Shown one piece after another: positions 1-64,000 of a stretch of DNA of 64,000 nucleotides (position 1 is the stretch's first letter; every line of letters begins with the position of its first letter). Made by a program: the position numbers and the translations under genes. Source of the stretch: Amycolatopsis orientalis DSM 40040 = KCTC 9412. Its GTDB lineage: Bacteria; Actinomycetota; Actinomycetes; Mycobacteriales; Pseudonocardiaceae. The notes beneath the pieces are model-generated. The model was not told the DNA's origin, searched no databases, and saw nothing but the letters and a program-made list of their open reading frames with translations. Where the stretch lies: NCBI RefSeq assembly GCF_000478275.1, contig NZ_ASJB01000043.1, positions 124,001-188,000 of the forward strand, in the 5' to 3' direction.

Positions 1-1808
1 GCCGCGTCCGACACCTTCGCGACGGTGGCCACCCGTTCGGCACGGGTCTCCTGTTCCCTGCCGAGTTCGGTGGCGAACACGCGCACGAGGTCGTGCACTC
101 GGAACCGTTGCTCACCGGTCGGATCGAGACCGGTGGGTTCGAGCAGACTGGCTTCGACGAGCTCGTCGATGGCCTCCTCCGCCTCTTCGTCGGCGGTGTC
201 GTTGATGAGGGTCGAGACCGCCCACGCGGGAAGGTCGAGGGTGCGGCACCGGCCGATCAGCCGGAACGCGCGCCGCGCGGCCGGGCTCAGCGCCTGGTAG
301 CTCAACGCGATACTGCCCCGGACCTGGAGATCGCTGACCCGCAGTTCGTCGAGGCGCGAGACCTCGTCCTCCAGTTTCCCGGCGAGTCTCCCCAGTGGCA
401 GCCCCGGCCGCATGGCGAGCCTGCTGCCCGCGATCCGCAGTGCCAGCGGGAGATTGCCGCAGGCCTTGGCGATCCGCTCCGCGTCCGCGCGTTCGGCGCC
501 GACCCGGTCCGGCCCGGCCAGCCGCTCCAGCAGGGCCATCGCCTCGTCGCCGGACAGCGGGGCGAGGTGGAGGCGATCCGCCCCGGCGAGCCCGGAAAGC
601 CGCTGCCTGCTGGTGATCAGCACGGCGCAGCCCGGCGTTCCCGGCAGCAGCGCGCGGATCTGATCCGGGCCCGCGGCGTCGTCGAGCACCACGAGGACCC
701 GCCTGTCGGCGAGGCGGCCGCGGTAGACCGCCGCCCGCGCTTCGACGTCGTCCGGGATGGCGGGGCCGGTGACCCCCAGCGCGCGCAGGAGATCACCGAG
801 GACGTCGGCGAGGTCGCGCGGGGAGGAGGCGCCCGCCAGCGGGACGAACAGCTGGCCGTCCGGAAAGGACCGGCGCAGCCGGTGCGCGGTGCTGACCGCG
901 AGGGTCGACTTGCCGGCGCCGGGTTCGCCGGTGATCACCGCGACCGGGACGCCCGCGCCGTCGCCGAGCAGTCCGGAGAGCCGCGCGATCTCGCCCTCGC
1001 GGCCGGCGAAATCCGCGATGTCCGGCGGGAGCTGGCAGAGCGGGAAGACCGCCGCCGTCTTGGTGGCCGGCACCGGATCCTCCCCGCGCAGCACGGCGGC
1101 GTGCACGCGGCGGACCTCGGCGCCGGGCTCCACGCCGAGTTCCTCGACGAGGGTGGCGCGCAGACCGCGGTAGACGGCCAGCGAATCGGCCTGCCGCCCG
1201 GCGCGGTGCAACGCGATCATCAGCTGCGCGGCCAGCCGCTCGCGCAACGGGTGTTCGGTGATCATCGCCTGGAGTTCGCCGGTGAGTTCGCCGTGCCTGC
1301 CGTCGGACAGTTCGGCGTCGACACAGTCCTCGAAGGCGGCGAGACGTTCCGACTCGAGCCGGGCGACGTCCGCGTCGAGCCGGGGGACGTGCAGTCCCGA
1401 CAGGACCGGCCCGCGCCATTCCGCGAGCGCGCGGCGATAGTGCCCGGCGGCCGCCGCCGGATCACCCGCCCTGGCCGCCGCCTTCCCCGCCGCGGCGGCC
1501 TCGCGGAAGGACAGCAGATCGAGTTCGCCCGGCCCGACCGCCAGCCGGTAGCCGAGCGGATCGCGCTCGATCTCCAGCCCTGCGATCCGTGCCCGCAGGC
1601 GGGAGACGTAGGTGTGCAGATTCGAGGCGTAGGACTTGGGCGGCGTCTCCGGCCAGAGCGCCTCGACCAGCACGTCGACCGGCACGGACGAGTTCGCGTT
1701 CAGCAGGAGGACGGCCAGCAGGGTGCGCTGATGATCGCCGCGCGGCGTCGTGCGCCGCCCGGACGGGCCCTCGATCGTCAACGGTCCGAGCACGCCGAAT
1801 CGCGGCAC
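1..1808 (-). CDS. SARP/AfsR-type transcriptional regulator, 3' end cut by window
   Basis: The reading frame is open from the GTG at 1808 to the window edge (about 602 codons). GGGGAGG lies 5 nt upstream of this GTG; an in-frame GTG at 1814 is the alternative. The protein starts with an OmpR-like winged-helix domain (about residues 1-95, containing VDVLVEALWPETPPKS) and a bacterial transcriptional activation domain rich in helices (about 100-245). An NB-ARC/STAND ATPase follows, with Walker A GEPGAGKS and a Walker B-like RVLVVLDDA. SARP proteins of this kind activate secondary-metabolite genes in actinomycetes. The target is unknown because the likely context lies left of the window; any TPR-type C-terminus would be outside too. 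Confidence 0.85.
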   Translation of the reverse strand, partial: MPRFGVLGPLTIEGPSGRRTTPRGDHQRTLLAVLLLNANSSVPVDVLVEALWPETPPKSYASNLHTYVSRLRARIAGLEIERDPLGYRLAVGPGELDLLSFREAAAAGKAAARAGDPAAAAGHYRRALAEWRGPVLSGLHVPRLDADVARLESERLAAFEDCVDAELSDGRHGELTGELQAMITEHPLRERLAAQLMIALHRAGRQADSLAVYRGLRATLVEELGVEPGAEVRRVHAAVLRGEDPVPATKTAAVFPLCQLPPDIADFAGREGEIARLSGLLGDGAGVPVAVITGEPGAGKSTLAVSTAHRLRRSFPDGQLFVPLAGASSPRDLADVLGDLLRALGVTGPAIPDDVEARAAVYRGRLADRRVLVVLDDAAGPDQIRALLPGTPGCAVLITSRQRLSGLAGADRLHLAPLSGDEAMALLERLAGPDRVGAERADAERIAKACGNLPLALRIAGSRLAMRPGLPLGRLAGKLEDEVSRLDELRVSDLQVRGSIALSYQALSPAARRAFRLIGRCRTLDLPAWAVSTLINDTADEEAEEAIDELVEASLLEPTGLDPTGEQRFRVHDLVRVFATELGREQETRAERVATVAKVSDA

Positions 1809-1951
1809 GGGCACCTCCCCAGGTCATGAGAGGGGCGAGACTAGCGAGGGGTGCCGACAATTCTGTGACCTGTCCCGCCCGGCGCACCGGGGCTCATCTG
1901 CACTGCTAGCCTTCGAACCCGGCATATCGGGACACTATCGGGGAGTTGCAC

Positions 1952-2866
1952 GTGTCTGCAGGTGGCGGAACCAAGGCGATCATCGCCGCGCTCGTGGCGA
2001 ACGCCGGAATCGCGGCCGCGAAGTTCACCGGCTTCCTCATCACGGGGTCGTCCTCGATGCTCGCCGAGTCCGTGCACTCGCTCGCGGACACCTCGAACCA
2101 GGGCCTGCTGCTGCTGGGGCAGAAGACCTCGCAGCGCAAGGCGACCCGCACGCATCCGTTCGGCTTCGGCCGCGACCGGTACTTCTACTCGTTCATCGTC
2201 GCGCTGATGCTCTTCAGCCTCGGCTCGGTCTTCGCGCTGTACGAGGGCATCCACAAGATCTCGCATCCCGAAGACCTGACCTCGCCGCTGGTCGCCGTCG
2301 GCATCCTCGTGGTCGCGATCGGGCTGGAGTCGTACTCCTTCTACACCGCGATCCAGGAATCGAAGAAGATCAAGGGCGACGTGGGCTGGTGGGCGTTCAT
2401 CCGCCAGGCGAAGACACCGGAGCTGCCGGTGGTGCTGCTGGAGGACGCGGGCGCGCTGCTCGGCCTCGTGTTCGCGCTCGCGGGCGTCGGCCTTTCGGTC
2501 GTCACCGGGGACCCGGTGTGGGACGGCATCGGCACCGTCACGATCGGCCTGCTGCTCGGGGTCATCGCGATCATCCTGATCATCGAGATGAAGAGCCTGC
2601 TGATCGGCGAGGGCGCCTCCGGGGCCGACCTTGACACGATCGTCGACGAACTCGCCGCGGGCAAGGTCGAGCGGGTCATCCACATCCGGACGCTGTACAT
2701 CGGCCCGGACGAGATGCTGGTGGCCGCGAAACTCGCGCTGGTGCCCGGTTTGGAGACCGCCGAGATCGCGCAAGCCATCGACGACGCCGAAGCGCGCGTG
2801 CGCGCGAAGGTGCCGACGGCGAAACTGATCTACCTCGAGCCGGACCTGGATCGCGCGCTGGCCTGA
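1952..2866 (+). CDS. Cation diffusion facilitator (CDF) family transporter
   Basis: A 304-residue inner-membrane protein with about five to six hydrophobic segments, followed by a cytoplasmic C-terminal domain (about 205-304). The family exports divalent metals such as Zn, Fe or Mn by proton exchange. Typical signs are the SSSMLAESVHSLADTSNQ region in the second helix, with the HxxxD metal-site pattern, and a second acidic/polar helix near VLLEDAGALLGL. GTG 1952 is preferred because GGGGAG (1940-1945) sits 6 nt before it; TTG 1946 in the same frame is too close to that site. It is a single gene whose end is followed 23 nt later by a perfect palindrome. The metal cannot be told from the sequence. 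Confidence 0.85.
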   Translation: MSAGGGTKAIIAALVANAGIAAAKFTGFLITGSSSMLAESVHSLADTSNQGLLLLGQKTSQRKATRTHPFGFGRDRYFYSFIVALMLFSLGSVFALYEGIHKISHPEDLTSPLVAVGILVVAIGLESYSFYTAIQESKKIKGDVGWWAFIRQAKTPELPVVLLEDAGALLGLVFALAGVGLSVVTGDPVWDGIGTVTIGLLLGVIAIILIIEMKSLLIGEGASGADLDTIVDELAAGKVERVIHIRTLYIGPDEMLVAAKLALVPGLETAEIAQAIDDAEARVRAKVPTAKLIYLEPDLDRALA

Positions 2867-2889
2867 GCCGGGCCGCCCGGTCACCTCGG

Positions 2890-2933
2890 TCGTGAGTGGT
2901 AATGACGGTTAGAACCGTCATTACCACTCACGA
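2890..2933. repeat. Family A intergenic palindrome, copy 1 (terminator-like)
   Basis: Perfect inverted repeat with 21-bp arms and a 2-nt centre (AG), just after the CDF gene. The outer stem CGTGAGTGGTAA is shared with copies at 9658-9703 and 48422-48467. The inner stem differs but is still fully paired, a compensatory change that suggests selection on the hairpin. No U-tract follows. Confidence 0.85.
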
Positions 2934-3098
2934 GAAGCGGCGCGAAACCATCGCACCGTGACGGCCGTTCGGAGCAACTGTCCGTGTCGCGCCGGTTACC
3001 GTCGCGACCTTCGCCTACTTCGTTGCTCTCCCACCGCGCTCGCGTTCCGGCCGGGAGATAGGGTCCGTTGAACCGCAGTGAGGTGTAGGAGGTCAAGG

Positions 3099-4619
3099 GT
3101 GCCCGGGAATGGTCTGTGGCGTACGAAATCCATCGAGCAGTCGATCGCTGACACCGACGAGCCGGGGACCAAGCTCAGGCGGAACCTGGGTGCGTGGGAC
3201 CTGACCGTCTTCGGTGTCGCCGTCGTCATCGGTGCCGGGATCTTCACCCTCACCGCGCGGACGGCCGGTGACTTCGCGGGGCCGTCGGTCTCGCTCGCGT
3301 TCGTGTTCGCGGCCATCGCCTGCGCGCTGGCCGCCCTCTGTTACGCGGAATTCGCGTCGACCGTCCCGGTGGCCGGGAGCGCGTACACGTTCTCCTACGC
3401 CACGTTCGGCGAGTTCATGGCGTGGATCATCGGCTGGGACCTCATCCTCGAACTCGCGGTCGGCGCGGCCGCGGTGTCGAAGGGCTGGTCCGCGTACCTC
3501 GAAACCGTGCTCTCCTACATTTTCGGCAAGGGCACGAAGACGACCTTCGAGATCGGCCCGGTCCCGGTCGACTGGGGCGCCCTGCTCGTGGTGCTCGTGC
3601 TGGCGACGCTGCTCGCCGTCGGCACCAAGCTGTCGTCGCGGTTCTCGATGGTGATCACCGGGATCAAGGTCGCGGTGGTGCTGTTCGTGATCGTGCTCGG
3701 CATCTTCTACATCAAGGGTTCGAACTACACCCCGTTCGTCCCGGACGCGCAGCCCGCCGCGGAATCGGCGTCCACCGGGGTCGACCAGTCGCTGTTCTCG
3801 CTGGTCGCCGGTGGCGGCAGCAGCGCGTTCGGCGTCTTCGGCCTGCTGGCCGCGGCGTCGCTGGTGTTCTTCGCGTTCATCGGGTTCGACATCGTCGCGA
3901 CCACCGCCGAAGAGACCCGCAACCCGCAGAAGGCCGTGCCCCGGGGCATCTTCGGCTCGCTCGCCATCGTCACGGTGCTGTACGTGGCCGTGTCGCTCGT
4001 GGTCGTCGGCATGGTGAACTACAAGGATCTCGCGACCTCGGCCGGCGACGGCGGCAAGAAGACGCTCGCCTCCGCGTTCGCGGCCAACGGCGTCGACTGG
4101 GCGGCCAACATCATTTCCGTCGGTGCCCTCGCCGGTCTGACGACCGTCGTCATGGTGCTGATGCTCGGCCAGATCCGGATCATCTTCGCGATGTCGCGTG
4201 ACGGCCTGATGCCGCGCGGGCTCGCGAAGACGGGGGAGCACGGCACGCCGAAGCGGGCGACCATCGTCGTCGGCGGGCTGGTCGCGGTCGCGGCGACGTT
4301 CTTCCCGGCGGACAAACTCGAGGAAATGGTCAACGTAGGGACGCTTTTCGCTTTCGTTCTGGTCTCCGCGGGTGTGCTGGTGCTGCGCAAGACCCGGCCC
4401 GATCTGCCCCGCGCGTTCCGGGTGCCGTGGGTTCCGGTGATCCCGATCCTGGCGATCGTCGCCTGTCTCTGGCTGATGCTGAACCTGACCGTGCTGACCT
4501 GGCTGCGCTTCCTGGCGTGGATGGCGCTGGGCGTCGTCATCTACTTCGCCTACGGCCGTCGTCATTCGCTTCTCGGCAAGAAGAACAAGGGCGAGGTCAC
4601 GGCGTCCGTATCGGACTGA
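3099..4619 (+). CDS. APC-superfamily amino acid permease
   Basis: A 506-residue polytopic membrane protein with about twelve hydrophobic segments. It begins with a short cytoplasmic N-terminus and a first helix carrying the APC hallmark VVIGAGIFTLTART, an unwound substrate-binding stretch. Further family signs are FFAFIGFDIVATTAEETRNPQKAVPRGI around the middle and the cationic loop RDGLMPRGLAK. These resemble cationic amino-acid transporters (CAT/YfnA type); the actual substrate is not determined. GTG 3099 has GGAGG 6 nt upstream and is preferred over the in-frame GTG 3078. It appears monocistronic, with a hairpin directly after the stop. Confidence 0.88.
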   Translation: MPGNGLWRTKSIEQSIADTDEPGTKLRRNLGAWDLTVFGVAVVIGAGIFTLTARTAGDFAGPSVSLAFVFAAIACALAALCYAEFASTVPVAGSAYTFSYATFGEFMAWIIGWDLILELAVGAAAVSKGWSAYLETVLSYIFGKGTKTTFEIGPVPVDWGALLVVLVLATLLAVGTKLSSRFSMVITGIKVAVVLFVIVLGIFYIKGSNYTPFVPDAQPAAESASTGVDQSLFSLVAGGGSSAFGVFGLLAAASLVFFAFIGFDIVATTAEETRNPQKAVPRGIFGSLAIVTVLYVAVSLVVVGMVNYKDLATSAGDGGKKTLASAFAANGVDWAANIISVGALAGLTTVVMVLMLGQIRIIFAMSRDGLMPRGLAKTGEHGTPKRATIVVGGLVAVAATFFPADKLEEMVNVGTLFAFVLVSAGVLVLRKTRPDLPRAFRVPWVPVIPILAIVACLWLMLNLTVLTWLRFLAWMALGVVIYFAYGRRHSLLGKKNKGEVTASVSD

Positions 4620-4633
4620 TCATTCTCGTTTCG

Positions 4634-4667
4634 GCGGCCCACCATTCCTTTGTGGATGGTGGGCCGC
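4634..4667 (+). terminator. Hairpin after the amino acid permease
   Basis: GCGGCCCACCAT (4634-4645) pairs perfectly with ATGGTGGGCCGC (4656-4667) across a 10-nt loop, 15 nt after the permease stop. It looks like an intrinsic terminator without a strong U-tract, as is common in actinobacteria. Confidence 0.7.
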
Positions 4668-4840
4668 GCTGTTCGGGGCCCCGGTTTCGGTGTGAAATCG
4701 GTGTGCGATAGCGTCCGGGCTCTTACTTCCCCCTGGTGGGTGAACGGGGCTCGTGTAGAAGCACCGCGAGTTGACCTTCACCCCTAAAGAGGCACCTCGC
4801 TTTGCTCGTTTGTCCCCCGATCGGTACAGGAGAGCTCTGA

Positions 4841-5545
4841 ATGCAGATCATCACCGGACGGCGTGTCCGCTCCGCCGCCACCGTCGTCGCGCTGGCGACC
4901 GCCGCCCTGCTCGGTGTCACGGGCACCGCGCTGGCGTGCCACACCGACGACGGCCGGGCCATCCCGACCCCGAAGAACGTCAGCACCTGTGAGAAGGCCA
5001 AGCTCCCTGGCACCGAGATCTCCACGAAGGACCTGACCTTCACCGGTGGCACCGAAAAGGACAAGTACCTCAACATCACCGCGGTCGCTGAAGGTGTCAC
5101 CGTCACCGCGATCGTGGTCAAGGGCGGCGACGGCTACAACATCTACGAGCCCGGCAAGCGTGGCCTCGCCGCGACCCCGCCGTGGGAAAAGCTGCGCTCG
5201 CCGATGAACGGCGGCGGTCAGCAGGCCGACATCAGCCACTGGTTCGCCTGTGGTGAAAAGAAGACCAAGCCGACCGAGCCGACGAAGCCGACCGAGCCGA
5301 CGAAGACCACCACGGCCAAGCCGCCGACGTCCGCCCCGACCACCTCGGGCAAGCCGACCCAGACGTCGGAAACCCCGAGCAGCACCACCGCCCCGGCCCC
5401 CGCGGTCGGCGGTAACGGTGGCAACGGCGGCGGCCTCGCGGACACCGGTTTCGACAACGCCTGGCTGCTGTGGGCCGGTGGCCTGCTGGTCCTGGCCGGT
5501 GTCGGCGTCCTGGTCCTGCTGCGCGTGCGTCGCAAGGCCAACTGA
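4841..5545 (+). CDS. Secreted surface protein with LPXTG-like (LADTG) C-terminal sorting signal
   Basis: A 234-residue protein with a Sec signal peptide (RRVRSAATVVALATAALLGVTGTALA, cleavage near residue 31). A globular region of about 110 residues containing three further Cys follows, then a low-complexity KPTEPTKPTEPTK/Ser-Thr-Pro linker that may span the cell wall. The C-terminus has LADTG, a hydrophobic helix and a basic tail (RVRRKAN), the arrangement of a sortase substrate with Leu-Ala in place of Leu-Pro. An AGGAGAG Shine-Dalgarno supports the ATG. No sortase gene is in the window, so anchoring to the wall rather than the membrane is an inference. The function of the globular part is not recognised. 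Confidence 0.75.
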   Translation: MQIITGRRVRSAATVVALATAALLGVTGTALACHTDDGRAIPTPKNVSTCEKAKLPGTEISTKDLTFTGGTEKDKYLNITAVAEGVTVTAIVVKGGDGYNIYEPGKRGLAATPPWEKLRSPMNGGGQQADISHWFACGEKKTKPTEPTKPTEPTKTTTAKPPTSAPTTSGKPTQTSETPSSTTAPAPAVGGNGGNGGGLADTGFDNAWLLWAGGLLVLAGVGVLVLLRVRRKAN

Positions 5546-5556
5546 CGTAGGTAGCT

Positions 5557-5599
5557 GAAAGGGCCCTTCACCGCATGTCATGCGGTGAAGGGCCCTTTC
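5557..5599. repeat. Family D palindrome, copy 1 (bidirectional terminator-like)
   Basis: Arms of 21 bp (5557-5577 and 5579-5599, perfect) between two convergent genes. The core GAAAGGGCCCTTCACCGC is identical to the arm at 62387-62404, 57 kb away. A weaker half-copy (GAAAGTTCCCTTCAGCGCAT, 5617-5636) follows and contains the stop codon of the gene on the opposite strand. Confidence 0.85.
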
Positions 5600-5627
5600 G
5601 CTGCGTCCTACTCGGGGAAAGTTCCCT

Positions 5628-7928
5628 TCAGCGCATTTGGGGGAAGTCGCCGAAGAGCGATCCCTGCTCGCCCCAAGGGTTCGTCGGGCGGGGACGGCCG
5701 AGTCCGGCGGCCATCGCGACGGCGTTGTCCCATTCGGCGTCGACGACGTAGTCCGTGTGCTTGAGGACGCCGGGCGCCCAGCGGTGCCGTCCGGTCGGGC
5801 CGCGCATCGGGTCGGGCAGCCAGTGATCGCCGCCGAGCACGAGGACGCCCTGCTCGTCGGCTTCCGCGGCCAGCGGCCCGGTGCCGCCGCCGGGCAGATA
5901 GCCGTCGCCCAGCAGTTTCCCGCCCACCACGCGGTGCCGCCACGTCGTGACGCCGCCGCCGAAGATGTCCGTGCCGCGGCACAGTGCCCGCCACCGGCCG
6001 TCGAGATCCTCGTACAGCCCGGCGAGCTGCGCCTGCGGCAGCATCGCGGGGAAGGCCCGCTGATAACCCCACTGCAGCGGGGAGCCCGCGGTCAGCAGCC
6101 CGACGCGTTCGCGGTCCTCCGGCGGGAGATCGGCGATCACACGCGCCGCGGCGAGCACGGTCAGCAGGCTGCCGAGGTTGTACCCGGACAGCACGACCCG
6201 GGTGCCGGGATCGGCCAGATGTTCCTTGACCCGGTCCGCGAGTTCCGGGACGACCTTGAGCGCGTAACTCGGCGGAACGGTCGGATGCGCGGCGCGCGGC
6301 CAGAAGCACACGAGGTCCGCCAGCGCGCCGAGGTGACGGCTGCGCTTGGGCGTCGTCGCCGCGGCGAACACGACCCGCAGCAGACCGGCGGCCAGCGCGC
6401 CGAGGGCGAACACACCGATCGTCGAAAGCGGGGTGAACCAGCCTGGCAGATGCCCGAAACCGAACCGCACCACCAAAAGCGCGCCGCCGCCCGCCGCCAT
6501 CGCGAGCGCGACCGTGAGCGCGAGGTGGTGCAAATGCTTGCGTTCCCAGGAGGCACGGGCCCAGACGCGCGCGGCCTCCTCTTCCTGAGCCTTGCCGATC
6601 TCCATCAGCTCGACGATCTTCGGGATGCCGCGCCTCAGCCGCCGCAGCGGGACGGCCACCGCGAAGCCGAGCACGCCGAGCACGACGGCGAGGGCGAGTC
6701 CGGCGCCCCACAGCACCGTCACCAGGACGTAGGTGTCGGGCAGCCGCAGATCGTTCGCGCCGACCAGTTGCCGCAGCGCGACCGCTAGTCCCGCGCCGAA
6801 ACCGCCGCCGAGCAGACCGGCGAGCGCGATGACCGGGGCGGCCGCCCAGCCGCCGAGCCACGGCCGCAACCGGTGCGGCAGATGCTTCCAGGTGGGACGG
6901 CCCAGCAACGCCGCCGGGACGAGCAGCAGCGCGAACAGCACGGTCACCGCCACCATCGCCGCGCCGAGCGCTTCGACCGTCCCGTCCGCTCCGCCGAGAC
7001 CGCCACCGGTCAGCCCGGCGGGCAGCGGGGTCCGGCGGACGACGGCGATCCCGACCAGCGCGACGGCGAACGCGATCAGCCCGCCGCGGACCACCGGCCC
7101 GGCCGAGAAACCGACCGTCGAGGCCACGAGCGCGGCGAGGACGAGCGCCAGCGCGCAGATCCAGACGACCAGGTCGAACGTCGCGGTCGGCAGCCGGAAC
7201 GGCCCGCCGAGCAACGGAAGCGCGACACAGGTCAAGGCGGCGACGGTGTGCAGCGTGCGCAGGCCGGGCGTCCGCGGCAGGTCCTGCGGTTGCAGCGGGC
7301 TCGAACTGTGTTCGCGGTGCAGCCGGTTCCGTGAACGCCAGTCCGACGACGGGATCCGGTCGAGGACGAAGATCAGCACCAGCAGCGGCAGCACGCCGAT
7401 CGCGGTCCGCAGCGGCGCGAAATCCCGCAGGAAAGACGGCGCGCCCGGCAGACAGGCCGAGCCGGGCGCGAGGCACTGCGCGGCGAACAGGTCGAGCGAG
7501 ACCACCGCGAGCTGGCTGATCAGCAACATGGTCAGCAGCAGCGAGGCCACCCTCAGCACACCGCGGCACGTGGTGCCGAGCACCGCGGCGAACCGCTTGC
7601 CCTCCGGGACCGGCGGCAGCATCCAGTGCGCGACGTTCGCCAGCGAGAAGGGGAACAGCAGCGCCCAGGTGGCCTTGGCCGCGCCCCCCGACGTCATCCC
7701 GCTCCACAGGTAGCCTTCGAGGATGCGCGGGATCGAACGGCCGAGCGCGGGCAGCACCGGACCGGGAGCGGGACGGCGCAGCCGGTCCGACGGCCGGATC
7801 AGCCTGCCGATCCCGTCGCCCGCGACGTCGACCACCGACGTCGAATCCAGCAGGCTTTCACCGCTCGTGCCCACTAGCCCGGGTACGCGTATTTCGACGA
7901 CGCGAGTGTCGGGACCCGGCATGACCAC
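5628..7928 (-). CDS. Large polytopic membrane protein with lipase-like alpha/beta-hydrolase C-terminal domain
   Basis: About 766 residues. After a short N-terminal region come roughly ten to twelve hydrophobic segments, then a soluble domain of about 270 residues. That domain has a hydrolase-like turn SGYNLGSLLTVLAAARVI and GLLTAGSPLQWGY, as in membrane-linked lipase-like proteins. The nucleophile position of the usual G-x-S-x-G reads Asn (G-Y-N-L-G), so activity as a serine hydrolase is doubtful. Substrate unknown. GTG 7928 is chosen because GGAGG lies 8 nt before it; ATG 7922 and ATG 7991 are also in frame. It is divergent from sahH with about 86 nt between. The last codons and stop fall inside a palindrome-family half-copy. 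Confidence 0.65.
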   Translation of the reverse strand: MVMPGPDTRVVEIRVPGLVGTSGESLLDSTSVVDVAGDGIGRLIRPSDRLRRPAPGPVLPALGRSIPRILEGYLWSGMTSGGAAKATWALLFPFSLANVAHWMLPPVPEGKRFAAVLGTTCRGVLRVASLLLTMLLISQLAVVSLDLFAAQCLAPGSACLPGAPSFLRDFAPLRTAIGVLPLLVLIFVLDRIPSSDWRSRNRLHREHSSSPLQPQDLPRTPGLRTLHTVAALTCVALPLLGGPFRLPTATFDLVVWICALALVLAALVASTVGFSAGPVVRGGLIAFAVALVGIAVVRRTPLPAGLTGGGLGGADGTVEALGAAMVAVTVLFALLLVPAALLGRPTWKHLPHRLRPWLGGWAAAPVIALAGLLGGGFGAGLAVALRQLVGANDLRLPDTYVLVTVLWGAGLALAVVLGVLGFAVAVPLRRLRRGIPKIVELMEIGKAQEEEAARVWARASWERKHLHHLALTVALAMAAGGGALLVVRFGFGHLPGWFTPLSTIGVFALGALAAGLLRVVFAAATTPKRSRHLGALADLVCFWPRAAHPTVPPSYALKVVPELADRVKEHLADPGTRVVLSGYNLGSLLTVLAAARVIADLPPEDRERVGLLTAGSPLQWGYQRAFPAMLPQAQLAGLYEDLDGRWRALCRGTDIFGGGVTTWRHRVVGGKLLGDGYLPGGGTGPLAAEADEQGVLVLGGDHWLPDPMRGPTGRHRWAPGVLKHTDYVVDAEWDNAVAMAAGLGRPRPTNPWGEQGSLFGDFPQMR

Positions 7929-8014
7929 GGTGAAGGCCTCCAAACCGTTCCAGTTGGCGTTGAGCCGACAACGGTACTGTTCCGATGTCATCCATCCTTG
8001 GAGGAAGCGCACAT

Positions 8015-9496
8015 ATGACCCCCGAAAGCGTTGCGAAGCGGCACGACACCCGCAACGGCATCGAGTTCGCCGTCGCCGATCTCGAGGCCGCCGAGTTCGG
8101 CCGCAAGGAGATCCGCCTCGCCGAGCACGAGATGCCCGGCCTGATGGCGCTGCGCCGCGAGTACGCCGAGGTGTATCCCCTGCGGGGAGCCCGGGTCTCG
8201 GGCTCGCTGCACATGACGGTACAGACCGCGGTGCTGATCGAGACCCTCGTCGCCCTGGGTGCGGAAGTGCGCTGGGCCTCCTGCAACATCTTCTCGACGC
8301 AGGATCACGCCGCCGCCGCGGTCGTCGTCGGCCCGCACGGCACCACCGAGGAGCCGAAGGGTGTCCCGGTGTTCGCCTGGAAGGGCGAGTCGCTGGAGGA
8401 GTACTGGTGGTGCACCGAGCGGATGCTCACCTGGGACGACAGTGGTGAGATCGGGCCCAACATGATCCTCGACGACGGCGGCGACGCCACCATGCTGGTG
8501 CACAAGGGAACCGAGTTCGAGAAGGCGGGTGTCGTCCCCTCGCCGGACGAGAACACCTCGGACGAGTTCCGCGTCTTCCTGCAGCTGCTGAGCGCCTCGG
8601 TCGCGGCCGACACCGGCAAGTGGACCAAGATCGGCGAGGGCATCCGGGGCGTCACCGAGGAGACCACCACCGGCGTGCTGCGGCTCTACCAGCTCGCCGC
8701 GGCCGGTGAGCTGCTGTTCCCGGCGATCAACGTGAACGACGCGGTGACCAAGTCGAAGTTCGACAACCGCTACGGCATCCGGCACTCGCTGATCGACGGC
8801 ATCAACCGCGGCACCGACGTCCTCATCGGCGGCAAGGTCGCGGTCGTCTGCGGGTACGGCGACGTCGGCAAGGGCGCCGCGGAATCGCTGCGCGGCCAGG
8901 GTGCGCGGGTGATCGTCACCGAGATCGACCCGATCTGCGCGCTGCAGGCCGCGATGGACGGCTACCAGGTCAAGCGGCTGGAGAACGTCCTCGGCGAGGC
9001 CGACATCATCATCACGACCACCGGCAACAAGGACGTCGTGCTCGTCGAGCACATGGCGAAGATGAAGCACCAGGCGATCCTGGGCAACATCGGCCACTTC
9101 GACAACGAACTCGACATGGCGGGCCTGCAGCGCTACCCGGGCATCCGGCGCATCAACATCAAGCCGCAGGTCGACGAGTGGGTGTTCCCGGACGGCAAGA
9201 GCATCATCGTGCTGTCGGAAGGGCGTCTGCTGAACCTGGGCAACGCGACCGGGCACCCGTCGTTCGTGATGTCGAACAGCTTCTCCAACCAGGTGATCGC
9301 GCAGATCGAGCTGTTCACCAAGTACGAGGAGTACGACAAGGAGGTCTTCCGCCTCCCGAAGAAGCTCGACGAGAAGGTCGCGAAGATCCACCTCGACGCG
9401 CTCGGCGGCGAGCTCACGAAGCTGACCAAGGATCAGGCCGAGTACATCGACGTGGACGTCGAAGGCCCGTTCAAGACGGACCACTACCGGTACTGA
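8015..9496 (+). CDS. sahH: Adenosylhomocysteinase (S-adenosylhomocysteine hydrolase)
   Basis: A 493-residue cytoplasmic enzyme that splits S-adenosylhomocysteine into adenosine and homocysteine, removing the product inhibitor of methyltransferases. It is full length, with the adenosine-binding N-terminal half, the NAD-binding stretch [20 protein letters not shown], and the conserved C-terminal KTDHYRY that closes the NAD site of the neighbouring subunit. The insertion typical of actinobacterial forms (around residues 150-190) is present. ATG 8015 has GGAGGA 9 nt upstream; an in-frame ATG at 7985 overlaps that site and is less likely. In M. tuberculosis sahH lies next to tmk and mtrA; here 3.2 kb of accessory genes separates it from tmk. 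No SAH riboswitch was recognised in the leader. Confidence 0.98.
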
Positions 9497-9657
9497 CCGC
9501 TGCCATGAAGGGGCCTTTCATTGCGCCTTTTCATCCTGGTTGGCGGTGCTGACGGTCGCAAGTAGTCGACTAATTGCGAGAGGTCAGGCCCCTCAGGACC
9601 CGGGACACGCCGCCGGTCAGAGCCCACCGCCCCAGTCGTCGGCCCCGAAAGCTCAGG

Positions 9658-9703
9658 GTCGTGAGTGGTAAGTGTCGTTCTAACGACACTTACCACTCAC
9701 GAC
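9658..9703. repeat. Family A intergenic palindrome, copy 2
   Basis: Perfect inverted repeat with 22-bp arms and a 2-nt centre, between the convergent sahH and HTH-regulator genes. All 46 nt are identical to 48422-48467. The 160 nt between the sahH stop and this copy hold an eroded GAAGGGGCCTTTCATT stretch (9506-9522) but no gene. Confidence 0.9.
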
Positions 9704-9730
9704 ACCCCCACCTCGGAACCCAGCGTCCTG

Positions 9731-9934
9731 CGCTGGAAATTCGTGCTGGAAGTGGGTGCTCGCCTTGTGGCCGAGTTCCGCCCCCAATCACGTGAGTGTC
9801 GCTTCCAGTCACGGGTGTGTCCCTCTGGATCACGCGAGTTCGGCACTCGTGGTACCTGGGCGCGAGAGATCTGTGCCCAGAGACGGAACTCGCGTGATGG
9901 GAAGGAGCCAGACTTCCGGTACGAACTTCCGGCG
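9731..9934. repeat. Large imperfect inverted repeat, possible miniature-element relic
   Basis: CGCTGGAAATTCGTGCTGGAAGT region (9731-9753) is the imperfect reverse complement of 9912-9934 (19 of 23 match). Inside are a perfect 13-bp pair (9829-9841 with 9886-9898, core CACGCGAGTTC) and a 6-bp pair (9856-9861 with 9875-9880). No convincing ORF lies in the element. It fills the rest of the 473-nt gap between sahH and the HTH gene. Confidence 0.6.
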
Positions 9935-9969
9935 AGCGACACCAGGGTGAAAAAGGCTCATTGCACGCG

Positions 9970-11043
9970 CTAGCGCCACTCGACCTCGATGCCGGCCAGC
10001 CCCGGTCCGGCGTCGCTGAAGTAGCCGCTGGTCACGCCGCCCATGTCGCACGGCAGCTCCTCGGATTCGACGGGCACGGCGTCGTCGCGCGTCCGGAACT
10101 GCCGGGTGCAGCGGGCGGGCAGCGCGCCGAGCGCGAACTTCAGCTGCACGAGGTAGCTGGAGCACTGGTCCCGCAGCATCCGGAAGTACCCGGGCGACGC
10201 GGTGCCGGAGTCGTCGCGGACCTCGAAGCAGAAGACGTGGATCTCGCCCTCGGCGAGTTTCCGGTCGAAAAGCAGTTCGGTCGCCATCGTCTCGGCCTCG
10301 GCGTTGCGCCGGATCCGCCCGACGCGGCAGCCCTCCGCGGTGATCAGCTCGACGTCGCCGATATGGCAGCCGGGATCACCGTTGTAGACCGTGACGTACC
10401 GGTCCGGGCCGTGGCGGCGCGCCCGGCACACCAGCCGCGTGTGCAGGGCGACCTGCCGGTGCGCGGCGTCGAAGGTGATCGTGTCGTGGACAGCGAGCAT
10501 CTCCAGGTCGGCGTTGTAGCGGTTGGACGACGGATACGCGCCCAGCTCGGCCAGCAGCTGGTCGACGATCGAGCCCATGTCGCCGGACCGGATGTCGTGG
10601 AACGACGCGGCCATCTGGTGCCCGCGCGCCCGCCCGGTCCGCGGCCCGATCAGCACGACGAGCGCGTCGGGGGGCAGTTGCAGCACCGATTCGAGGGCGC
10701 GGACCGCCGGGAGCGCCTTGGGTACCTCCGGCTGGCGCAATCCGCGTTGCCAGTAGCTCAACGTCGACTGTCCGATTTGGACACCGCGGAGGCCGAGGTG
10801 GGCGCGGAGCCGGGCGAGCGAGAGGCCGCGGTAGGCGATCGCCTGCCGCAGCGCATGGTGGAACTCGCCGCTGCGCAGGGCTTCGACCAGCTCTTTGGGC
10901 AGGGCTTCGAGGGGTTGGCGCCGTGTTCCGTCGATCATCGTCGAGGTGTCCACGTTCGATGCACGCTTCCCCGTCGAGAACGCGTCAGCCCCGTTCGAGG
11001 CGTGCTTTCCCGCTGAGAACGCATCAGCACTCTCTCGTGTCAC
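9970..11043 (-). CDS. Helix-turn-helix (XRE-like) transcriptional regulator with uncharacterised C-terminal domain
   Basis: A 357-residue regulator. Residues about 55-130 form an HTH domain (LARLRAHLGLRG...IGQSTLSYWQRGLRQP), followed by a segment ending LQLPPDALVVLIGPR. The remaining 215 residues are a predicted effector domain I cannot name. GTG 11043 is chosen because AAAGGA sits 6 nt upstream. ATG 10938 is an alternative that would drop an N-terminal stretch of two tandem 13-residue repeats (ADAFSxGKxASN). It is divergent from the cysteine peptidase operon. Five GTGAAC half-sites between them suggest it controls itself and that operon. Stop codon 9970-9972 lies next to the large inverted repeat. 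Confidence 0.7.
   Translation of the reverse strand: MTRESADAFSAGKHASNGADAFSTGKRASNVDTSTMIDGTRRQPLEALPKELVEALRSGEFHHALRQAIAYRGLSLARLRAHLGLRGVQIGQSTLSYWQRGLRQPEVPKALPAVRALESVLQLPPDALVVLIGPRTGRARGHQMAASFHDIRSGDMGSIVDQLLAELGAYPSSNRYNADLEMLAVHDTITFDAAHRQVALHTRLVCRARRHGPDRYVTVYNGDPGCHIGDVELITAEGCRVGRIRRNAEAETMATELLFDRKLAEGEIHVFCFEVRDDSGTASPGYFRMLRDQCSSYLVQLKFALGALPARCTRQFRTRDDAVPVESEELPCDMGGVTSGYFSDAGPGLAGIEVEWR
10953..11030. repeat. Two tandem 39-bp direct repeats
   Basis: 10953-10991 and 10992-11030 match at 31 of 39 positions (both start CGTTCGA). At 39 nt they keep the reading frame and add two 13-residue units to the N-terminus of the HTH regulator if translation starts at 11043; otherwise they lie in its 5' leader. 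Confidence 0.8.
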
Positions 11044-11080
11044 CGCTCGTCCTTTCACCAGACCAGTGTGTGCGCTGAGC

Positions 11081-11243
11081 GTGAACACTGCGGAACGTTC
11101 ACGTTAGCAGCGCACTGTGAACACTACGTCCCCCGTTCGGGGTGGTTGACCCCGGAAGAGTGACCGTTCCGGGGTGTGGAAACGCCCCGGAACGGTCCGT
11201 TCCGCCGAGTGCCCATCTTGCTCTCCGTGAACCTTCTGTTCAC
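11081..11243. promoter_or_regulatory. Cluster of GTGAAC half-sites between divergent genes (candidate operators)
   Basis: GTGAAC occurs at 11081-11086, 11117-11122 and 11227-11232. Its complement GTTCAC occurs at 11097-11102 and 11238-11243. They form GTGAAC-N10-GTTCAC 38 nt upstream of the HTH gene start and GTGAAC-N5-GTTCAC 44 nt upstream of the peptidase start. The two outer sites near the HTH gene extend to GTGAACACT. Binding by the neighbouring HTH protein is inferred. The remainder of 11044-11287 holds no gene. Confidence 0.55.
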
Positions 11244-11287
11244 CGTTGTGACCACATTGGTTCGCCATGGTGACCAGGAGGCCCGTC

Positions 11288-11878
11288 GTGCCTGTGTTCT
11301 CGAGCAGGGTTTGCGCCGCGGGCGCCGTGACGCTCGCGGCGTGGCTCGCGGTCCAGACCCCGGCGAGCGCGCTGCCCTCGCCGCCGGTCCGTCAACTCCC
11401 CGCCTACCAGAACCCCATCGTCATGCAGGTGCAGGAAAAGTCGCAGTGGTGCTGGGTGGCTTCCGGGAACACCATCGCCGCGCACCACGGCGTGACCGTC
11501 GCCCAGAACGAATTCTGCCGGATCGCCCACGACGAGCGGCGCCCGGACTGCGCGGACCGCCCCGGCACGCTGGGCGACGTCCGCCGCGCGTTCGGCAAGC
11601 TCGGCTTCTCGGCCCCGGGGAACTACGTCAAGGGACGCATCACGTACTCCGCCGTGCAGGCCCAGACCGGCGCCGGTCAGCCGGTGCAGACCCGGGTCGG
11701 CTGGGCCGCGGGCGGCGGCCACATGCACGTCCTCTACGGCTACGACGCCGGCCGGAAGTGGGTCTCGTGGGGGGATCCACTGCCCACCGGCAACCGCTAC
11801 AACTGGTCGACCTACGACTACTACGCCGGCAACCGGTCCTTCACCTGGACCCACACCCTCACCGGGATCCGGCGATGA
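11288..11878 (+). CDS. Secreted papain-like cysteine peptidase (C70/C39-like)
   Basis: A 196-residue protein: signal peptide (SRVCAAGAVTLAAWLAVQTPASA), then a papain-like fold. The active-site block is KSQWCWVASGNTIAAHHG with the catalytic Cys in QWCW. The His comes in GGGHMHVLYGYD and the final acidic/polar element in WVSWGDPLP. This matches PF12385-type papain-like proteases; the natural substrate is unknown. GTG 11288 has AGGAGG 6 nt upstream, a far better start than ATG 11267, which would place the Shine-Dalgarno inside the gene. The stop overlaps the start of the next gene (ATGA), so the two are translationally coupled and presumably act together outside the cytoplasm. Confidence 0.8.
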   Translation: MPVFSSRVCAAGAVTLAAWLAVQTPASALPSPPVRQLPAYQNPIVMQVQEKSQWCWVASGNTIAAHHGVTVAQNEFCRIAHDERRPDCADRPGTLGDVRRAFGKLGFSAPGNYVKGRITYSAVQAQTGAGQPVQTRVGWAAGGGHMHVLYGYDAGRKWVSWGDPLPTGNRYNWSTYDYYAGNRSFTWTHTLTGIRR

Positions 11879-12642
11879 GCGCGCGGCGGATCCTCGGGCT
11901 CGCCGGCCTGGTCGCGATGGTCCTGCTGATGTCGGCGCCCGGAGCGCGCGCGGACCAACTGTCGAGTGAAGATCTCGCGGCCGCGAAGGCGGCTGCCGAC
12001 GATCCCACGCTGCGTGCCGAGATCGGCCGCTTCTTCATCCAGACGAGTGGATCGGGTCGGGCGCCGTCGGTCAGCGTCGTCGACGAAACCTTCCCGGTTT
12101 ACGAGCTTTCGAGGGATTTCGTCGCCGGTGACGGCGCGGTCGCCGGGCAACTCGCGTACGTCGCCGTCCCGGTGACGGCGTCCGACGGGCAGACCGCGAC
12201 CCTCTGGTCGGTCCGCGGTGACGACGGCGCCTGGCGGGTCGGCAACATCGCGTCGGGCGACCGGGAGAGCGCGCTGGCCCGGCGGCTGCCCGCAGGCGCG
12301 ACGCTGCTCCACGAACCCCAGGTCGACGCCTGGTACGCGCTGCGCGACGGCCGGGTGACGCTGCTCGACGCGGGCGCCGGCGGCTACGCGGCCGGTACGT
12401 CGGCCACGCTCGCTGAGTACCAGAAGACGGTCTCCGGCCGGTACGGCGCGATGCTCGCGGGCTCGCCCTACGCCCAGGAAGGCAAGGCCGGCGGTTACAA
12501 CGCCCAGGTGATGCCTCGCGGCGACGGCGGTCCCGCGCCCGACGCGCAGGACACCGGCTTCGTCCCGCTGCTGATCTTCGGCGGGCTGCTCCTCATCGGT
12601 ATCGCCGGCTTCTTCCTGCACTCGAAGCGGCGCGTCCCCTAG
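11875..12642 (+). CDS. Exported, C-terminally membrane-anchored protein of unknown function
   Basis: A 255-residue protein starting at an ATG that overlaps the peptidase stop. It has a signal peptide (RRILGLAGLVAMVLLMSAPGARA) and an extracytoplasmic region of about 195 residues with no family I recognise. A short glycine-rich linker leads to one C-terminal hydrophobic helix (FVPLLIFGGLLLIGIAGFFL) with a basic tail HSKRRVP. The topology is that of a surface-anchored factor. Tight coupling to the cysteine peptidase suggests it is a propeptide-like inhibitor, anchor or substrate for that enzyme; this is an inference from position only. No catalytic motif is visible. Confidence 0.65.
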   Translation: MSARRILGLAGLVAMVLLMSAPGARADQLSSEDLAAAKAAADDPTLRAEIGRFFIQTSGSGRAPSVSVVDETFPVYELSRDFVAGDGAVAGQLAYVAVPVTASDGQTATLWSVRGDDGAWRVGNIASGDRESALARRLPAGATLLHEPQVDAWYALRDGRVTLLDAGAGGYAAGTSATLAEYQKTVSGRYGAMLAGSPYAQEGKAGGYNAQVMPRGDGGPAPDAQDTGFVPLLIFGGLLLIGIAGFFLHSKRRVP

Positions 12643-12713
12643 CGGACCGGTGGGCCGGACGTGAGCTGACCCGTCTGGCCCGCCGGTCGACCACCGCGTC
12701 ATAGGGTGTCGGT

Positions 12714-13355
12714 GTGGGAAAACTCGTGGTGATCGAAGGTTTGGACGGCGCCGGGAAGCGGACGCTCGCCGACGCGCTGACCGGTGCGCTGAACGCCGCC
12801 GGAGCGAGCGTCACGTCGATCGCGTTCCCGCGCTACGGCGAAAGCGTGCACGCCGACCTCGTGCACGAGGCGCTGCACCGCGGGCACGGCGACCTCGCCG
12901 ACTCCGTGTACGGCATGGCGATGCTCTACGCGCTCGACCGCCGGGGCGCGGCGGACGAGATCCGCGCCCGGCTCGACGATCACGACGTCGTGCTGCTCGA
13001 CAGGTACGTCGCGTCGAACGCGGCGTACGGCGCCGCCCGGCTCCACCAGGGCGCGGACGGTGAGTTCGTCCGGTGGCTCCGCGGCCTGGAGATCGACCGG
13101 TTCGGGCTGCCGGTGCCCGCCGCGCATCTGCTGCTGCGGGTCACCGCCGACGTCGCCGCCGAACGCGCGCAGCGCCGAGCGGAGGGCGACGCCGCCCGTG
13201 CCCGGGATTCCTTCGAGACCGACGACGCGCTCCAGAAGCGGTGCTCGGTGGTCTACGACGAACTCGCCGCGGCAGGCTGGCTCGCGCCTTGGCACGTCCT
13301 CGACGGCGTCGCCGGTGTCGATGCCGCCGCGCTGGCCGCCACCCTTCGCGTTTAG
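12714..13355 (+). CDS. tmk: Thymidylate kinase (dTMP kinase)
   Basis: A 213-residue cytoplasmic enzyme that phosphorylates dTMP to dTDP for DNA synthesis. The P-loop is EGLDGAGKRT, with Arg before Thr as in the M. tuberculosis enzyme. DVVLLDRYVASNAAYGAAR carries the DR motif, and a lid region (AERAQRRAEGDAARARDSFE) follows. GTG 12714 gives the expected N-terminus. In M. tuberculosis tmk directly precedes mtrA; here the demethylation cluster (13.4-20.9 kb) is inserted between them. The stop codon (TAG 13353-13355) lies in the outer part of a family B palindrome, so the end of the gene was probably set by that repeat. Confidence 0.95.
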   Translation: MGKLVVIEGLDGAGKRTLADALTGALNAAGASVTSIAFPRYGESVHADLVHEALHRGHGDLADSVYGMAMLYALDRRGAADEIRARLDDHDVVLLDRYVASNAAYGAARLHQGADGEFVRWLRGLEIDRFGLPVPAAHLLLRVTADVAAERAQRRAEGDAARARDSFETDDALQKRCSVVYDELAAAGWLAPWHVLDGVAGVDAAALAATLRV

Positions 13356-13410
13356 TCCTCTGGATGCGGTACTTGCGCGCGCAACTACCGCATTCAGTCC
13401 TCTAGATGCG
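13356..13410. repeat. Family B palindrome, copy 1 (rearranged)
   Basis: CTGGATGCGGTACTTGCGC (13360-13378) pairs with 13379-13397 with two mismatches. Outside, TCCTCTAGATGCG (13398-13410) repeats TCCTCTGGATGCG (13356-13368) directly rather than inverted, unlike the other copies. It separates convergent tmk and Rieske genes and contains the stop of the Rieske gene. Confidence 0.8.
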
Positions 13411-14497
13411 TGAGTAGCCAGGTGTGGAACTCGCCGATGTGGTGCTCCGAGGGCATCAGGACCCCGCCTCCGGCGTAGGCGCGGGACGCCATCGCGGGCT
13501 GGCAGCGTTCACAAGCGTCGAAGTCCTGCTCGTTGACGCGGTGGAACAACTCCACCGACCTCGACACGTCCCGGCCGGACTCGACGACCTCCTTCGAGTA
13601 CAGCCAGTCGCATTCCACGACCGTCCGGTCCGGCGCGAGCGGGTACATCCGGTGGAAGATCACGTGGTCCGGCACCAGGTTCACGAACACCTGCGGCCGG
13701 ATGGTGATCGCGTAGTACCGCCTGTCCTGCTCACTCGCGACGCCGTCGAGCCGCGCGAAGCCCGAACCACCGTCGATGGTGAACCCGTCGACGTCCTCGC
13801 CGAATTCGGCGCCGTGCCCGACGAAGTACTGTGCCGCGTATCCATCGGCGAACTCGGGCAGCACCTCGGTCAGCTCGGGGTGGATCGTCGCGCAGTGGTA
13901 GCACTCCATGAAGTTCTCGACGATCAGCTTCCAGTTCGCCTTGACGTCGTAGGTGATCCGGCGCCCGACCGAAAGCCCGTCCAGGCCGTAGCGCTCGATC
14001 GACTCGACGTCGCCCAGCCGCTCGCGGACCGCGCCGACGACGTCGGCCTCGAACGACGGCGGGTCCGCGGCGAGGCAGACCCACGCGTAACCCAGCCATT
14101 CCCGCAAGCGCACGGAGTGCAGTCCGTAGCCGGTGCGGTCGATGTCCGGCAGGCTCGCCAGGTTCGGCGCCGCGATCAGCTTCCCGTCGAGCCCGTACGT
14201 CCACGCGTGGTAGGAGCACTGGAACGCCCGTTTCACCGTGCCCGACTCCTCGGTGCACAGCCGCGCGCCCCGATGACGGCAGACATTCAAGAACGCTCGC
14301 AGCCCGCCGTCCCGGCCGCGGCTGACGATGACGCTCTCGCGTCCGATTCGGACGGTCCGGAAGTCTCCCGCCGAGGGCAGATCCGCCGAACGTACCGCGC
14401 AGAACCACTTCCGCTCGAAGAGCTTTTCCTGCTCGGCCGCGAAGATCCCGGGATTCGTGTAGTAGCCGCCCGCCAGTGTCGGGATGAGACTCGTCAT
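13394..14497 (-). CDS. Rieske-type ring-hydroxylating/N-demethylating oxygenase, alpha subunit (GbcA-like)
   Basis: A 367-residue oxygenase. The Rieske [2Fe-2S] site is CRHRGARL...CSYHAW (about residues 80-105). The mononuclear iron site is [15 protein letters not shown] (about 200-215), the N-x-x-E-x-Y-H-x4-H pattern of choline, carnitine, stachydrine and glycine-betaine monooxygenases. ATG 14497 overlaps the stop of the upstream flavoprotein gene (ATGA), so it is the last gene of a three-gene coupled operon. Partners that oxidise dimethylglycine and sarcosine favour glycine betaine as substrate; other quaternary amines remain possible. Electrons probably come from the Rieske ferredoxin and reductase encoded at 19.3-20.9 kb. 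The last residues (HLED) and stop are formed by a palindromic repeat. Confidence 0.85.
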
Positions 14498-15639
14498 CTC
14501 GGGACTCCGGCGAAGCGGGCCGGGTCGAACAGGGCGATCGGATGCGCGGTGGCGCCGTCCACCACCAGATCGGCGAGCACCTCGCCGACGACGGGCACGA
14601 ACTTGAACCCGTGCCCGGAAAATCCGCAGGCGATCACCACGCGTTCGTGGGTGGGATGACGGGAGATGACGAAATGCTCGTCCGGGGTGTTCGTGTACAT
14701 ACAGGTCGCCGCGCGCAGGAAGGTCCCGGGCAACGTCGGCATCTTCCGGCCGACGAACGCGGAGATCTCGGCGACCTCTTCGGCGTGCACCGTCCGGTCG
14801 ATGGTCTCCGGCGTACACGTCTCGCCGCCGCGGAAGAACGCGACCTTGACGCTCCCGGCGTCGTCGTGTGACGGGAAGCCGTAGAACTGGCGGCCGTTCT
14901 CGCCCTCCCAGACATAGATCGGATGCCGTTCGGAGCGGAACGGCTCGGCCCCGCCCGAAGGCGCGAACCAGTACTGGACCTGGCGTTCGATGGTGAAGTC
15001 GACGCCGAGTTCGGTGAGCAGTTCCGGGGCCCAGGCGCCGGGGCAGATCACCAGTTGCCCGGCGGTGTGGAAGTTCTGCGACGTCCTGACCCGGACGCCG
15101 GTGGACGTCTGGTGCCACGAAAGGACCTTCTCCTCGTGGTGCAGCTCGGCTCCGGCCCGCGCGGCCAGCTGTAAATGTGCCGCCACACTGCCTTCCGGCA
15201 CCACGAATCCGGCGTTCTCCTCGTACAGCGCGATTTCGTCCTCGGCCGGATTCATCGTCGGGAACCGGCGCCGGACCTCGGCGGCGTCCAGTATCTCGTG
15301 CGGCAGACCCCATTTCCGTGCGCTCAGCAGGCTTCCCGACACCGTCCGGGAATCCGGGCCGCCGAGCATGATCCCGCCGCAGCGGGTGAAGATCTCGCGG
15401 CCGGAGTCGCGTTCGATCCCATCCCAGAGTTCGTGCGCGCGCACCAGCAGCGGGACGTACGCCGGGTCCTCGAAGTACGCCTGCCGGGTGACCCGCGAGC
15501 CGCCGTGGCTGGACCCGAGGCTGTGCACCGGCGCGAACTGGTCTATGCCCAGCACCCGCTGCCCGCGCCGGGCGAGCCGGTACGCGGCCGCGCTGCCCAT
15601 CCCGCCGAGGCCGATGACGATGACGTCGTATGCGCTCAT
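14494..15639 (-). CDS. Monomeric sarcosine oxidase / N-methyl amino acid oxidase family flavoprotein
   Basis: A 381-residue FAD enzyme of the MSOX/SolA family, which oxidatively removes an N-methyl group to give formaldehyde and hydrogen peroxide. The N-terminal dinucleotide fold is [23 protein letters not shown] sarcosine-oxidase-type SSHGGSR follows. The Cys that anchors FAD covalently is in [17 protein letters not shown] (about residue 305-320), and a C-terminal [11 protein letters not shown] completes the active site. Length matches the family (about 385). Both ends overlap neighbours by ATGA. In this operon sarcosine is the expected substrate, giving glycine. N-methyltryptophan or another N-methyl amine cannot be excluded. 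Confidence 0.85.
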
Positions 15640-18074
15640 GCGGCACTCCTGAGCCGGGTCATGCCGGGGTCGAACAGCGGTTCCCGGGCCACGATGGCGG
15701 GGATCCGCTCGCCGAAGTACTCGATCTCCAGCGGCGTGCCCGGCATCGATGACCCGGCGGGAAGCCACGCGTACGCGATGTTCTTCCCGACGCTGTAGCC
15801 GTACGCCGCACTGGTGACGTAGCCGACGGGACGGCCTTCGGCGTACACCGGTTCCTTCCCGAGTACGACGGAGTACGGATCGTCGATGGTGAGACAGGTC
15901 AGCTTCCTCGTGACGGTGTCTTCCGAGCGGCCCGCCAGCGCGTCCCGGCCGATGAAGTAGCCCTTGTCCATCCGCACGGCGAAGCCGAGTCCGGCCTCGA
16001 ACGGGTCGTGCTCCGCGGTGACGTCGGTGCCCCACAGGCGGTAGCCCTTCTCCAGCCGCATGCTGGAGAACGCGTCGCGTCCGGCGGCGATGACGCCGTG
16101 CTTTCGCCCGGCTTCCCAGAGCGTGTCCCACAGCTCGCGCCCGAGGTCGGCGCTCGTGTACAGCTCCCAGCCCAGTTCGCCCACATAGGACAGTCGCATC
16201 GCGGTCACCGGGACCTGGCCGATGTAGGCCTGTTTCGCCTTGAAGTAGCCCATGGCCTGGTGTGAGAAGTCCGTTGTGGACAGTGGTTGCAGCACCGCCC
16301 TCGCGAGCGGTCCCCACAGGCCGATACAACAGGTTCCCGGGGTGGTCTCGTGGATCTGCGCGGCGCCGTCACCGGGCAGATGCCGCCGCAGCCAGTCGAT
16401 GTCGATGGCGCTGTTGACCCCGACCTGGAACCGCTCGGCGCCGAGCCTGGCCACGGTCAGGTCGCCGCGCACGCCGCCGTCCTCGTCGAGCAGAAGGGTG
16501 TAGGTGACCGAACCGGGTTTCTTGTCGAGCTGGTTCGTGGTCATGGTCTGCAGGAACGGCAGCGCGCCGGGGCCGGTGACCTCCACGCGTTTCAGCGATG
16601 TCATGTCGAACATCGCGGCCCGCTGCCGCGCGACCAGTGCTTCGGCGCCGCCGATCGGTGACCAGTACCGCGCGGCCCAGTCGTTGCGGGCGGGGATGAG
16701 GTCGACCTCGGGCAGGTTCGCGTTCGCCTCGTACCAGTGCGGCCGTTCCCAGCCGCCCGCTTCGAGGAAGAACGCGCCGAGTTCCACTTGCCGCTCGTAG
16801 AACGGGCTCGTGCGCAGCGGCCGCGGTTCTTCCATGGGCTGCAACGGATGGACGATGTCGTAGACCTCGACGAAACTCCGGCAACTCCGTGTCATGACGT
16901 AGTCCGGGGCCAGCTGCACCCGCTCGAACCTGGCGAGGTCACAGCCGTGCAGATCCGTGCCGGGCTGACCGTCCACCAGCCACCGCGCCATCGCCCGCGC
17001 GACCCCGGCCGAATGCGTGATCCAGACGGCTTCGGCGACCCAGAACCCGTCGAGACCGGGATGTTCGCCCAGGAGCGGCATCCCGTCCGGGGTGAACGAG
17101 AACAGGCCGTTGATGCCCTCTTCGACCTTGGTCTCGCCGAGCGCGGGCAACAGGCCGACGGCGGCGGCCCAGGACGTCTCGAAGTCCGCCGGGGTGAACG
17201 CCAGTTCCGACGGCATCCCCTCTCCGGCACCGATCTCCTTGGCGGGCAACGGCATCGGCCGGTGTCCGTAGGCGCCGATACCGATCCTGTCGACGTGCTC
17301 ACGGAAGTAGAGATCGGCGTCCTGGTGCCGCAGGATCGGCCCGGTGGCCTCCTCGGTCACACCGGCGAGGGACGGCAGGGGACTGGTGCGCGCGTACTGA
17401 TGCGCCATCGGGACCAGCGGGATCACGAGGTCCACCAGTTCGCCGAGCAGCGGGCCCCACATCCCGGCGCAGGAGAGCACGACGTCCGCGCGGAAGCTCC
17501 CGGTGCCGGTGGTGACTCCGGTGACCCGCCCGCCCGCGCTTTCGATGCCGACGACCTTCTGGCGCGCGAGGAACTTCGCGCCGCGCCCGATCGCGCGACG
17601 AGCCTGCGCCTCGGCCGCACGCAGCGGGGCGGCCAGGCCGTCGGACGGGATGTGGAAGCCGCCGAGCACCTTGGCCGGATCGAGCAGCGGATGCAGCGCG
17701 GCGCACTCGTCCGGATCGACAAGCCTGCTTTCGACCCCTGACGCCGTCGCCCAGCCGTGCCGTCGGTTCAGATCGGCGAGCCGTTCCGGCGTCGTGGCCA
17801 CCTCCAGCCCGCCGACCGGCCGGAAGCACGGCTTCCCGTCGAGGTCGAGCGCGCCGTACTTGGCGACGGTGTACCGGGCGAACCCGGTCATCGCGCGGCA
17901 GCCGGTGGTCTGGAAGACCAGGCCGGGCGCATGCGAACTGGACCCGCCGGTGGTGAACAGGTCGCCCTGCTCCAGCACGGTGAGATCGGTCCAGCCGCGT
18001 TCGGTCAGTTCGTCGGCGATCGCGCAGCCGACGATACCGGCGCCGATCACGACCACACGGGGTCCGGGGGACAT
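15636..18074 (-). CDS. Dimethylglycine oxidase / sarcosine dehydrogenase-like FAD-GcvT fusion
   Basis: An 812-residue two-part enzyme. The N-terminal 430 residues are a DAO-type FAD domain ([21 protein letters not shown]). They include [12 protein letters not shown], whose His is the usual covalent FAD attachment site in dimethylglycine and sarcosine dehydrogenases. The C-terminal part is a GcvT/aminomethyltransferase-like folate domain ([33 protein letters not shown]). The family demethylates dimethylglycine and passes the carbon to tetrahydrofolate. ATG 18074 has AGGAGG about 10 nt upstream. It is first in the operon; about 70 nt before the start lies a TGTTGCG-N24-AGCAACA site, the same as near the divergent IclR gene. 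Confidence 0.88.
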
Positions 18075-18142
18075 GGTGAGGGAACCTCCTGCCTGCCCGT
18101 GGGTGTCCACAGTGGACATGCGGGCATCGGGGTGACAGGCGT

Positions 18143-18180
18143 TGTTGCGGATGAGGCGCGGTGTTCCGTCTTCAGCAACA
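18143..18180. promoter_or_regulatory. Candidate IclR operator in front of the demethylation operon
   Basis: TGTTGCG (18143-18149), 24 nt, AGCAACA (18174-18180). Position is 69-106 nt upstream of the dimethylglycine-oxidase-like gene. Spacing and sequence match the site at 19194-19231. The rest of 18075-18239 shows no gene. Confidence 0.6.
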
Positions 18181-18239
18181 AAGTGCGGCACGTGCGGGCG
18201 CGCTGTCAAGAGCCGAAACGGTCGGCTGCTTCAACCCGC

Positions 18240-18300
18240 GCGCGCCATGAAAGGTCCTTTCCTTGCAAATTTCGCAAGGAAAGGACCTTTCATGGCGCGC
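18240..18300. repeat. Family C palindrome, copy 1
   Basis: Perfect 27-bp arms (18240-18266 and 18274-18300) around AAATTTC. The inner part CCATGAAAGGTCCTTTCC is shared with 53146-53198. It lies just after the IclR gene (read on the minus strand) and may end its transcript. Confidence 0.88.
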
Positions 18301-18327
18301 TGGAGGGGTGTGACAGGACCGGTCACC

Positions 18328-19113
18328 TCACTCGGTGAAGTACCCCAGCTGAGCCGAGAGGTCCGCGGAAGCCTCGGTCAGCGGCCGGACGATCTGCCGC
18401 ACCCGCTGCTTCGAAAGCCGGTACGACGGACCGGACGCGCTCATCGCCGCGACGACGTCGCCGCCCGGCCCGCGCACCGGCACCGCGACCGCGTGCATCC
18501 CCAGCTCCAGCTCCTCGAAACAGGCCGCGTACCCGTCCTCGGCCACGCGCTCCAGTTCGGCGGTCAGCTCATCCGGATCGACCGTGGTCCGCGGGGTGAA
18601 CTGTTCGAGTTTCCGCCGGAGCAAACGTTTGCGCTCGACGTCTCCCATGTACGCGAGCAGGACCTTCCCGCTGGACGTCGCGTGCAGCGGGGTGCGCTGG
18701 CCGGTCCAGTTCTGCGTGGTGATCGCGGCCGAGCCGCGGGCCTGGCTGATGTTGATCGCGACGCCGTCGTCGGCGATCGCGATGTTGACCGTCTCGCCCA
18801 GGGTTTCCGCCAGTCCCTGGCAGGTCTGCCTGCCCAGTTTCGCCAGGTCCATCCGGCCGGTGGCGGCGCCGGCGAGCCGGACGACGCCGAAGCCGATCGC
18901 GTATTTGCCGCGCTCGCCGAGCTGCTCGACGAGGCCGCGGGATTCCAGGACGCTCAGCAGCCGGGAAGCGGTCGACTTGTGCACGCCGAGTTCGCCCGCG
19001 ATCTCGGTGATCCCCGTTTCCCCGTTGCGTGCCAGCAGTTCCAGCACACTGATCGCGCGGTCGACGGACTGCACCTGGCTGGGTGTTGCGTTCCCCGCGT
19101 CCTGGTTCCGCAT
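18328..19113 (-). CDS. IclR-family transcriptional regulator of the demethylation cluster
   Basis: A 261-residue regulator with an N-terminal winged HTH (SVDRAISVLELLARNGETGITEIAGELGVHKSTASRLLSVLESRGLVEQ, residues about 15-65) and the IclR effector domain (HATSSGKVLLAYM, GPSYRLSKQRVRQI). Such proteins bind as dimers or tetramers and respond to small aromatic or aliphatic effectors. ATG 19113 has no Shine-Dalgarno, and one TGTTGCG-type box (19116-19122) lies directly before it, so the message may be leaderless or the protein autoregulated. It sits between the two transcription units of the cluster, each preceded by the same box pair, which makes it their likely regulator. The effector (betaine, dimethylglycine or sarcosine) is inferred. 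Confidence 0.88.
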   Translation of the reverse strand: MRNQDAGNATPSQVQSVDRAISVLELLARNGETGITEIAGELGVHKSTASRLLSVLESRGLVEQLGERGKYAIGFGVVRLAGAATGRMDLAKLGRQTCQGLAETLGETVNIAIADDGVAINISQARGSAAITTQNWTGQRTPLHATSSGKVLLAYMGDVERKRLLRRKLEQFTPRTTVDPDELTAELERVAEDGYAACFEELELGMHAVAVPVRGPGGDVVAAMSASGPSYRLSKQRVRQIVRPLTEASADLSAQLGYFTE

Positions 19114-19115
19114 GA

Positions 19116-19231
19116 CGCAACAGTAGCCGTTTCGCCCGCATCCGTTCGGCTGAGTGGGCGAATCCCTTGACGCACCGGCCCCTCGGGGGCGATTGTTGCG
19201 CAGAGCACGACCCGTCTCGTAATACGCAACA
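19116..19231. promoter_or_regulatory. Candidate IclR operators between iclR-type gene and ferredoxin gene
   Basis: Three copies of one 7-mer: CGCAACA at 19116-19122, TGTTGCG at 19194-19200, and CGCAACA at 19225-19231. The last two form TGTTGCG-N24-CGCAACA, 36 nt upstream of the ferredoxin start; the same layout occurs at 18143-18180. Confidence 0.62.
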
Positions 19232-19266
19232 TCAACAAACCGTCGGTCCTTTCCCCGGAGGCCCCG

Positions 19267-19584
19267 ATGATCCGTGCCTGCTCCGTCTCCGAACTTCCCG
19301 AGGGTGAGGCTCTCCGTGTGGAGGGCCCGGTTCCCGTTTCGGTCTTCCACGCCGAAGGCGGCTATTACGCCCTGGACGACACCTGCACCCACCAGGACGC
19401 GTCGCTCGCCGACGGCTGGATCGAGGGCTGCTTCGTCGAATGCCCGCTGCACGCCGCGCGGTTCGACCTGCGGACCGGCGTCCCGGCCTGCCTGCCCGCG
19501 AAAGACGCCGTACGCACCTACCCGGTCGTCGTCGCCGACGGCGTGATCTACGTGGACACCGAGGCGCGCCAGGAAGTGGCTTGA
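19267..19584 (+). CDS. Rieske [2Fe-2S] ferredoxin (electron carrier for the oxygenase)
   Basis: A 105-residue soluble Rieske ferredoxin of the kind used by multicomponent dioxygenases. The cluster ligands are CTHQDASL (Cys, His) and CPLHAARFD (Cys, His), spaced as in BphF/CarAc-type ferredoxins. GGAGG 5 nt before the ATG supports the start. It is divergent from the IclR gene and the first gene of a unit with the reductase downstream. It most likely carries electrons from that reductase to the Rieske oxygenase at 13.4 kb. NirD-like small subunits share the fold but no nitrite reductase is nearby. Confidence 0.88.
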   Translation: MIRACSVSELPEGEALRVEGPVPVSVFHAEGGYYALDDTCTHQDASLADGWIEGCFVECPLHAARFDLRTGVPACLPAKDAVRTYPVVVADGVIYVDTEARQEVA

Positions 19585-19593
19585 GTGTCTGTG

Positions 19594-19710
19594 GTGAACC
19601 CGCGTCCGCGATCGACGTCGGCAGGACGCTGCCTGGTCTTCCGCCTCTCGATGGCAGATCAGGGCGTCCTGCCACCGCGATAGCGGGGCCTTCGGCAGGG
19701 GCGGGTTCAC
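19594..19710. repeat. 117-bp nested imperfect inverted repeat inside the ferredoxin-reductase unit
   Basis: GTGAACCCGC (19594-19603) pairs with 19701-19710, GGCAGGACGC (19620-19629) with 19664-19673, and CTGCC (19629-19633) with GGCAG (19653-19657). It fills most of the gap between the two genes. It may be a small inserted element or an RNA structure that tunes reductase expression. Confidence 0.6.
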
Positions 19711-19730
19711 GCGTTCGGTCCCTTTCCGAG

Positions 19731-20894
19731 GTGCGACTTCAGCTCCGCCGACAGGCGCTGAGAACCGTCGCCGTCGTCGGGACGTCGCTGGCGGGACTCC
19801 GGTCGGCACAGGAGCTGCGCGCGCGGGGTTTCGGCGGACGGCTGGTGATGATCGGCGCGGAACCGCCGTATGATCGGCCGCCGCTGTCGAAGGATTTCTT
19901 GCTGGGCAAGGTTTCCGCCGACGATCTCGCCCTCGCCGGGCAAGCCGGTCTCGACGCGCTCGAGGCCGAATGGCACCTCGGCGTGCGTGCCGAAAAGCTC
20001 GGCGGCGACGGCGTGGTGCTCGACGACGGCACCACGATCGCCGCGGACGGCTACGTCATCGCGACCGGTGCGGTCGCCAGAACCCTTGGCGCGGCAAGGA
20101 ATCTGAAAGGCGTTCACACCTTGCGGACGCTCGCGGACGCCACCTCGCTGAAACGCGACCTCGCGGCCGGTCCTTCTTCGGTGGTCGTCATCGGAGCGGG
20201 ATTCATCGGCGCGGAGGTCGCGTCCGCGTGCCGCCTGCTCGGCAACGACGTCACCGTGATCGAGGCGACGCCCGTGCCGCTCGCGTCGGTCGTCGGCCCG
20301 GAAATGGGCGCGGTGTGCGGTGCGCTGCACGCCGAGAACGATGTCCGGCTGCTCGCCGGCGTTCCCGTCGCCGGTCTCACCGGGACCGATCGCGTGACCG
20401 GAGTGCGGCTCGCGGACGGGAGGGAGATCCCGGCGGACCTCGTCGTCGCCGGAGTGGGCGCGCGACCGGTCACTGACTGGCTGACCGGTTCCGGGCTCGC
20501 CGTCGACGACGGGGTGCTGGTCGATTCCGGCTGTGTCACAGCGAATCCCCGGGTGATCGCGGTGGGTGACGTCGCGCGGTACCGCTGCCCCCTGCGCGGC
20601 AGGCGGATCCGCGCCGAACACTGGACGGCCGCGAACGACCAGGCGGGCGTGGCGGTCGCCAATCTGCTCGCCGGTTCGACCGTCACGCATTTCGCCCGGC
20701 ACGGTTACTTTTGGTCCGATCAGTACGGACACCGGATCCAGTTCGCCGGAGTGGCCACCGAAGACGTCCGGATCGTCGAGGGCGATGTCACGTCGAAGCG
20801 TTTCGTGGCCGCCTTCCACCGCGATGACGTCCTGACCGGCGTGTTCGCGATCGACTCACCGCGCCTCTTCACCAGGCTCCGGCGTTCCCTCTAG
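19731..20894 (+). CDS. FAD-dependent ferredoxin reductase
   Basis: A 387-residue flavoprotein of the ferredoxin/rubredoxin/putidaredoxin reductase family, which moves electrons from NAD(P)H to a small iron-sulfur protein. The FAD-binding fold is TVAVVGTSLAGLRSAQELRARG, then PPYDRPPLSK. The NAD(P)-binding fold is VVVIGAGFIGAEVASACRLLG. The second FAD block is VIAVGDVARY and the reductase C-terminal domain is HYFWSDQYGHRIQFAG-like. The start is uncertain: GTG 19731 gives a normal N-terminus. A TTG at 19581 overlapping the ferredoxin stop would add 50 residues encoded by the inverted repeat, which look non-native. Its partner is the adjacent Rieske ferredoxin. Confidence 0.87.
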   Translation: MRLQLRRQALRTVAVVGTSLAGLRSAQELRARGFGGRLVMIGAEPPYDRPPLSKDFLLGKVSADDLALAGQAGLDALEAEWHLGVRAEKLGGDGVVLDDGTTIAADGYVIATGAVARTLGAARNLKGVHTLRTLADATSLKRDLAAGPSSVVVIGAGFIGAEVASACRLLGNDVTVIEATPVPLASVVGPEMGAVCGALHAENDVRLLAGVPVAGLTGTDRVTGVRLADGREIPADLVVAGVGARPVTDWLTGSGLAVDDGVLVDSGCVTANPRVIAVGDVARYRCPLRGRRIRAEHWTAANDQAGVAVANLLAGSTVTHFARHGYFWSDQYGHRIQFAGVATEDVRIVEGDVTSKRFVAAFHRDDVLTGVFAIDSPRLFTRLRRSL

Positions 20895-21005
20895 GGGCCG
20901 AAGACCCTACTCGGATGGAGCAATTTGCCCGATTCGATGATCTTTCTGGTGGTCACATCGCCGGGTCGCGCGCTCGCGCGGGGAAACTAGTGCGAACATA
21001 GCTTT

Positions 21006-21683
21006 ATGAAGGCACGTGTTCTGGTCGTCGACGACGACCCTGCTCTCGCGGAGATGCTCACCATCGTGCTGCGTGGGGAGGGGTTCGACACAGCCGTCGT
21101 GGCCGACGGCTCACGAGCGCTGCCCGCGCTTCGTGAGCTGAAACCGGACTTGGTCCTCCTCGACCTCATGCTGCCCGGGATGAACGGCATCGACGTCTGC
21201 AAGGCGATCCGGGCCGAGTCCGGGGTGCCGATCGTCATGCTCACCGCCAAGAGCGACACCGTGGACATCGTCCTCGGGCTCGAGTCGGGTGCCGACGACT
21301 ACGTGGTCAAGCCGTTCAAGCCGAAGGAACTCGTGGCCCGCGTCCGTGCCCGGATGCGCCGTACCGAGGCCGAGCCCGCCGAGTCGCTGACGATCGGCGA
21401 TCTCGCGATCGACGTCCCCGGTCACGAGGTGACCAGGGAGGGCAAGGCCATCCCGCTGACCCCGCTCGAGTTCGACCTCCTGGTCGCGCTCGCCCGCAAG
21501 CCGCGTCAGGTGTTCACCCGCGAGGTGCTGCTGGAGCAGGTGTGGGGTTACCGCCACGCCGCCGACACCCGCCTGGTGAATGTGCACGTCCAGCGGCTGC
21601 GCTCGAAGGTCGAGAAGGACCCGGAACACCCCGAGGTGGTGTTGACCGTTCGCGGCGTCGGGTACAAGGCCGGCCCGCCGTGA
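21006..21683 (+). CDS. mtrA: Two-component response regulator MtrA
   Basis: A 225-residue OmpR-class regulator. The receiver domain has the acidic pocket VVDDD and phospho-acceptor Asp53 in LVLLDLMLPG, plus VMLTAK and Lys in VVKPFKP. The winged-helix domain (about 130-225) ends with HVQRLRSKVEKDPEHPEVVLTVRGVGYKAG. MtrA is essential or near-essential in many actinobacteria and controls cell-wall hydrolases, dnaA and osmotic-stress genes. It is followed 7 nt later by mtrB. A GTCACATCG stretch (20954-20962) upstream resembles reported mycobacterial MtrA sites but this is weak evidence of autoregulation. Confidence 0.98.
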   Translation: MKARVLVVDDDPALAEMLTIVLRGEGFDTAVVADGSRALPALRELKPDLVLLDLMLPGMNGIDVCKAIRAESGVPIVMLTAKSDTVDIVLGLESGADDYVVKPFKPKELVARVRARMRRTEAEPAESLTIGDLAIDVPGHEVTREGKAIPLTPLEFDLLVALARKPRQVFTREVLLEQVWGYRHAADTRLVNVHVQRLRSKVEKDPEHPEVVLTVRGVGYKAGPP

Positions 21684-21690
21684 TCACCCC

Positions 21691-23406
21691 ATGAGTGGAC
21701 GTTCGGCCAAGCTCGCCCAAACCACGATGCGCCGTCTCCGGCGCATCGTGGTTTTCGTGCGCGGTAAGGCCGTCGCCTCCAACGAGCTGTGGCGGCATTC
21801 GCTGCAGTTCCGGGTCACGGTGTCCACGCTGGCCCTCTCGGCCGCCGTGGTGTTCGTGCTGGGCATGGTGCTGCAGAACCAGATCACCGAACGGCTGCTC
21901 GAGACCAAGCAGAACGCGGCGATCGCGCAGACGAGGGCGGTCGTCGAGACCGCGGCCAGCGAACTGGTCGGCGTCGGCGCCGAAACGCCCGAAGCGATGG
22001 TCGCGCGGCTGAACAACGCGCTGAAGAAGATCTCCAGCACGACGACGTCGCAGGACGGCGCCGGGGCCGCGGGCACCTTCGAACCGGTGCTGGCCGCCGG
22101 TGGCCGCGATCAGTCGATCCGGCCGGTGGCCGCCGGTCCGTATGACCGGGTGCCGGTGCGGCTGCGTCAGTTCGTGGAGACCGAACAGGTCAGCTACCTG
22201 ATGCACACGGTCACCGAGGCCGACGGCGGCAAGACGACGTATCTGATCGTCGGCGCCCCGGTGACCACGATGATCAACCCGCTCCAGCTCTACCTGCTCT
22301 ATCCGCTCACCAGCGAGCAGAACACCGTCTCGACCGTGCAGAACACGCTGCTGGTCGGCTGTCTCGTGCTGCTGCTCCTGCTGGCCGGGATCACGAACCT
22401 GGTCACCCGGCAGGTGGTCCGGCCGGTCCGGCAGGCCGCCGCGGCGGCCGAGCAGTTCGCGGGCGGCGCGCTGGACCAGCGGCTCGCCGTGCTCGGCGAG
22501 GACGATCTGGCCAAACTCGCCGTGTCCTACAACGAGATGGCCGCGAGCATCCAGCGGCAGATCCGGCAGCTGGAGGACTTCGGCGGGCTGCAGCGCCGGT
22601 TCACCTCCGACGTCTCGCACGAACTCCGCACCCCGCTGACCACCGTCCGGATGGCCGCCGACGTGCTGCACGCGTCCCGCGAGCAGTTCCCGGCGGGGCT
22701 CGCCCGCTCCACCGAGCTGCTGGTCGACGAACTCGACCGGTTCGAAGCCCTCCTCGGCGACCTGCTGGAGATCAGCAGGCTCGACGCGGGTGTCGAAGAG
22801 CTGTCGGCCGAGCTGATCGACGTCCGGCCGATCGCGACCAGGGCCGTCGAACAGGTCCGGGTGATCGCGGGCAACGCCGGCAGCGCGGTCGAGCTGGTGC
22901 TGCCGGAGGAAGAGGCGCCCGCCGAGGTCGACGCGCGCCGCGTCGAGCGGATCCTGCGCAACCTGCTGGCCAACGCGGTGGACCACAGCGAAGGAAACCC
23001 GGTGGTGCTGACACTGGCGGTCAACGAGACCGCGGTCGCCATCACCGTGCGCGACCACGGCGTCGGTCTCCGCCCCGGCGAGGCGGAACTGGTGTTCAAC
23101 CGGTTCTGGCGCGCCGACCCGTCCCGCAACCGCCGGACCGGCGGCACCGGACTCGGCCTCGCGATCAGCCAGGAGGACGCGCGCCTGCACGGCGGCGTGC
23201 TCGACGCGTGGGGCGAGACCGGCCACGGCGCCTGTTTCCGGCTCGTGCTGCCGAGGCGGCAGGACACCCCGATGGGGGAGAGCCCGCTGATCCTGCCGCC
23301 GCCCGATCACAAGGCGAGCGACCCGCACGGTTCGTCGTCCGGACTGCTCGAAGTCCGTCCGGCGCCCGACGCGATCCTCGCCGAGCCCGAGGAGGTCGGC
23401 CGGTGA
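21691..23406 (+). CDS. mtrB: Sensor histidine kinase MtrB
   Basis: A 571-residue membrane kinase that phosphorylates MtrA. It has two membrane segments (about 45-65 and 215-235) enclosing an extracytoplasmic sensor of about 150 residues. A HAMP domain (TRQVVRPVRQAAAAAEQFAGG) and the phospho-acceptor His in FTSDVSHELRTPLTTVR follow. The ATP-binding boxes are NLLANAVDHSEGN, VRDHGVGLRPGE and GGTGLGLAISQ. An acidic/proline tail follows. Start ATG 21691, 7 nt after mtrA. Codons 10-21 contain a perfect 16-bp hairpin. The stop overlaps the lpqB start (GTGA). Confidence 0.97.
   Translation: MSGRSAKLAQTTMRRLRRIVVFVRGKAVASNELWRHSLQFRVTVSTLALSAAVVFVLGMVLQNQITERLLETKQNAAIAQTRAVVETAASELVGVGAETPEAMVARLNNALKKISSTTTSQDGAGAAGTFEPVLAAGGRDQSIRPVAAGPYDRVPVRLRQFVETEQVSYLMHTVTEADGGKTTYLIVGAPVTTMINPLQLYLLYPLTSEQNTVSTVQNTLLVGCLVLLLLLAGITNLVTRQVVRPVRQAAAAAEQFAGGALDQRLAVLGEDDLAKLAVSYNEMAASIQRQIRQLEDFGGLQRRFTSDVSHELRTPLTTVRMAADVLHASREQFPAGLARSTELLVDELDRFEALLGDLLEISRLDAGVEELSAELIDVRPIATRAVEQVRVIAGNAGSAVELVLPEEEAPAEVDARRVERILRNLLANAVDHSEGNPVVLTLAVNETAVAITVRDHGVGLRPGEAELVFNRFWRADPSRNRRTGGTGLGLAISQEDARLHGGVLDAWGETGHGACFRLVLPRRQDTPMGESPLILPPPDHKASDPHGSSSGLLEVRPAPDAILAEPEEVGR
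21719..21754 (+). promoter_or_regulatory. Perfect hairpin inside the 5' coding region of mtrB
   Basis: AAACCACGATGCGCCG (21719-21734) and its exact complement (21739-21754) flank a TCTC tetraloop and end in TTTT. It is terminator-like but lies 28 nt inside mtrB, in a coding context (TTMRRLRRIVVF). It could limit mtrB relative to mtrA expression. Confidence 0.6.
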
Positions 23407-25133
23407 AGCGGCTGCTGACCCTGCTGGCGGTGTTCCTGCTGGTCGCAGGCTGCGCGAACATCCCGCTCGAATCCCAGCCCGTCGTCGTCTCCGGGGACAA
23501 ACCCCCGCAGGCACCGGTGGACGTCCCCGAACCGCAGGCCGGGATCGACTCGCTGACCGTCACCCGCCAGTTCATCCGCAGCTCCGCGACCCCGGGGACG
23601 GGGAACGACAACGCGCGGGTCTACCTCGACGACGAAGCCCGGCGCAACTGGAAGCCGTCGCCCGGACTGACGATCATCGACGACACCTTCGGCACGGTCT
23701 ACGACACGTCGTCGCCGCAGGGCAACCCGGACGAGCAGCTGGTGAACGTCCGCGGGTTCAAACTCGGCAACCTGAGCCCCGACAGCGCGTTCATCCCGCT
23801 GAAGGCCGAGTACTCGCAGCAGTTCAAGGTCCGGAAGCAGCAGAACGGCCAATGGCGGATCGTGGATCCGCCGCAGGAACTCGTCATCACCGACGAGGAT
23901 TTCTCGGTCAACTACTTCCGGGTGCCGATCAGCTTCTACTCGCCCGATTCGGGCACCTTCGTCCCCGACCTCCGGTACGTCGCGGCGAAACCGCAGTCCG
24001 GATTGCCGGGCCGGGTGATGGACCTGGTGCTGCAGGGGCCGTCGGAAGGGCTGAAGGGCGCGGTCAAGGACCTGCTCGGGGACCAGGTCACCACCGAGAC
24101 CAACGTGCGCAGCACGGACGACGGGACCCTGGACGTCGCGTTGACCGGCGTCGGCGGGGCCAGTAACGCGGACCGGAGCCTGATCGCCGCGCAGATCGTC
24201 CTCTCGCTGCAGACGGTGACGCTGAGCCGGATCCGGCTGCTGGCCGACGGCACCGCGCTGGTGCCGGACCACGAATACTGGCGTGCCAGCGAACTTCCCG
24301 AGTACAACGCGGACATCGCGCCCAATTCGGGCCTGCGCGGGCTGATGACCGTGAACGGCCGGGTCCGGTCGCTCGGCGACGGCGCCCCGGTCGGCGGACC
24401 GGCGGGCAACGGCGGCTACAAGGTCGTCAGCGCCGCGCAGTCCGTCGACGGGAACCGGCTCGCGGTCGTCGAAGAGCGCGACGGCAGGCAATGGCTCCGG
24501 GTCGGTGACCTCAACCGCGACCTCGACTCGGTGGACCTGTTCGGCGGCAGCCTGAGCCGTCCGACCTGGCGGCCGATCGCACGCGGCAGCGGCGGGGTTT
24601 CGGGCGAGGTCTGGACGGTCGTCGACCACAACACCGTCGCCAGGGTCACGCTGGCCGCGGACGGGCGCTGGGTGAAGGCGGGCGTCGACGCGACCATGCT
24701 CACCGGCCTCGGTCAGATCACCGAACTCCGGCTTTCGCGCGACGGATCGCGGCTGGCCGCGGTGGTCAACGGGCAGCTGGTGATCGCCTCGATCGTGCGG
24801 ACGGCGGACTCGGTGGCGCTGCGGGCGCCGCGCTCGCTTCAGGAGCGTCAGCTCAAGGACGTCGTCGACGTCGACTGGGCGACGCAGGACCACCTGATCG
24901 TCGCGACGTCGTCCAGCTCCCTGCCGGTGGTCAAGGTGCCGCTGGACGGGCAGCGGATGGACACCTTCAACAGCTCGAACCTGACCCCGCCGGTCCACGG
25001 CGTCACCGCGGCGCCGAGCAGGCCGAACCTGGTCGCGGACGCGGGTGGGCTGTGGGTCGCCTCGGAACTGGGTGAGGTCTGGCGGCCGCAGGCGCATACG
25101 GTGACCGACGCGGACCCGTTCTACCCGGGCTGA
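23403..25133 (+). CDS. lpqB: Lipoprotein LpqB, accessory factor of MtrAB
   Basis: A 576-residue lipoprotein with signal peptide and lipobox LLVAGC (Cys17). A GerMN-like domain (about 180-330) and a C-terminal beta-propeller region (about 340-576) follow. In mycobacteria LpqB interacts with the extracytoplasmic part of MtrB and affects MtrA phosphorylation, cell envelope and motility. GTG 23403 overlaps the mtrB stop by 4 nt, so it is coupled within the conserved mtrA-mtrB-lpqB operon. A strong palindrome 62 nt after the stop probably ends the unit. Confidence 0.95.
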   Translation: MKRLLTLLAVFLLVAGCANIPLESQPVVVSGDKPPQAPVDVPEPQAGIDSLTVTRQFIRSSATPGTGNDNARVYLDDEARRNWKPSPGLTIIDDTFGTVYDTSSPQGNPDEQLVNVRGFKLGNLSPDSAFIPLKAEYSQQFKVRKQQNGQWRIVDPPQELVITDEDFSVNYFRVPISFYSPDSGTFVPDLRYVAAKPQSGLPGRVMDLVLQGPSEGLKGAVKDLLGDQVTTETNVRSTDDGTLDVALTGVGGASNADRSLIAAQIVLSLQTVTLSRIRLLADGTALVPDHEYWRASELPEYNADIAPNSGLRGLMTVNGRVRSLGDGAPVGGPAGNGGYKVVSAAQSVDGNRLAVVEERDGRQWLRVGDLNRDLDSVDLFGGSLSRPTWRPIARGSGGVSGEVWTVVDHNTVARVTLAADGRWVKAGVDATMLTGLGQITELRLSRDGSRLAAVVNGQLVIASIVRTADSVALRAPRSLQERQLKDVVDVDWATQDHLIVATSSSSLPVVKVPLDGQRMDTFNSSNLTPPVHGVTAAPSRPNLVADAGGLWVASELGEVWRPQAHTVTDADPFYPG

Positions 25134-25194
25134 GCGCACGTCCGGCGGAGCCGCCGGTGACGCTGGGAAGTCCGGGAAGGACTCCTTCCCTGGC

Positions 25195-25233
25195 GTGGAG
25201 GATTTGGGACGTTCAACGTCCCAAATCCTCCAC
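25195..25233. repeat. Family E palindrome, copy 1 (terminator after lpqB)
   Basis: Perfect 19-bp arms (25195-25213, 25215-25233) with a one-nt centre; core GGATTTGGGACGTT. Located 62 nt after the lpqB stop. Confidence 0.8.
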
Positions 25234-25301
25234 ACTCGAACCTCACGACCGGTGACCTGCGCGAAGGTGACTGTCTTGCGGGCATCGGGGTCGTCGGTGA
25301 A

Positions 25302-25331
25302 GGAATTGGGGGCACTCAACGTCCCAATTCC
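25302..25331. repeat. Family E palindrome, copy 2 (degenerate)
   Basis: GGAATTGGG (25302-25310) pairs with CCCAATTCC (25323-25331); the middle TCAACGT matches copy 1. The rest of 25134-25592 holds no convincing gene: 25332-25592 contains only short open frames. Confidence 0.6.
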
Positions 25332-25592
25332 CTCATTGACGCGCGGTGTTCCGTCCACGACCCCGGCTGCTCCCGACCGAAAAGGGAGCAAGGGACCTTT
25401 AGTATCGCCAGCTTTCCTGGCGCCACTAGAGACACTAGCGGCAACAGTGCCTTCTCCTCGACTGCGGTCTCCCACCCCAACGGCACCCCGAGCGTGCATC
25501 ACTGGCCCCTTGACGACCAAAAGTGTCCAAAGGGGACCCCTCATGACACACCGGACCCCAGAACTGTCGGAGCCCAGCACGACACTCGCCCC

Positions 25593-26234
25593 GTGTCCGC
25601 ACTCCTGGATCTCCTCATCCCCGCCCGCTGCGCCGCCTGCGGCGCTCCCGGCGCCCCGTGCTGCCCCACCTGTCAGACCGCTTGGGGTTCGCTCAGTGAG
25701 ATCACCCGCGCCCCGACGATCGGCCTCGTCCCCGTCTACGCCCTGGCCCGCTACGCCGACGAAGCCCGCCGCCTGATCCTCGCCTACAAGGAGCGCGGGC
25801 GGCGCGACCTGGCGCCGTCCCTCGGCATGGCCATCGGTGAGGCCCTGCTCCAGCTCCCTGAGCCGGATTGCTGTCTCGTCCCGGTCCCGTCGAGACGTCA
25901 CGCCTCGCGCGTCCGAGGCGGTCCGCATGTCCAGCGCATGGCCGAAGAATGCGCGAAATACCTGGCATGGCACGGAAAACACGCGACGGTGGCGCCCGTA
26001 CTCAGGCTCAAGGCGGGTGTCCGTGACGCCGCGGGACTGTCCAAAACCGAGCGGGTGGCGAATCTCGACGGACGTATCCGCATCGCAGTCGGAGCCGCCC
26101 CGCCGAGGGGGACGCCGGTCATTCTTCTTGACGACGTGATCACAACCGGAGCGACGGCTGCCGCTTGTGCACGCCTTTTGGACGCAAGCGGAATTCACGT
26201 TTCCGCGGTGATCGCACTGGCCGCCGCCGGGTGA
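25593..26234 (+). CDS. ComF family phosphoribosyltransferase-like protein
   Basis: A 213-residue protein with an N-terminal zinc-ribbon-like cluster (CAACGAPGAPCCPTC) and a phosphoribosyltransferase fold. The PRPP loop is VILLDDVITTGATAAACARLL and a second block is CCLVPVPSRRHASRVRGG. Homologues sit beside lpqB and hpf in M. tuberculosis (Rv3242c), as here. ComF proteins are linked to DNA uptake in Firmicutes and Proteobacteria; in actinobacteria the role is not known. GTG 25593 gives the family N-terminus (LLDLLIPARC); an in-frame upstream start would add a low-quality extension. Confidence 0.85.
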   Translation: MSALLDLLIPARCAACGAPGAPCCPTCQTAWGSLSEITRAPTIGLVPVYALARYADEARRLILAYKERGRRDLAPSLGMAIGEALLQLPEPDCCLVPVPSRRHASRVRGGPHVQRMAEECAKYLAWHGKHATVAPVLRLKAGVRDAAGLSKTERVANLDGRIRIAVGAAPPRGTPVILLDDVITTGATAAACARLLDASGIHVSAVIALAAAG

Positions 26235-26777
26235 TCGGAAGGTCACCTACAAGAGTGATGAATGATCGGGAACGAGAATGGGTACAAGGGCGTTGACGGG
26301 ATATGAGGCAGCTACCGGGGAGCACTCCAACTGCCCGCCACTCCACCGGGGTGGCGGCGGATTCCCCGGGCAGCGTCACCCTCGGCTTTTTCCTGTCCGA
26401 AGGCTTGCGCCGTCCGCGTGAAAACAAATCACGGGGACGACGCCCGACAGGCCGGATTGTCCCGCTGTCCCCACGATCGTCGTCGCGTGCGGTGACGAGG
26501 TCTCACGTCCTGATATCCCCCGGCTCGGGGGCTGTTGCTCGCGGCGTGATGCAGCTAACGTGCAGCGCTATCAGCAATCCCGGCAGGCAGGGAGGTGACC
26601 AGCCCATGTCCCTGGCGCCGGAGCCGCGCTGAGTCCGCGCTCGGACATCCGACACGAGACGTCGTTGCCGCATGCCGAGTTCCCTCATCGCCCGCGATCC
26701 GGGCTTCGTCCCCGCTTTACCGGCGCCCTAGTGAACACATCTACAGCTCGCAGTCATTTCAGCGAGGGAGGTCGTGT
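26235..26777 (+). other. Long leader region of hpf with a SigR-like promoter
   Basis: A 543-nt gap without a convincing gene. It holds GGGAAC (26268-26273), 18 nt, then GTT (26292-26294): the SigR/SigH-type consensus. An eight-codon open frame (26606-26632) with GGAGG 10 nt before its ATG is too short to call. Several GC-rich stems lie between. Confidence 0.45.
26268..26294 (+). promoter_or_regulatory. SigR/SigH-type promoter candidate upstream of hpf
   Basis: -35 GGGAAC and -10 GTT separated by exactly 18 nt, matching the GGGAAY-N18-GTT consensus seen in front of sigR in this window. It would give a leader of about 480 nt for hpf. Confidence 0.4.
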
Positions 26778-27470
26778 ATGGACATCGTCGTTAAGGGCCG
26801 CAACGTGGAGGTGCCCGACCACTATCGGGCACTCGTCAGCGAAAAGCTGGCCCGGCTAGAGCGCTACGACAAGAAGGTCATCCGTTACGACGTGGAGCTC
26901 TTCCACGAGCCCAATCGCCGACAGTCGAAGAACTGTCAGCGCGTCGAAATCACCGGGAAGGGCCGAGGCCCCGCCGTACGCGCCGAAGCGTGTGCCGGCG
27001 ACTTCTACGCAGCGCTGGATTCCGCACTGAACAAGCTCGAGAACAGGTTGCGGAAGACACACGACCGACGGCGCGTGCACTATGGCCGCAGCCGCCCGGA
27101 ATCCGTCGCCGAGGCGACTTCGATCGCGGTCGCCGGTGGGATGACCACCGACACCCGACATCTGGCAGGCACCGCTGTGCTCGAAGCGCCAGAGGCCGAA
27201 CCCATGGCCAACGGTTTCGCTGTCGAGAGCGGTGACGACTTCGAGATGCCCCAGCAGCAGCGCTGGGATGACGGGGTGACCGAACATCAGCCCGGTCGCG
27301 TCGTCCGCGAGAAGAAACACGACGCGGTACCGATGACGGTGGACCAGGCCCTCTACGAGATGGAACTGGTCGGCCACGACTTCTACCTCTTCAACGACTC
27401 CGACGCCGGATGCCCGAGCGTCGTCTACCGGAGGCGAGGCTTCGACTACGGCGTCATCCGGCTGAGTTAG
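26778..27470 (+). CDS. hpf: Long-form ribosome hibernation promoting factor
   Basis: A 230-residue protein. The N-terminal 105 residues are the S30AE domain that sits in the mRNA channel of the 30S subunit (MDIVVKGRNVEVPDHYRALVSEKLARLERYD). A flexible linker follows, and the C-terminal 60 residues (PMTVDQALYEMELVGHDFYLF...GFDYGVIRLS) form the dimerisation domain that pairs ribosomes into 100S particles. GGAGG 7 nt before ATG 26778 fixes the start. It lies in the conserved lpqB-comF-hpf-secA order. Stress control is plausible because of the SigR-like promoter in its long leader. A strong hairpin follows. Confidence 0.96.
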   Translation: MDIVVKGRNVEVPDHYRALVSEKLARLERYDKKVIRYDVELFHEPNRRQSKNCQRVEITGKGRGPAVRAEACAGDFYAALDSALNKLENRLRKTHDRRRVHYGRSRPESVAEATSIAVAGGMTTDTRHLAGTAVLEAPEAEPMANGFAVESGDDFEMPQQQRWDDGVTEHQPGRVVREKKHDAVPMTVDQALYEMELVGHDFYLFNDSDAGCPSVVYRRRGFDYGVIRLS

Positions 27471-27500
27471 CCGGCCTCCCACGTCCGCAACGTCCACGAA

Positions 27501-27534
27501 CGGCGGCCCGCACGTGCTCGCGTGTGGGCCGCCG
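27501..27534 (+). terminator. Terminator hairpin after hpf
   Basis: CGGCGGCCCGCAC (27501-27513) pairs with GTGTGGGCCGCCG (27522-27534), with one G-U pair, 30 nt after the hpf stop. Confidence 0.75.
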
Positions 27535-27719
27535 TCATGTCCGGATCAGGCGGGATATGTCCCGCTCCGGTCAGGTACCGACCGACGGTGCGTGCGCGAA
27601 CACCGAGGTGTTCCCTACGATGGGGGTCGGATGGCGGTGCGTAACCCGGCGCCGCCGCATACGAGACTGCCCGGGATCGGCTCGGGTGCGATCACAATTC
27701 AGCTAGTGAGGTCGACCGG

Positions 27720-30548
27720 ATGGTGCTGAACCGCCTGCTCCGCGCGGGCGAGGGCAAGATGGTGAAGCGGCTGCGCAACATCGCCGATCACATCAACACC
27801 CTCGAAGACGACGTCAAGGAACTTTCGGACACGGCGCTGAGGGCGAAGACCGACGAGTTCCGTAAGCGGCACGCGGACGGCGAGTCACTCGACGACCTCC
27901 TGCCGGAGGCGTTCGCGGTGGCGAGGGAGGCGGCCTGGCGCGTGCTCGGCCAGCGGCCCTACGACGTCCAGCTGATGGGCGGCGCCGCGCTGCACCTCGG
28001 CCAGGTCTCGGAGATGAAGACCGGTGAGGGCAAGACCCTGACCCAGGTCCTCCCCGCGTACCTGAACGCCATCTCCGGCAAGGGCGTGCACGTCATCACG
28101 GTGAACGACTACCTCGCCAAACGTGACGCCGAATGGATGGGCCGGATCCACCGTTTCCTCGGTCTCGAGGTCGGGGTCATCCTGGCCGACCAGACGCCGG
28201 AGGTCCGCCGCCAGCAGTACGCCGCCGACATCACGCACGGCACGAACAACGAGTTCGGCTTCGACTACCTCCGCGACAACATGGCGTGGAGCCTCGAGGA
28301 CTGCGTCCAGCGCGGCCACAACTTCGCGATCGTCGACGAGGTGGACTCCATCCTCATCGACGAGGCCAGGACGCCGCTGATCATCTCCGGCCCGGCCGAC
28401 CAGTCCTCGCGCTGGTACATCGAGTTCGCGCGGATGACCCCGCTGATGAAGCCGGACGTCCACTACGAGGTGGACATCCGCAAGCGCACCGTCGGTGTCA
28501 CCGAGAAGGGTGTCGCCTTCGTCGAGGACCAGCTCGGTATCGAGAACCTCTACGAGGCCGCGAACACGCCGCTGGTCGGCTACCTGAACAACGCGCTGAA
28601 GGTCAAGGAGCTCTACAAGCGCGACAAGGACTACATCGTCCGCGACGGCGAGGTCCTGATCGTCGACGAGTTCACCGGCCGCATCCTGCACGGCCGCCGC
28701 TACAACGAGGGCATGCACCAGGCGATCGAGGCCAAGGAAGGCGTCGAGATCAAGGCCGAGAACCAGACGCTCGCCACGATCACGCTGCAGAACTACTTCC
28801 GGCTCTACGACAAGCTGTCGGGGATGACCGGTACCGCCGAGACCGAGGCGGCCGAGTTCCACCAGACCTACAAGCTGGGTGTGGTGCCGATCCCGACCAA
28901 CAAGCCGATGGTCCGCGCCGACCAGGCCGACCTGATCTACAAGACCGAGCAGGCCAAGTTCGAGGCCGTCGCCGAGGACATCGCCGAGCGGCACGAGAAG
29001 GGCCAGCCGGTCCTGGTCGGCACCACGAGTGTCGAGAAGTCCGAGCACCTGTCGAAGCTGCTGCTCAAGCTGGGTGTCCCGCACGAGGTCCTCAACGCCA
29101 AGCACCACGACCGGGAGGCGCTGATCGTCGCCAGGGCGGGGCGCAAGGGCGCGGTCACGGTCGCCACCAACATGGCGGGCCGCGGTACCGACATCGTGCT
29201 CGGCGGCAACCCGGACCTCATCGCCGACGAGGTACTGCGTGAGCGCGGCCTCGACCCGGTCGAGCACTCCGAGGAGTACGAGGCCGCCTGGCCGAAGGTG
29301 CTCGAAGAGATCCAGGCGGAGACCAAGGCCGAGGCCGAGGAGGTCCGCGCGGCGGGCGGGCTCTACGTGCTCGGCACCGAGCGGCACGAGTCCCGCCGGA
29401 TCGACAACCAGCTCCGCGGTCGTTCCGGCCGTCAGGGCGACCCGGGCGAGTCCCGGTTCTACCTGTCGCTCGGTGACGAGCTCATGCGCCGGTTCAACGC
29501 GACGATGGTCGAGCGGGTCATGACCACCATGCGGCTGCCGGACGACGTGCCGATCGAGCACAAGATGGTCTCCAAGGCGATCAAGAGCGCGCAGACGCAG
29601 GTCGAGCAGCAGAACATGGAGATCCGCAAGAACGTCCTCAAGTACGACGAGGTGATGAACGAGCAGCGCAAGGTGATCTACGCCGAGCGCCTGCGCGTCC
29701 TCGAGGGCGAGGATCTGCGCGAGCAGATCGAGCACATGCTGGTCGACGTCATCAACGCGTACGTCACCGAAGAGACCTCCTCGGGCTACGCCGAGGACTG
29801 GGACCACGAGAAGCTGTGGACGGCGCTCAAGACGCTGTACCCGGTCAAGGTCACCTGGGAAGAGCTCACCGCGGACGACGACCTGGACGCCGACGGGCTG
29901 CGCGAGGCGCTGCTCGAAGACGCCCACCGCGCGTACGACGAGCGTGAGGCCGAGATCGACGCCAAGGTCGGCGAAGGCGCGATGCGCAGCCTGGAGCGCC
30001 AGGTCATGCTCACCGTGCTCGACCGCAAGTGGCGTGAGCACCTCTACGAGATGGACTATCTCAAGGAGGGCATCGGCATGCGGGCCCTGGCGCAGCGCGA
30101 CCCGGTCATCGAGTACCAGCGCGAGGGCTACGACATGTTCCGCGCGATGCTGGAGTCGCTGAAGGAGGAGGCCGTCGGCTTCCTGTTCAACCTCCAGGTC
30201 GAGCAGGCCGAGCCCGCCGCCCCGGCGCCGGAGTCCGCGGCGGCGCTGCCCGCCGGGGTCGCGTCCGGGAACGGCCAGGCCAACGGCGACGGCCGCCACG
30301 CCCGTCCGACGCCTCCGCAGGGTCCGGCGACAGACACCGAATCCGTGCCGTCCGCCTTGCGCGGCAAGGGACTCGGCGGCGGTGCGCGATCCGGGCTGAC
30401 CATGTCGGGCCCGTCCGAGGACGGCGGCGTCGAGTCGCATTCGGACAGTGCCGGCAGCGACGGCGGAGACCAGAGCGGGACCCGCCGGGAGCGTCGCGCC
30501 GCGCAGCGCGCCTCCCAGAAGAAGGGCAAGAAGGGCCCGCGCCGCTAA
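27720..30548 (+). CDS. secA: Preprotein translocase ATPase SecA
   Basis: A 942-residue motor that drives Sec-dependent export through SecYEG. Walker [13 protein letters not shown]-like [13 protein letters not shown], the preprotein cross-linking domain, second nucleotide-binding domain ([16 protein letters not shown]) and [18 protein letters not shown] motif are all present. The C-terminus (about 840-942) is a long Ala/Pro/Gly-rich linker ending in a basic patch. The zinc-binding SecB-contact motif is missing, as in mycobacterial SecA1. The start is ATG 27720 or GTG 27723. Gene order is hpf-secA as in M. tuberculosis (Rv3241c-Rv3240c). No second SecA is in the window. Confidence 0.98.
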
Positions 30549-30558
30549 GACAGACAGG

Positions 30559-30605
30559 GAAAGGGGCCTTCACCGCACGCGACCGGCGCGGTGAAGGCCC
30601 CTTTC
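30559..30605. repeat. Family D palindrome, copy 2
   Basis: Perfect 18-bp arms (30559-30576, 30588-30605), GAAAGGGGCCTTCACCGC, between convergent secA and the Rv3235-like gene; it abuts the stop codon of the latter. Differs from copies at 5557 and 62387 by a paired substitution. Confidence 0.85.
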
Positions 30606-31121
30606 TCATGCCGCCAGCCGGAGCGCGGAGACCCGGCGCGGAGGCTTCAGCAGGTGGAAGCGGGTGCACACCCAGCCCGCCGGGGTCCGCTCGAACCGCG
30701 CGGCCAGCGCGAGGCAGCGCCCGTTCTGCTCGACGGTCGCGCAGGCCTCGACGACGCCGTCCGCCGGATGGCACAGGTGGATCGACTTCGGCCGGTAGCC
30801 GCCCGGCGGCCGCTGACGGCTGCGGGCGAGCAGCGCATTGTGGAGGGCGGGATCGAGGATCGGCTCGATCTGGGCGGCCGGACGGCGCCCGTCGCAGGCT
30901 TCGAGGATGGTGGTCAGCAGCCTGCCCACCTGCCGTCTGTCCGGCGTGTCCGGCCCGGGTTCGGTACGGGGTACCTCGGTGAACTCCTTGCCGGGGAGTC
31001 GCAGGTCCAGTACGAGCTGGTTGTCCGGCGTCGGAGCCCGGTGTGTCGGCCCGTCGGGGCGGTTCGTGGTCCGGTAGGCCGGTTCACACGGTTTCAGCCG
31101 TCTCAGTGTGTACGAAGTCAT
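30606..31121 (-). CDS. Rv3235-family conserved actinobacterial protein
   Basis: A 171-residue, Arg/Pro-rich, probably cytoplasmic protein with no signal peptide or membrane helix. The first 65 residues look disordered. The rest is a compact domain with VGRLLTTILEACDGRRPAAQIEPILDP and a final VCTRFHLLKPPRR. It resembles the family named after M. tuberculosis Rv3235, which lies close to secA there as well. Function unknown; position beside secA is conserved, which hints at a housekeeping role. It is convergent with secA, separated only by a palindrome. Confidence 0.65.
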   Translation of the reverse strand: MTSYTLRRLKPCEPAYRTTNRPDGPTHRAPTPDNQLVLDLRLPGKEFTEVPRTEPGPDTPDRRQVGRLLTTILEACDGRRPAAQIEPILDPALHNALLARSRQRPPGGYRPKSIHLCHPADGVVEACATVEQNGRCLALAARFERTPAGWVCTRFHLLKPPRRVSALRLAA

Positions 31122-31247
31122 CGGTCGTCCCCCTCCGCGGCCCCCTCGGCCACGCCCAGCAACTCAGGGCCCGGCGGCGGGCGAGGCGGCGACAGGAACC
31201 GCCCGAGAGGATGAACCGGGTGGTGATCGCTTGTGTACCGTGGGCCG

Positions 31248-31637
31248 ATGCTGAAAGGGCTGGTCATCGACTACGTCGGGGTGCTGACGGACGCCGGCGC
31301 GGACGAGCCGTACGCCTTCCTGCTGGCGGCCAGGGAACGCGGCATCAAAACGGCCTTGCTCTCCAACGCACCCGGGGCGTCGGACGAGGCCAAGCGCACG
31401 CTGGACCCGTTCTTCGACGCGCTCGTCTTCTCCGGTGAGGTCGGCGTCGCGAAACCCGAGCGTGAGGTCTACCTGCTCACCGCGGGGCTGCTCGAACTGC
31501 CCGCCGAAAGGTGCGTGTTCGTCGACGACGCTTCGCACAATGTCCGCGCGGCGGTGGCCGCCGGGATGGCTGGGGTGCACCACACGTCGGTCGAGGAGAC
31601 CTTGACCGAGCTCAGCGCCCTGTTCCCGAAGCCCTAG
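31248..31637 (+). CDS. HAD-superfamily hydrolase, capless
   Basis: A 129-residue protein. It has HAD motif I as IDYVGVLTD (nucleophile Asp8; the usual second Asp is Val), motif II TALLSNAPG, a Lys in VGVAKPEREVY, and motif IV CVFVDDASHNVRAA. There is no cap domain, so the substrate would be large or the protein may bind rather than hydrolyse. Replacement of the acid/base Asp is common in the epoxide-hydrolase-like HAD branch and lowers confidence in phosphatase activity. The 3' end overlaps the convergent methyltransferase gene by 26 nt. Its promoter is shared with the divergent Rv3235-like gene (126-nt gap). Confidence 0.75.
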   Translation: MLKGLVIDYVGVLTDAGADEPYAFLLAARERGIKTALLSNAPGASDEAKRTLDPFFDALVFSGEVGVAKPEREVYLLTAGLLELPAERCVFVDDASHNVRAAVAAGMAGVHHTSVEETLTELSALFPKP

Positions 31638-32445
31638 CGGTTCCTGAAGCCCTAGCGCGGCGCACCAGCTCGAAGGACAGCACCGCGGCGGCGGCCGAGA
31701 CGTTCAGCGACTCGACCTCGCCCGGCATCGGGATCGACACCCATTCCGTCACGAGTTCGCCGACCTCGGCGCCGACGCCGTTCGTCTCCCCGCCCAGTAC
31801 GAACGCCGCGCGCTGCGGCAGTTCGACGTCGAACACCGAATCGCGGGCCGAAGCGCCCAGCGCGTAGATCCCGTACCCGGCCTCGGTGAGCATTTCGGCG
31901 GCCTCGCGCGCGCTGCCGCACCGCAGCACCGGCGCGCGGAACGCGACCCCGGCCGAGGCCTTGACCACCATCGGGTCGAGGGCGGCGACCCCGCGCCGCG
32001 GCACGATGACACCCTCCAGCCCGGCGGCGGTCGCCGTGCGCAGGATCATCCCGACGTTCGCCGGGGTGGTGATCCCGTCGAGCAGCAGCACCCGGGACGG
32101 CGGCCTGCCCTCGGACAGGGCCGCGTGCAGCGACCGCATCCGCGGCGCGACGACGTCGGCGAGCACGCCCTGGTCCTGTTTGCCGTTGCCGGCCAGCACC
32201 TTGACGCGGTGCGCGCTCGCCCGCTGCACCGGCACCCCGGCGGCCTTGGCGGCACGCTGGATCTCGGCGGCGTTCGGCCCGCGCACGGTGTCGGCGAGAA
32301 TCACCTTGTCCACCTCGAGAGCCGCGTCGTCCAATGCCTCGAGCACCGGTTTCCGGCCGTACACCGTCAGGAACCGGTCCTTCGGCGAGATCACCGAGTC
32401 ATCACCCACACCGGCGAGTGTCCCACTATGTAAGGATCGGCTCAT
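31612..32445 (-). CDS. TrmH/SpoU-family rRNA 2'-O-methyltransferase
   Basis: A 277-residue SPOUT enzyme. The N-terminal substrate-binding domain has VYGRKPVLEAL. The knotted catalytic domain has LLLDGITTPANVGMILRTATAAGLEGVIVP (motif 1), FVLGGETNGVG (motif 2) and VSIPMPGEVESLNVSAAAAVLSFEL (motif 3). It probably methylates a ribose in 23S rRNA or tRNA; the family also includes antibiotic-resistance methylases. ATG 32445 is supported by GGAGAGG 9 nt upstream and overlaps the start codon of the divergent WS/DGAT gene. GTG 32409 is an alternative. The C-terminal tail carries a small duplication (RASGTARASGTGR). Confidence 0.82.
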   Translation of the reverse strand: MSRSLHSGTLAGVGDDSVISPKDRFLTVYGRKPVLEALDDAALEVDKVILADTVRGPNAAEIQRAAKAAGVPVQRASAHRVKVLAGNGKQDQGVLADVVAPRMRSLHAALSEGRPPSRVLLLDGITTPANVGMILRTATAAGLEGVIVPRRGVAALDPMVVKASAGVAFRAPVLRCGSAREAAEMLTEAGYGIYALGASARDSVFDVELPQRAAFVLGGETNGVGAEVGELVTEWVSIPMPGEVESLNVSAAAAVLSFELVRRARASGTARASGTGR

Positions 32446-33850
32446 GCCCGACCGCCTCTCCGCGCTGGACGCCTCGTTCCTGTACGTGGAAGACCACTCG
32501 ACCCCGATGCACGTCGGTGGCGTGGCGACCTTCGAACGGCCGCGCGACGGCTTCACCTACGAGCAGCTGCTGGACCTCATCGGGCAGCGCCTGGCGTTCC
32601 TGCCGCGCTATCGCCAGCGGGTGCTGGAGGTGCCGGGCCACCTCGCCCGGCCGGTGTGGGTCGACGACGTCGACTTCGACCTCAACTACCACGTCCGCCG
32701 GTCCGCGCTGCCGCAACCGGGCTCCGACGGCCAGCTGTTCGATCTCGTGGCGCGGCTGATGTCGAGGCGGCTCGACCCCGGAAGGCCGCTGTGGGAGGCG
32801 TACTTCGTCGAGGGCCTCGCGGGGGACCGCATCGCGCTGGTGACCAAGACGCATCAGTCCGTTGTGGACGGGCTGGGCACGATCGAGATCGGGCAGTTGA
32901 TCCTCGACGCCACCCCGCAGGAGCCGGAACCGTTCGACGACACCTGGCATCCGCGCCGCGAACCGAGCCGGACACAGCTGATCCTCGACGCGGTCGCCGA
33001 GACGGTGCAGCGGCCGACGGAACTGGTCGAGAACGTCCGGTCCATCACCCACGACGCCGCCGCGATGGCGGGCAAGGTGTCCGAGACGGTCGGCGATGTC
33101 GCGTCGGCGCTGAAGACCATGGTGTATCCGGCGCCGTCCGGGCCGCTCAACGTCCGTACCTCCGGCGGCCGGATGTTCGCCGTGGTCCGCACGCGGCTGG
33201 AGGACTACCGCAAGGTCCGCGCCGCGCACGGCGGCACGGTCAACGACGTCGTGCTGGCCGCCATCACCGGCGCGCTGCGGGAATGGCTGCTCTCCCGCGG
33301 GTCGAGCCTCACCGCGGCGACCACGGTCCGCGCGCTGGTACCGATGGCCGTCCGCGACGCCGAGACGGCCGAGTACTCGACGCCCGCGCTGGTGGGGAAC
33401 CAGGTCGACGCCTATCTGGTCGATCTGCCGGTGGGTGAGCCGAACGCGGTGCTGCGGCTGCAGCACATCGGTCATGCGATGGCGGATCACCTCGACTCGG
33501 GCCGCTCGGTCGCCGCGCGCGGCCTGCTGACGGTCGGCGGTTTCGCGCCCGCGACGCTGCATTCGCTGGGCGCGCGGGCCGCCGGGTCGATGTCGGGCCG
33601 CATCTTCAACGTGCTGATCACGAATTCGCCGGGCCCGCAGGTGCCGCTCTACGCGGGACAGGCGAAGATGGTGGAGATGTACCCGGTCATGCCGCTGGTG
33701 CGCAATCAGGCGCTGGCGATCGGGGTCACCTCGTATCACGGGGGTGTCTACTTCGGACTGAACGGTGATCGCAAGGCCGTGTCCGATGTGGACCTGCTCG
33801 CCGGGATGATCGAGGAATCGTTGGAAGAACTGAAGGGTGCGCACTGGTGA
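32444..33850 (+). CDS. WS/DGAT (wax ester synthase / diacylglycerol acyltransferase) family protein
   Basis: A 468-residue acyl-CoA-dependent acyltransferase of the type that makes triacylglycerol or wax esters at the membrane. N-terminal RLSALDASFLYVEDHSTPMHVGG is typical. The active-site block reads KTHQSVVDGLG, i.e. HQxxxDG rather than HHxxxDG, so the usual second His is Gln. The C-terminal NVLITNSPGPQVPLYAGQAKMVEMYPVMPL is the conserved DUF1298 part. AAGGA lies 8 nt before ATG 32444. M. tuberculosis has tgs3 (Rv3234c) at the same place. Its stop overlaps the next start (GTGA). LprG-like lipoproteins follow 0.6 kb on. Activity with the altered motif is uncertain. Confidence 0.85.
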   Translation: MPDRLSALDASFLYVEDHSTPMHVGGVATFERPRDGFTYEQLLDLIGQRLAFLPRYRQRVLEVPGHLARPVWVDDVDFDLNYHVRRSALPQPGSDGQLFDLVARLMSRRLDPGRPLWEAYFVEGLAGDRIALVTKTHQSVVDGLGTIEIGQLILDATPQEPEPFDDTWHPRREPSRTQLILDAVAETVQRPTELVENVRSITHDAAAMAGKVSETVGDVASALKTMVYPAPSGPLNVRTSGGRMFAVVRTRLEDYRKVRAAHGGTVNDVVLAAITGALREWLLSRGSSLTAATTVRALVPMAVRDAETAEYSTPALVGNQVDAYLVDLPVGEPNAVLRLQHIGHAMADHLDSGRSVAARGLLTVGGFAPATLHSLGARAAGSMSGRIFNVLITNSPGPQVPLYAGQAKMVEMYPVMPLVRNQALAIGVTSYHGGVYFGLNGDRKAVSDVDLLAGMIEESLEELKGAHW

Positions 33851-34338
33851 GGGTCTATCTTCCCGGGACGATCGCGATGCTCCGTGATCTCGAGACCGCC
33901 GGTGAGTTCCGGGCGCGCAGTGGCACCGGGTTCGCGCTGACGCCGGCGCTGCGGGAGTCCTACGCGAGCGGATCCGACGAAGAACTCGAGTACGCCGCGC
34001 TGCTCGACGCGGCGAGGGCGTCGCTCCGGCTGATCGCGGCCGAGGAGAAGCCGGAGCCGCGGCGGGTGGTGATCTCGGCCGACATCGACGAGGTCACGCT
34101 GCGCCCGGATCTCGACGCCGCCGTCGTCCGGCTGTCCGGACCGGTGAAGATCTCCGACGTCGCCGCGATCCACGTCGACGCGGCCGAGGCCGCGGAGTCC
34201 GTGCGGGCCGCCGCCGCGGTGATCGACCAGGCCGACCTCGGCGACCCGGACGCGGAGTTCACCCTCGGCGACGCCGAAGACCACGAACTCGCCTGGTACG
34301 CCCCCCAAGAACTCCCTTTCCTCCTGGAACTCCTGTAA
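33847..34338 (+). CDS. Conserved actinobacterial protein of unknown function (DUF6912-like)
   Basis: A 163-residue soluble protein beginning RVYLPGTIAMLRDLETAGEF and ending ELAWYAPQELPFLLELL. These resemble a small actinobacterial family (I believe DUF6912) with no known role. No catalytic motif, signal peptide or membrane segment. GTG 33847 overlaps the WS/DGAT stop by 4 nt, so the two are translationally coupled; a role with lipid synthesis is only positional inference. Followed directly by a family B palindrome. Confidence 0.65.
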   Translation: MRVYLPGTIAMLRDLETAGEFRARSGTGFALTPALRESYASGSDEELEYAALLDAARASLRLIAAEEKPEPRRVVISADIDEVTLRPDLDAAVVRLSGPVKISDVAAIHVDAAEAAESVRAAAAVIDQADLGDPDAEFTLGDAEDHELAWYAPQELPFLLELL

Positions 34339-34346
34339 CCCACGCC

Positions 34347-34410
34347 CGCGTTTCGTCCTCTGGATGCGGTAATTGCGCGCGCAAGTACCGCATCCAGAGG
34401 ACGAAACGCG
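34347..34410. repeat. Family B palindrome, copy 2
   Basis: 64-nt inverted repeat with one mismatch per arm; outer TTTCGTCCTCTGGATGCGG. Between convergent genes. Confidence 0.88.
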
Positions 34411-34446
34411 AGTGGGGCGGGACGCCACGCGACGGGGGTGACGGGG

Positions 34447-35241
34447 TCAGCCCGCCGGGATCTCCCCGATCTGGTCCGGCGGCGGCGCCTGGATTTCGGC
34501 CCGCGTCCCCCAGTCGGTGTAGCGCGTGGTGATCCTGGCCTGCGCGCTGTCCGGTACGCCCGACGCGGCGAGGACCGGCGCCAGATCGAGCACCACCCGC
34601 AGCGGCTGATGCGCGTCGTCGAGCCAGAGTTCCATGGGGAGCTTCCCGAGCTTGCCGCCCAGCTCCCCGACGGCCTCCGCCGACAGCCCGGCAGGCAGGT
34701 CGCCGCCCAGCGCGGCCACGTCGAGATCCAGCCGGTAACGCTCGGCCGACACGCCGTCGAGTTCGGTATGCCCGGACTCGACGAGCGTGCCCGCCCGCCG
34801 GATCTGGTCCAGGGCACGGCCGGGGTCGTTCTGCTTCGCCAGCTGGTCGATGCTGCCGCCGGCGACCTGGGAGAACGGATCCGCGCCGTCGGCGGACACC
34901 TTGACCCACGGCTTGCCGCCGGGAACGTCCTCGCGGGCACTCTCGGGGACCTTCACGAAGACGACCTTGTCGATCAGCCTCAGTTCGAGCGGTTCGCCGA
35001 GGAAGTCCGTGGTCATGGTCAGCGCGGTACCCGCTCGCGCGACCCGGGCCTGCCCTTGGCTCTTCGAGCGCATCGCGCCCGCCGTGACGTCGGTGGCGAA
35101 CTTCGCGGCCTTGCCGTCGATGGCGGACGTGGTCCCGTCGGCTAGCGCGCGGGCGTCGGCGAACGAGACGGTTTCGCCGTCGCACGCACCGAGCAGCGCT
35201 CCGAGGACGAGCACGACGGCGGGTAGTGCCGTTCTCCGCAT
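34447..35241 (-). CDS. LppX/LprG-type lipoprotein (1 of 4)
   Basis: A 264-residue lipoprotein with signal peptide and lipobox LLGAC. The mature part has the LppX_LprAFG features shared by its neighbours: TTDFLGEPLELRLIDKVVFVKVP, WVKVSADGADPFSQV, LVESGHTELDGVSAERYRLDLD, MELWLDDAHQPLRV and a final YTDWG...IQAPPPDQIGEIP. In mycobacteria such proteins carry triacylglycerol or complex lipids through a hydrophobic pocket to the outer envelope. ATG 35241 is chosen to start at the signal peptide. Last of four co-directional paralogues; probably its own transcription unit. Confidence 0.82.
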   Translation of the reverse strand: MRRTALPAVVLVLGALLGACDGETVSFADARALADGTTSAIDGKAAKFATDVTAGAMRSKSQGQARVARAGTALTMTTDFLGEPLELRLIDKVVFVKVPESAREDVPGGKPWVKVSADGADPFSQVAGGSIDQLAKQNDPGRALDQIRRAGTLVESGHTELDGVSAERYRLDLDVAALGGDLPAGLSAEAVGELGGKLGKLPMELWLDDAHQPLRVVLDLAPVLAASGVPDSAQARITTRYTDWGTRAEIQAPPPDQIGEIPAG

Positions 35242-35313
35242 GAGGACCTGCTTTCGAGAGCGGGTACCCAAGCGAAACACAGCGGTGGGTCACACCCCGA
35301 TCGGGGGAACGGC

Positions 35314-35997
35314 TCAGCGGCTGTCGGCGATCGCCTCGGGCGGCGGCGCGATGATCACCACGTCCGAGGCCCAGCTGTCGTACTTGACCGTGGCCTTGCC
35401 GAGCTTGACCTGTACCGGGCGTTGGTCACCGTCGAGCCACATCTCGGCGGGCGCACCGCCGAGGTCGAGGGCGTAATGCGTGGTGGCCGTGCCGTTCACG
35501 TCGGCCTGCTCGGTTTTGACGACCTTGCCGGACTTCGAGATCCGGTCGATCGTGCGCGTCGGATCCATCGTCTCGACGACCTGCGTCATCAGCTCGCCGT
35601 TCGCCGCGGAGATCGCGTCCTTGCCACCGGCGGTGATCTTGACCCATTCCTTGCCGGTCTTCAGTTCCTGGACCTGTGCGTCGGACAGGTGGTAGTAGAG
35701 GACGCCGTCGGCGAAGATCAGGTCCCGTTTCTCGCCCGCGACCTCGGCGACCATGGAGAACTTGCTGTTCGGTCCTTCGTAGAGCCCGGAGCTGGTCACC
35801 ACGACCTTGCGGCCGTCGTCGGCGGTGGTCTCCAGCGCGATCTTGGACGACCGGGCCTTCTGCGTGCCCGCACCTGCCGCCGAGGCCAGCTGCGCCGCGT
35901 CGGCGGCCACCGGTGGCGCCGCCGGTTCCTGGCCGGCGGAACAGCCGCCCAGCAACAGGAGAGCGGTACAGACGGCGGCGAATCCGGTGGCACGCAT
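35314..35997 (-). CDS. LppX/LprG-type lipoprotein (2 of 4)
   Basis: A 227-residue lipoprotein: signal peptide and lipobox LLGGC, then the LppX_LprAFG fold in shortened form (TTADDGRKVVVTSSGLYEG, LIFADGVLYYHLSD, WVKITAGGKDAIS, VVKTEQADVNGTATTHYALDLGG, AEMWLDGDQRPVQVKLG, KYDSWASDVVIIAPPPEAI). It is the shortest of the four paralogues. A strong palindrome separates it from the upstream pair, so it probably has its own promoter in the 36002-36052 region. Lipid binding is inferred from the family. Confidence 0.82.
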   Translation of the reverse strand: MRATGFAAVCTALLLLGGCSAGQEPAAPPVAADAAQLASAAGAGTQKARSSKIALETTADDGRKVVVTSSGLYEGPNSKFSMVAEVAGEKRDLIFADGVLYYHLSDAQVQELKTGKEWVKITAGGKDAISAANGELMTQVVETMDPTRTIDRISKSGKVVKTEQADVNGTATTHYALDLGGAPAEMWLDGDQRPVQVKLGKATVKYDSWASDVVIIAPPPEAIADSR

Positions 35998-36052
35998 AGG
36001 ACTCCCTCGGGTGAATGGTCTGTACCACTACCGTAGCCAGTGAACCGCGGAA

Positions 36053-36101
36053 CGTGAAGGCCCCCTTCCCTCGGCTGAACCGAGGGAAGGGGGCCTTCAC
36101 G
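36053..36101 (-). terminator. Family D-like palindrome, copy 3, between lipoprotein genes
   Basis: Perfect 22-bp arms (36053-36074, 36080-36101), CGTGAAGGCCCCCTTCCC core, 5-nt loop, 14 nt past the stop of the upstream lipoprotein gene. Confidence 0.85.
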
Positions 36102-36115
36102 CGCATGGCCTGGCT

Positions 36116-36994
36116 TCAGCGCCCTGCCTTCTTCGCCATTTCGAGGTAGTCGCCGACTTCGGCGGCGGGCGGCGGGGTGACGTCCACCGGCGTGCCCCAG
36201 TCGCTGTAGAGGTAGGTCGACTTGGCCTCGCCGGTCTCGCGACCGCCCATCGACTTCATGAACGAGGTCATGTCCATGGTGATCTTCAGCGGCAGCTGCT
36301 CGGCGTTGAGCCACAGCTCCGCCGGGATCCGCAGATCCTTGCCTTCGAACCGCTTTTCGAACTTCGCCCGCTGGTCGGCCGGGATGTCATCACCGACGAA
36401 CAGGTCGAACTGCTTCTTGGCGTCGAATTCCACGAAGTAGTGGTTCACCGGGACGCCGGTCAGCTGGGTCTGCTCCGACCTGATGATGCTGCCGGTCTTT
36501 TCGACCAGTTCCAGCAGCTTCGCCGGGTCGCCCATCTCGAACGACTTCAGCATGGCCTTCCCCATGGCCTTCGTTCGGGGGTCCTCGCTGTTCAGGTCGA
36601 TCTTGCCCCAGTTCTTGTCCGTCTTGAGCTCGGCCTTCTCGGCCGGGGGAAGCTTGACGAACAGGGTCTGGTCGACCAGGCGCAGGATGCCGGATTCGCC
36701 GTCGGCGGTCATATTCGCCTCGACCTTCGTGGCGACACCGTCGTAGTACGCCAGCAAAGTGCCCGTGACCTTGGAGTCTCCTTGTACGGCGTCGATGGTC
36801 GCCTTGGAGGACTTGGACTTGCGCGTCCCCTGCTTCGCGGCTTCGACGAGGCCGAGCGCGTCGGTGAACGGGGTGGCCAGCGCGAGCTCGCCACCCTTGT
36901 TCTCCGCCGGGGCGTCCGGGCGGGTGCCGCAGCCCGTGAGCAGGAGGCCCAGGGCCGCGGCCGCCGCGACGAGTTTGACCGCGGTGCCCGTCAC
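36116..36994 (-). CDS. LppX/LprG-type lipoprotein (3 of 4)
   Basis: A 292-residue lipoprotein with lipobox LLLTGC. The fold signs are KSKSSKATIDAVQGDSKVTGTLLAYYDG, ILRLVDQTLFVKLP, WGKIDLNSEDPRTKAMG, IIRSEQTQLTGVPVNHYFVEFD, AELWLNAEQLPLKITMD and YSDWGTPVDVTPPPAAEVGDY. GTG 36994 overlaps the stop of the upstream paralogue by 4 nt (GTGA), so these two are a coupled pair and may work together. The mature protein carries an extra Lys-rich helix absent from copies 1 and 2. Confidence 0.83.
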   Translation of the reverse strand: MTGTAVKLVAAAAALGLLLTGCGTRPDAPAENKGGELALATPFTDALGLVEAAKQGTRKSKSSKATIDAVQGDSKVTGTLLAYYDGVATKVEANMTADGESGILRLVDQTLFVKLPPAEKAELKTDKNWGKIDLNSEDPRTKAMGKAMLKSFEMGDPAKLLELVEKTGSIIRSEQTQLTGVPVNHYFVEFDAKKQFDLFVGDDIPADQRAKFEKRFEGKDLRIPAELWLNAEQLPLKITMDMTSFMKSMGGRETGEAKSTYLYSDWGTPVDVTPPPAAEVGDYLEMAKKAGR

Positions 36995-37884
36995 CGGCCG
37001 CCCTTCTTCATGATCTCCGCCATGTCGCCGACCTGGTCCGCGGGCGGGGCGGCGACGGTGACCGGGCCACCCCAGTCGGTGTACTTGACCGTGGTCTTGG
37101 CGACACCGTCGCCGGGGGCGCCCATCGCCTTCACGAACGCGGTCTGGTCCGAGATGACCTGCACCGGCAGCTGGTCGGCGTTGAGCCACAGTTCGGTGAG
37201 GATGGTGACGTTCTTGCCCTCGAGCTTCGCGTCGAGCTGCTTGACGGCTTCGGCGGGCAGCGGGATGCCGATCTCGCCCATGATCAGGGCGAGTGCCTTC
37301 CGTACGTCGACGTCGATGACGTAGTGGTTGGTCAGCTCGCCGTTCAGCTCGACCTGGTCCGACTTCGTGATCTTGCCCGCCTTCGAGATCTGCTCGAGGG
37401 TGCGGGACGGGTCGCTGTCCTTGACGGCCTTCGACATCATCTTGCCGAGCAGCTGCGAGATCGGATCCTTGCCCTCGGGCGAGATCTTCACGTACGCCTT
37501 GTCGGTCTTCAGCTCGGCCTTGTCCTCCGCGTCGAGCTTGAAGTACAGCGCGTTGTCGATGAACAGCATGTCGAGCTTCTTGCCGTCGCTGTCCATGATC
37601 ATCGCGAGCTTGCTGTTCTCGCCGTCGTACAGGCCCTGCCCGGACGCGGTGCTCTTCTCGGCGCCCGCGACGGTCTCCATCGTCATCTTCGACGACTTGG
37701 CCTTCTTGGTGCTCTCGCGGGTCAGCGCCGCGAGCTGGATCGAGTCGCCGAGCGGCGACGAAAGTGAGCTCTTCGCTTCGGAAGAAGCGGGGGCAGCCGC
37801 GCCGGGCTGCGTCTCGCCGCCGCAAGCGGACAGCGCCAGTGCGGCGGCCGTCGTGATGGCGGCGAGGATGGTTACGCGCTTCAA
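36991..37884 (-). CDS. LppX/LprG-type lipoprotein (4 of 4)
   Basis: A 297-residue lipoprotein; signal peptide VTILAAITTAAALALSAC with lipobox LSAC. Mature part: KAKSSKMTMETVAGAEKSTASGQGLYDG, LDMLFIDNALYFKLD, YVKISPEGKDPISQLLG, ITKSDQVELNGELTNHYVIDVD, TELWLNADQLPVQVISD and YTDWGGPVTVAAPPADQVGD. It starts with TTG 37884, seven nt after AGGGG. First gene of the pair with copy 3, about 60 nt downstream of the rsgA stop, same strand. The family binds acylated glycerides in mycobacteria; ligand here unknown. Confidence 0.83.
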   Translation of the reverse strand: MKRVTILAAITTAAALALSACGGETQPGAAAPASSEAKSSLSSPLGDSIQLAALTRESTKKAKSSKMTMETVAGAEKSTASGQGLYDGENSKLAMIMDSDGKKLDMLFIDNALYFKLDAEDKAELKTDKAYVKISPEGKDPISQLLGKMMSKAVKDSDPSRTLEQISKAGKITKSDQVELNGELTNHYVIDVDVRKALALIMGEIGIPLPAEAVKQLDAKLEGKNVTILTELWLNADQLPVQVISDQTAFVKAMGAPGDGVAKTTVKYTDWGGPVTVAAPPADQVGDMAEIMKKGGR

Positions 37885-37944
37885 AAGGACCCCTCAGAAA
37901 AGTTGATCTAATCCGAACGGGTTATCGCGGCTCGCCGAAATTAG

Positions 37945-38955
37945 TTACCGATCGTCTTCGTGACCTGCTCGGGAGCCCAAAAGGCGGCGCAGAGAGACCA
38001 GTCGCTCCGGGCTAGCGTGACCCTCGGTGACCACGTCGTCGAGGGCGCAGTCCGGATCCGACGGCGGCCCGAGGTGACCGCAGCCGGAGGGGCATTCCTC
38101 GGCCGCCTCAGCGAATTCCTCGAACGCGAGCACGATGTCGTCGGCGGTCACGTGCGCGAGCCCGAACGAGCGGACGCCGGGGGTGTCGACCACCCAGCCG
38201 CCGCCGGGCAGGGCGAGCGCGACCGCGGCGACGGACGTGTGCCTGCCCTTGCCGACCGCGCTGACCACGCCGGTCGCCAGTCCGGCGTCCGGCACCAGCC
38301 GGTTGACCAAAGTGGACTTCCCGACCCCGGAATGCCCGACCAGCGCGGTGACCCGGCCCTTGAGCCGCTCGGTCAGCTCGTCCGGATGCTCGTCGTGCCG
38401 GGTGACCACGGCCGGGATGTCGAGGCCCGCGTACCCGGCGAGGAGTTCGTCCGGGCTGGCGAGGTCGGCCTTCGTCAGGCACAGGACCGGTTCGAGCCCG
38501 CCCGCGTAGCAGGCGACGAGGCAGCGGTCGATGAACCCGGTGCGCGGCGGGGGGTCGGCCAGCGCGGTCACGATCAGCAACTGCGCGGCGTTGGCGACGA
38601 CCACCCGTTCGAAGGGGTCGGTGTCGTCCGCCGTCCGGCGGAGCACGCTGGAGCGTTCGTCCACCCGGATGATGCGGGCGAGGGTGTCCGGTTTGCCGCT
38701 CACGTCGCCGACGATGCCGACGGTGTCGCCGACGACGACCGAGACCCGGCCCATCTCGCGCGCCCGCATCGCGGTGACGACCCGGTCCGGATCCGCGTCG
38801 ATGGCGCAGGTCCAGCGCCCCCGGTCCTTCCCGATGACCATCGCGGTGGAGGCGTCGGCGTGCTCGGGGCGGCGTTTGCTGCGCGGTCTGGTGCCCTTGC
38901 CGGGACGGATCCGCACATCGGATTCGTCCAGTCTGCGCCAGTCCTTGCCCGACAA
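37945..38955 (-). CDS. rsgA: Ribosome small subunit-dependent GTPase A
   Basis: A 336-residue GTPase that checks late 30S subunit assembly. It has an N-terminal OB fold, then a circularly permuted G domain: G4 LTKADLA precedes G1 GHSGVGKST, then G3 DTPG. A C-terminal zinc motif CPSGCGHLGPPSDPDC follows. TTG 38955 is preferred because AGGAGG lies 4 nt before it and the length then matches M. tuberculosis Rv3228; ATG 38997 is an alternative. It is divergent from the YedK/HMCES gene, as near Rv3226c-Rv3228. Confidence 0.93.
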   Translation of the reverse strand: MSGKDWRRLDESDVRIRPGKGTRPRSKRRPEHADASTAMVIGKDRGRWTCAIDADPDRVVTAMRAREMGRVSVVVGDTVGIVGDVSGKPDTLARIIRVDERSSVLRRTADDTDPFERVVVANAAQLLIVTALADPPPRTGFIDRCLVACYAGGLEPVLCLTKADLASPDELLAGYAGLDIPAVVTRHDEHPDELTERLKGRVTALVGHSGVGKSTLVNRLVPDAGLATGVVSAVGKGRHTSVAAVALALPGGGWVVDTPGVRSFGLAHVTADDIVLAFEEFAEAAEECPSGCGHLGPPSDPDCALDDVVTEGHASPERLVSLRRLLGSRAGHEDDR

Positions 38956-39056
38956 ACCGCCTCCTGCTCTTCGAACACCGCGGAAGAATGATCCCATGCC
39001 GCTCGCCAACCTCTGGCGAGCGTGTAACGATGGCTCTTCGACGAGGAGGTTTTCGC

Positions 39057-39815
39057 ATGTGCGGGCGCTATGCCGCCACGAAGGACCCCGCCGCGCTGAT
39101 CGACGAGTTCGCCGCGGTGGACCTGACCGAAGGCCGGATCCGGACCGATCACAACGTGGCGCCGACCAAGGACGTCGTCACCGTGGTGCAGCGGCATCCG
39201 CGGGACGCCGACGGCGCGGTGCTCGAGGACGAACCGGCCGTCCGGTCGCTGAGGATGATGCGGTGGGGCCTGGTCCCGTTCTGGGCGAAGGACCCGGGCA
39301 TCGGCTCGAAGATGATCAACACGCGCGCCGAGACCGCGAAGGAGAAGCCGTCCTTCAAGAAGGCGGTGTCCGCCCGGCGCTGCCTCGTCCCGGCCGACGG
39401 CTGGTACGAGTGGCGCCGTGACGGCAAGGAGAAGCAGCCCTTCTTCATGACAGGCCCCGACGACGCTTCGCTCGCCTTCGCCGGCATCTGGGAAAGCTGG
39501 CGGCCGAAGGACGACAAGGACGCCGACCCGCTGATCACCTTTTCGGTGATCACCACGGACTCGGTCGGCAGGCTCGCCGACATCCACCACCGCATGCCGC
39601 TGCTGATGCCGCGCGAGAAGTGGGACACCTGGCTCGACCCCGACCTGCCGGACGTCACAGACCTGCTCGTCCCGCCCCCGGCGGAACTGGTCGACACGAT
39701 CGAGCTGCGGCCGGTGTCCAGCCTGGTCAACAACGTCCGCAACAACGGCCCGGAGCTGCTGGACCGCGTCGAACCCGCCGCCGACAGCGCGCTCTTCGAG
39801 CTGCCGAACCCATGA
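39057..39815 (+). CDS. yedK: SOS response-associated peptidase (YedK/HMCES), abasic-site shield
   Basis: A 252-residue SRAP protein. Cys2 directly after the start Met (MCGRY) forms a thiazolidine bond with abasic sites in single-stranded DNA. Other active-site residues are Asn in NTRAETA, Glu in GWYEW and His in HHRMP. It protects replication forks from strand breaks at abasic sites. GAGGAGG 7 nt before the ATG fixes the start. No LexA box was recognised in the short region before it. The stop overlaps the start of the next gene (ATGA). Confidence 0.95.
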   Translation: MCGRYAATKDPAALIDEFAAVDLTEGRIRTDHNVAPTKDVVTVVQRHPRDADGAVLEDEPAVRSLRMMRWGLVPFWAKDPGIGSKMINTRAETAKEKPSFKKAVSARRCLVPADGWYEWRRDGKEKQPFFMTGPDDASLAFAGIWESWRPKDDKDADPLITFSVITTDSVGRLADIHHRMPLLMPREKWDTWLDPDLPDVTDLLVPPPAELVDTIELRPVSSLVNNVRNNGPELLDRVEPAADSALFELPNP

Positions 39816-40420
39816 CGAAACTGGAGATCGACACCGCTTACGGCCCCGCGCGGGCCGAGCTGCACTGCGCCGAGGAGGGCATCGCCGTGCTGATGCTCGG
39901 TCACGGCGCGGGCGGCGGCATCGGCGCGAAGGATCTGGTCGCGGTCACGCGGGCGGCGCAGGCGGCCGGGGTGCACGTCGCGCTCGTCGAGCAGCCGTAC
40001 CGGGTCGCGGGCCGTCGCGCACCCGCTCCGGCCACGCAGCTCGACACCGCCTGGCTCACCGTGGCCGACGAGATCTCCGCGCGGTTCGACGATCTCCCGA
40101 TCGTGTTCGGCGGCCGGTCCTCCGGCGCTCGCGTCGCCTGCCGGACGGCCGCGGCGGGACAGGCGGTGGCGGTGCTCTGCCTGGCCTTCCCCGAGCATCC
40201 CCCGGGGAAGCCGGAGAAGACCCGACAGGCCGAGTTGGACGCCGTCGAGGTGCCGACGCTGGTCGTCCAGGGCGAGCGTGACCCCTTCGGCCTGCCCAAG
40301 GGCGGTCCGCATCACGAGATCGTGGTGCTCAAGGGCGACCACAACCTCAGCGCCGACCTCGAAGGCGTGTCTCGCGCGGCCGCCGAATGGCTCGAGCGAG
40401 TGCTGCGCCCCCTCACCTGA
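39812..40420 (+). CDS. Alpha/beta-hydrolase of the TEX30/KANL3-like family
   Basis: A 202-residue alpha/beta-hydrolase fold protein. It has oxyanion stretch LGHGAGGG, nucleophile elbow GGRSSGARVA (Ser), acid in VVQGERDPFG and His in KGDHNL, so a full triad is visible. Substrate unknown; family members are often annotated as dienelactone-hydrolase-like. ATG 39812 overlaps the yedK stop, so it is translationally coupled to the DNA-repair gene. A family B palindrome begins at the base after its stop codon. Confidence 0.8.
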   Translation: MTKLEIDTAYGPARAELHCAEEGIAVLMLGHGAGGGIGAKDLVAVTRAAQAAGVHVALVEQPYRVAGRRAPAPATQLDTAWLTVADEISARFDDLPIVFGGRSSGARVACRTAAAGQAVAVLCLAFPEHPPGKPEKTRQAELDAVEVPTLVVQGERDPFGLPKGGPHHEIVVLKGDHNLSADLEGVSRAAAEWLERVLRPLT

Positions 40421-40485
40421 CGCATTTCGTCCTCTGGATGCGGTACTTGCGTATGGCAACTACCGCATCCAGAGGACGAAATGCG
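40421..40485. repeat. Family B palindrome, copy 3
   Basis: 30-bp arms (40421-40450, 40456-40485) with one mismatch, 5-nt centre; starts directly after the hydrolase stop, between convergent genes. Confidence 0.9.
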
Positions 40486-40507
40486 AGGGGTCCGGCGGGG
40501 AGGGGAG

Positions 40508-40984
40508 TCAGGCGGCGATGGGGGCCAGGACGGCACCGGTGAGCCGCACCAGGTCGGCGGGTGCGAGTTCGACCTCCAGGCCGCGGCGCCCGGCCGAGCA
40601 GTGCACCGTCTCGAACTTCTCCGCCGAGGCGTCGATCACCACCGGGAGCCGGCTCCGGTGTCCGAGCGGGGAGATCCCGCCGAGCACGTACCCCGTCGCG
40701 CGCTGCGCGGCCGCGGGGTCGGCCATCTTCGCCTTCTTCCCGCCCGCGGCCGCCGCCAGCGCCTTCAGATCCAGCTGACCGGTGACCGGGACCACACCGA
40801 CGGTCAGTTTCCCGTCGACCTCGGCGACCAGTGTCTTGAACACGCGCGCGGGCTCCAGCCCCAGCGCCTCGACCGCTTCGAGGCCGTACGACTCGGCGCG
40901 CGGATCGTGCTCGTAAGCGTGCAGCACATGCGGCACCTTCTGCTTCGCCAGCAGCGCCGTCGCCGGGGTTCCCTTGCCTGCCAT
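40508..40984 (-). CDS. ybaK: Cys-tRNA(Pro)/Ala-tRNA deacylase, YbaK/EbsC family
   Basis: A 158-residue YbaK-type trans-editing enzyme that hydrolyses mischarged aminoacyl-tRNA. It covers the whole fold, with the conserved Lys in [28 protein letters not shown], and [17 protein letters not shown], the G-x-S-P-x-G loop of the family. Start ATG 40984. It lies divergent from sigR, whose promoter overlaps this region. In M. tuberculosis the corresponding place (Rv3224A/B) holds YbaK-type fragments next to sigH; here the gene is intact. Confidence 0.9.
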
Positions 40985-41007
40985 GGGCGGAGTCTACGAG
41001 CGTGCCC

Positions 41008-41034
41008 GGGAATGCCCGGCCGGGCCGCACTGTT
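41008..41034 (+). promoter_or_regulatory. SigR-dependent promoter of sigR-rsrA
   Basis: GGGAAT (41008-41013), exactly 18 nt, GTT (41032-41034): the SigR/SigH consensus. Transcription from it would begin just before the upstream in-frame GTG 41044, so it predicts the long SigR form and positive feedback. Confidence 0.8.
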
Positions 41035-41175
41035 GAAAGGCACGTGTCCACCACACTCGAAGCTCCCCGAATCCTGATCCCGCGCACGCCGGGCGGCCAG
41101 GTGATCCGCCCGCGCGTAAACTCGACGACGTCTCATGCGCACAAGCGCATCGACGCCGATCGGGAAGGGAACGGT

Positions 41176-41814
41176 TTGCCGAGCACGCAGAATCCCGCGC
41201 CGGAAACGGGCACGGACGCCGAAGAGGTGGCCGCGCGGGCCGAGCGCTTCGAGCGGGACGCGATGCCCCTGCTCGATCAGTTGTACTCGGCCGCCATGCG
41301 GATGACCCGGAATCCCGCCGACGCCGAGGATCTCGTCCAGGAGACGTATCTGAAGGCGTACGCGGCCTTCGCCTCCTTCAAGGCGGGTACGAACCTCAAA
41401 GCGTGGATGTACCGCATCCTCACGAACACCTACATCAACGGCTATCGCAAGCGTCAGCGCCAGCCGGTGCAGCAGCCCACCGAGGAGATCACCGACTGGC
41501 AGATCGCCAAGGCGGAGAGCCACACCTCCAGCGGGCTGCGCTCGGCCGAGGTCGAGGCGATGGACAACCTGCCTGACGCCGACGTCAAGGAAGCGCTGCA
41601 GAAGCTGCCCGAGGAGTTCCGCCTCGCGGTCTACCTCGCCGATGTCGAAGGTTTCGCGTACAAGGAGATCGCCGAGATCATGGACACGCCCATCGGCACC
41701 GTGATGTCCCGGCTGCACCGCGGCCGCGCCCAGCTCCGTGACCTGCTCGCCGATGTCGCCCGCGAGCGGGGCTTCATCCGCGCCGGCAAACAGCAGGAGG
41801 TGGCGGGGCGATGA
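41176..41814 (+). CDS. sigR: ECF sigma factor SigR/SigH (redox and heat stress)
   Basis: 212 residues from TTG 41176 (GGGAAGGGA 5 nt upstream). Region 2 is [53 protein letters not shown]. Region 4 is [39 protein letters not shown]. It directs transcription of thioredoxin and mycothiol genes when thiols are oxidised. An in-frame GTG at 41044 with AAAGG before it would add 44 residues, mirroring the unstable long isoform (SigR prime) of Streptomyces coelicolor, which is made from the SigR-dependent promoter. The stop overlaps rsrA (ATGA). Confidence 0.95.
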
Positions 41815-42134
41815 CCGACGACTACTGCAGCGGCGCGGACGACAAGGTCAAATGCGAGGAAGCCCTCGCCGACATCTACCTGCTGCTCGACAAGGAGTGC
41901 AGTGCCGAGCGCGACGCGGCCCTGCGCAAGCACATCGAGGACTGCCCGCCGTGCCTCGAGGAATACGGCATCGACGAGCACATCAAGCAGCTGCTCGCCA
42001 GGAAGTGCGGCGGTGACCACGCGCCGGACGACCTGAAGTCCCGGCTGCGGGCCTCGATCCGCCAGACCGTGCAGAGCAAGGGCGCGATCACCATCGAGCG
42101 CACCGAGCTCAAGATCGAGCAGACCTTCGAATAA
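41811..42134 (+). CDS. rsrA: Zinc-binding redox-sensing anti-sigma factor RsrA
   Basis: A 107-residue ZAS-family anti-sigma factor that binds SigR under reducing conditions. The zinc ligands are Cys15, His41, Cys45 and Cys48 (HIEDCPPC), with the same spacing as in S. coelicolor RsrA. Oxidation forms a disulfide, releases zinc and frees SigR. Translation starts at the ATG overlapping the sigR stop, which fixes a near 1:1 ratio. A hairpin 13 nt after its stop ends the operon. Confidence 0.95.
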
Positions 42135-42147
42135 GCGCCTCGGACAC

Positions 42148-42186
42148 GCGAAGGCCCCCGTACCGGATCGGTGCGGGGGCCTTCGC
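42148..42186. terminator. Terminator between rsrA and bL37 gene (family D-like)
   Basis: 17-bp arms (42148-42164, 42170-42186), GCGAAGGCCCCCG core, one G-U pair. Serves both convergent genes. Confidence 0.85.
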
Positions 42187-42200
42187 CGTCTGATCGATGA

Positions 42201-42275
42201 TCAGGCGTTGGGCTTCTTGCCGTGGTTCGCGCCGTTCTTCTTACGGTCGCGACGCTTGCGGGCGCGCTTCGACAT
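42201..42275 (-). CDS. 50S ribosomal protein bL37 (24 residues)
   Basis: A 24-residue, strongly basic peptide: 11 Lys/Arg and one His, beginning MSKRARKRRDRKKNG and ending NHGKKPNA. It closely resembles the small actinobacterial ribosomal protein bL37 seen in mycobacterial ribosome structures. AAGGAG lies 6 nt before ATG 42275, and a terminator follows the stop. It is easily missed because of its size. It is divergent from pdtaS with 106 nt between. Confidence 0.85.
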   Translation of the reverse strand: MSKRARKRRDRKKNGANHGKKPNA

Positions 42276-42381
42276 GTTCCACTCCTTGTCCAAGTGGCCC
42301 TCGCGGGGTGATACGACACCGCTGGGCCAGGGTCAACCTCTTCAGTGTGTCATGCGGCCCTCACCCTGCTTGGATGGGGAC

Positions 42382-43905
42382 GTGTCCACCCTTTCCGATC
42401 TGCTCGCCGAGAACACCGGTCTGTCCGGCGAAGCCGCGGATCATCTCCAGACCGTGGTCGCCGAATGGCAGCTGCTGGCCGACCTTTCCTTCGCCGACTT
42501 CCTGCTCTGGGTCGCCGTCTCCGAAGAGCTCCAGCCCGACGGCGGCGACTACGTCTGTGTCGCGCACGCACGCCCTACGACGGCGCCCACGGCCCATCCG
42601 GAGGACGTCGTCGGCTCCCGGTTCACCGTGGACGAGCATCCGCAGCTGGCCAAGGCGAGCCGCGAGGTGCGGATCTGCCGTGAAGAAGACCCGCACTGGT
42701 ACCGCGACCTGCCGATGCGCCGCGAGGCCATCCCGGTGGTGTTCGGCGGCACGGTGATCGCCGTCCTCAGCCGCGAGACCAACCTGGCGGCCTCCCGGGT
42801 GCCGAGCCCGCTCGAGATCGCCTACCTCGGCAGTGCGGGCGACCTGTGCCAGATGATCGTCGACGGCACCTTCCCCAGCCCGGGGAACCAGACGGACACG
42901 CACACCAGCCCGCGGGTCGGCGACGGCCTGATCCGCCTCGACCCGACCGGCACCGTGGTCTTCGCCAGCCCGAACGGGTTGTCGGCCTATCACCGGATGG
43001 GGCACGAATCCGACCTCGTCGGGCAGCGGCTGGCGCCGTTGACCAGGTCCCTCATCCGCGACCCGTTCGACGCGACCGAGGTCTCGCACCGGATCATCGA
43101 GGCGCTCGACGGCAAGCCCAGCAGCCGTACGGAGGCGGATTCACGCCGCGGCGCCGTCGTGCTGTTCCGTGCGCTGCCGCTGCGCCCGGCCGGGCAGGCC
43201 GCCGGCGCGCTGGTGCTGGTGCGCGACGTCACCGAGGTGAAGCGCCGCGACCGCGCCCTCCTGTCGAAGGACGCGACCATCCGCGAGATCCACCACCGGG
43301 TGAAGAACAACCTGCAGACCGTGGCCGCGCTGCTGCGGCTCCAGTCGCGCCGGACCTCCAGCGAGGAGGCACGGCTGGCGCTCGGCGAGTCCGTGCGCCG
43401 GGTCTCGTCGATCGCGATGGTGCACGAGGCGCTGTCCATCTCCGTGGACGAGCGGGTCGATCTCGACAAGCTGCTCGACAACGTCCTGCCGATGGTCGGC
43501 GAGGTCGCGACGGCCGAATCCCAGGTCGGGCTTTCGCGCACCGGTTCGTTCGGCGTTGTCGTCGCCGAGATCGCGACGCCCTTGGTGATGGTGCTGGCCG
43601 AGCTGGTCCAGAACGCCATCGAGCACGCGTTCCCCGGCGGACGGCCCGGCAAGGTCGAACTCGTGGTGGAACGGTCGGCCCGCTGGCTCGACGTCGTCAT
43701 CCGGGACAACGGGCGCGGACTGCCTTCGGGATTTTCCCTCGAACGCAGCGACGGCCTCGGGCTGCAGATCGTGCGGACGCTGGTGGAGTCGGAACTGCGC
43801 GGTTCGCTGTCCCTGCGCGGACTACGCGGGGAATCCGAGGAATCGGGCGGCCGCCGGGCGGGCACCGAGGCCGCCTTGCGGATCCCGCTTTCGCGCAGGC
43901 TCTGA
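42382..43905 (+). CDS. pdtaS: Sensor histidine kinase PdtaS (cytoplasmic, HisKA_2 type)
   Basis: A 507-residue soluble kinase. It has a GAF domain (about 1-150), a PAS domain (about 175-290), then HisKA_2 with phospho-acceptor His in EIHHRVKNNLQTVAALLRLQSRR and an HATPase_c domain (LAELVQNAIEHAF, VIRDNGRGLPSGF, SDGLGLQIVRTL). In M. tuberculosis PdtaS (Rv3220c) phosphorylates the RNA-binding antiterminator PdtaR and responds to copper and nitric oxide. No ANTAR regulator is in this window, so the pair is split as in mycobacteria. GTG 42382 gives the family N-terminus. Confidence 0.9.
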   Translation: MSTLSDLLAENTGLSGEAADHLQTVVAEWQLLADLSFADFLLWVAVSEELQPDGGDYVCVAHARPTTAPTAHPEDVVGSRFTVDEHPQLAKASREVRICREEDPHWYRDLPMRREAIPVVFGGTVIAVLSRETNLAASRVPSPLEIAYLGSAGDLCQMIVDGTFPSPGNQTDTHTSPRVGDGLIRLDPTGTVVFASPNGLSAYHRMGHESDLVGQRLAPLTRSLIRDPFDATEVSHRIIEALDGKPSSRTEADSRRGAVVLFRALPLRPAGQAAGALVLVRDVTEVKRRDRALLSKDATIREIHHRVKNNLQTVAALLRLQSRRTSSEEARLALGESVRRVSSIAMVHEALSISVDERVDLDKLLDNVLPMVGEVATAESQVGLSRTGSFGVVVAEIATPLVMVLAELVQNAIEHAFPGGRPGKVELVVERSARWLDVVIRDNGRGLPSGFSLERSDGLGLQIVRTLVESELRGSLSLRGLRGESEESGGRRAGTEAALRIPLSRRL

Positions 43906-44224
43906 ACCGGCCGTAGTGGACAGTCCTCTTTGATCATCCTCAGTGGACTGTCCCACCCGGACACGTTTAAGGGCCGGCGCCCGAAGAGAAGTGGCGCCGG
44001 CCCTGCAACGGTTCCGCGGGAGGACTTCGTGAAAGTCCAGTGAAGCCACACCCCCGTGGGGGCGTGTCGGCCTCGCTTGTTAAGCTCAAGTCGGGTACGT
44101 GTCACCTCGCAACGCAGGGCCATGCAGCCACTGCGCCGCGGGATTTCCCGAAGCTTGGGGTGTTGTCGCTACTTTGAGTTCTGCGCTGTGATGCTGAGAT
44201 GAAGAGTGCTGAGTCTCGAAAGAC
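43906..44224. other. Gap between pdtaS and whiB1 with several hairpins
   Basis: No gene seen. Contains GGACAGTCC/GGACTGTCC (43918-43926, 43945-43953), the stem at 43971-44003 and a CACACCCCCGTGGGGGCGTG stem near 44047. A small RNA is possible but nothing identifies one. Confidence 0.4.
43971..44003 (+). terminator. Terminator hairpin after pdtaS
   Basis: GGGCCGGCGCC (43971-43981) pairs perfectly with GGCGCCGGCCC (43993-44003), 66 nt after the pdtaS stop. Confidence 0.75.
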
Positions 44225-44228
44225 TCAG
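44209..44228 (-). terminator. Short hairpin overlapping the whiB1 stop
   Basis: CTGAGTC (44209-44215) and GACTCAG (44222-44228) surround TCGAAA; the whiB1 stop codon lies in the stem. Possibly a terminator or mRNA end-stabiliser. Confidence 0.5.
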
Positions 44229-44479
44229 GCGGAGGTACGCGTGCCGATGTGCGTACGACGGCGCTTCAGGGCCCGTCGCTCGTCCTCGCTCATCCCGCCC
44301 CAGACGCCTGCGTCCTGCCCGCTGGCCAATGCCCAGGCCAAGCAGTCGGATGCGACGGTGCAGCGGTGGCACACGGCCTTCGCCTGCGTTACCTGCGACA
44401 GAGCCGGACCACTGGTTCCCACGGGGAAGAACAGCTCGGGGTCCTCGTCTCGGCAGGCCGCGTCATGGCGCCAGTCCAT
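44225..44479 (-). CDS. whiB1: WhiB1-type [4Fe-4S] transcription factor
   Basis: 84 residues starting MDWRHDAACRDEDPELFFPVG, nearly the same as M. tuberculosis WhiB1. The four cluster ligands are Cys9, Cys37, Cys40 and Cys46. GVWGGMSEDERRALKRRR is the turn and basic tail that contact the primary sigma factor and DNA. The [4Fe-4S] cluster reacts with nitric oxide. AAGGAG 9 nt before ATG 44479 fixes the start; an upstream in-frame ATG (44566) is rejected. A CRP-like palindrome lies 73 nt upstream, consistent with cAMP control known for mycobacterial whiB1. Confidence 0.96.
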   Translation of the reverse strand: MDWRHDAACRDEDPELFFPVGTSGPALSQVTQAKAVCHRCTVASDCLAWALASGQDAGVWGGMSEDERRALKRRRTHIGTRTSA

Positions 44480-44551
44480 GTTTCTGAGCTCCTTCATAAC
44501 GGCGCGGTACTCCGCGCCATAGTCGTCATGGCGGTCGTTTTTTTGGGTGCT

Positions 44552-44567
44552 TGTGAATGCTTTCACG
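44552..44567 (-). promoter_or_regulatory. CRP-type binding site upstream of whiB1
   Basis: TGTGA-N6-TCACG on the plus strand (CGTGA-N6-TCACA on the minus), within a longer near-palindrome GGGTGCTT...AAGCACCC (44545-44574). It matches the CRP consensus apart from the last base and sits 73-88 nt upstream of whiB1. Confidence 0.6.
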
Positions 44568-44752
44568 AAGCACCCGTTTCGACAAGGGTTTTCTGAAGAT
44601 CGGTGAGTCAGCTCACCCGGCCGAGCGACGCTCCTGACCTGCGGTTTCGTTCCGAAACGGTCTCCCGAAGGGAAGGCCGATGCGGTGAGCGGAGGTTCTG
44701 CGTCGATGAGCGGCAGGTCGTACTTTGCCGCAGGCGATCAGCGGTCCGGTCG

Positions 44753-45679
44753 TCAGACGGTTACTGTCAGTGCTCCCGGGACGCTGAAGAACTCCACCCT
44801 CGTCCGCTGGCCGACGAGGTCGCCGTCCACCTGGAAGTTTACCGGTTCAGCAGCGTCGATGCGGATCATCGGCAGGTCATCGTGACGAAGGAGACGTCGT
44901 CCGCGTTGGTTGCTCTTCGTGAGCAATGCCTGCCGTACATGCTTGAACACGGTGGGCAATCCCAGACCGCTCAACGCGAAAAGGCCCAATCCGGTGTCGA
45001 ACGAGCTGCCCGGGTTCAGGTGAACGGGACGGTCACCCAGGTAACTCCATGGATCGGTGTTGGACACGAAAGCGGTCAGCACTTCGGTGGGCTCTTCACC
45101 CGGGATCCGCACGGTGAGGGGTGGCCTGCCGAGCGGGGGCCGCAGATGCGACGCCACGGCGGCCCGGAGATAGAGCCCCGCGGTGGTCTGCTTGCCGCGT
45201 CGCTTGGCCACGCGGCCGACGACGTCGGCGTCCCAGCCCAGGCCGGCGTTGAAGGTGAACCAATGGCCGTCGGCGAGTCCGAGGCCGACCGCGCGGCTCC
45301 GGTCGTTCTCGATGGCGTTGAGGAGCTGGTGGGTCGCTTCCACCGGATCGTGCGCGATCCCCAGCGCGCGGGCGAAGACGTTCGCCGAGCCTCCCGGCAC
45401 GACCCCGAGCATGGGGACTTCGCCGATTTCGGCCGGATCGCCGTCGGAGTCCGCGAGCAGACCGTTGACGACCTCGTTGACCGTGCCGTCGCCGCCGTGG
45501 GCGACCACCAGGTCGATCCCGTCGCGGGCGGCGGAGCGCGCCACGGCCATCGCGTGGCCGCGGTAGTCGGTCTCCACGACGTCGAGCTTCACCTGGCTGG
45601 CCAGCGCGTGCGCCAGCACGTCACGGCCACCCGCGGTGGTCGAGGTGGCCTGGGGGTTCACGACGAGGATGGCACGCAC
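44753..45679 (-). CDS. Diacylglycerol/sphingosine kinase-like lipid kinase
   Basis: A 308-residue protein of the DAGK catalytic family. Nucleotide-binding ILVVNPQAT opens it, and GGDGTVNEVVNGLL is the conserved glycine-rich active-site loop. GVVPGGSANVFARALG is the NAD-kinase-like motif. The C-terminal part (FALSGLGLPTVFKHVRQ...INFQVDGDLVG-like) completes the fold. It probably phosphorylates a lipid such as diacylglycerol. The same gene (Rv3218) lies beside whiB1 in M. tuberculosis. GTG 45679 is the start. The 270-nt gap to whiB1 contains the CRP-like site. Confidence 0.85.
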   Translation of the reverse strand: MRAILVVNPQATSTTAGGRDVLAHALASQVKLDVVETDYRGHAMAVARSAARDGIDLVVAHGGDGTVNEVVNGLLADSDGDPAEIGEVPMLGVVPGGSANVFARALGIAHDPVEATHQLLNAIENDRSRAVGLGLADGHWFTFNAGLGWDADVVGRVAKRRGKQTTAGLYLRAAVASHLRPPLGRPPLTVRIPGEEPTEVLTAFVSNTDPWSYLGDRPVHLNPGSSFDTGLGLFALSGLGLPTVFKHVRQALLTKSNQRGRRLLRHDDLPMIRIDAAEPVNFQVDGDLVGQRTRVEFFSVPGALTVTV

Positions 45680-45988
45680 TACCGCAGGGTAAGTGACTTC
45701 GGCCCGAAGAGGGGAGCGTCAGGTGACGCGAAGCTCAACGGCACGTGCGTCCTCGAAGCTGCACCTGGTGACCCTGTGGCGGGCGTCCCTCCTCACTGCC
45801 GGGGATGACAGCGCGTCGTGACAAGTGCACCCGGGCCGACCGCCCGCTCATCGACGACGTCTCCAATTCTTCCCACCCGGCGGTCAGGGGAAACCGGCCG
45901 TCCGGGTGGCATACGATCGAATGTGCTCACGTACGGTGACCCGCCCTGGTGGATCTCCGTGTCCGGAAGCCTGGAAGGCTGTTTCGCC
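45680..45988. other. Intergenic region between divergent genes, no gene seen
   Basis: 309 nt between the lipid-kinase gene and the small membrane protein. Short in-frame extensions of the downstream gene (GTG 45959) exist but lack a ribosome binding site. It must hold promoters for both strands; no clear motif was recognised. Confidence 0.5.
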
Positions 45989-46465
45989 GTGTCCATCGCC
46001 GACAAGCTCTCGCCCGCGCCCCGCGAAGTCCGCCTCGCCGGGATCATCACCGCGCTGCCGGGACTCGCCCTGATCGTGTTCGCGGTCCTGCTCCTGGTCA
46101 ACGGCCAGGCCGGACCGGAGAACCTGGTGGCCGAGGTCGCCTATTACCTCGTCCTCGCCGCCGGGACGCTGGCCTGCGCGGCCGGCCTGGTGCTGGGGAA
46201 GACCTGGGCGAGGTCGCCAGGGGTGGTCGTCGCGCTGATCCTGGTCGGCGTCGGCTGGTACGGCGCGGGCCCCTCCGGGCAGCCGCTGTGGGGCGTGCCG
46301 CTGGGCCTGATCGGCGTCGGCGTCATCGTGCTGCTGTTCCGCCGCCCGTCGCGCGCCTGGGCGCTCGGGCTGCGCGAAGGCGAGACCGAGGAAGAGGCCG
46401 CCGAACGCGACGGTGCCGCGGGTCGTGCGGCGCGGCGTGAGCGCGAGGAACAGGACGGCCGCTAG
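45989..46465 (+). CDS. Small integral membrane protein (Rv3217c-like position)
   Basis: A 158-residue protein with about four hydrophobic segments (REVRLAGIITALPGLALIVFAVLLLV, VAYYLVLAAGTLACAAGLVLG, VVALILVGVGWYGAG, GVPLGLIGVGVIVLLF). A charged Glu/Arg-rich cytoplasmic tail (REGETEEEAAERDG...REREEQDGR) follows. GTG 45989 has GGAAGG 9 nt upstream; GTG 45959 is an alternative. A membrane protein occupies this spot in M. tuberculosis (Rv3217c). No enzymatic motif is visible and the function is unknown. Confidence 0.7.
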   Translation: MSIADKLSPAPREVRLAGIITALPGLALIVFAVLLLVNGQAGPENLVAEVAYYLVLAAGTLACAAGLVLGKTWARSPGVVVALILVGVGWYGAGPSGQPLWGVPLGLIGVGVIVLLFRRPSRAWALGLREGETEEEAAERDGAAGRAARREREEQDGR

Positions 46466-46483
46466 ACCTCGGACGCTAAACGG

Positions 46484-46966
46484 CTAGACCTGGGCCGCGA
46501 GCGCCTTCAAGGGCTCGTCGGTGAGCCGGTCCACGGTCCACTCGTCCATCGGCACCGCGCCGAGGGACTTGTAGAACCCCTGCGCCGGGTTCCAGTTCAG
46601 CACCGACCATTCGAGACGGGCGTAACCGCGCTCGACGCAGACCGCCGCGAGGGTGGCCAGCAGTGCCTTGCCGAGGCCGGAGCCGCGCTGTTCGGGCCGG
46701 ACGTAGAGGTCCTCCAGATAGATGCCGTGCACCCCGCGCCACGTGGAGAAGTTGAGGAACCAGAGCGCGTAACCAACGATTTCGCCGTCGACCTCGGCGA
46801 CGTGACCGAACAGTGCCGGTGCCTCCCCGAACAGCGCGGTGCGCAGCTGCTCGGGGGTGAGGTGGCATTCGTCGGGGGCGCGTTCGAATTCGGCGAGGTC
46901 GTAGACGAGCCGGACGACGGCGTCGACGTCTTCTTCCTTGATGCGCCGGATGCGCTCGTCGGACAC
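46484..46966 (-). CDS. GNAT-family N-acetyltransferase
   Basis: A 160-residue acetyltransferase. N-terminal RIRRIKEEDVDAVVRLVYDLAEFERAPDECHLT; acetyl-CoA motif A is YLEDLYVRPEQRGSGLGKALLATLA; then YARLEWSVLNWNPAQGFYKSLGA. This layout resembles spermidine/diamine N1-acetyltransferase-like GNATs, but the substrate is not proven. GTG 46966 has GGAGG 4 nt upstream and touches the stop of the upstream phosphatase gene (TAGTG), so the pair is coupled. M. tuberculosis has a GNAT (Rv3216) in the same position. Confidence 0.85.
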   Translation of the reverse strand: MSDERIRRIKEEDVDAVVRLVYDLAEFERAPDECHLTPEQLRTALFGEAPALFGHVAEVDGEIVGYALWFLNFSTWRGVHGIYLEDLYVRPEQRGSGLGKALLATLAAVCVERGYARLEWSVLNWNPAQGFYKSLGAVPMDEWTVDRLTDEPLKALAAQV

Positions 46967-47559
46967 TAATCCTCCGTGGTGGGGAGCAGGTTGAGGTGTT
47001 CGATCTGCGGTTCGCCGCGTTCGTCGCCGAGTACCGCGATGCCGGCCGGGTCGAGTCCGAAGTGGACGCCCGCCGTCGACGGCAGCCCGATCCAGCGCGC
47101 GACCAGGACACGGCTGAAGTGCCCGTGGCCGACCAGGATCACGTCGCCCTTGCCGAGAGGTTCGCGGACGCGGTCGATCAGCTTGTCCGCGCGGGTGTTG
47201 ACGTCCTCCGCGCTTTCGCCGCCGGGGATCGGATGCGACCAGACCGTCCACCCGGGAACGGTCTCGCGGATCACCGGGGTGGTGATGCCTTCGTAGTCGC
47301 CGTAATCCCATTCGGCCAGCTCTTCGGTGACCTCGTCGACGCGCAGCCCGGCCAGTTCGGCCGTCCGGAGCGCGCGGGTGCGGGGGCTGGACAGGACGAG
47401 CGCGGGGGAGCCGCCGAGCACCGCGCGCAGGGAACCGCCCGCCGCGCGGGCCTGTCCCTCGCCCGCCGTCGTGAGCGGGATGTCGGTGCGTCCGGTGTGC
47501 CGCCCGTTGACGGACCACTCGGTCTGGCCGTGCCGGAGGAGGAAGAGCCGATGTGCCAC
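46966..47559 (-). CDS. Histidine phosphatase (phosphoglycerate-mutase-like acid phosphatase)
   Basis: A 197-residue member of the histidine phosphatase superfamily. The phospho-His is in LLRHGQTEW, the second active-site His in VGHGHFSRVL, and the Glu in EWDYGDYEG. The protein is too short for a true PGM and matches M. tuberculosis Rv3214, shown to be an acid phosphatase. GTG 47559 is the start. First gene of a two-gene unit with the GNAT. Confidence 0.87.
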   Translation of the reverse strand: MAHRLFLLRHGQTEWSVNGRHTGRTDIPLTTAGEGQARAAGGSLRAVLGGSPALVLSSPRTRALRTAELAGLRVDEVTEELAEWDYGDYEGITTPVIRETVPGWTVWSHPIPGGESAEDVNTRADKLIDRVREPLGKGDVILVGHGHFSRVLVARWIGLPSTAGVHFGLDPAGIAVLGDERGEPQIEHLNLLPTTED

Positions 47560-47621
47560 GTTGCGAATATAGCCTGCGGTCCGGTTATGCTACCGACGAG
47601 TAACATGGTGAGGAGACCGTG

Positions 47622-48092
47622 ATGGCGCAGAACCCGACCTACGCGATGTGGAACCGGCTGGCGGGCAAGCCGGTCGGCAAACAGCTGTTCTCGGCGGCGA
47701 TGTGCCTGCGTGTGCCGTACTTCCGGACGGTGCTCCCGTCGGTGCGCGAACTGCGTCCCGGCCGGTGTGAGGTGACGTCCCCGAAGTGGTGGGGTGTTTA
47801 CAACCACATCAAGACCTTTCACGCGATCGCGGCGTGCAACCTCGCCGAGATCGCCATGGGCATGCTCGCCGAGGCGACCGTCCCGACGACGCATCGCTGG
47901 CTGCCCAAGGGGATGACGGTCTCCTACGTCGCGAAGGCGGAGACCGGCCTGCGGGCCGTCGCCGAACTGCCGGAGTTGCCGGAATTCGGCGACGAGGGTT
48001 TCGAGCTTCCCGTACCGGTGACGATCACCGACACGAACGGGAAGGTCGTCGTGACCGCGACCATCACCATCTGGGTGACAAAGAAGAAGTGA
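47622..48092 (+). CDS. DUF4442 hot-dog-fold thioesterase-like protein
   Basis: A 156-residue single hot-dog domain. WWGVYNHIKTFHAIAACNLAEIAMGMLAEATVP forms the central helix region, and MTVSYVAKAETGLRAVAELPE the strands. DUF4442 proteins resemble acyl-CoA thioesterases (PaaI/YiiD type). The substrate is unknown. GAGGAG 7 nt before ATG 47622; GTG 47619 also possible. Divergent from the phosphatase-GNAT unit, with a 62-nt shared promoter region. Confidence 0.75.
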   Translation: MAQNPTYAMWNRLAGKPVGKQLFSAAMCLRVPYFRTVLPSVRELRPGRCEVTSPKWWGVYNHIKTFHAIAACNLAEIAMGMLAEATVPTTHRWLPKGMTVSYVAKAETGLRAVAELPELPEFGDEGFELPVPVTITDTNGKVVVTATITIWVTKKK

Positions 48093-48126
48093 GCACCTTC
48101 GCGGATCGGCATGCCAGGATTCCGGA

Positions 48127-48435
48127 ATGGCGATCGAGGTGTTCGAGGACGGTGACGAACTCTTGTGCGTCCAGGCGACCCGCCTGGACAGCGACGAGGC
48201 TTGGATCTATCAGCTGAGCGAGGCGCGTCCAGCCCCGTCTTCGTGGGGTGGAACGTCCTCGGCGGGCGCAGTCTTGCCGGGTGACGCACTGGTCACGGTG
48301 ACGGCATATGACCCTGATGTCGAGAAGCCTCCCTGCGTCTCCTTTGAGACCGGCGAAGTGGTCACTTTGACCTCGCTGAGGAGGTTCCTCGATCGCGTCA
48401 CCGAACACCTCGCCGACTTGCGTCGTGAGTGGTAA
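48127..48435 (+). CDS. Small hypothetical protein whose stop codon lies in a repeat
   Basis: 102 residues, acidic, no signal peptide, membrane helix or known motif: starts MAIEVFEDGDELLCVQATRL and ends RRFLDRVTEHLADLRREW. The final codons (CGT CGT GAG TGG TAA) are the outer arm of a family A palindrome, so the repeat defines the C-terminus; a longer ancestral gene is possible. It lies 34 nt after the DUF4442 gene and may share its transcript. I do not recognise the family, and its GC pattern suits real coding DNA only moderately. Confidence 0.5.
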   Translation: MAIEVFEDGDELLCVQATRLDSDEAWIYQLSEARPAPSSWGGTSSAGAVLPGDALVTVTAYDPDVEKPPCVSFETGEVVTLTSLRRFLDRVTEHLADLRREW

Positions 48436-48467
48436 GTGTCGTTCTAACGACACTTACCACTCACGAC
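48422..48467. repeat. Family A palindrome, copy 3
   Basis: Perfect 22-bp arms; all 46 nt identical to 9658-9703. It overlaps the end of the small hypothetical gene. Confidence 0.92.
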
Positions 48468-48474
48468 CCCAGCG

Positions 48475-48497
48475 CCGCATTCAGAGGACGAAATGCG
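48475..48497. repeat. Solo right arm of family B
   Basis: CCGCATTCAGAGGACGAAATGCG region equals one arm of the family B palindrome (compare 40463-40485) with one change; the other arm is missing. It lies 7 nt from family A copy 3. Confidence 0.8.
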
Positions 48498-48502
48498 GGT
48501 GG

Positions 48503-49180
48503 TCAGAGGGTTTTGAACTGCACGTAGGTCGTCTGCTTGAAGGTGTTCGCGCCGCTCGGTGACGGCAGGCCGAGCAGGCGGTCGGCCACCGGCGCCAGCC
48601 GTCCGCAACCGGTCGTGCGGGGCAGGGCGAGTTGCGTGTCCACGACGCCGAACTTCACCGTCTTCGGGTTCTGCGAGAGCACCTCGAAGGGCACGGCGGG
48701 ATCGTCCTTGACGACCGAGTGGAGCGGCGCGTCGAACGTCCCGAGCGTGCATCCCTTGGGCAGCAAGGGATGTCGCAGAACGGCGTACAGGTCCAGTTCG
48801 CCGCGGCGTTCGTCGTTCGACTGGAAGTCCGAGTAGCCGCCGTACTTCAGCTGCATGCTCGCGCCGAAAGCGCCATCGATCCTCGCGGGAGCGTGGCGCA
48901 GTTCGCCGAAGACCTGTGCGTACTTCCCGTCCACCTCGCCCTCGGAGAACGTCAGCCGCATCTCCCCGAGCGCGATCTCCCGGTCGCCGACGGTCAGGAC
49001 TCCTTGGGAGACAAAGACTTCACAGCGCCAGGTGCCAGGATCGGCGTTGGCGGGCGGGGCGGGGCACGCGGAGAAGTCGAAGTCGGGCAAGGGTGACGGC
49101 GCCGCGGAGGCGAGGCCGGGGAAAGCGAAGAGGGCGGCGGCGGACAGTGCGGCCGCGGTCGCTGCGAGAAGACGTCTCAT
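48503..49180 (-). CDS. Secreted protein of unknown function
   Basis: A 225-residue exported protein with signal peptide RRLLAATAAALSAAALFAFPGLASA (cleavage near residue 27). The mature part has four Cys (CPAPP, WRCEV, KGCTLG, TGCGRL) that could form two disulfides, and an apparent beta-rich fold. No family recognised. Single gene, convergent with the small hypothetical gene and divergent from the cholesterol-oxidase gene, with a 169-nt promoter region between the latter two. Confidence 0.7.
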   Translation of the reverse strand: MRRLLAATAAALSAAALFAFPGLASAAPSPLPDFDFSACPAPPANADPGTWRCEVFVSQGVLTVGDREIALGEMRLTFSEGEVDGKYAQVFGELRHAPARIDGAFGASMQLKYGGYSDFQSNDERRGELDLYAVLRHPLLPKGCTLGTFDAPLHSVVKDDPAVPFEVLSQNPKTVKFGVVDTQLALPRTTGCGRLAPVADRLLGLPSPSGANTFKQTTYVQFKTL

Positions 49181-49289
49181 GACTGGAAAGAGTGGTCTGC
49201 GCCGCTTGCGGCCACATCGGGGAAAGTACCCAGGGGGATCCCGGAAATCGCCACGTTCGAGTGAACATTAACGGTGTTTACCCAGCTGA

Positions 49290-51559
<2,270 letters not shown>

Positions 51560-51893
51560 GACGTCAATGCTAACGAGGGCAGGCACCGCCTTCCCAAGCC
51601 GGACGGACGTCTTGGGAAACCACTCCTGAGCTGCGGAAAGCCGGGCCCGTTTGTGACATCAACCGCACCAGAGGGGCACACTGGTCCGTGGTCCTGTCAC
51701 AATGATCGGACCGCCGCGTCCGCGGCCGTCGCCACACCCACGGCACCGACGGCCGATTGGACGCTTCGCCGACAGGCCGGCGCTACCGCGCTGGGCTGCC
51801 GTGTCGGAGGACGAGTTACCCCAGGTGGGCCGGGCCATGCCCTTCGGCCTGCCCATCTACCAGTTCCCCCGCTCGCAGTCCCAGGAGAATGCA
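51560..51893. other. Upstream region of malic enzyme and epimerase genes
   Basis: 334 nt without a supported gene. Contains an inverted pair TTGTGAC (51651-51657) and GTCACAA (51696-51702) 38 nt apart, possibly a regulator site. An open frame in phase with the malic enzyme from 51702 has no ribosome binding site. Confidence 0.45.
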
Positions 51894-53120
51894 GTGACTT
51901 ACGCTCGAATCGAGACTTCGCCGTCCTTAGACACGGCGGAAGCAATGACGGGAACCACGATGACCACGCCAGTGACCGACACCGAGATCTTCGAAGGACA
52001 CGAGGGCGGCAAGCTCTCCGTGGCCGCGACACGCCCGATCTCCTCGCCCCGTGACCTTTCGGTCGCGTACACGCCTGGGGTGGCGAAGGTGAGCCGGGCG
52101 ATCGCCGAGGACGCGGCCAAGGCGAAGCGGTACACGTGGGCGGACAGGCTGGTCGTGGTGGTCAGCGACGGTACGGCGGTGCTCGGTCTCGGTGACATCG
52201 GCGCGAGCGCCTCGCTGCCGGTCATGGAAGGCAAGTCGGTCCTGTTCAAGACCTTCGGCGGGCTCGACTCGATCCCGCTGGTGCTCGACACCACCGACGT
52301 CGACGAGATCATCGAAACCCTGGTCCGGCTGCGCCCGTCGTACGGCGCGGTGAACCTGGAGGACATCTCGGCGCCGCGCTGCTTCGAGCTGGAAGACCGG
52401 CTCAAGGAGGCCCTCGACTGCCCGGTCATGCACGACGACCAGCACGGTACGGCGATCGTCACGCTGGCCGCGCTGCGCGGGGCGAACCAGGTCCTCGGCA
52501 AGGACATCTCCGGTCAGCGCGTGGTCGTCTCGGGTGCGGGCGCGGCGGGTGTGGCCTGCGCCAGGATCCTGCAGAACGCCGGCGTCGCGGACGTCACCGT
52601 GCTCGACTCGCGCGGGATCATCCACGAGGGCCGCGAAGGGCTGAACCCGATCAAGCGGAAGCTCGCCGAGACCACGAACACGGCCGGTCTGCGCGGCGGA
52701 CTCGGTGAGGCGCTGAAGGGCGCCGACGTCTTCCTCGGCCTGTCCGGGGCGACCATCGACGAGACGCTGCTGGCCGGGATGTCCGACGACGCGATCGTGT
52801 TCGCACTGTCCAACCCGGATCCCGAGGTTCACCCGGCCGTGGCATCGCGGTACGCCAAGATCGTGGCGACCGGGCGCAGCGACTTCCCGAACCAGATCAA
52901 CAACGTGCTGGCGTTCCCCGGCGTCTTCCGCGGCGCGCTGGATTCCGGTGCGCGGGCGATCACCGAGAACATGAAGCTGGCCGCGGCCGAGGCGATCTTC
53001 TCCGTCGCGCAGGACGACCTGGGTCCGGACCGCATCGTCCCGAGCCCGCTGGACCCGCGGGTCGCGCCCGAGGTGGCCGCCGCGGTCGCGAAGGCCGCCG
53101 AGGCCGACGGCGTGGTGTGA
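51894..53120 (+). CDS. NAD(P)-dependent malic enzyme
   Basis: A 408-residue cytoplasmic enzyme that oxidatively decarboxylates malate to pyruvate, giving NAD(P)H. Conserved blocks are SVAYTPGVAKVSRAI (tyrosine of the active site), VVSDGTAVLGLGDIGA, NLEDISAPRCFELE and HDDQHGTAIV (metal ligands). The dinucleotide fold is VVVSGAGAAGVACARIL. It is of the short bacterial type without the C-terminal PTA domain. GTG 51894 has AGGAGA 6 nt upstream; the N-terminal 30 residues are divergent. Convergent with the PF01861 gene across a family C palindrome. Confidence 0.93.
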   Translation: MTYARIETSPSLDTAEAMTGTTMTTPVTDTEIFEGHEGGKLSVAATRPISSPRDLSVAYTPGVAKVSRAIAEDAAKAKRYTWADRLVVVVSDGTAVLGLGDIGASASLPVMEGKSVLFKTFGGLDSIPLVLDTTDVDEIIETLVRLRPSYGAVNLEDISAPRCFELEDRLKEALDCPVMHDDQHGTAIVTLAALRGANQVLGKDISGQRVVVSGAGAAGVACARILQNAGVADVTVLDSRGIIHEGREGLNPIKRKLAETTNTAGLRGGLGEALKGADVFLGLSGATIDETLLAGMSDDAIVFALSNPDPEVHPAVASRYAKIVATGRSDFPNQINNVLAFPGVFRGALDSGARAITENMKLAAAEAIFSVAQDDLGPDRIVPSPLDPRVAPEVAAAVAKAAEADGVV

Positions 53121-53145
53121 CGGGCACTTTCACAGCCTCTCAAAT

Positions 53146-53198
53146 GCCATGAAAGGTCCTTTCCTTGCAAATTTTGCAAGGAAAGGACCTTTCATGGC
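53146..53198. repeat. Family C palindrome, copy 2
   Basis: Perfect 26-bp arms (53146-53171, 53173-53198), GCCATGAAAGGTCCTTTCC core, 35 kb from copy 1. Between convergent genes. Confidence 0.9.
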
Positions 53199-53231
53199 GT
53201 GTGGGGGTTGCGGAACCCAGCCGAGCAGAAC

Positions 53232-54635
53232 TCAGTCGAGCAGTTCGGTCAGCCGGTGCCGCGGCAGGTCGATCAGCCGCGCGTCCGTCAGATCCGACGG
53301 GACGTCCAGCGAGACGTTCGCCAGCCGCGCGTGTGCCCGGGTGAGCAGTTCCGACGGATGTTCGACGGCGTCCGCGACGACGACGGCGTGCCGGTTGTCC
53401 GGGGTGCTGCGCAGCAGCCGCAGCCGGTACTTCGCCCCGACCAGCCGGTTGAGCGCGCCCTGCGCCTCGGCGTTGGTCAGGTCCGGATGCGAGTTCGGGA
53501 CCAGCAGCGCCAGACGTCGCGCGTTGGTGCCCAGCAGGGTCCGCAGGAGCCACGGGCCGGGGTCGGCCGAGAGGTCCATCGCGACCGCGTCGCCCTCCGG
53601 CCCGGAGACGGACCAGTCGACCGGCCGCGATTCCAGCGCCAGCCCGCCTTCGGTGGCGATCTCGTGCAGCTTGTCGAGCAGCGACGGCTTGGCCGCCCCG
53701 GCGGACTCCACCGACTGCGGGCCGTGCGTGTAGATCGCGGCCTTCCCCTTGCCGCCGCGGTTCTTCTTCGACTTCGCGGTCGGCTGGCAGACGTAGAGGT
53801 CCGCCGCGCTCCCGATCGCCTGCGCCCCGAAGTACCGGTTGAAATCCGGCAGGATCGCCTCGAAGGTCAACCCGAGTGTCGCGAGCGCCCGCTGTACCTG
53901 TGCGCCCAGAGCGGGATGGCGGGGGCTGTAACCGTAAGCGAGCAGCAGTCGCCCGTCCGAGGGTTCGGCGAGCGCCTGGACGCCGCGTGCCGCGAACAGG
54001 CCCATGCCTTCGGGAGTGTAAGGCGGATCACTGAACACGAGATCCATCCGCCCGGTGACCGAGGGTGGCAGGCCGACCCGCAGATCCGTGTGGAGGGTGC
54101 GGATCGACCGCTCGCTGAGTTCGTCGATGTAGGCCAGCACGCGATCGTCGAGGTCGACGACGGTGAGGTCCGCGTCGGGCCGCAGCGAGCGCACGGCCAA
54201 GGAGGTGAGGTCGTGGTCGCCGAGGAACAGCAGCTTCGCCGTGCCGAGGTCGTACCGCTCGTCCAGCCACAGCGCGCGGTTCAGCACGGTCTCCGGCGTC
54301 GCCTGTACGTGGTCGAGCGCGGCCATCGGAGCGGGCACGTTCTCGACGTAACTGGTGATGGTCTTCAGCAGGTCGGGGTCGGTTTTCCGGTCCCGCGCCT
54401 CGAAGCGCGCGTACTTCTCGCGGGCGGCCGGGGCCAGCCGGAAGCGGGATTCGACTCGTTCGAGGTCGTCGCCGAGCGCGTTCAGGACGTCTTCGACACT
54501 CCGGCGTGGCGCGGCGCTGACGCGGATGAGTTCGCCGAGGTCACGCCAATCCGTCCGGAGCAGGGAAATCACCTGATGGAGCGGTCGCACCTGGACACCG
54601 TGCGCCGCCAGGACGTCGTCGACGAGAGAACTCAC
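53232..54635 (-). CDS. Bis-aminopropyl spermidine synthase (BpsA, PF01861)-family protein
   Basis: A 467-residue protein with an N-terminal region of about 150 residues (helical, possibly winged-helix) and a Rossmann-type aminopropyl/methyltransferase-like domain. LLFLGDHDLTSLAVRSL resembles the GDDDLTS motif, and VFSDPPYTPEGMGLFAARG the DPPYTPEG motif, of archaeal BpsA, which makes branched polyamines. A variable C-terminal half of about 190 residues is extra. Whether the actinobacterial members make polyamines is unknown. GTG 54635 is the start. Divergent from the OpuC operon, with 103 nt between. Confidence 0.75.
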   Translation of the reverse strand: MSSLVDDVLAAHGVQVRPLHQVISLLRTDWRDLGELIRVSAAPRRSVEDVLNALGDDLERVESRFRLAPAAREKYARFEARDRKTDPDLLKTITSYVENVPAPMAALDHVQATPETVLNRALWLDERYDLGTAKLLFLGDHDLTSLAVRSLRPDADLTVVDLDDRVLAYIDELSERSIRTLHTDLRVGLPPSVTGRMDLVFSDPPYTPEGMGLFAARGVQALAEPSDGRLLLAYGYSPRHPALGAQVQRALATLGLTFEAILPDFNRYFGAQAIGSAADLYVCQPTAKSKKNRGGKGKAAIYTHGPQSVESAGAAKPSLLDKLHEIATEGGLALESRPVDWSVSGPEGDAVAMDLSADPGPWLLRTLLGTNARRLALLVPNSHPDLTNAEAQGALNRLVGAKYRLRLLRSTPDNRHAVVVADAVEHPSELLTRAHARLANVSLDVPSDLTDARLIDLPRHRLTELLD

Positions 54636-54738
54636 AGCGCGCAGCCTAGGACACGGGACGGCGAACCGATCCCTGAGACACCGTGCCAACGCCCACGATC
54701 TGGGCTACGGTTTTTCGACCAGACATGGGGAGAGACAC

Positions 54739-55827
54739 GTGACTATCGAGTTCCGTGGCGTGACCAAGCGGTATCCGGACGGGACGGTCGCGGTCGACGA
54801 CCTGAACCTCACCGTCGAGGACGGCACCATCACCGTCTTCGTCGGACCGTCCGGCTGCGGCAAGACCACGTCGCTCCGGATGATCAACCGCATGGTCGAG
54901 CCGACCTCGGGCACGGTGCTGCTCGACGGCAAGGACGTCAGCGACGGCGACCCGGCCCTGCTGCGCCGCGGCATCGGCTACGTCATCCAGCACGCGGGTC
55001 TCTTTCCACATAGGACCGTCCTGGACAACATCGCCACCGTGCCGCTGTTGTCCGGCTGGGACAAGGGCAAGGCGCGCAAACGCGCGGCCGAGCTGCTCGA
55101 AACCGTCGGCCTGCCCACGGAACTCGGCAAGCGCTACCCCGCGCAGCTTTCCGGCGGCCAGCAGCAGCGCGTCGGTGTCGCCAGGGCGCTCGCGGCGGAT
55201 TCCCCGGTGCTGCTGATGGACGAGCCGTTCTCCGCCGTCGACCCGATCGTGCGGGAAGAACTGCAGGACGAGCTGCTGCGCCTGCAGTCGCAGCTGGGGA
55301 AGACGATCGTGTTCGTCACCCACGACATCGACGAGGCCGTGCGGCTCGGCGACAAGATCGCCGTGCTCCGCGTGGGCGGTGTGCTCGCCCAGTACGGCAC
55401 GCCGTCGGACGTGCTGCGCCATCCCGTCGACGACTTCGTCGCGTCGTTCGTGGGCAAGGACCGCGGGTACCGCGGGCTCTCGTTCCTCTCGGCGGACGGC
55501 ATCGTCGTCGAGGAGGTCGAGCGGGTCGAGGTCGGCAAGCCGGCGCCGGGGCCGTCCGACGAGTGGCTGCTCGCGGTGAACGCCGAGGGCCAGCCGCGCG
55601 GCTGGCTCCGCCCTCAGTCCTCTGTGGACGGTGAGCTGGCCGAGAGCGACCTCGTCGCCGGCGGATCGCTGTACGTGCAGGGGGCCCCGGTCCGCGGCGC
55701 GCTCGACGCGGCGCTGTCGTCGCCCGCGAGCCTCGGCGTCGTCGTCGATTCCGGCAACAAGGTCCTCGGTGTGGTCAGAGCCAAGCAGGTCCTCGAGGTG
55801 ATCGAAGCGCTGCCGCTGGGTTCCTGA
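54739..55827 (+). CDS. opuCA: Glycine betaine/choline ABC transporter, ATP-binding protein
   Basis: A 362-residue ATPase. Walker A GPSGCGKTT, Q-loop VIQHAGLF, signature LSGGQQQR, Walker B VLLMDEPFSAVDP and H-loop VFVTHDIDEA are all present. The C-terminal 110 residues are a shortened regulatory (CBS-like) region that may sense ionic strength. GTG 54739 has GGAGAG 5 nt upstream. First of four tightly overlapping genes (opuCA-CB-CD-CC). It would power uptake of betaine, choline or carnitine, either as osmoprotectant or as substrate for the demethylation cluster 34 kb away. Confidence 0.92.
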   Translation: MTIEFRGVTKRYPDGTVAVDDLNLTVEDGTITVFVGPSGCGKTTSLRMINRMVEPTSGTVLLDGKDVSDGDPALLRRGIGYVIQHAGLFPHRTVLDNIATVPLLSGWDKGKARKRAAELLETVGLPTELGKRYPAQLSGGQQQRVGVARALAADSPVLLMDEPFSAVDPIVREELQDELLRLQSQLGKTIVFVTHDIDEAVRLGDKIAVLRVGGVLAQYGTPSDVLRHPVDDFVASFVGKDRGYRGLSFLSADGIVVEEVERVEVGKPAPGPSDEWLLAVNAEGQPRGWLRPQSSVDGELAESDLVAGGSLYVQGAPVRGALDAALSSPASLGVVVDSGNKVLGVVRAKQVLEVIEALPLGS

Positions 55828-56510
55828 TGGGCGACTTCTTCGGGGAACTCGGGCGCTATCTCGGCAGCGCCAACAACCGGGCGCAGTTCTTCGGTGACCT
55901 GCTCGACCACGTCTACCTTTCGCTGGTGCCGCTGGTACTCGGCCTGCTGATCGCGGTACTGGCCGGCTGGCTCGGCCACCGGTTCCCCGCGGTGCGGTCC
56001 GTGCTGCTGGTGGTGTCGAACCTGCTGTACACGATCCCGTCGCTGGCGTTGTTCGTGGTGATCCCGGGCATCATCGGCTCGAAGATCCTCGACAGCGTCA
56101 ACGTCATCGTCGCGCTCACCGTCTACACCGCCGCCCTGCTGGTACGCCCGGTGCTGGACGCGCTCGACGCCGTCCCGCCGCATGTGGTCGCGGCGGCGAC
56201 CGCGGTCGGCTACAAACCCGCGCGCCGGTTCCTCACCGTCGAACTGCCGCTTTCCGTGCCGGTGCTCGCCGCCGGGATCCGGGTGGCCTCGGTCAGCAAC
56301 ATCAGCCTGGTCAGCGTCGGCGCGCTGATCGGCACCGGCGGGCTCGGCGTGCTGTTCACCGACGGCTTCCAGCGCGAGTACTTCTCCCCGATCGTCGTCG
56401 GCATCGTCGCGACGCTGCTGCTCGCGCTGATCGTCGATCTGGTGCTGGTGCGGCTGCGCGATCTCCTCACACCCTGGGACCGGGTGGCGACCACGGCGGG
56501 GGCGAAATGA
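55827..56510 (+). CDS. opuCB: Betaine/choline ABC transporter permease (first)
   Basis: A 227-residue permease with five or six membrane segments and the binding-protein-dependent transport motif (AAATAVGYKPARRFLTVELPLSVPVLAAGIRV, the EAA loop). Its ATG shares one base with the stop of the ATPase gene (TGATG). It pairs with the next permease. No substrate-binding domain is fused, unlike some OpuC permeases. Confidence 0.9.
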   Translation: MGDFFGELGRYLGSANNRAQFFGDLLDHVYLSLVPLVLGLLIAVLAGWLGHRFPAVRSVLLVVSNLLYTIPSLALFVVIPGIIGSKILDSVNVIVALTVYTAALLVRPVLDALDAVPPHVVAAATAVGYKPARRFLTVELPLSVPVLAAGIRVASVSNISLVSVGALIGTGGLGVLFTDGFQREYFSPIVVGIVATLLLALIVDLVLVRLRDLLTPWDRVATTAGAK

Positions 56511-57196
56511 TCGGCGACGTGCTGAACTGGTTCGGCGATCCGGCCCATTGGCAGGGTACGGACGGTGTCCTCACCCGGCTGCTGCAGCATCTCGGCTACA
56601 CGGTGCTGGCCTTGTGCTTCGCGCTGCTGATCGCGATCCCGCTCGGGCTGTACGTCGGGCACACCGGCCGCGGCGCGGTACTCCTGGTGAGCGGGGGCAA
56701 CGCGATCCGCGCGCTGCCGACGCTCGGCCTGGTGACCTTCTTGTTCCTGCTCTTCACCGAAAGCGAGATCTCGACGATCATCGGGCTCGTGGTGCTCGCC
56801 ATCCCGCCGATCCTCGCGGGGACCTACGCGGGCCTGCAGGCGACCGATCACGGCGTGGTCGACGCGGCGCAGGGCATCGGGATGACCGGCTGGCAACGGT
56901 TGTGGAAGGTCGAGGTGCCCATCTCGCTGCCGCTGGTACTCGGCGGCGTGCGGAACTCGATGCTGCAACTGGTGGCGACGGCCGCTGTCGCCGCCTACGT
57001 CGGACTCGGCGGACTCGGCCGGTTCCTGCTGGACGGACTGGCCATTTTGGACTATCCGCAGGTGGTCGCGGGCGCGGTGCTGACGACGTTGCTCGCCGTC
57101 GCGCTGGATCTCGTCCTGGCGGGCGTCCAGCGCGCGCTGGTACCCAAGGGAGTACGGCTGGCGCAGGCCGCGAGCGGGAAGAAGGCGAAGGTATGA
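56507..57196 (+). CDS. opuCD: Betaine/choline ABC transporter permease (second)
   Basis: A 229-residue permease with about six membrane segments and EAA loop VVDAAQGIGMTGWQRLWKVEVPISLPLVLGGVRN. It starts at an ATG overlapping the upstream stop (ATGA), and its own stop overlaps the binding-protein start the same way. The C-terminus ends in a basic cytoplasmic tail (ASGKKAKV). It forms a heterodimeric channel with the first permease. Confidence 0.9.
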   Translation: MIGDVLNWFGDPAHWQGTDGVLTRLLQHLGYTVLALCFALLIAIPLGLYVGHTGRGAVLLVSGGNAIRALPTLGLVTFLFLLFTESEISTIIGLVVLAIPPILAGTYAGLQATDHGVVDAAQGIGMTGWQRLWKVEVPISLPLVLGGVRNSMLQLVATAAVAAYVGLGGLGRFLLDGLAILDYPQVVAGAVLTTLLAVALDLVLAGVQRALVPKGVRLAQAASGKKAKV

Positions 57197-58092
57197 GGCG
57201 GACGGTGGCGGCACTGTTCGCCGGAATCGCTTTGCTGGCATCGGGTTGTGGTAACCCGCTGGCCGGGGGCGCCGAGGGCGGCGCGACCGGCGACATCATC
57301 ATCGGCGCGTCCGACGTCGGGGAAAGTCTTCTGCTGGCCCAGATCTACGCCGGCGCGCTGCGGAACGCGGGTGCGGAGAACGTGACCGTGCGCCCGCCGG
57401 TCGGCAGCCGCGAGGTCGTCGTCAAGGCACTGCAGGACAAGTCGCTTTCGGTGGTTCCGGACTACAGCGGGAACCTGCTGCGCTACTTCGACAAGGAGAC
57501 ACAGGCGACCACGCCGCAGGACGTCTACGCCCAGTTGAAGCGGAAACTGCCGTCCGGATTCGAGGTACTCGACCAGGCGCCCGCCGAGGACAAGGATCTT
57601 CTGGTGGTGCGCAAGGAACTCGCCGATTCCGGGGTGCGGACGTTCTCCGACCTCGGCCCGCGCTGCCGGGACCTCGTGTTCGGTGGCCCCGGCCAGTGGA
57701 GCAGCCGCTGGAAGGAAAAGATCAAGACCCTCTACGGTTGCGAGTTCGCCGAGATCCGCACGACCGACACCGGCGGTCCGGTCACGGTCGCCGCGCTGAA
57801 GTCCGGGGACATCCAGGTCGCCGACCTCTTCAGCACGTCGTCGACGATCGCCGCGAACGGGTTCGTGCCGCTGGTGGACGACAAGAACATGTTCCCCGCG
57901 CAGAACATCGTGCCGCTCGTCGCGAAGGGGACGTTGTCGCCCAAGGAGGTCGACGCGCTGAACCGGGTCTCGGCGGCGCTCACGACCGATCAGCTGACCG
58001 AACTGAACGTCCAGTTCAGCGAGGAGAAGCGTAACCCGCTCGACGTCGCCGAGGACTTCCTGCGGCGGAACAACCTCCTCGCGCCCTCCTGA
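57193..58092 (+). CDS. opuCC: Betaine/choline ABC transporter, substrate-binding lipoprotein
   Basis: A 299-residue lipoprotein with lipobox LLASGC. The OpuAC-type ligand fold begins DIIIGASDVGESLLLAQIYAGALRNAG, then LSVVPDYSGNLLRYFD. TDTGGPVTVAALKSGDIQVADLFSTSS and NIVPLVAKGTLS complete the two lobes. Such proteins capture quaternary amines through aromatic cages, which cannot be confirmed from the sequence alone. Coupled by ATGA to the permease. A family B palindrome begins 2 nt after its stop and probably ends the operon. Confidence 0.9.
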   Translation: MRRTVAALFAGIALLASGCGNPLAGGAEGGATGDIIIGASDVGESLLLAQIYAGALRNAGAENVTVRPPVGSREVVVKALQDKSLSVVPDYSGNLLRYFDKETQATTPQDVYAQLKRKLPSGFEVLDQAPAEDKDLLVVRKELADSGVRTFSDLGPRCRDLVFGGPGQWSSRWKEKIKTLYGCEFAEIRTTDTGGPVTVAALKSGDIQVADLFSTSSTIAANGFVPLVDDKNMFPAQNIVPLVAKGTLSPKEVDALNRVSAALTTDQLTELNVQFSEEKRNPLDVAEDFLRRNNLLAPS

Positions 58093-58093
58093 C

Positions 58094-58165
58094 CCCTCGC
58101 GTTTCGTCCTCTGGATGCGGTGGTTGCGCGTGCAAGTACCGCATCCAGAGGACGAAACGCGAGGG
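58094..58165. repeat. Family B palindrome, copy 4
   Basis: 72-nt imperfect inverted repeat: CCCTCGCGTTTCGTCC outer arm, CTCTGGATGCGG inner arm. Between the convergent opuCC and GNAT genes. Confidence 0.9.
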
Positions 58166-58183
58166 GGCAAGAGGGGCGGAGGG

Positions 58184-58705
58184 TCAGAGGCGATCGAAAG
58201 CGGGCGAGTAGCGGAAAGTGCCCTGGAGACCGGGGTCGTGGGCGCGAAGGGTGCGGACCTGGAAATGCTGCGCCCATTCCGCGACCGGCGGCGTGATCCC
58301 GTGCTGTTCGGCGAGGACGAAGCCGAAGCGGGAGTAGTAGCGCGGATCGCCGAGCAGGACCACAGCGCCGTACCCGAGCGCGTCGGCCGCGCCGAGGACC
58401 GCGTGCACGAGCGCCGACCCGATACCCGAGGCGTGGTACTCCGGCAGCACGCCGAGCGGGCCGAGACCGACGGCCGACTTCCCGTCCTCGCCGATCCATC
58501 CCGGGCTGCAACAGACATGTCCGACGACTTCGCCGTCGCGTTCGGCCACGATGGACAGTGCGGTGATCAGGTCGCCGTCGTCACGCAGCTCGTCGACGAG
58601 TTTCGCCTCGACCACCGGGACACTGAGTTTCGCGAACGCGGCCAGGTGGACGGCGTGGATCGCCTCGCGGTCGGCCGGGATCTCCTGTCTGAGCAACATG
58701 GGCAC
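58184..58705 (-). CDS. GNAT-family N-acetyltransferase
   Basis: About 173 residues. N-terminal RQEIPADREAIHAVHLAAFA; acetyl-CoA binding VGLGPLGVLPEYHASGIGSALVHAVLGAADALG; then VVLLGDPRYYSRFGFVLAEQHGITPP. This YhbS-like layout is typical of general GNATs acting on small amines; substrate unknown. GTG 58705 is favoured by GGAG 7 nt upstream; ATG 58699 and 58711 are in frame too. Divergent from the subtilase gene. Confidence 0.78.
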   Translation of the reverse strand: MPMLLRQEIPADREAIHAVHLAAFAKLSVPVVEAKLVDELRDDGDLITALSIVAERDGEVVGHVCCSPGWIGEDGKSAVGLGPLGVLPEYHASGIGSALVHAVLGAADALGYGAVVLLGDPRYYSRFGFVLAEQHGITPPVAEWAQHFQVRTLRAHDPGLQGTFRYSPAFDRL

Positions 58706-59092
58706 GAGCATGCTCCATCCGAAGGTAGGATGGAAATCGATTTCCGCGCGGCGAGGTCGCGACTTTCGTAGGCGGCCATCCGTGTGTACTTCCATGCCGG
58801 TGAAACGCCCGGTGGGCGGGAAAGCGACCACCAGGTGTGCGGATCCCCAATTCTTCGTGGGCCGTACGGGCGCAAAAAGCGACTAAAGGCGGGGGCTGAA
58901 CGGTGCCCGACCTGCACTTGAGACGCACCCATTACTCCCGAGATGTCCGTAATGCAAGGTCTTCCTTGGGGTGAAAACGCGACTTAGTCTCAGCCTGCGC
59001 TCCTAAGTGGAACGCGCTTCACCTCTGAGTCATCCCCTAGATCCGGCGGGCCGTTTCACGCCCGTGGGTCGACCCTGCCTGGGAGGAATATC
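58706..59092. other. Promoter region between GNAT and subtilase genes
   Basis: 387 nt; only short open frames, none with a ribosome binding site. The subtilase leader holds GGAGGA at 59082-59087. No operator or terminator was recognised. Confidence 0.5.
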
Positions 59093-60655
59093 TTGAACAA
59101 TTCCCTGGGAACCTTGAAGAGACGGCTGCCGGTCTTCGGTGTGGCGGCGGCGGTCGCCGCGCTCACGGCGCTCGGCGGCACCACCGTCGCGTCGGCGGCG
59201 GAGGGTTCGATCGTCAACGCCGGGAGCGACAAGGCGATCAAGGACAGCTACATCGTCGTGCTGAAGGACGGCTCGTCGGTCGAAGCCACCGCGAAGAGCC
59301 TGACGAGCCGTCACGGCGGCACGGTCGAGAAGACCTTCGCCTCGTCGGTCCGCGGCTTTTCCGGCGCACTGACCGAAAAGCAGGCGAAGCGCGTCGCCGC
59401 CGACTCCGCGGTGGCCTACGTGGAGCAGAACCAGACCGTCTCGATCTCGGCGGACCAGCTGAACCCGCCGTCGTGGGGCCTGGACCGGGTCGACCAGCAA
59501 AGCCTTCCGCTGGACCAGAAGTACAGCTACAGCACCACGGCGTCGAACGTCACCGCATACGTCATCGACACCGGCATCCTCACCACGCACCCCGACTTCG
59601 GCGGACGCGCGACCCACGGTCGTGACACCGTCGACAACGACAACGACGCGACGGACTGCCAGGGCCACGGCACCCACGTCGCCGGCACCATCGGCGGGAC
59701 CGCGCACGGTCTGGCCAAGGGCGTCAAGCTCGTCGCCGTCCGCGTGCTGAACTGCTCCGGTTCCGGTACGACCGCCGGCGTCATCGCCGGTGTCGACTGG
59801 GTGACCGCGAACGCCGTCAAGCCGGCCGTCGCGAACATGAGCCTCGGCGGCGGTGCTTCGAGCACCCTCGACCAGGCCGTCCAGCGGTCGATCGCGGCGG
59901 GAATCACCTACGGTCTCGCGGCCGGTAACGACAACGGTGCCAACGCCTGCAACACGTCGCCCGCCCGGACGCCGGAAGCGATCACGGTCGGCTCGACCAC
60001 GAACACCGACGCTCGGTCCAGCTTCTCCAACGTCGGCACCTGCCTCGACATCTTCGCGCCGGGCAGCGGCATCACGTCGACGTGGCTGAACAACGGCACC
60101 AACACCATCAGCGGTACCTCGATGGCGACCCCGCACGTCGTCGGCGCGGCGGCCCTCTACGCCTCCGCGAACCCGTCGGCCACGCCGAAGCAGGTCCGTG
60201 ACGCCCTGGTCGCCAACGGCACCAAGGACAAGGTGACCAACCCGGGCACCGGTTCGCCGAACGTGCTGCTCTACACCGGCACCGGTGGCCCCGGCCCCGA
60301 GCCGACGCCCTGTGGCACGCAGACCAACAGCACCCCCGTCGCCATCCCCGACGCCGGTGCCGCGGTGACCAGCACGGTCACCGTCGCCAACTGCGCCCGC
60401 AACGCCTCGGGCACCACCAAGGTCGCGGTGAACATCACGCACACCTACGTCGGTGACCTGGTCATCGACCTGGTCGCGCCGGACGGCAGCTCCTACCGCC
60501 TGAAGGGTTCGAGCAACGACTCGTCCGACAACATCAACACCACGTACACCGTCAACGCCTCGGCCGAGGCCGCGAACGGCGCCTGGAAGCTGAAGGTGCA
60601 GGACGTGTACCGGGTCGACACCGGCACGATCAACAGCTGGTCGCTGACCCTCTGA
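59093..60655 (+). CDS. Secreted subtilisin-like serine protease with C-terminal P domain
   Basis: A 520-residue S8 protease starting at TTG 59093 (GGAGGA 5 nt upstream). Order: signal peptide (residues 11-36), inhibitor I9 propeptide (about 50-120), catalytic domain with Asp159 (VIDTG), His192 (GHGTHVAG) and Ser343 (GTSMATPH). A short Gly/Pro linker and a C-terminal proprotein-convertase P domain (about 405-520, CGTQTNSTPVAIPDAGAAV...) follow. It resembles aqualysin/proteinase K-type extracellular proteases of actinomycetes. Two Cys pairs could form disulfides. Monocistronic, with a strong terminator 19 nt after the stop. Confidence 0.95.
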   Translation: MNNSLGTLKRRLPVFGVAAAVAALTALGGTTVASAAEGSIVNAGSDKAIKDSYIVVLKDGSSVEATAKSLTSRHGGTVEKTFASSVRGFSGALTEKQAKRVAADSAVAYVEQNQTVSISADQLNPPSWGLDRVDQQSLPLDQKYSYSTTASNVTAYVIDTGILTTHPDFGGRATHGRDTVDNDNDATDCQGHGTHVAGTIGGTAHGLAKGVKLVAVRVLNCSGSGTTAGVIAGVDWVTANAVKPAVANMSLGGGASSTLDQAVQRSIAAGITYGLAAGNDNGANACNTSPARTPEAITVGSTTNTDARSSFSNVGTCLDIFAPGSGITSTWLNNGTNTISGTSMATPHVVGAAALYASANPSATPKQVRDALVANGTKDKVTNPGTGSPNVLLYTGTGGPGPEPTPCGTQTNSTPVAIPDAGAAVTSTVTVANCARNASGTTKVAVNITHTYVGDLVIDLVAPDGSSYRLKGSSNDSSDNINTTYTVNASAEAANGAWKLKVQDVYRVDTGTINSWSLTL

Positions 60656-60673
60656 TCCACCCCTGGAGTACGT

Positions 60674-60709
60674 GAAGGCCCCCTTCCTCCTGCTGGGAAG
60701 GGGGCCTTC
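60674..60709 (+). terminator. Terminator after subtilase (family D-like)
   Basis: GAAGGCCCCCTTCC (60674-60687) and GGAAGGGGGCCTTC (60696-60709), perfect 14-bp stem with an 8-nt loop. Confidence 0.85.
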
Positions 60710-60787
60710 CCGTCTCCGGAGGGTGATTCGGCCCCCAGTTGCCGGGTTCGTCCACTAAGGACCTTGGTAAGGCTTTAACCTCTCCGC

Positions 60788-61507
60788 ATGCACCCCGGAC
60801 CGCCCTATCAGCAGGGACCTCAGCAGCCGTATCCGCCGCAGGGATATCCGGGGTATCCGCCGCCCGGTTACGGCCCCCCGCCCAAGAAGTCGAACACCGG
60901 GCTCATCGTCGGCCTCGTCGTCGGCGCGGTGGTGCTGCTCGGCGGTGGCGGGGTCGCCGCTTTCCTGCTGCTGTCCGGCGACTCCGGTTCGTCCTCGTCC
61001 GCGGCGCCGACCTCGTCCAAGAAGACCGGGCCGCCGGACAAGTACTCCACGCTGCCCGCCTGCCAGAAGATCGGGACCGGGGTGAGGAACCTGCCGCCGC
61101 TCGAACCGCCGAAGGGCGAGGAACCGGCGAGCACCTCGAACAACGACATCATCTACACCGCCTCTTCGTGCTCCTGGCGTGAATCCGGTGCTCCGTCGGC
61201 CTCGGTGACCATGTACCTGGCGAAGTCGAAGGAACCGGGCACGGGCGCGGGCGAGGAGTGGGCCAAAGCGGGCTACGACAACGCCATGAAGGACGGCGGC
61301 GAAGTGATCCAGAGTCTCGCGAAGGCGACCAAGGCGGGTTACAACGACATCCGGTCCGACGGGCAGTGCTCGATCAAGCTCTATCAAGGCAACGTCGAAG
61401 CACAGATCATCGTGAGCGGTGCCGATCCGTCCAAGCCCCTCGACCAGACGTTGTGCAAAGAGAACGCCTTGAAGGTCGCGAAGGCGACCTCCGAGGCGAT
61501 CGGTTAG
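60788..61507 (+). CDS. Membrane-anchored protein with Pro-rich N-terminus (DUF3558-like)
   Basis: A 239-residue protein. A cytoplasmic N-terminus of about 34 residues is rich in Pro, Gly, Tyr and Gln (GYPGYPPPGYGPPP). One membrane helix (TGLIVGLVVGAVVLLGGGGVAAFLLL), a Ser-rich linker and an extracytoplasmic domain with four Cys (ACQKIG, SSCSWRE, QCSIK, LCKEN) follow. The domain resembles the DUF3558 lipoprotein-like family of actinobacteria. Function unknown; the Pro-Tyr repeats could interact with divisome or wall-synthesis proteins. Its stop overlaps the stop of the convergent SMP-30 gene. Confidence 0.7.
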   Translation: MHPGPPYQQGPQQPYPPQGYPGYPPPGYGPPPKKSNTGLIVGLVVGAVVLLGGGGVAAFLLLSGDSGSSSSAAPTSSKKTGPPDKYSTLPACQKIGTGVRNLPPLEPPKGEEPASTSNNDIIYTASSCSWRESGAPSASVTMYLAKSKEPGTGAGEEWAKAGYDNAMKDGGEVIQSLAKATKAGYNDIRSDGQCSIKLYQGNVEAQIIVSGADPSKPLDQTLCKENALKVAKATSEAIG

Positions 61508-62292
61508 CCGATTTCGGTGACCTGGACCTGTCCGGTCGGTCCGTCGCCGAACGGGTTCTCCCAGTCGTGCCACTCCGCGGCGAGGACGTAGAGCGAACGC
61601 CCGTCCTCGCCGCCGAGCGTGCAGGAGAAGCACCCTCGGTCGGACTCGACCTTCTGAAGAACTTCGCCTCCTTCGCGGACGCGGACGCAGTGCTTGCCCG
61701 CCACGTCCGCGTACCAGACGGCGCCTTCGGCATCGAGGCAGATGCCGTCGGGGTGGTCGCCGCCGAGGTCGGCCCACACGCGCCTGCCGGACAGTGAACC
61801 GTCCTCGGCGAGGTCGAACGCGGTGAGCCGGCTGCCGTACGACTCGGCGACGATCAGCGTCTTGTCGTCGGGCGTGATGGCCATCCCGTTGCCGAACAGG
61901 ATGCCGTCGGCGACTTGGCGTACTTCGCCGTCCGGAGTGACGACGGCGATGACGCCGGGCTGCTGCAGGTCGCTGGAGCCGTTGACGTAGGCGTTGCCGC
62001 GGCTGTCGACGACGACTTCGTTCCACAGGGAGGCGACGGGCGAGAGATCGGCGTAGGTGCTGAGATCCGCGTTGAGCAGCCGGGCGTTCGGGCCGTCGAC
62101 GATGAGAAGGCGGCCGTCGGGGAGCCAGTCGAGCGTGATCGGCATCATCGTCGGCACGGTCGCGATCACTTCGCTTTCGCCGTCGGGCGTGACGGCGAGG
62201 ACCTGGCCGGTTCCCCAGTTCGCGAGCCAGAGGCGGCCGTCGTGCCAGCGGGCGGATTCGGGGAGCTTGAGGCCGTCGAGCAGCGTGTTCAT
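61504..62292 (-). CDS. SMP-30/gluconolactonase (LRE)-family protein
   Basis: A 262-residue six-bladed beta-propeller. The metal and catalytic positions of the family are visible: Glu in LPESARWHDGRLWLANW, Asn in WNEVVVDSRGNAYVN, Asn in FGNGMAITPDDKTLIVAES, and Asp in GGDHPDGICLDAEGAVWYAD. Such proteins hydrolyse sugar lactones or related esters. AAGGAG 5 nt before ATG 62292 fixes the start. No signal peptide. Isolated gene, upstream of a family D palindrome that marks the end of kgd. Confidence 0.87.
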   Translation of the reverse strand: MNTLLDGLKLPESARWHDGRLWLANWGTGQVLAVTPDGESEVIATVPTMMPITLDWLPDGRLLIVDGPNARLLNADLSTYADLSPVASLWNEVVVDSRGNAYVNGSSDLQQPGVIAVVTPDGEVRQVADGILFGNGMAITPDDKTLIVAESYGSRLTAFDLAEDGSLSGRRVWADLGGDHPDGICLDAEGAVWYADVAGKHCVRVREGGEVLQKVESDRGCFSCTLGGEDGRSLYVLAAEWHDWENPFGDGPTGQVQVTEIG

Positions 62293-62386
62293 GGTGTCTC
62301 CTTCGGTTCGTTTACCCCTATACGAACGGGACCCACCGTTTTCGACACCGGGGGCTGAAGGACGCTTTCCCCGCATCAGACGCAGC

Positions 62387-62429
62387 GAAAGGGCCCTTCA
62401 CCGCGTGGGATGCGGTGAAGGGCCCTTTC
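62387..62429. repeat. Family D palindrome, copy 6 (downstream of kgd)
   Basis: Perfect 18-bp arms (62387-62404, 62412-62429), identical in arm sequence to 5557-5574. An eroded copy (GAAGGACGCTTTCCCCGCAT, 62357-62376) lies next to it. Confidence 0.87.
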
Positions 62430-62453
62430 AGCTCACGTCAGGCGATCAGTGGC

Positions 62454-64000
62454 TCAGTCGAAGGCCCGAGCGATCAGCGCCTTCTGCTCGACCTCGTGCA
62501 CCTTGGACGAACCGGCCGACGGCGCCGCCATCGGGCGCCGCGAGACGACGTCCAGGCCGGAGAACACCTCCGGGAGCTTCCGCGGCAGGTTCAGGCCGAA
62601 GAACGGCCACGCACCCTGGTTCTCCGGCTCCTCCTGGACCCAGACCGCGGGAGCGCCGTTGTAGCGCTCGAGCGCCGCCAGCAGCTTCTTCTTCGGCAGC
62701 GGGTAGTACTGCTCGACGCGCACGATCGCGATGTCGTTCGCCTCGCGCTTCGCCCGCTCGGCCACCAGTTCCCAGTACAGCTTGCCCGACGTCAGCAGGA
62801 CCTTGCGCACCTTCGACGGGTCGACGACGGCGTCGTCGATGACCGACATGAACTTCGACTGGCCGGTGAAGTCCTCGACCGCCGAAGTCGCCGCCTTGTT
62901 GCGCAGCATCGACTTGGGAGTGAAGACCACCAGCGGCCGGTTGACTCCGTCGAGCGCGTGACGGCGGAGGAGGTGGAAGTAGTTCGCCGGGGTGGAGGGC
63001 ACGGCGACGGTCATGGAGCCTTCGGCGCACAGCGAGAGGAAGCGCTCGATGCGGCCGGAGGTGTGGTCCGGGCCCTGGCCCTCGTGACCGTGCGGCAGCA
63101 GCAGCACGACGTCCGACAGCTGGCCCCACTTGGCCTCGCCGGAGGAGATGTACTCGTCGATGACGGTCTGCGCGCCGTTGACGAAGTCACCGAACTGCGC
63201 TTCCCACATGACCAGCGCTTCGGAGTTGGCCACGGAGTAGCCGTATTCGAAGCCGACCGCCGCGTACTCGGACAGCGCCGAGTCGTAGATCATGACGCGG
63301 CCCTGGCCCTCGGCCAGGCTGGCCAGCGGCGAGTACTCCTGGCCGGTCTTGCGGTCGATCAGCACCGAGTGGCGCTGGGTGAAGGTGCCGCGGCGGGAGT
63401 CCTGGCCGGACAGGCGCACGAGGCGGCCTTCCATGGCCAGCGAGCCGAAGGCGAGCAGTTCGCCGAAGGCCCAGTCGATGCCGCCTTCGCGGGACATCTT
63501 GTGGCGGCGTTCCATGACCGGCTTGACCCGCGGGTGCGGGGTGAAGCCCTCGGGCACGTTGAGGAACGCGTCACCGATGTGCTCGATGACCTCGGTGGTG
63601 GTGGCGGTGGGCACCTTGGCCGGGACCTGCTGCTCTTCTTCGACCGAGGGGCTGGCCTTCGCCGGGTGCTTCTCCAGCTCGCGGACCTCGTTGAAGACGT
63701 GCTCCAGCTGGCTGGAGAAGTCGCGCAACGCGGCTTCGGCCTCTTCGACGGAGATGTCGCCGCGGCCGATCAGCGATTCGGTGTAGGTCTTCCGGACCGA
63801 ACGCTTCGTGTCGATGATGTCGTACATCGCCGGCTGCGTCATCGAAGGGTCGTCGCCCTCGTTGTGGCCGCGGCGGCGGTAGCAGATCAGATCGATCACG
63901 ACGTCCTTGTGGAACGCCTGGCGGTAGTCGACGGCCAGCTTGGCCACCCAGTGCGCGGCCTCGGGGTCGTCGCCGTTCACGTGGAAGATCGGCGAGCCGA
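62454..64000 (-). CDS. kgd: Multifunctional 2-oxoglutarate decarboxylase/dehydrogenase, C-terminal part
   Basis: The last 515 codons of a thiamine-diphosphate enzyme; the 5' part lies right of the window. Visible blocks are [88 protein letters not shown] and [21 protein letters not shown], all typical of E1o/SucA. In actinobacteria this protein (Kgd/OdhA) also has a fused acyltransferase domain at its N-terminus, not seen here. It catalyses the 2-oxoglutarate step of the TCA cycle. The C-terminus ([15 protein letters not shown]) is complete. Transcription ends at the palindrome 25 nt after the stop. Confidence 0.96.

Follow-up and report, generated by a model that had tools for sequence, protein, structure and literature searches.

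The putative betaine, dimethylglycine and sarcosine demethylation cluster of Amycolatopsis orientalis carries three copies of one operator, each made of two abutting palindromes, and these operators are probably read by an autoregulated IclR-family repressor of the pathway that is encoded in the same cluster. Comparison of sequences across the genus, family and class supports the operators themselves and shows that they are conserved, have four boxes, sit in predicted promoters and go together with pathway genes and orthologues of the IclR protein.

Gene content of the cluster

The window, by which we mean the whole stretch of 64,000 nucleotides analysed, contains an iclR gene (18328-19113, minus strand) for a protein of 261 aa, the proposed repressor. 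Its HTH_IclR and IclR_C domains score 57.7 and 134.7 bits against Pfam cut-offs of 22 and 24, which places it in the IclR family. Also on the minus strand are a dimethylglycine-oxidase-type gene (DMGO; 15636-18074; domains DAO, FAO_M, GCV_T and GCV_T_C), for which the start at 18074 was picked via a GGAGG-like site (the gene finder gives 18056), an FAD oxidase gene (14494-15639; DAO) of the monomeric-sarcosine-oxidase type by similarity, and a Rieske oxygenase gene (13394-14497). For the last of these the best-scoring named model is GbcA (NF058607), although its 211.2 bits lie below the cut-off of 670. The plus strand carries genes for a Rieske ferredoxin (19267-19584) and a ferredoxin reductase (19600-20894; start tentative, gene finder 19848), after which come mtrA, mtrB and lpqB. 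On the basis of these gene families and their grouping, the cluster is assigned to the betaine/dimethylglycine/sarcosine demethylation pathway.

Two further features were observed nearby. Between iclR and DMGO lies a long palindrome (18247-18302; GCGCGCCATGAAAGGTCCTTTCCTTGC... and its mirror). The genome contains 56 forward and 65 reverse matches to its 18-base core, with 0 for the control, so that it is a repeated palindromic element; it may also serve as the iclR terminator. At 11327-12642 there are two neighbouring genes, probably for secreted proteins of 183 and 255 aa, and a scan of the second frame gave no Pfam or NCBIfam match.

Three operators in the window

An earlier note on this DNA, made from the sequence alone, had placed TGTTGCG (18143-18149) and AGCAACA (18174-18180) before the dimethylglycine-oxidase operon, and TGTTGCG (19194-19200) and CGCAACA (19225-19231) before the ferredoxin gene, with an identical spacing of 24 nt. 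All of this was confirmed. Operator A (18143-18180, TGTTGCG GATGA GGCGCGG TGTTCCG TCTTC AGCAACA) precedes DMGO, and operator B (19194-19231, TGTTGCG CAGAG CACGACC CGTCTCG TAATA CGCAACA) lies between iclR and the ferredoxin gene. The paired-box pattern is exact and far above chance: TGTTGCG-N24-NGCAACA has three listed matches in the window (A on one strand, the symmetric B on both), compared with 0 in each of 100 shuffles. A fifth box, noted as touching the iclR start, is indeed present (CGCAACA, 19116-19122), but it is not solitary, having a partner TGTTGCG at 19084-19090. The cluster therefore holds three pairs, not two. This third pair, operator C (19084-19122, TGTTGCG TTCCC CGCGTCC T GGTTCCG CATGA CGCAACA), lies over the iclR start and has 25 nt between its boxes, one extra central base relative to A and B.

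With a matrix trained on 15 site representatives from outside Amycolatopsis, A, B and C (29.9, 45.9 and 31.1, C being scored with one central base omitted) are the top three scores in the window, the fourth being 5.8. The earlier report that the pair is absent before the OpuC-type operon held as well, as neither hexamer, TGTTGC or GCAACA, was found upstream of it at 54400-54760.

Four-half-site architecture

The earlier note had read the boxes as two distant half-sites bound by an IclR tetramer. Comparison supported the idea in part, in that the demethylation cluster has a common operator that is kept in orthologous clusters, co-occurs with the IclR orthologue and is not spread across the genome, but the 24-nt interior contains two more, weaker half-sites. 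To describe the interior, 81 distinct TGTTGC-N26-GCAACA sites were reduced to 24 representatives differing at more than 8 of the 24 interior positions. Since the sites were picked by their outer boxes, invariance of those boxes is built in, while the interior played no part in the choice. Across the 24 divergent sites, interior positions 13-18 match CGCAAC at 3.73 of 6 bases, as compared with 1.49 in shuffles (z = 14). This conserved, symmetric interior rules out two distant half-sites as the sole unit. The presence of weak inner half-sites in the gap argues instead that the unit is two abutting palindromes, suited to two dimers, with the full form TGTTGCG-N5-CGCAAC-NN-GTTGCG-N5-CGCAACA. Palindrome centres are 19 bp apart in the 38-bp form and 20 bp apart in site C. 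The consensus, TGTTGCG-YATWR-CGCAACn-nGTTGCG-YWATR-CGCAACA, comprises two adjacent 19-bp palindromes, and a distant site found at the class level (L265) is near-perfect: TGTTGCG TATAA CGCATCG CGTTGCG TAGTA CGCAACA.

The available text of the survey by Suvorova and Gelfand (2021; PMC8222616), which covers IclR motifs in 94 orthologous groups, gives these as GTTYCRYW3RYGRAAC and describes tandem sites 18-22 bp apart, mainly 19-21, read as tetramer sites. The operator fits this known tandem arrangement: each palindrome ends in GTT...AAC around an A/T-rich 3-base centre (consensus GTTGCGYATWRCGCAAC), as in subgroup GTT-11-AAC of group 1, and the centres are 19 bp (site C, 20 bp) apart. It differs from the subgroup consensus given there (GTTYCRY) in having G for the pyrimidine at half-site position 4. 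That G is fixed by the way the sites were selected, and close variants mostly retain it.

Conservation in relatives

A match to the IclR protein was found in 79 of 80 genus genomes at E 1e-40 or better, and in 215 of 297 family genomes at E 1e-50 or better. Box spacing was surveyed in 80 loci (1.16 Mb) fetched by the IclR protein alone, many of them closely related. These hold 41 convergent hexamer pairs with a gap of 0-60, of which 35 have gap 26, 3 have gap 27 (the spacing of site C) and 3 have other gaps. Among the controls, no class of opposite-order pairs exceeded 2, and the largest classes of same-direction (tandem) pairs numbered 9 (gap 54) and 5 (gap 25).

Conservation in orthologous clusters, on which the earlier note had made its motif depend, was borne out by the scan of relatives. 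Counting only the starts that could be tested, with the iclR locus covered in 65 genus genomes, all 38 ferredoxin starts in Amycolatopsis have a site scoring at least 20, as do 33 of the 42 DMGO starts and 47 of the 62 iclR starts, the score being below 20 at the other 9 DMGO and 15 iclR starts. Site C taken by itself scores at least 20 in 50 of 62 genus genomes. Six genus genomes (G001, G003, G011, G027, G053 and G057) have neither B nor C at the iclR locus, with the orthologue retained. Since site C overlaps the first codons of iclR, codon choice can be examined there: the alanine codon is GCA in all 49 genomes with N/DAT at that place (53 when counted per locus, with repeats), the tripeptide being missing at the iclR start in the remaining 13 of 62. 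Across 20 loci, 3.6% of alanine codons are GCA. This usage indicates that it is the DNA sequence of site C that is maintained.

Beyond the genus, a 14-base pattern occurs in 139 of 390 family genomes, and its reversed control in 8. The class-wide search matched 18 of 394 genomes, which include the own genome and some of the same family, versus 3 for the reversed control; ten loci were fetched. A related pair of these (L264 and L267) was rejected as operators, since the matches fall within an unrelated gene or at its end and are taken as chance (interior of L264, -6.3). Pseudonocardiaceae and a small number of other actinomycetes have the operator before ferredoxin, DMGO and other betaine-pathway genes.

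Specificity and further targets

Many stray genome hits would, according to the earlier note, have counted against the motif, and they turned out to be few. The 24-nt form with up to two mismatches has 16 forward matches in the whole genome (9.06 Mb), versus 13 for the reversed control; the matrix separates these into B (45.9), A (29.9), one other site above 8 (C82:172809, 22.5) and 13 below 8. We take C82:172809 as probably chance, as it sits within a different inverted repeat with no betaine gene recognised nearby. No convincing operator besides A, B and C was found in the 9.06-Mb genome. Among 713 other gene starts in the 80 loci, a score of 20 was reached by 4 in the 38-bp form and by 0 in the 39-bp form. 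When inspected afterwards, all 4 proved to precede pathway-compatible genes: another DMGO-like gene (L109, with 55% identity across the matched part), one for S-(hydroxymethyl)mycothiol dehydrogenase that scores above cut-off (L087), one for a sarcosine-oxidase-type FAD amine oxidase (L049), and a short serine-hydroxymethyltransferase-like frame (L075, 6075-6728), which is below cut-off, its family match skipping the middle of the model.

The outer pattern alone was not accepted as proof of an operator, because places in G324, G257 and G387, and some in G247 and G169, match it yet have a poor interior or hairpin character. G387 has, in seven places, a near-perfect palindrome repeat (TGTTGCGTCGCA...TGCGACGCAACA) that fits the outer pattern and not the interior, as judged from two scored copies.

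Further candidate targets come from loci chosen for holding the pattern (L128-L177 and L258-L280), which for that reason give no estimate of frequency. In one survey of neighbouring genes, the labels used were DMGO, MSOX, Fdx, IclR and mtr. DMGO and ferredoxin genes adjoin operators in many genera, and ferredoxin genes elsewhere in Amycolatopsis genomes also bear the operator (L158-L168). At two loci (L166, position 7549, and L177, position 7440), an S-(hydroxymethyl)mycothiol dehydrogenase gene scoring above cut-off diverges from a ferredoxin gene across one operator. As oxidative demethylation releases formaldehyde, a formaldehyde-detoxifying enzyme under the common operator makes sense. Other genes beside operators score below cut-off, namely a GbcA-like oxygenase (L159), a ProP-like transporter (L169), a betaine-aldehyde-dehydrogenase-like gene (L263), and a choline-dehydrogenase-like GMC gene with an adjoining IclR gene (L259, to which L260 and L262 look alike). 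The choline dehydrogenase gene of L158 was excluded as a target, as it lies upstream of the site.

Position of the operator in predicted promoters

The predicted ferredoxin promoter (TTGACG-18-GATTGT, plus strand) has its -35 at 19167-19172 and its -10 at 19191-19196, the last three bases of which are inside operator B. For DMGO (TTGACA-18-CACTTT, minus strand), the predicted -35 is at 18204-18209 and the -10 at 18180-18185, with the last base inside operator A. At iclR, a predicted -10 (TACTGT, 19120-19125, minus strand) ends six bases 5′ of the ATG, again with its last three bases inside operator C; the arrangement TANNGT-N6-start recurs in all of 62 genus genomes, and no TTGAC -35 was seen for this promoter. 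At about 19145-19165, some 30-50 nt 5′ of iclR and near GATTCGCCCACTCAGCCGA, a block without a TTGAC -35 is strongly kept across the genus and is possibly the site of another regulator.

The same geometry recurs in 87 non-redundant promoters, out of 265 rows scoring at least 20. TTGAC lies 26-32 nt 5′ of the operator in 42 of 45 ferredoxin promoters and 27-30 nt 5′ of it in 33 of 42 DMGO promoters, a count that retains four windows (L035, L048, L066 and L188) with a shifted register of overlapping boxes. On the far side of the operator, within 60 nt, TTGAC occurs in 0 of the 87. With TTGAC 26-32 nt upstream in most promoters, the operator would span -10 to about +30, as expected of a repressor site, and on the predicted promoters it overlaps both the -10 and the start region.

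The proposed regulator

We infer that the neighbouring IclR-family protein binds A, B and C and represses both arms of the pathway together with its own gene. Two dimers, i.e. a tetramer, would occupy each operator on one face of the DNA, and a pathway compound would release the repressor. Repression is favoured because protein on the operator would cover -10 to about +30 and so block RNA polymerase. That the same protein binds but mainly activates, or is a dual regulator like BhcR, is unlikely. BhcR is the nearest named NCBIfam model to the IclR protein of the window (NF045644; 187.2 bits, under the cut-off of 350) and, in the part of its report available (PMC11323563), is described as an activator, with possible repression of its own gene. 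However, the BhcR site is proposed there to lie upstream of the -35, whereas the operators here begin at the -10 of predicted promoters.

The preferred reading, repression by the neighbouring IclR protein, is also consistent with co-occurrence. Among genomes G080-G350, the motif is present in 71 of 190 with the orthologue and in 2 of 81 without it (hand tally; p = 5e-11, kinship ignored); in both exceptions the interior does not resemble that of the operator. Part of this association may stem from the presence of the target genes. IclR paralogues, 45-48% identical, adjoin the operator in L162 and L167, so that cross-talk is possible and another IclR protein may bind. We consider it quite improbable that the operator belongs to another regulator, such as a paralogue, with the neighbouring protein not its main reader. 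Such a view could appeal to the IclR proteins, 45-46% identical, next to the operator in L162 and L167 and to more distant ones in L258-L260 and L262, but at E 1e-40 or better the IclR protein has just one match in the own genome, and it is the start of the neighbouring iclR gene that operator C overlaps. That the inverted repeats form RNA hairpins or represent mobile palindromes, instead of being protein sites, is barely credible: long palindromes do account for some exact pattern matches elsewhere (G324, G257 and seven in G387), but their interiors are poor (-30.0, -20.9, and -2.1 and -12.6 for two scored copies in G387), the inner boxes of the operators are degenerate, Rfam has 0 matches at gathering score in 7000-24000, and each of A, B and C shares its first bases with a predicted -10, so that a stem would hardly be transcribed; an RNA element was rejected on these grounds.

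Comparison with known systems

In Pseudomonas, betaine and dimethylglycine breakdown is controlled by GbdR, an AraC-type activator of an unrelated family. A literature search that took in few subscription journals found no regulator described for this pathway in actinomycetes, nor any published regulon for this IclR protein and operator, surveys being represented there by their main text. Neither betaine nor sarcosine appears as a word in the main text of the IclR survey (PMC8222616). As far as the available text of each report goes, GylR of Streptomyces clavuligerus (PMC9732521) is similar in that it comes from an actinobacterium, belongs to the IclR family and represses a catabolic operon as well as its own gene, with 18-bp palindromes. 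It differs in pathway (glycerol), in sequence, and in its dimeric state in solution. BhcR of Paracoccus denitrificans (PMC11323563) is likewise of the IclR type, and a tetrameric DNA-binding form has been suggested for it; besides its activating role and the promoter position of its site, it differs in its ligand, glyoxylate. NdgR of Streptomyces coelicolor (PMC4340878), an actinobacterial IclR-type regulator with a palindromic motif, was considered and set aside, since the motif described is a different one (15 bp, of the GTCCA...GGAC kind) and belongs to an amino-acid and sulphur regulon.

Implications

A broader and more speculative possibility, which we regard as doubtful at present, is that of one old actinobacterial regulon in which a single four-half-site operator serves betaine-aldehyde oxidation, betaine import, every demethylation step and mycothiol-dependent formaldehyde detoxification. 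If this were true, the combination of strong outer and weak inner half-sites would make the intact tetramer necessary for binding, and a ligand that splits the tetramer into dimers would free all promoters together. The operator offers an exact sequence code, open to testing, for a pathway whose control in actinomycetes did not turn up in the literature searched. From it one can predict, even outside the main cluster, which of the Rieske ferredoxins, oxygenases and formaldehyde dehydrogenases serve betaine breakdown, and the IclR protein becomes a candidate for sensing a betaine-type compound in Amycolatopsis.
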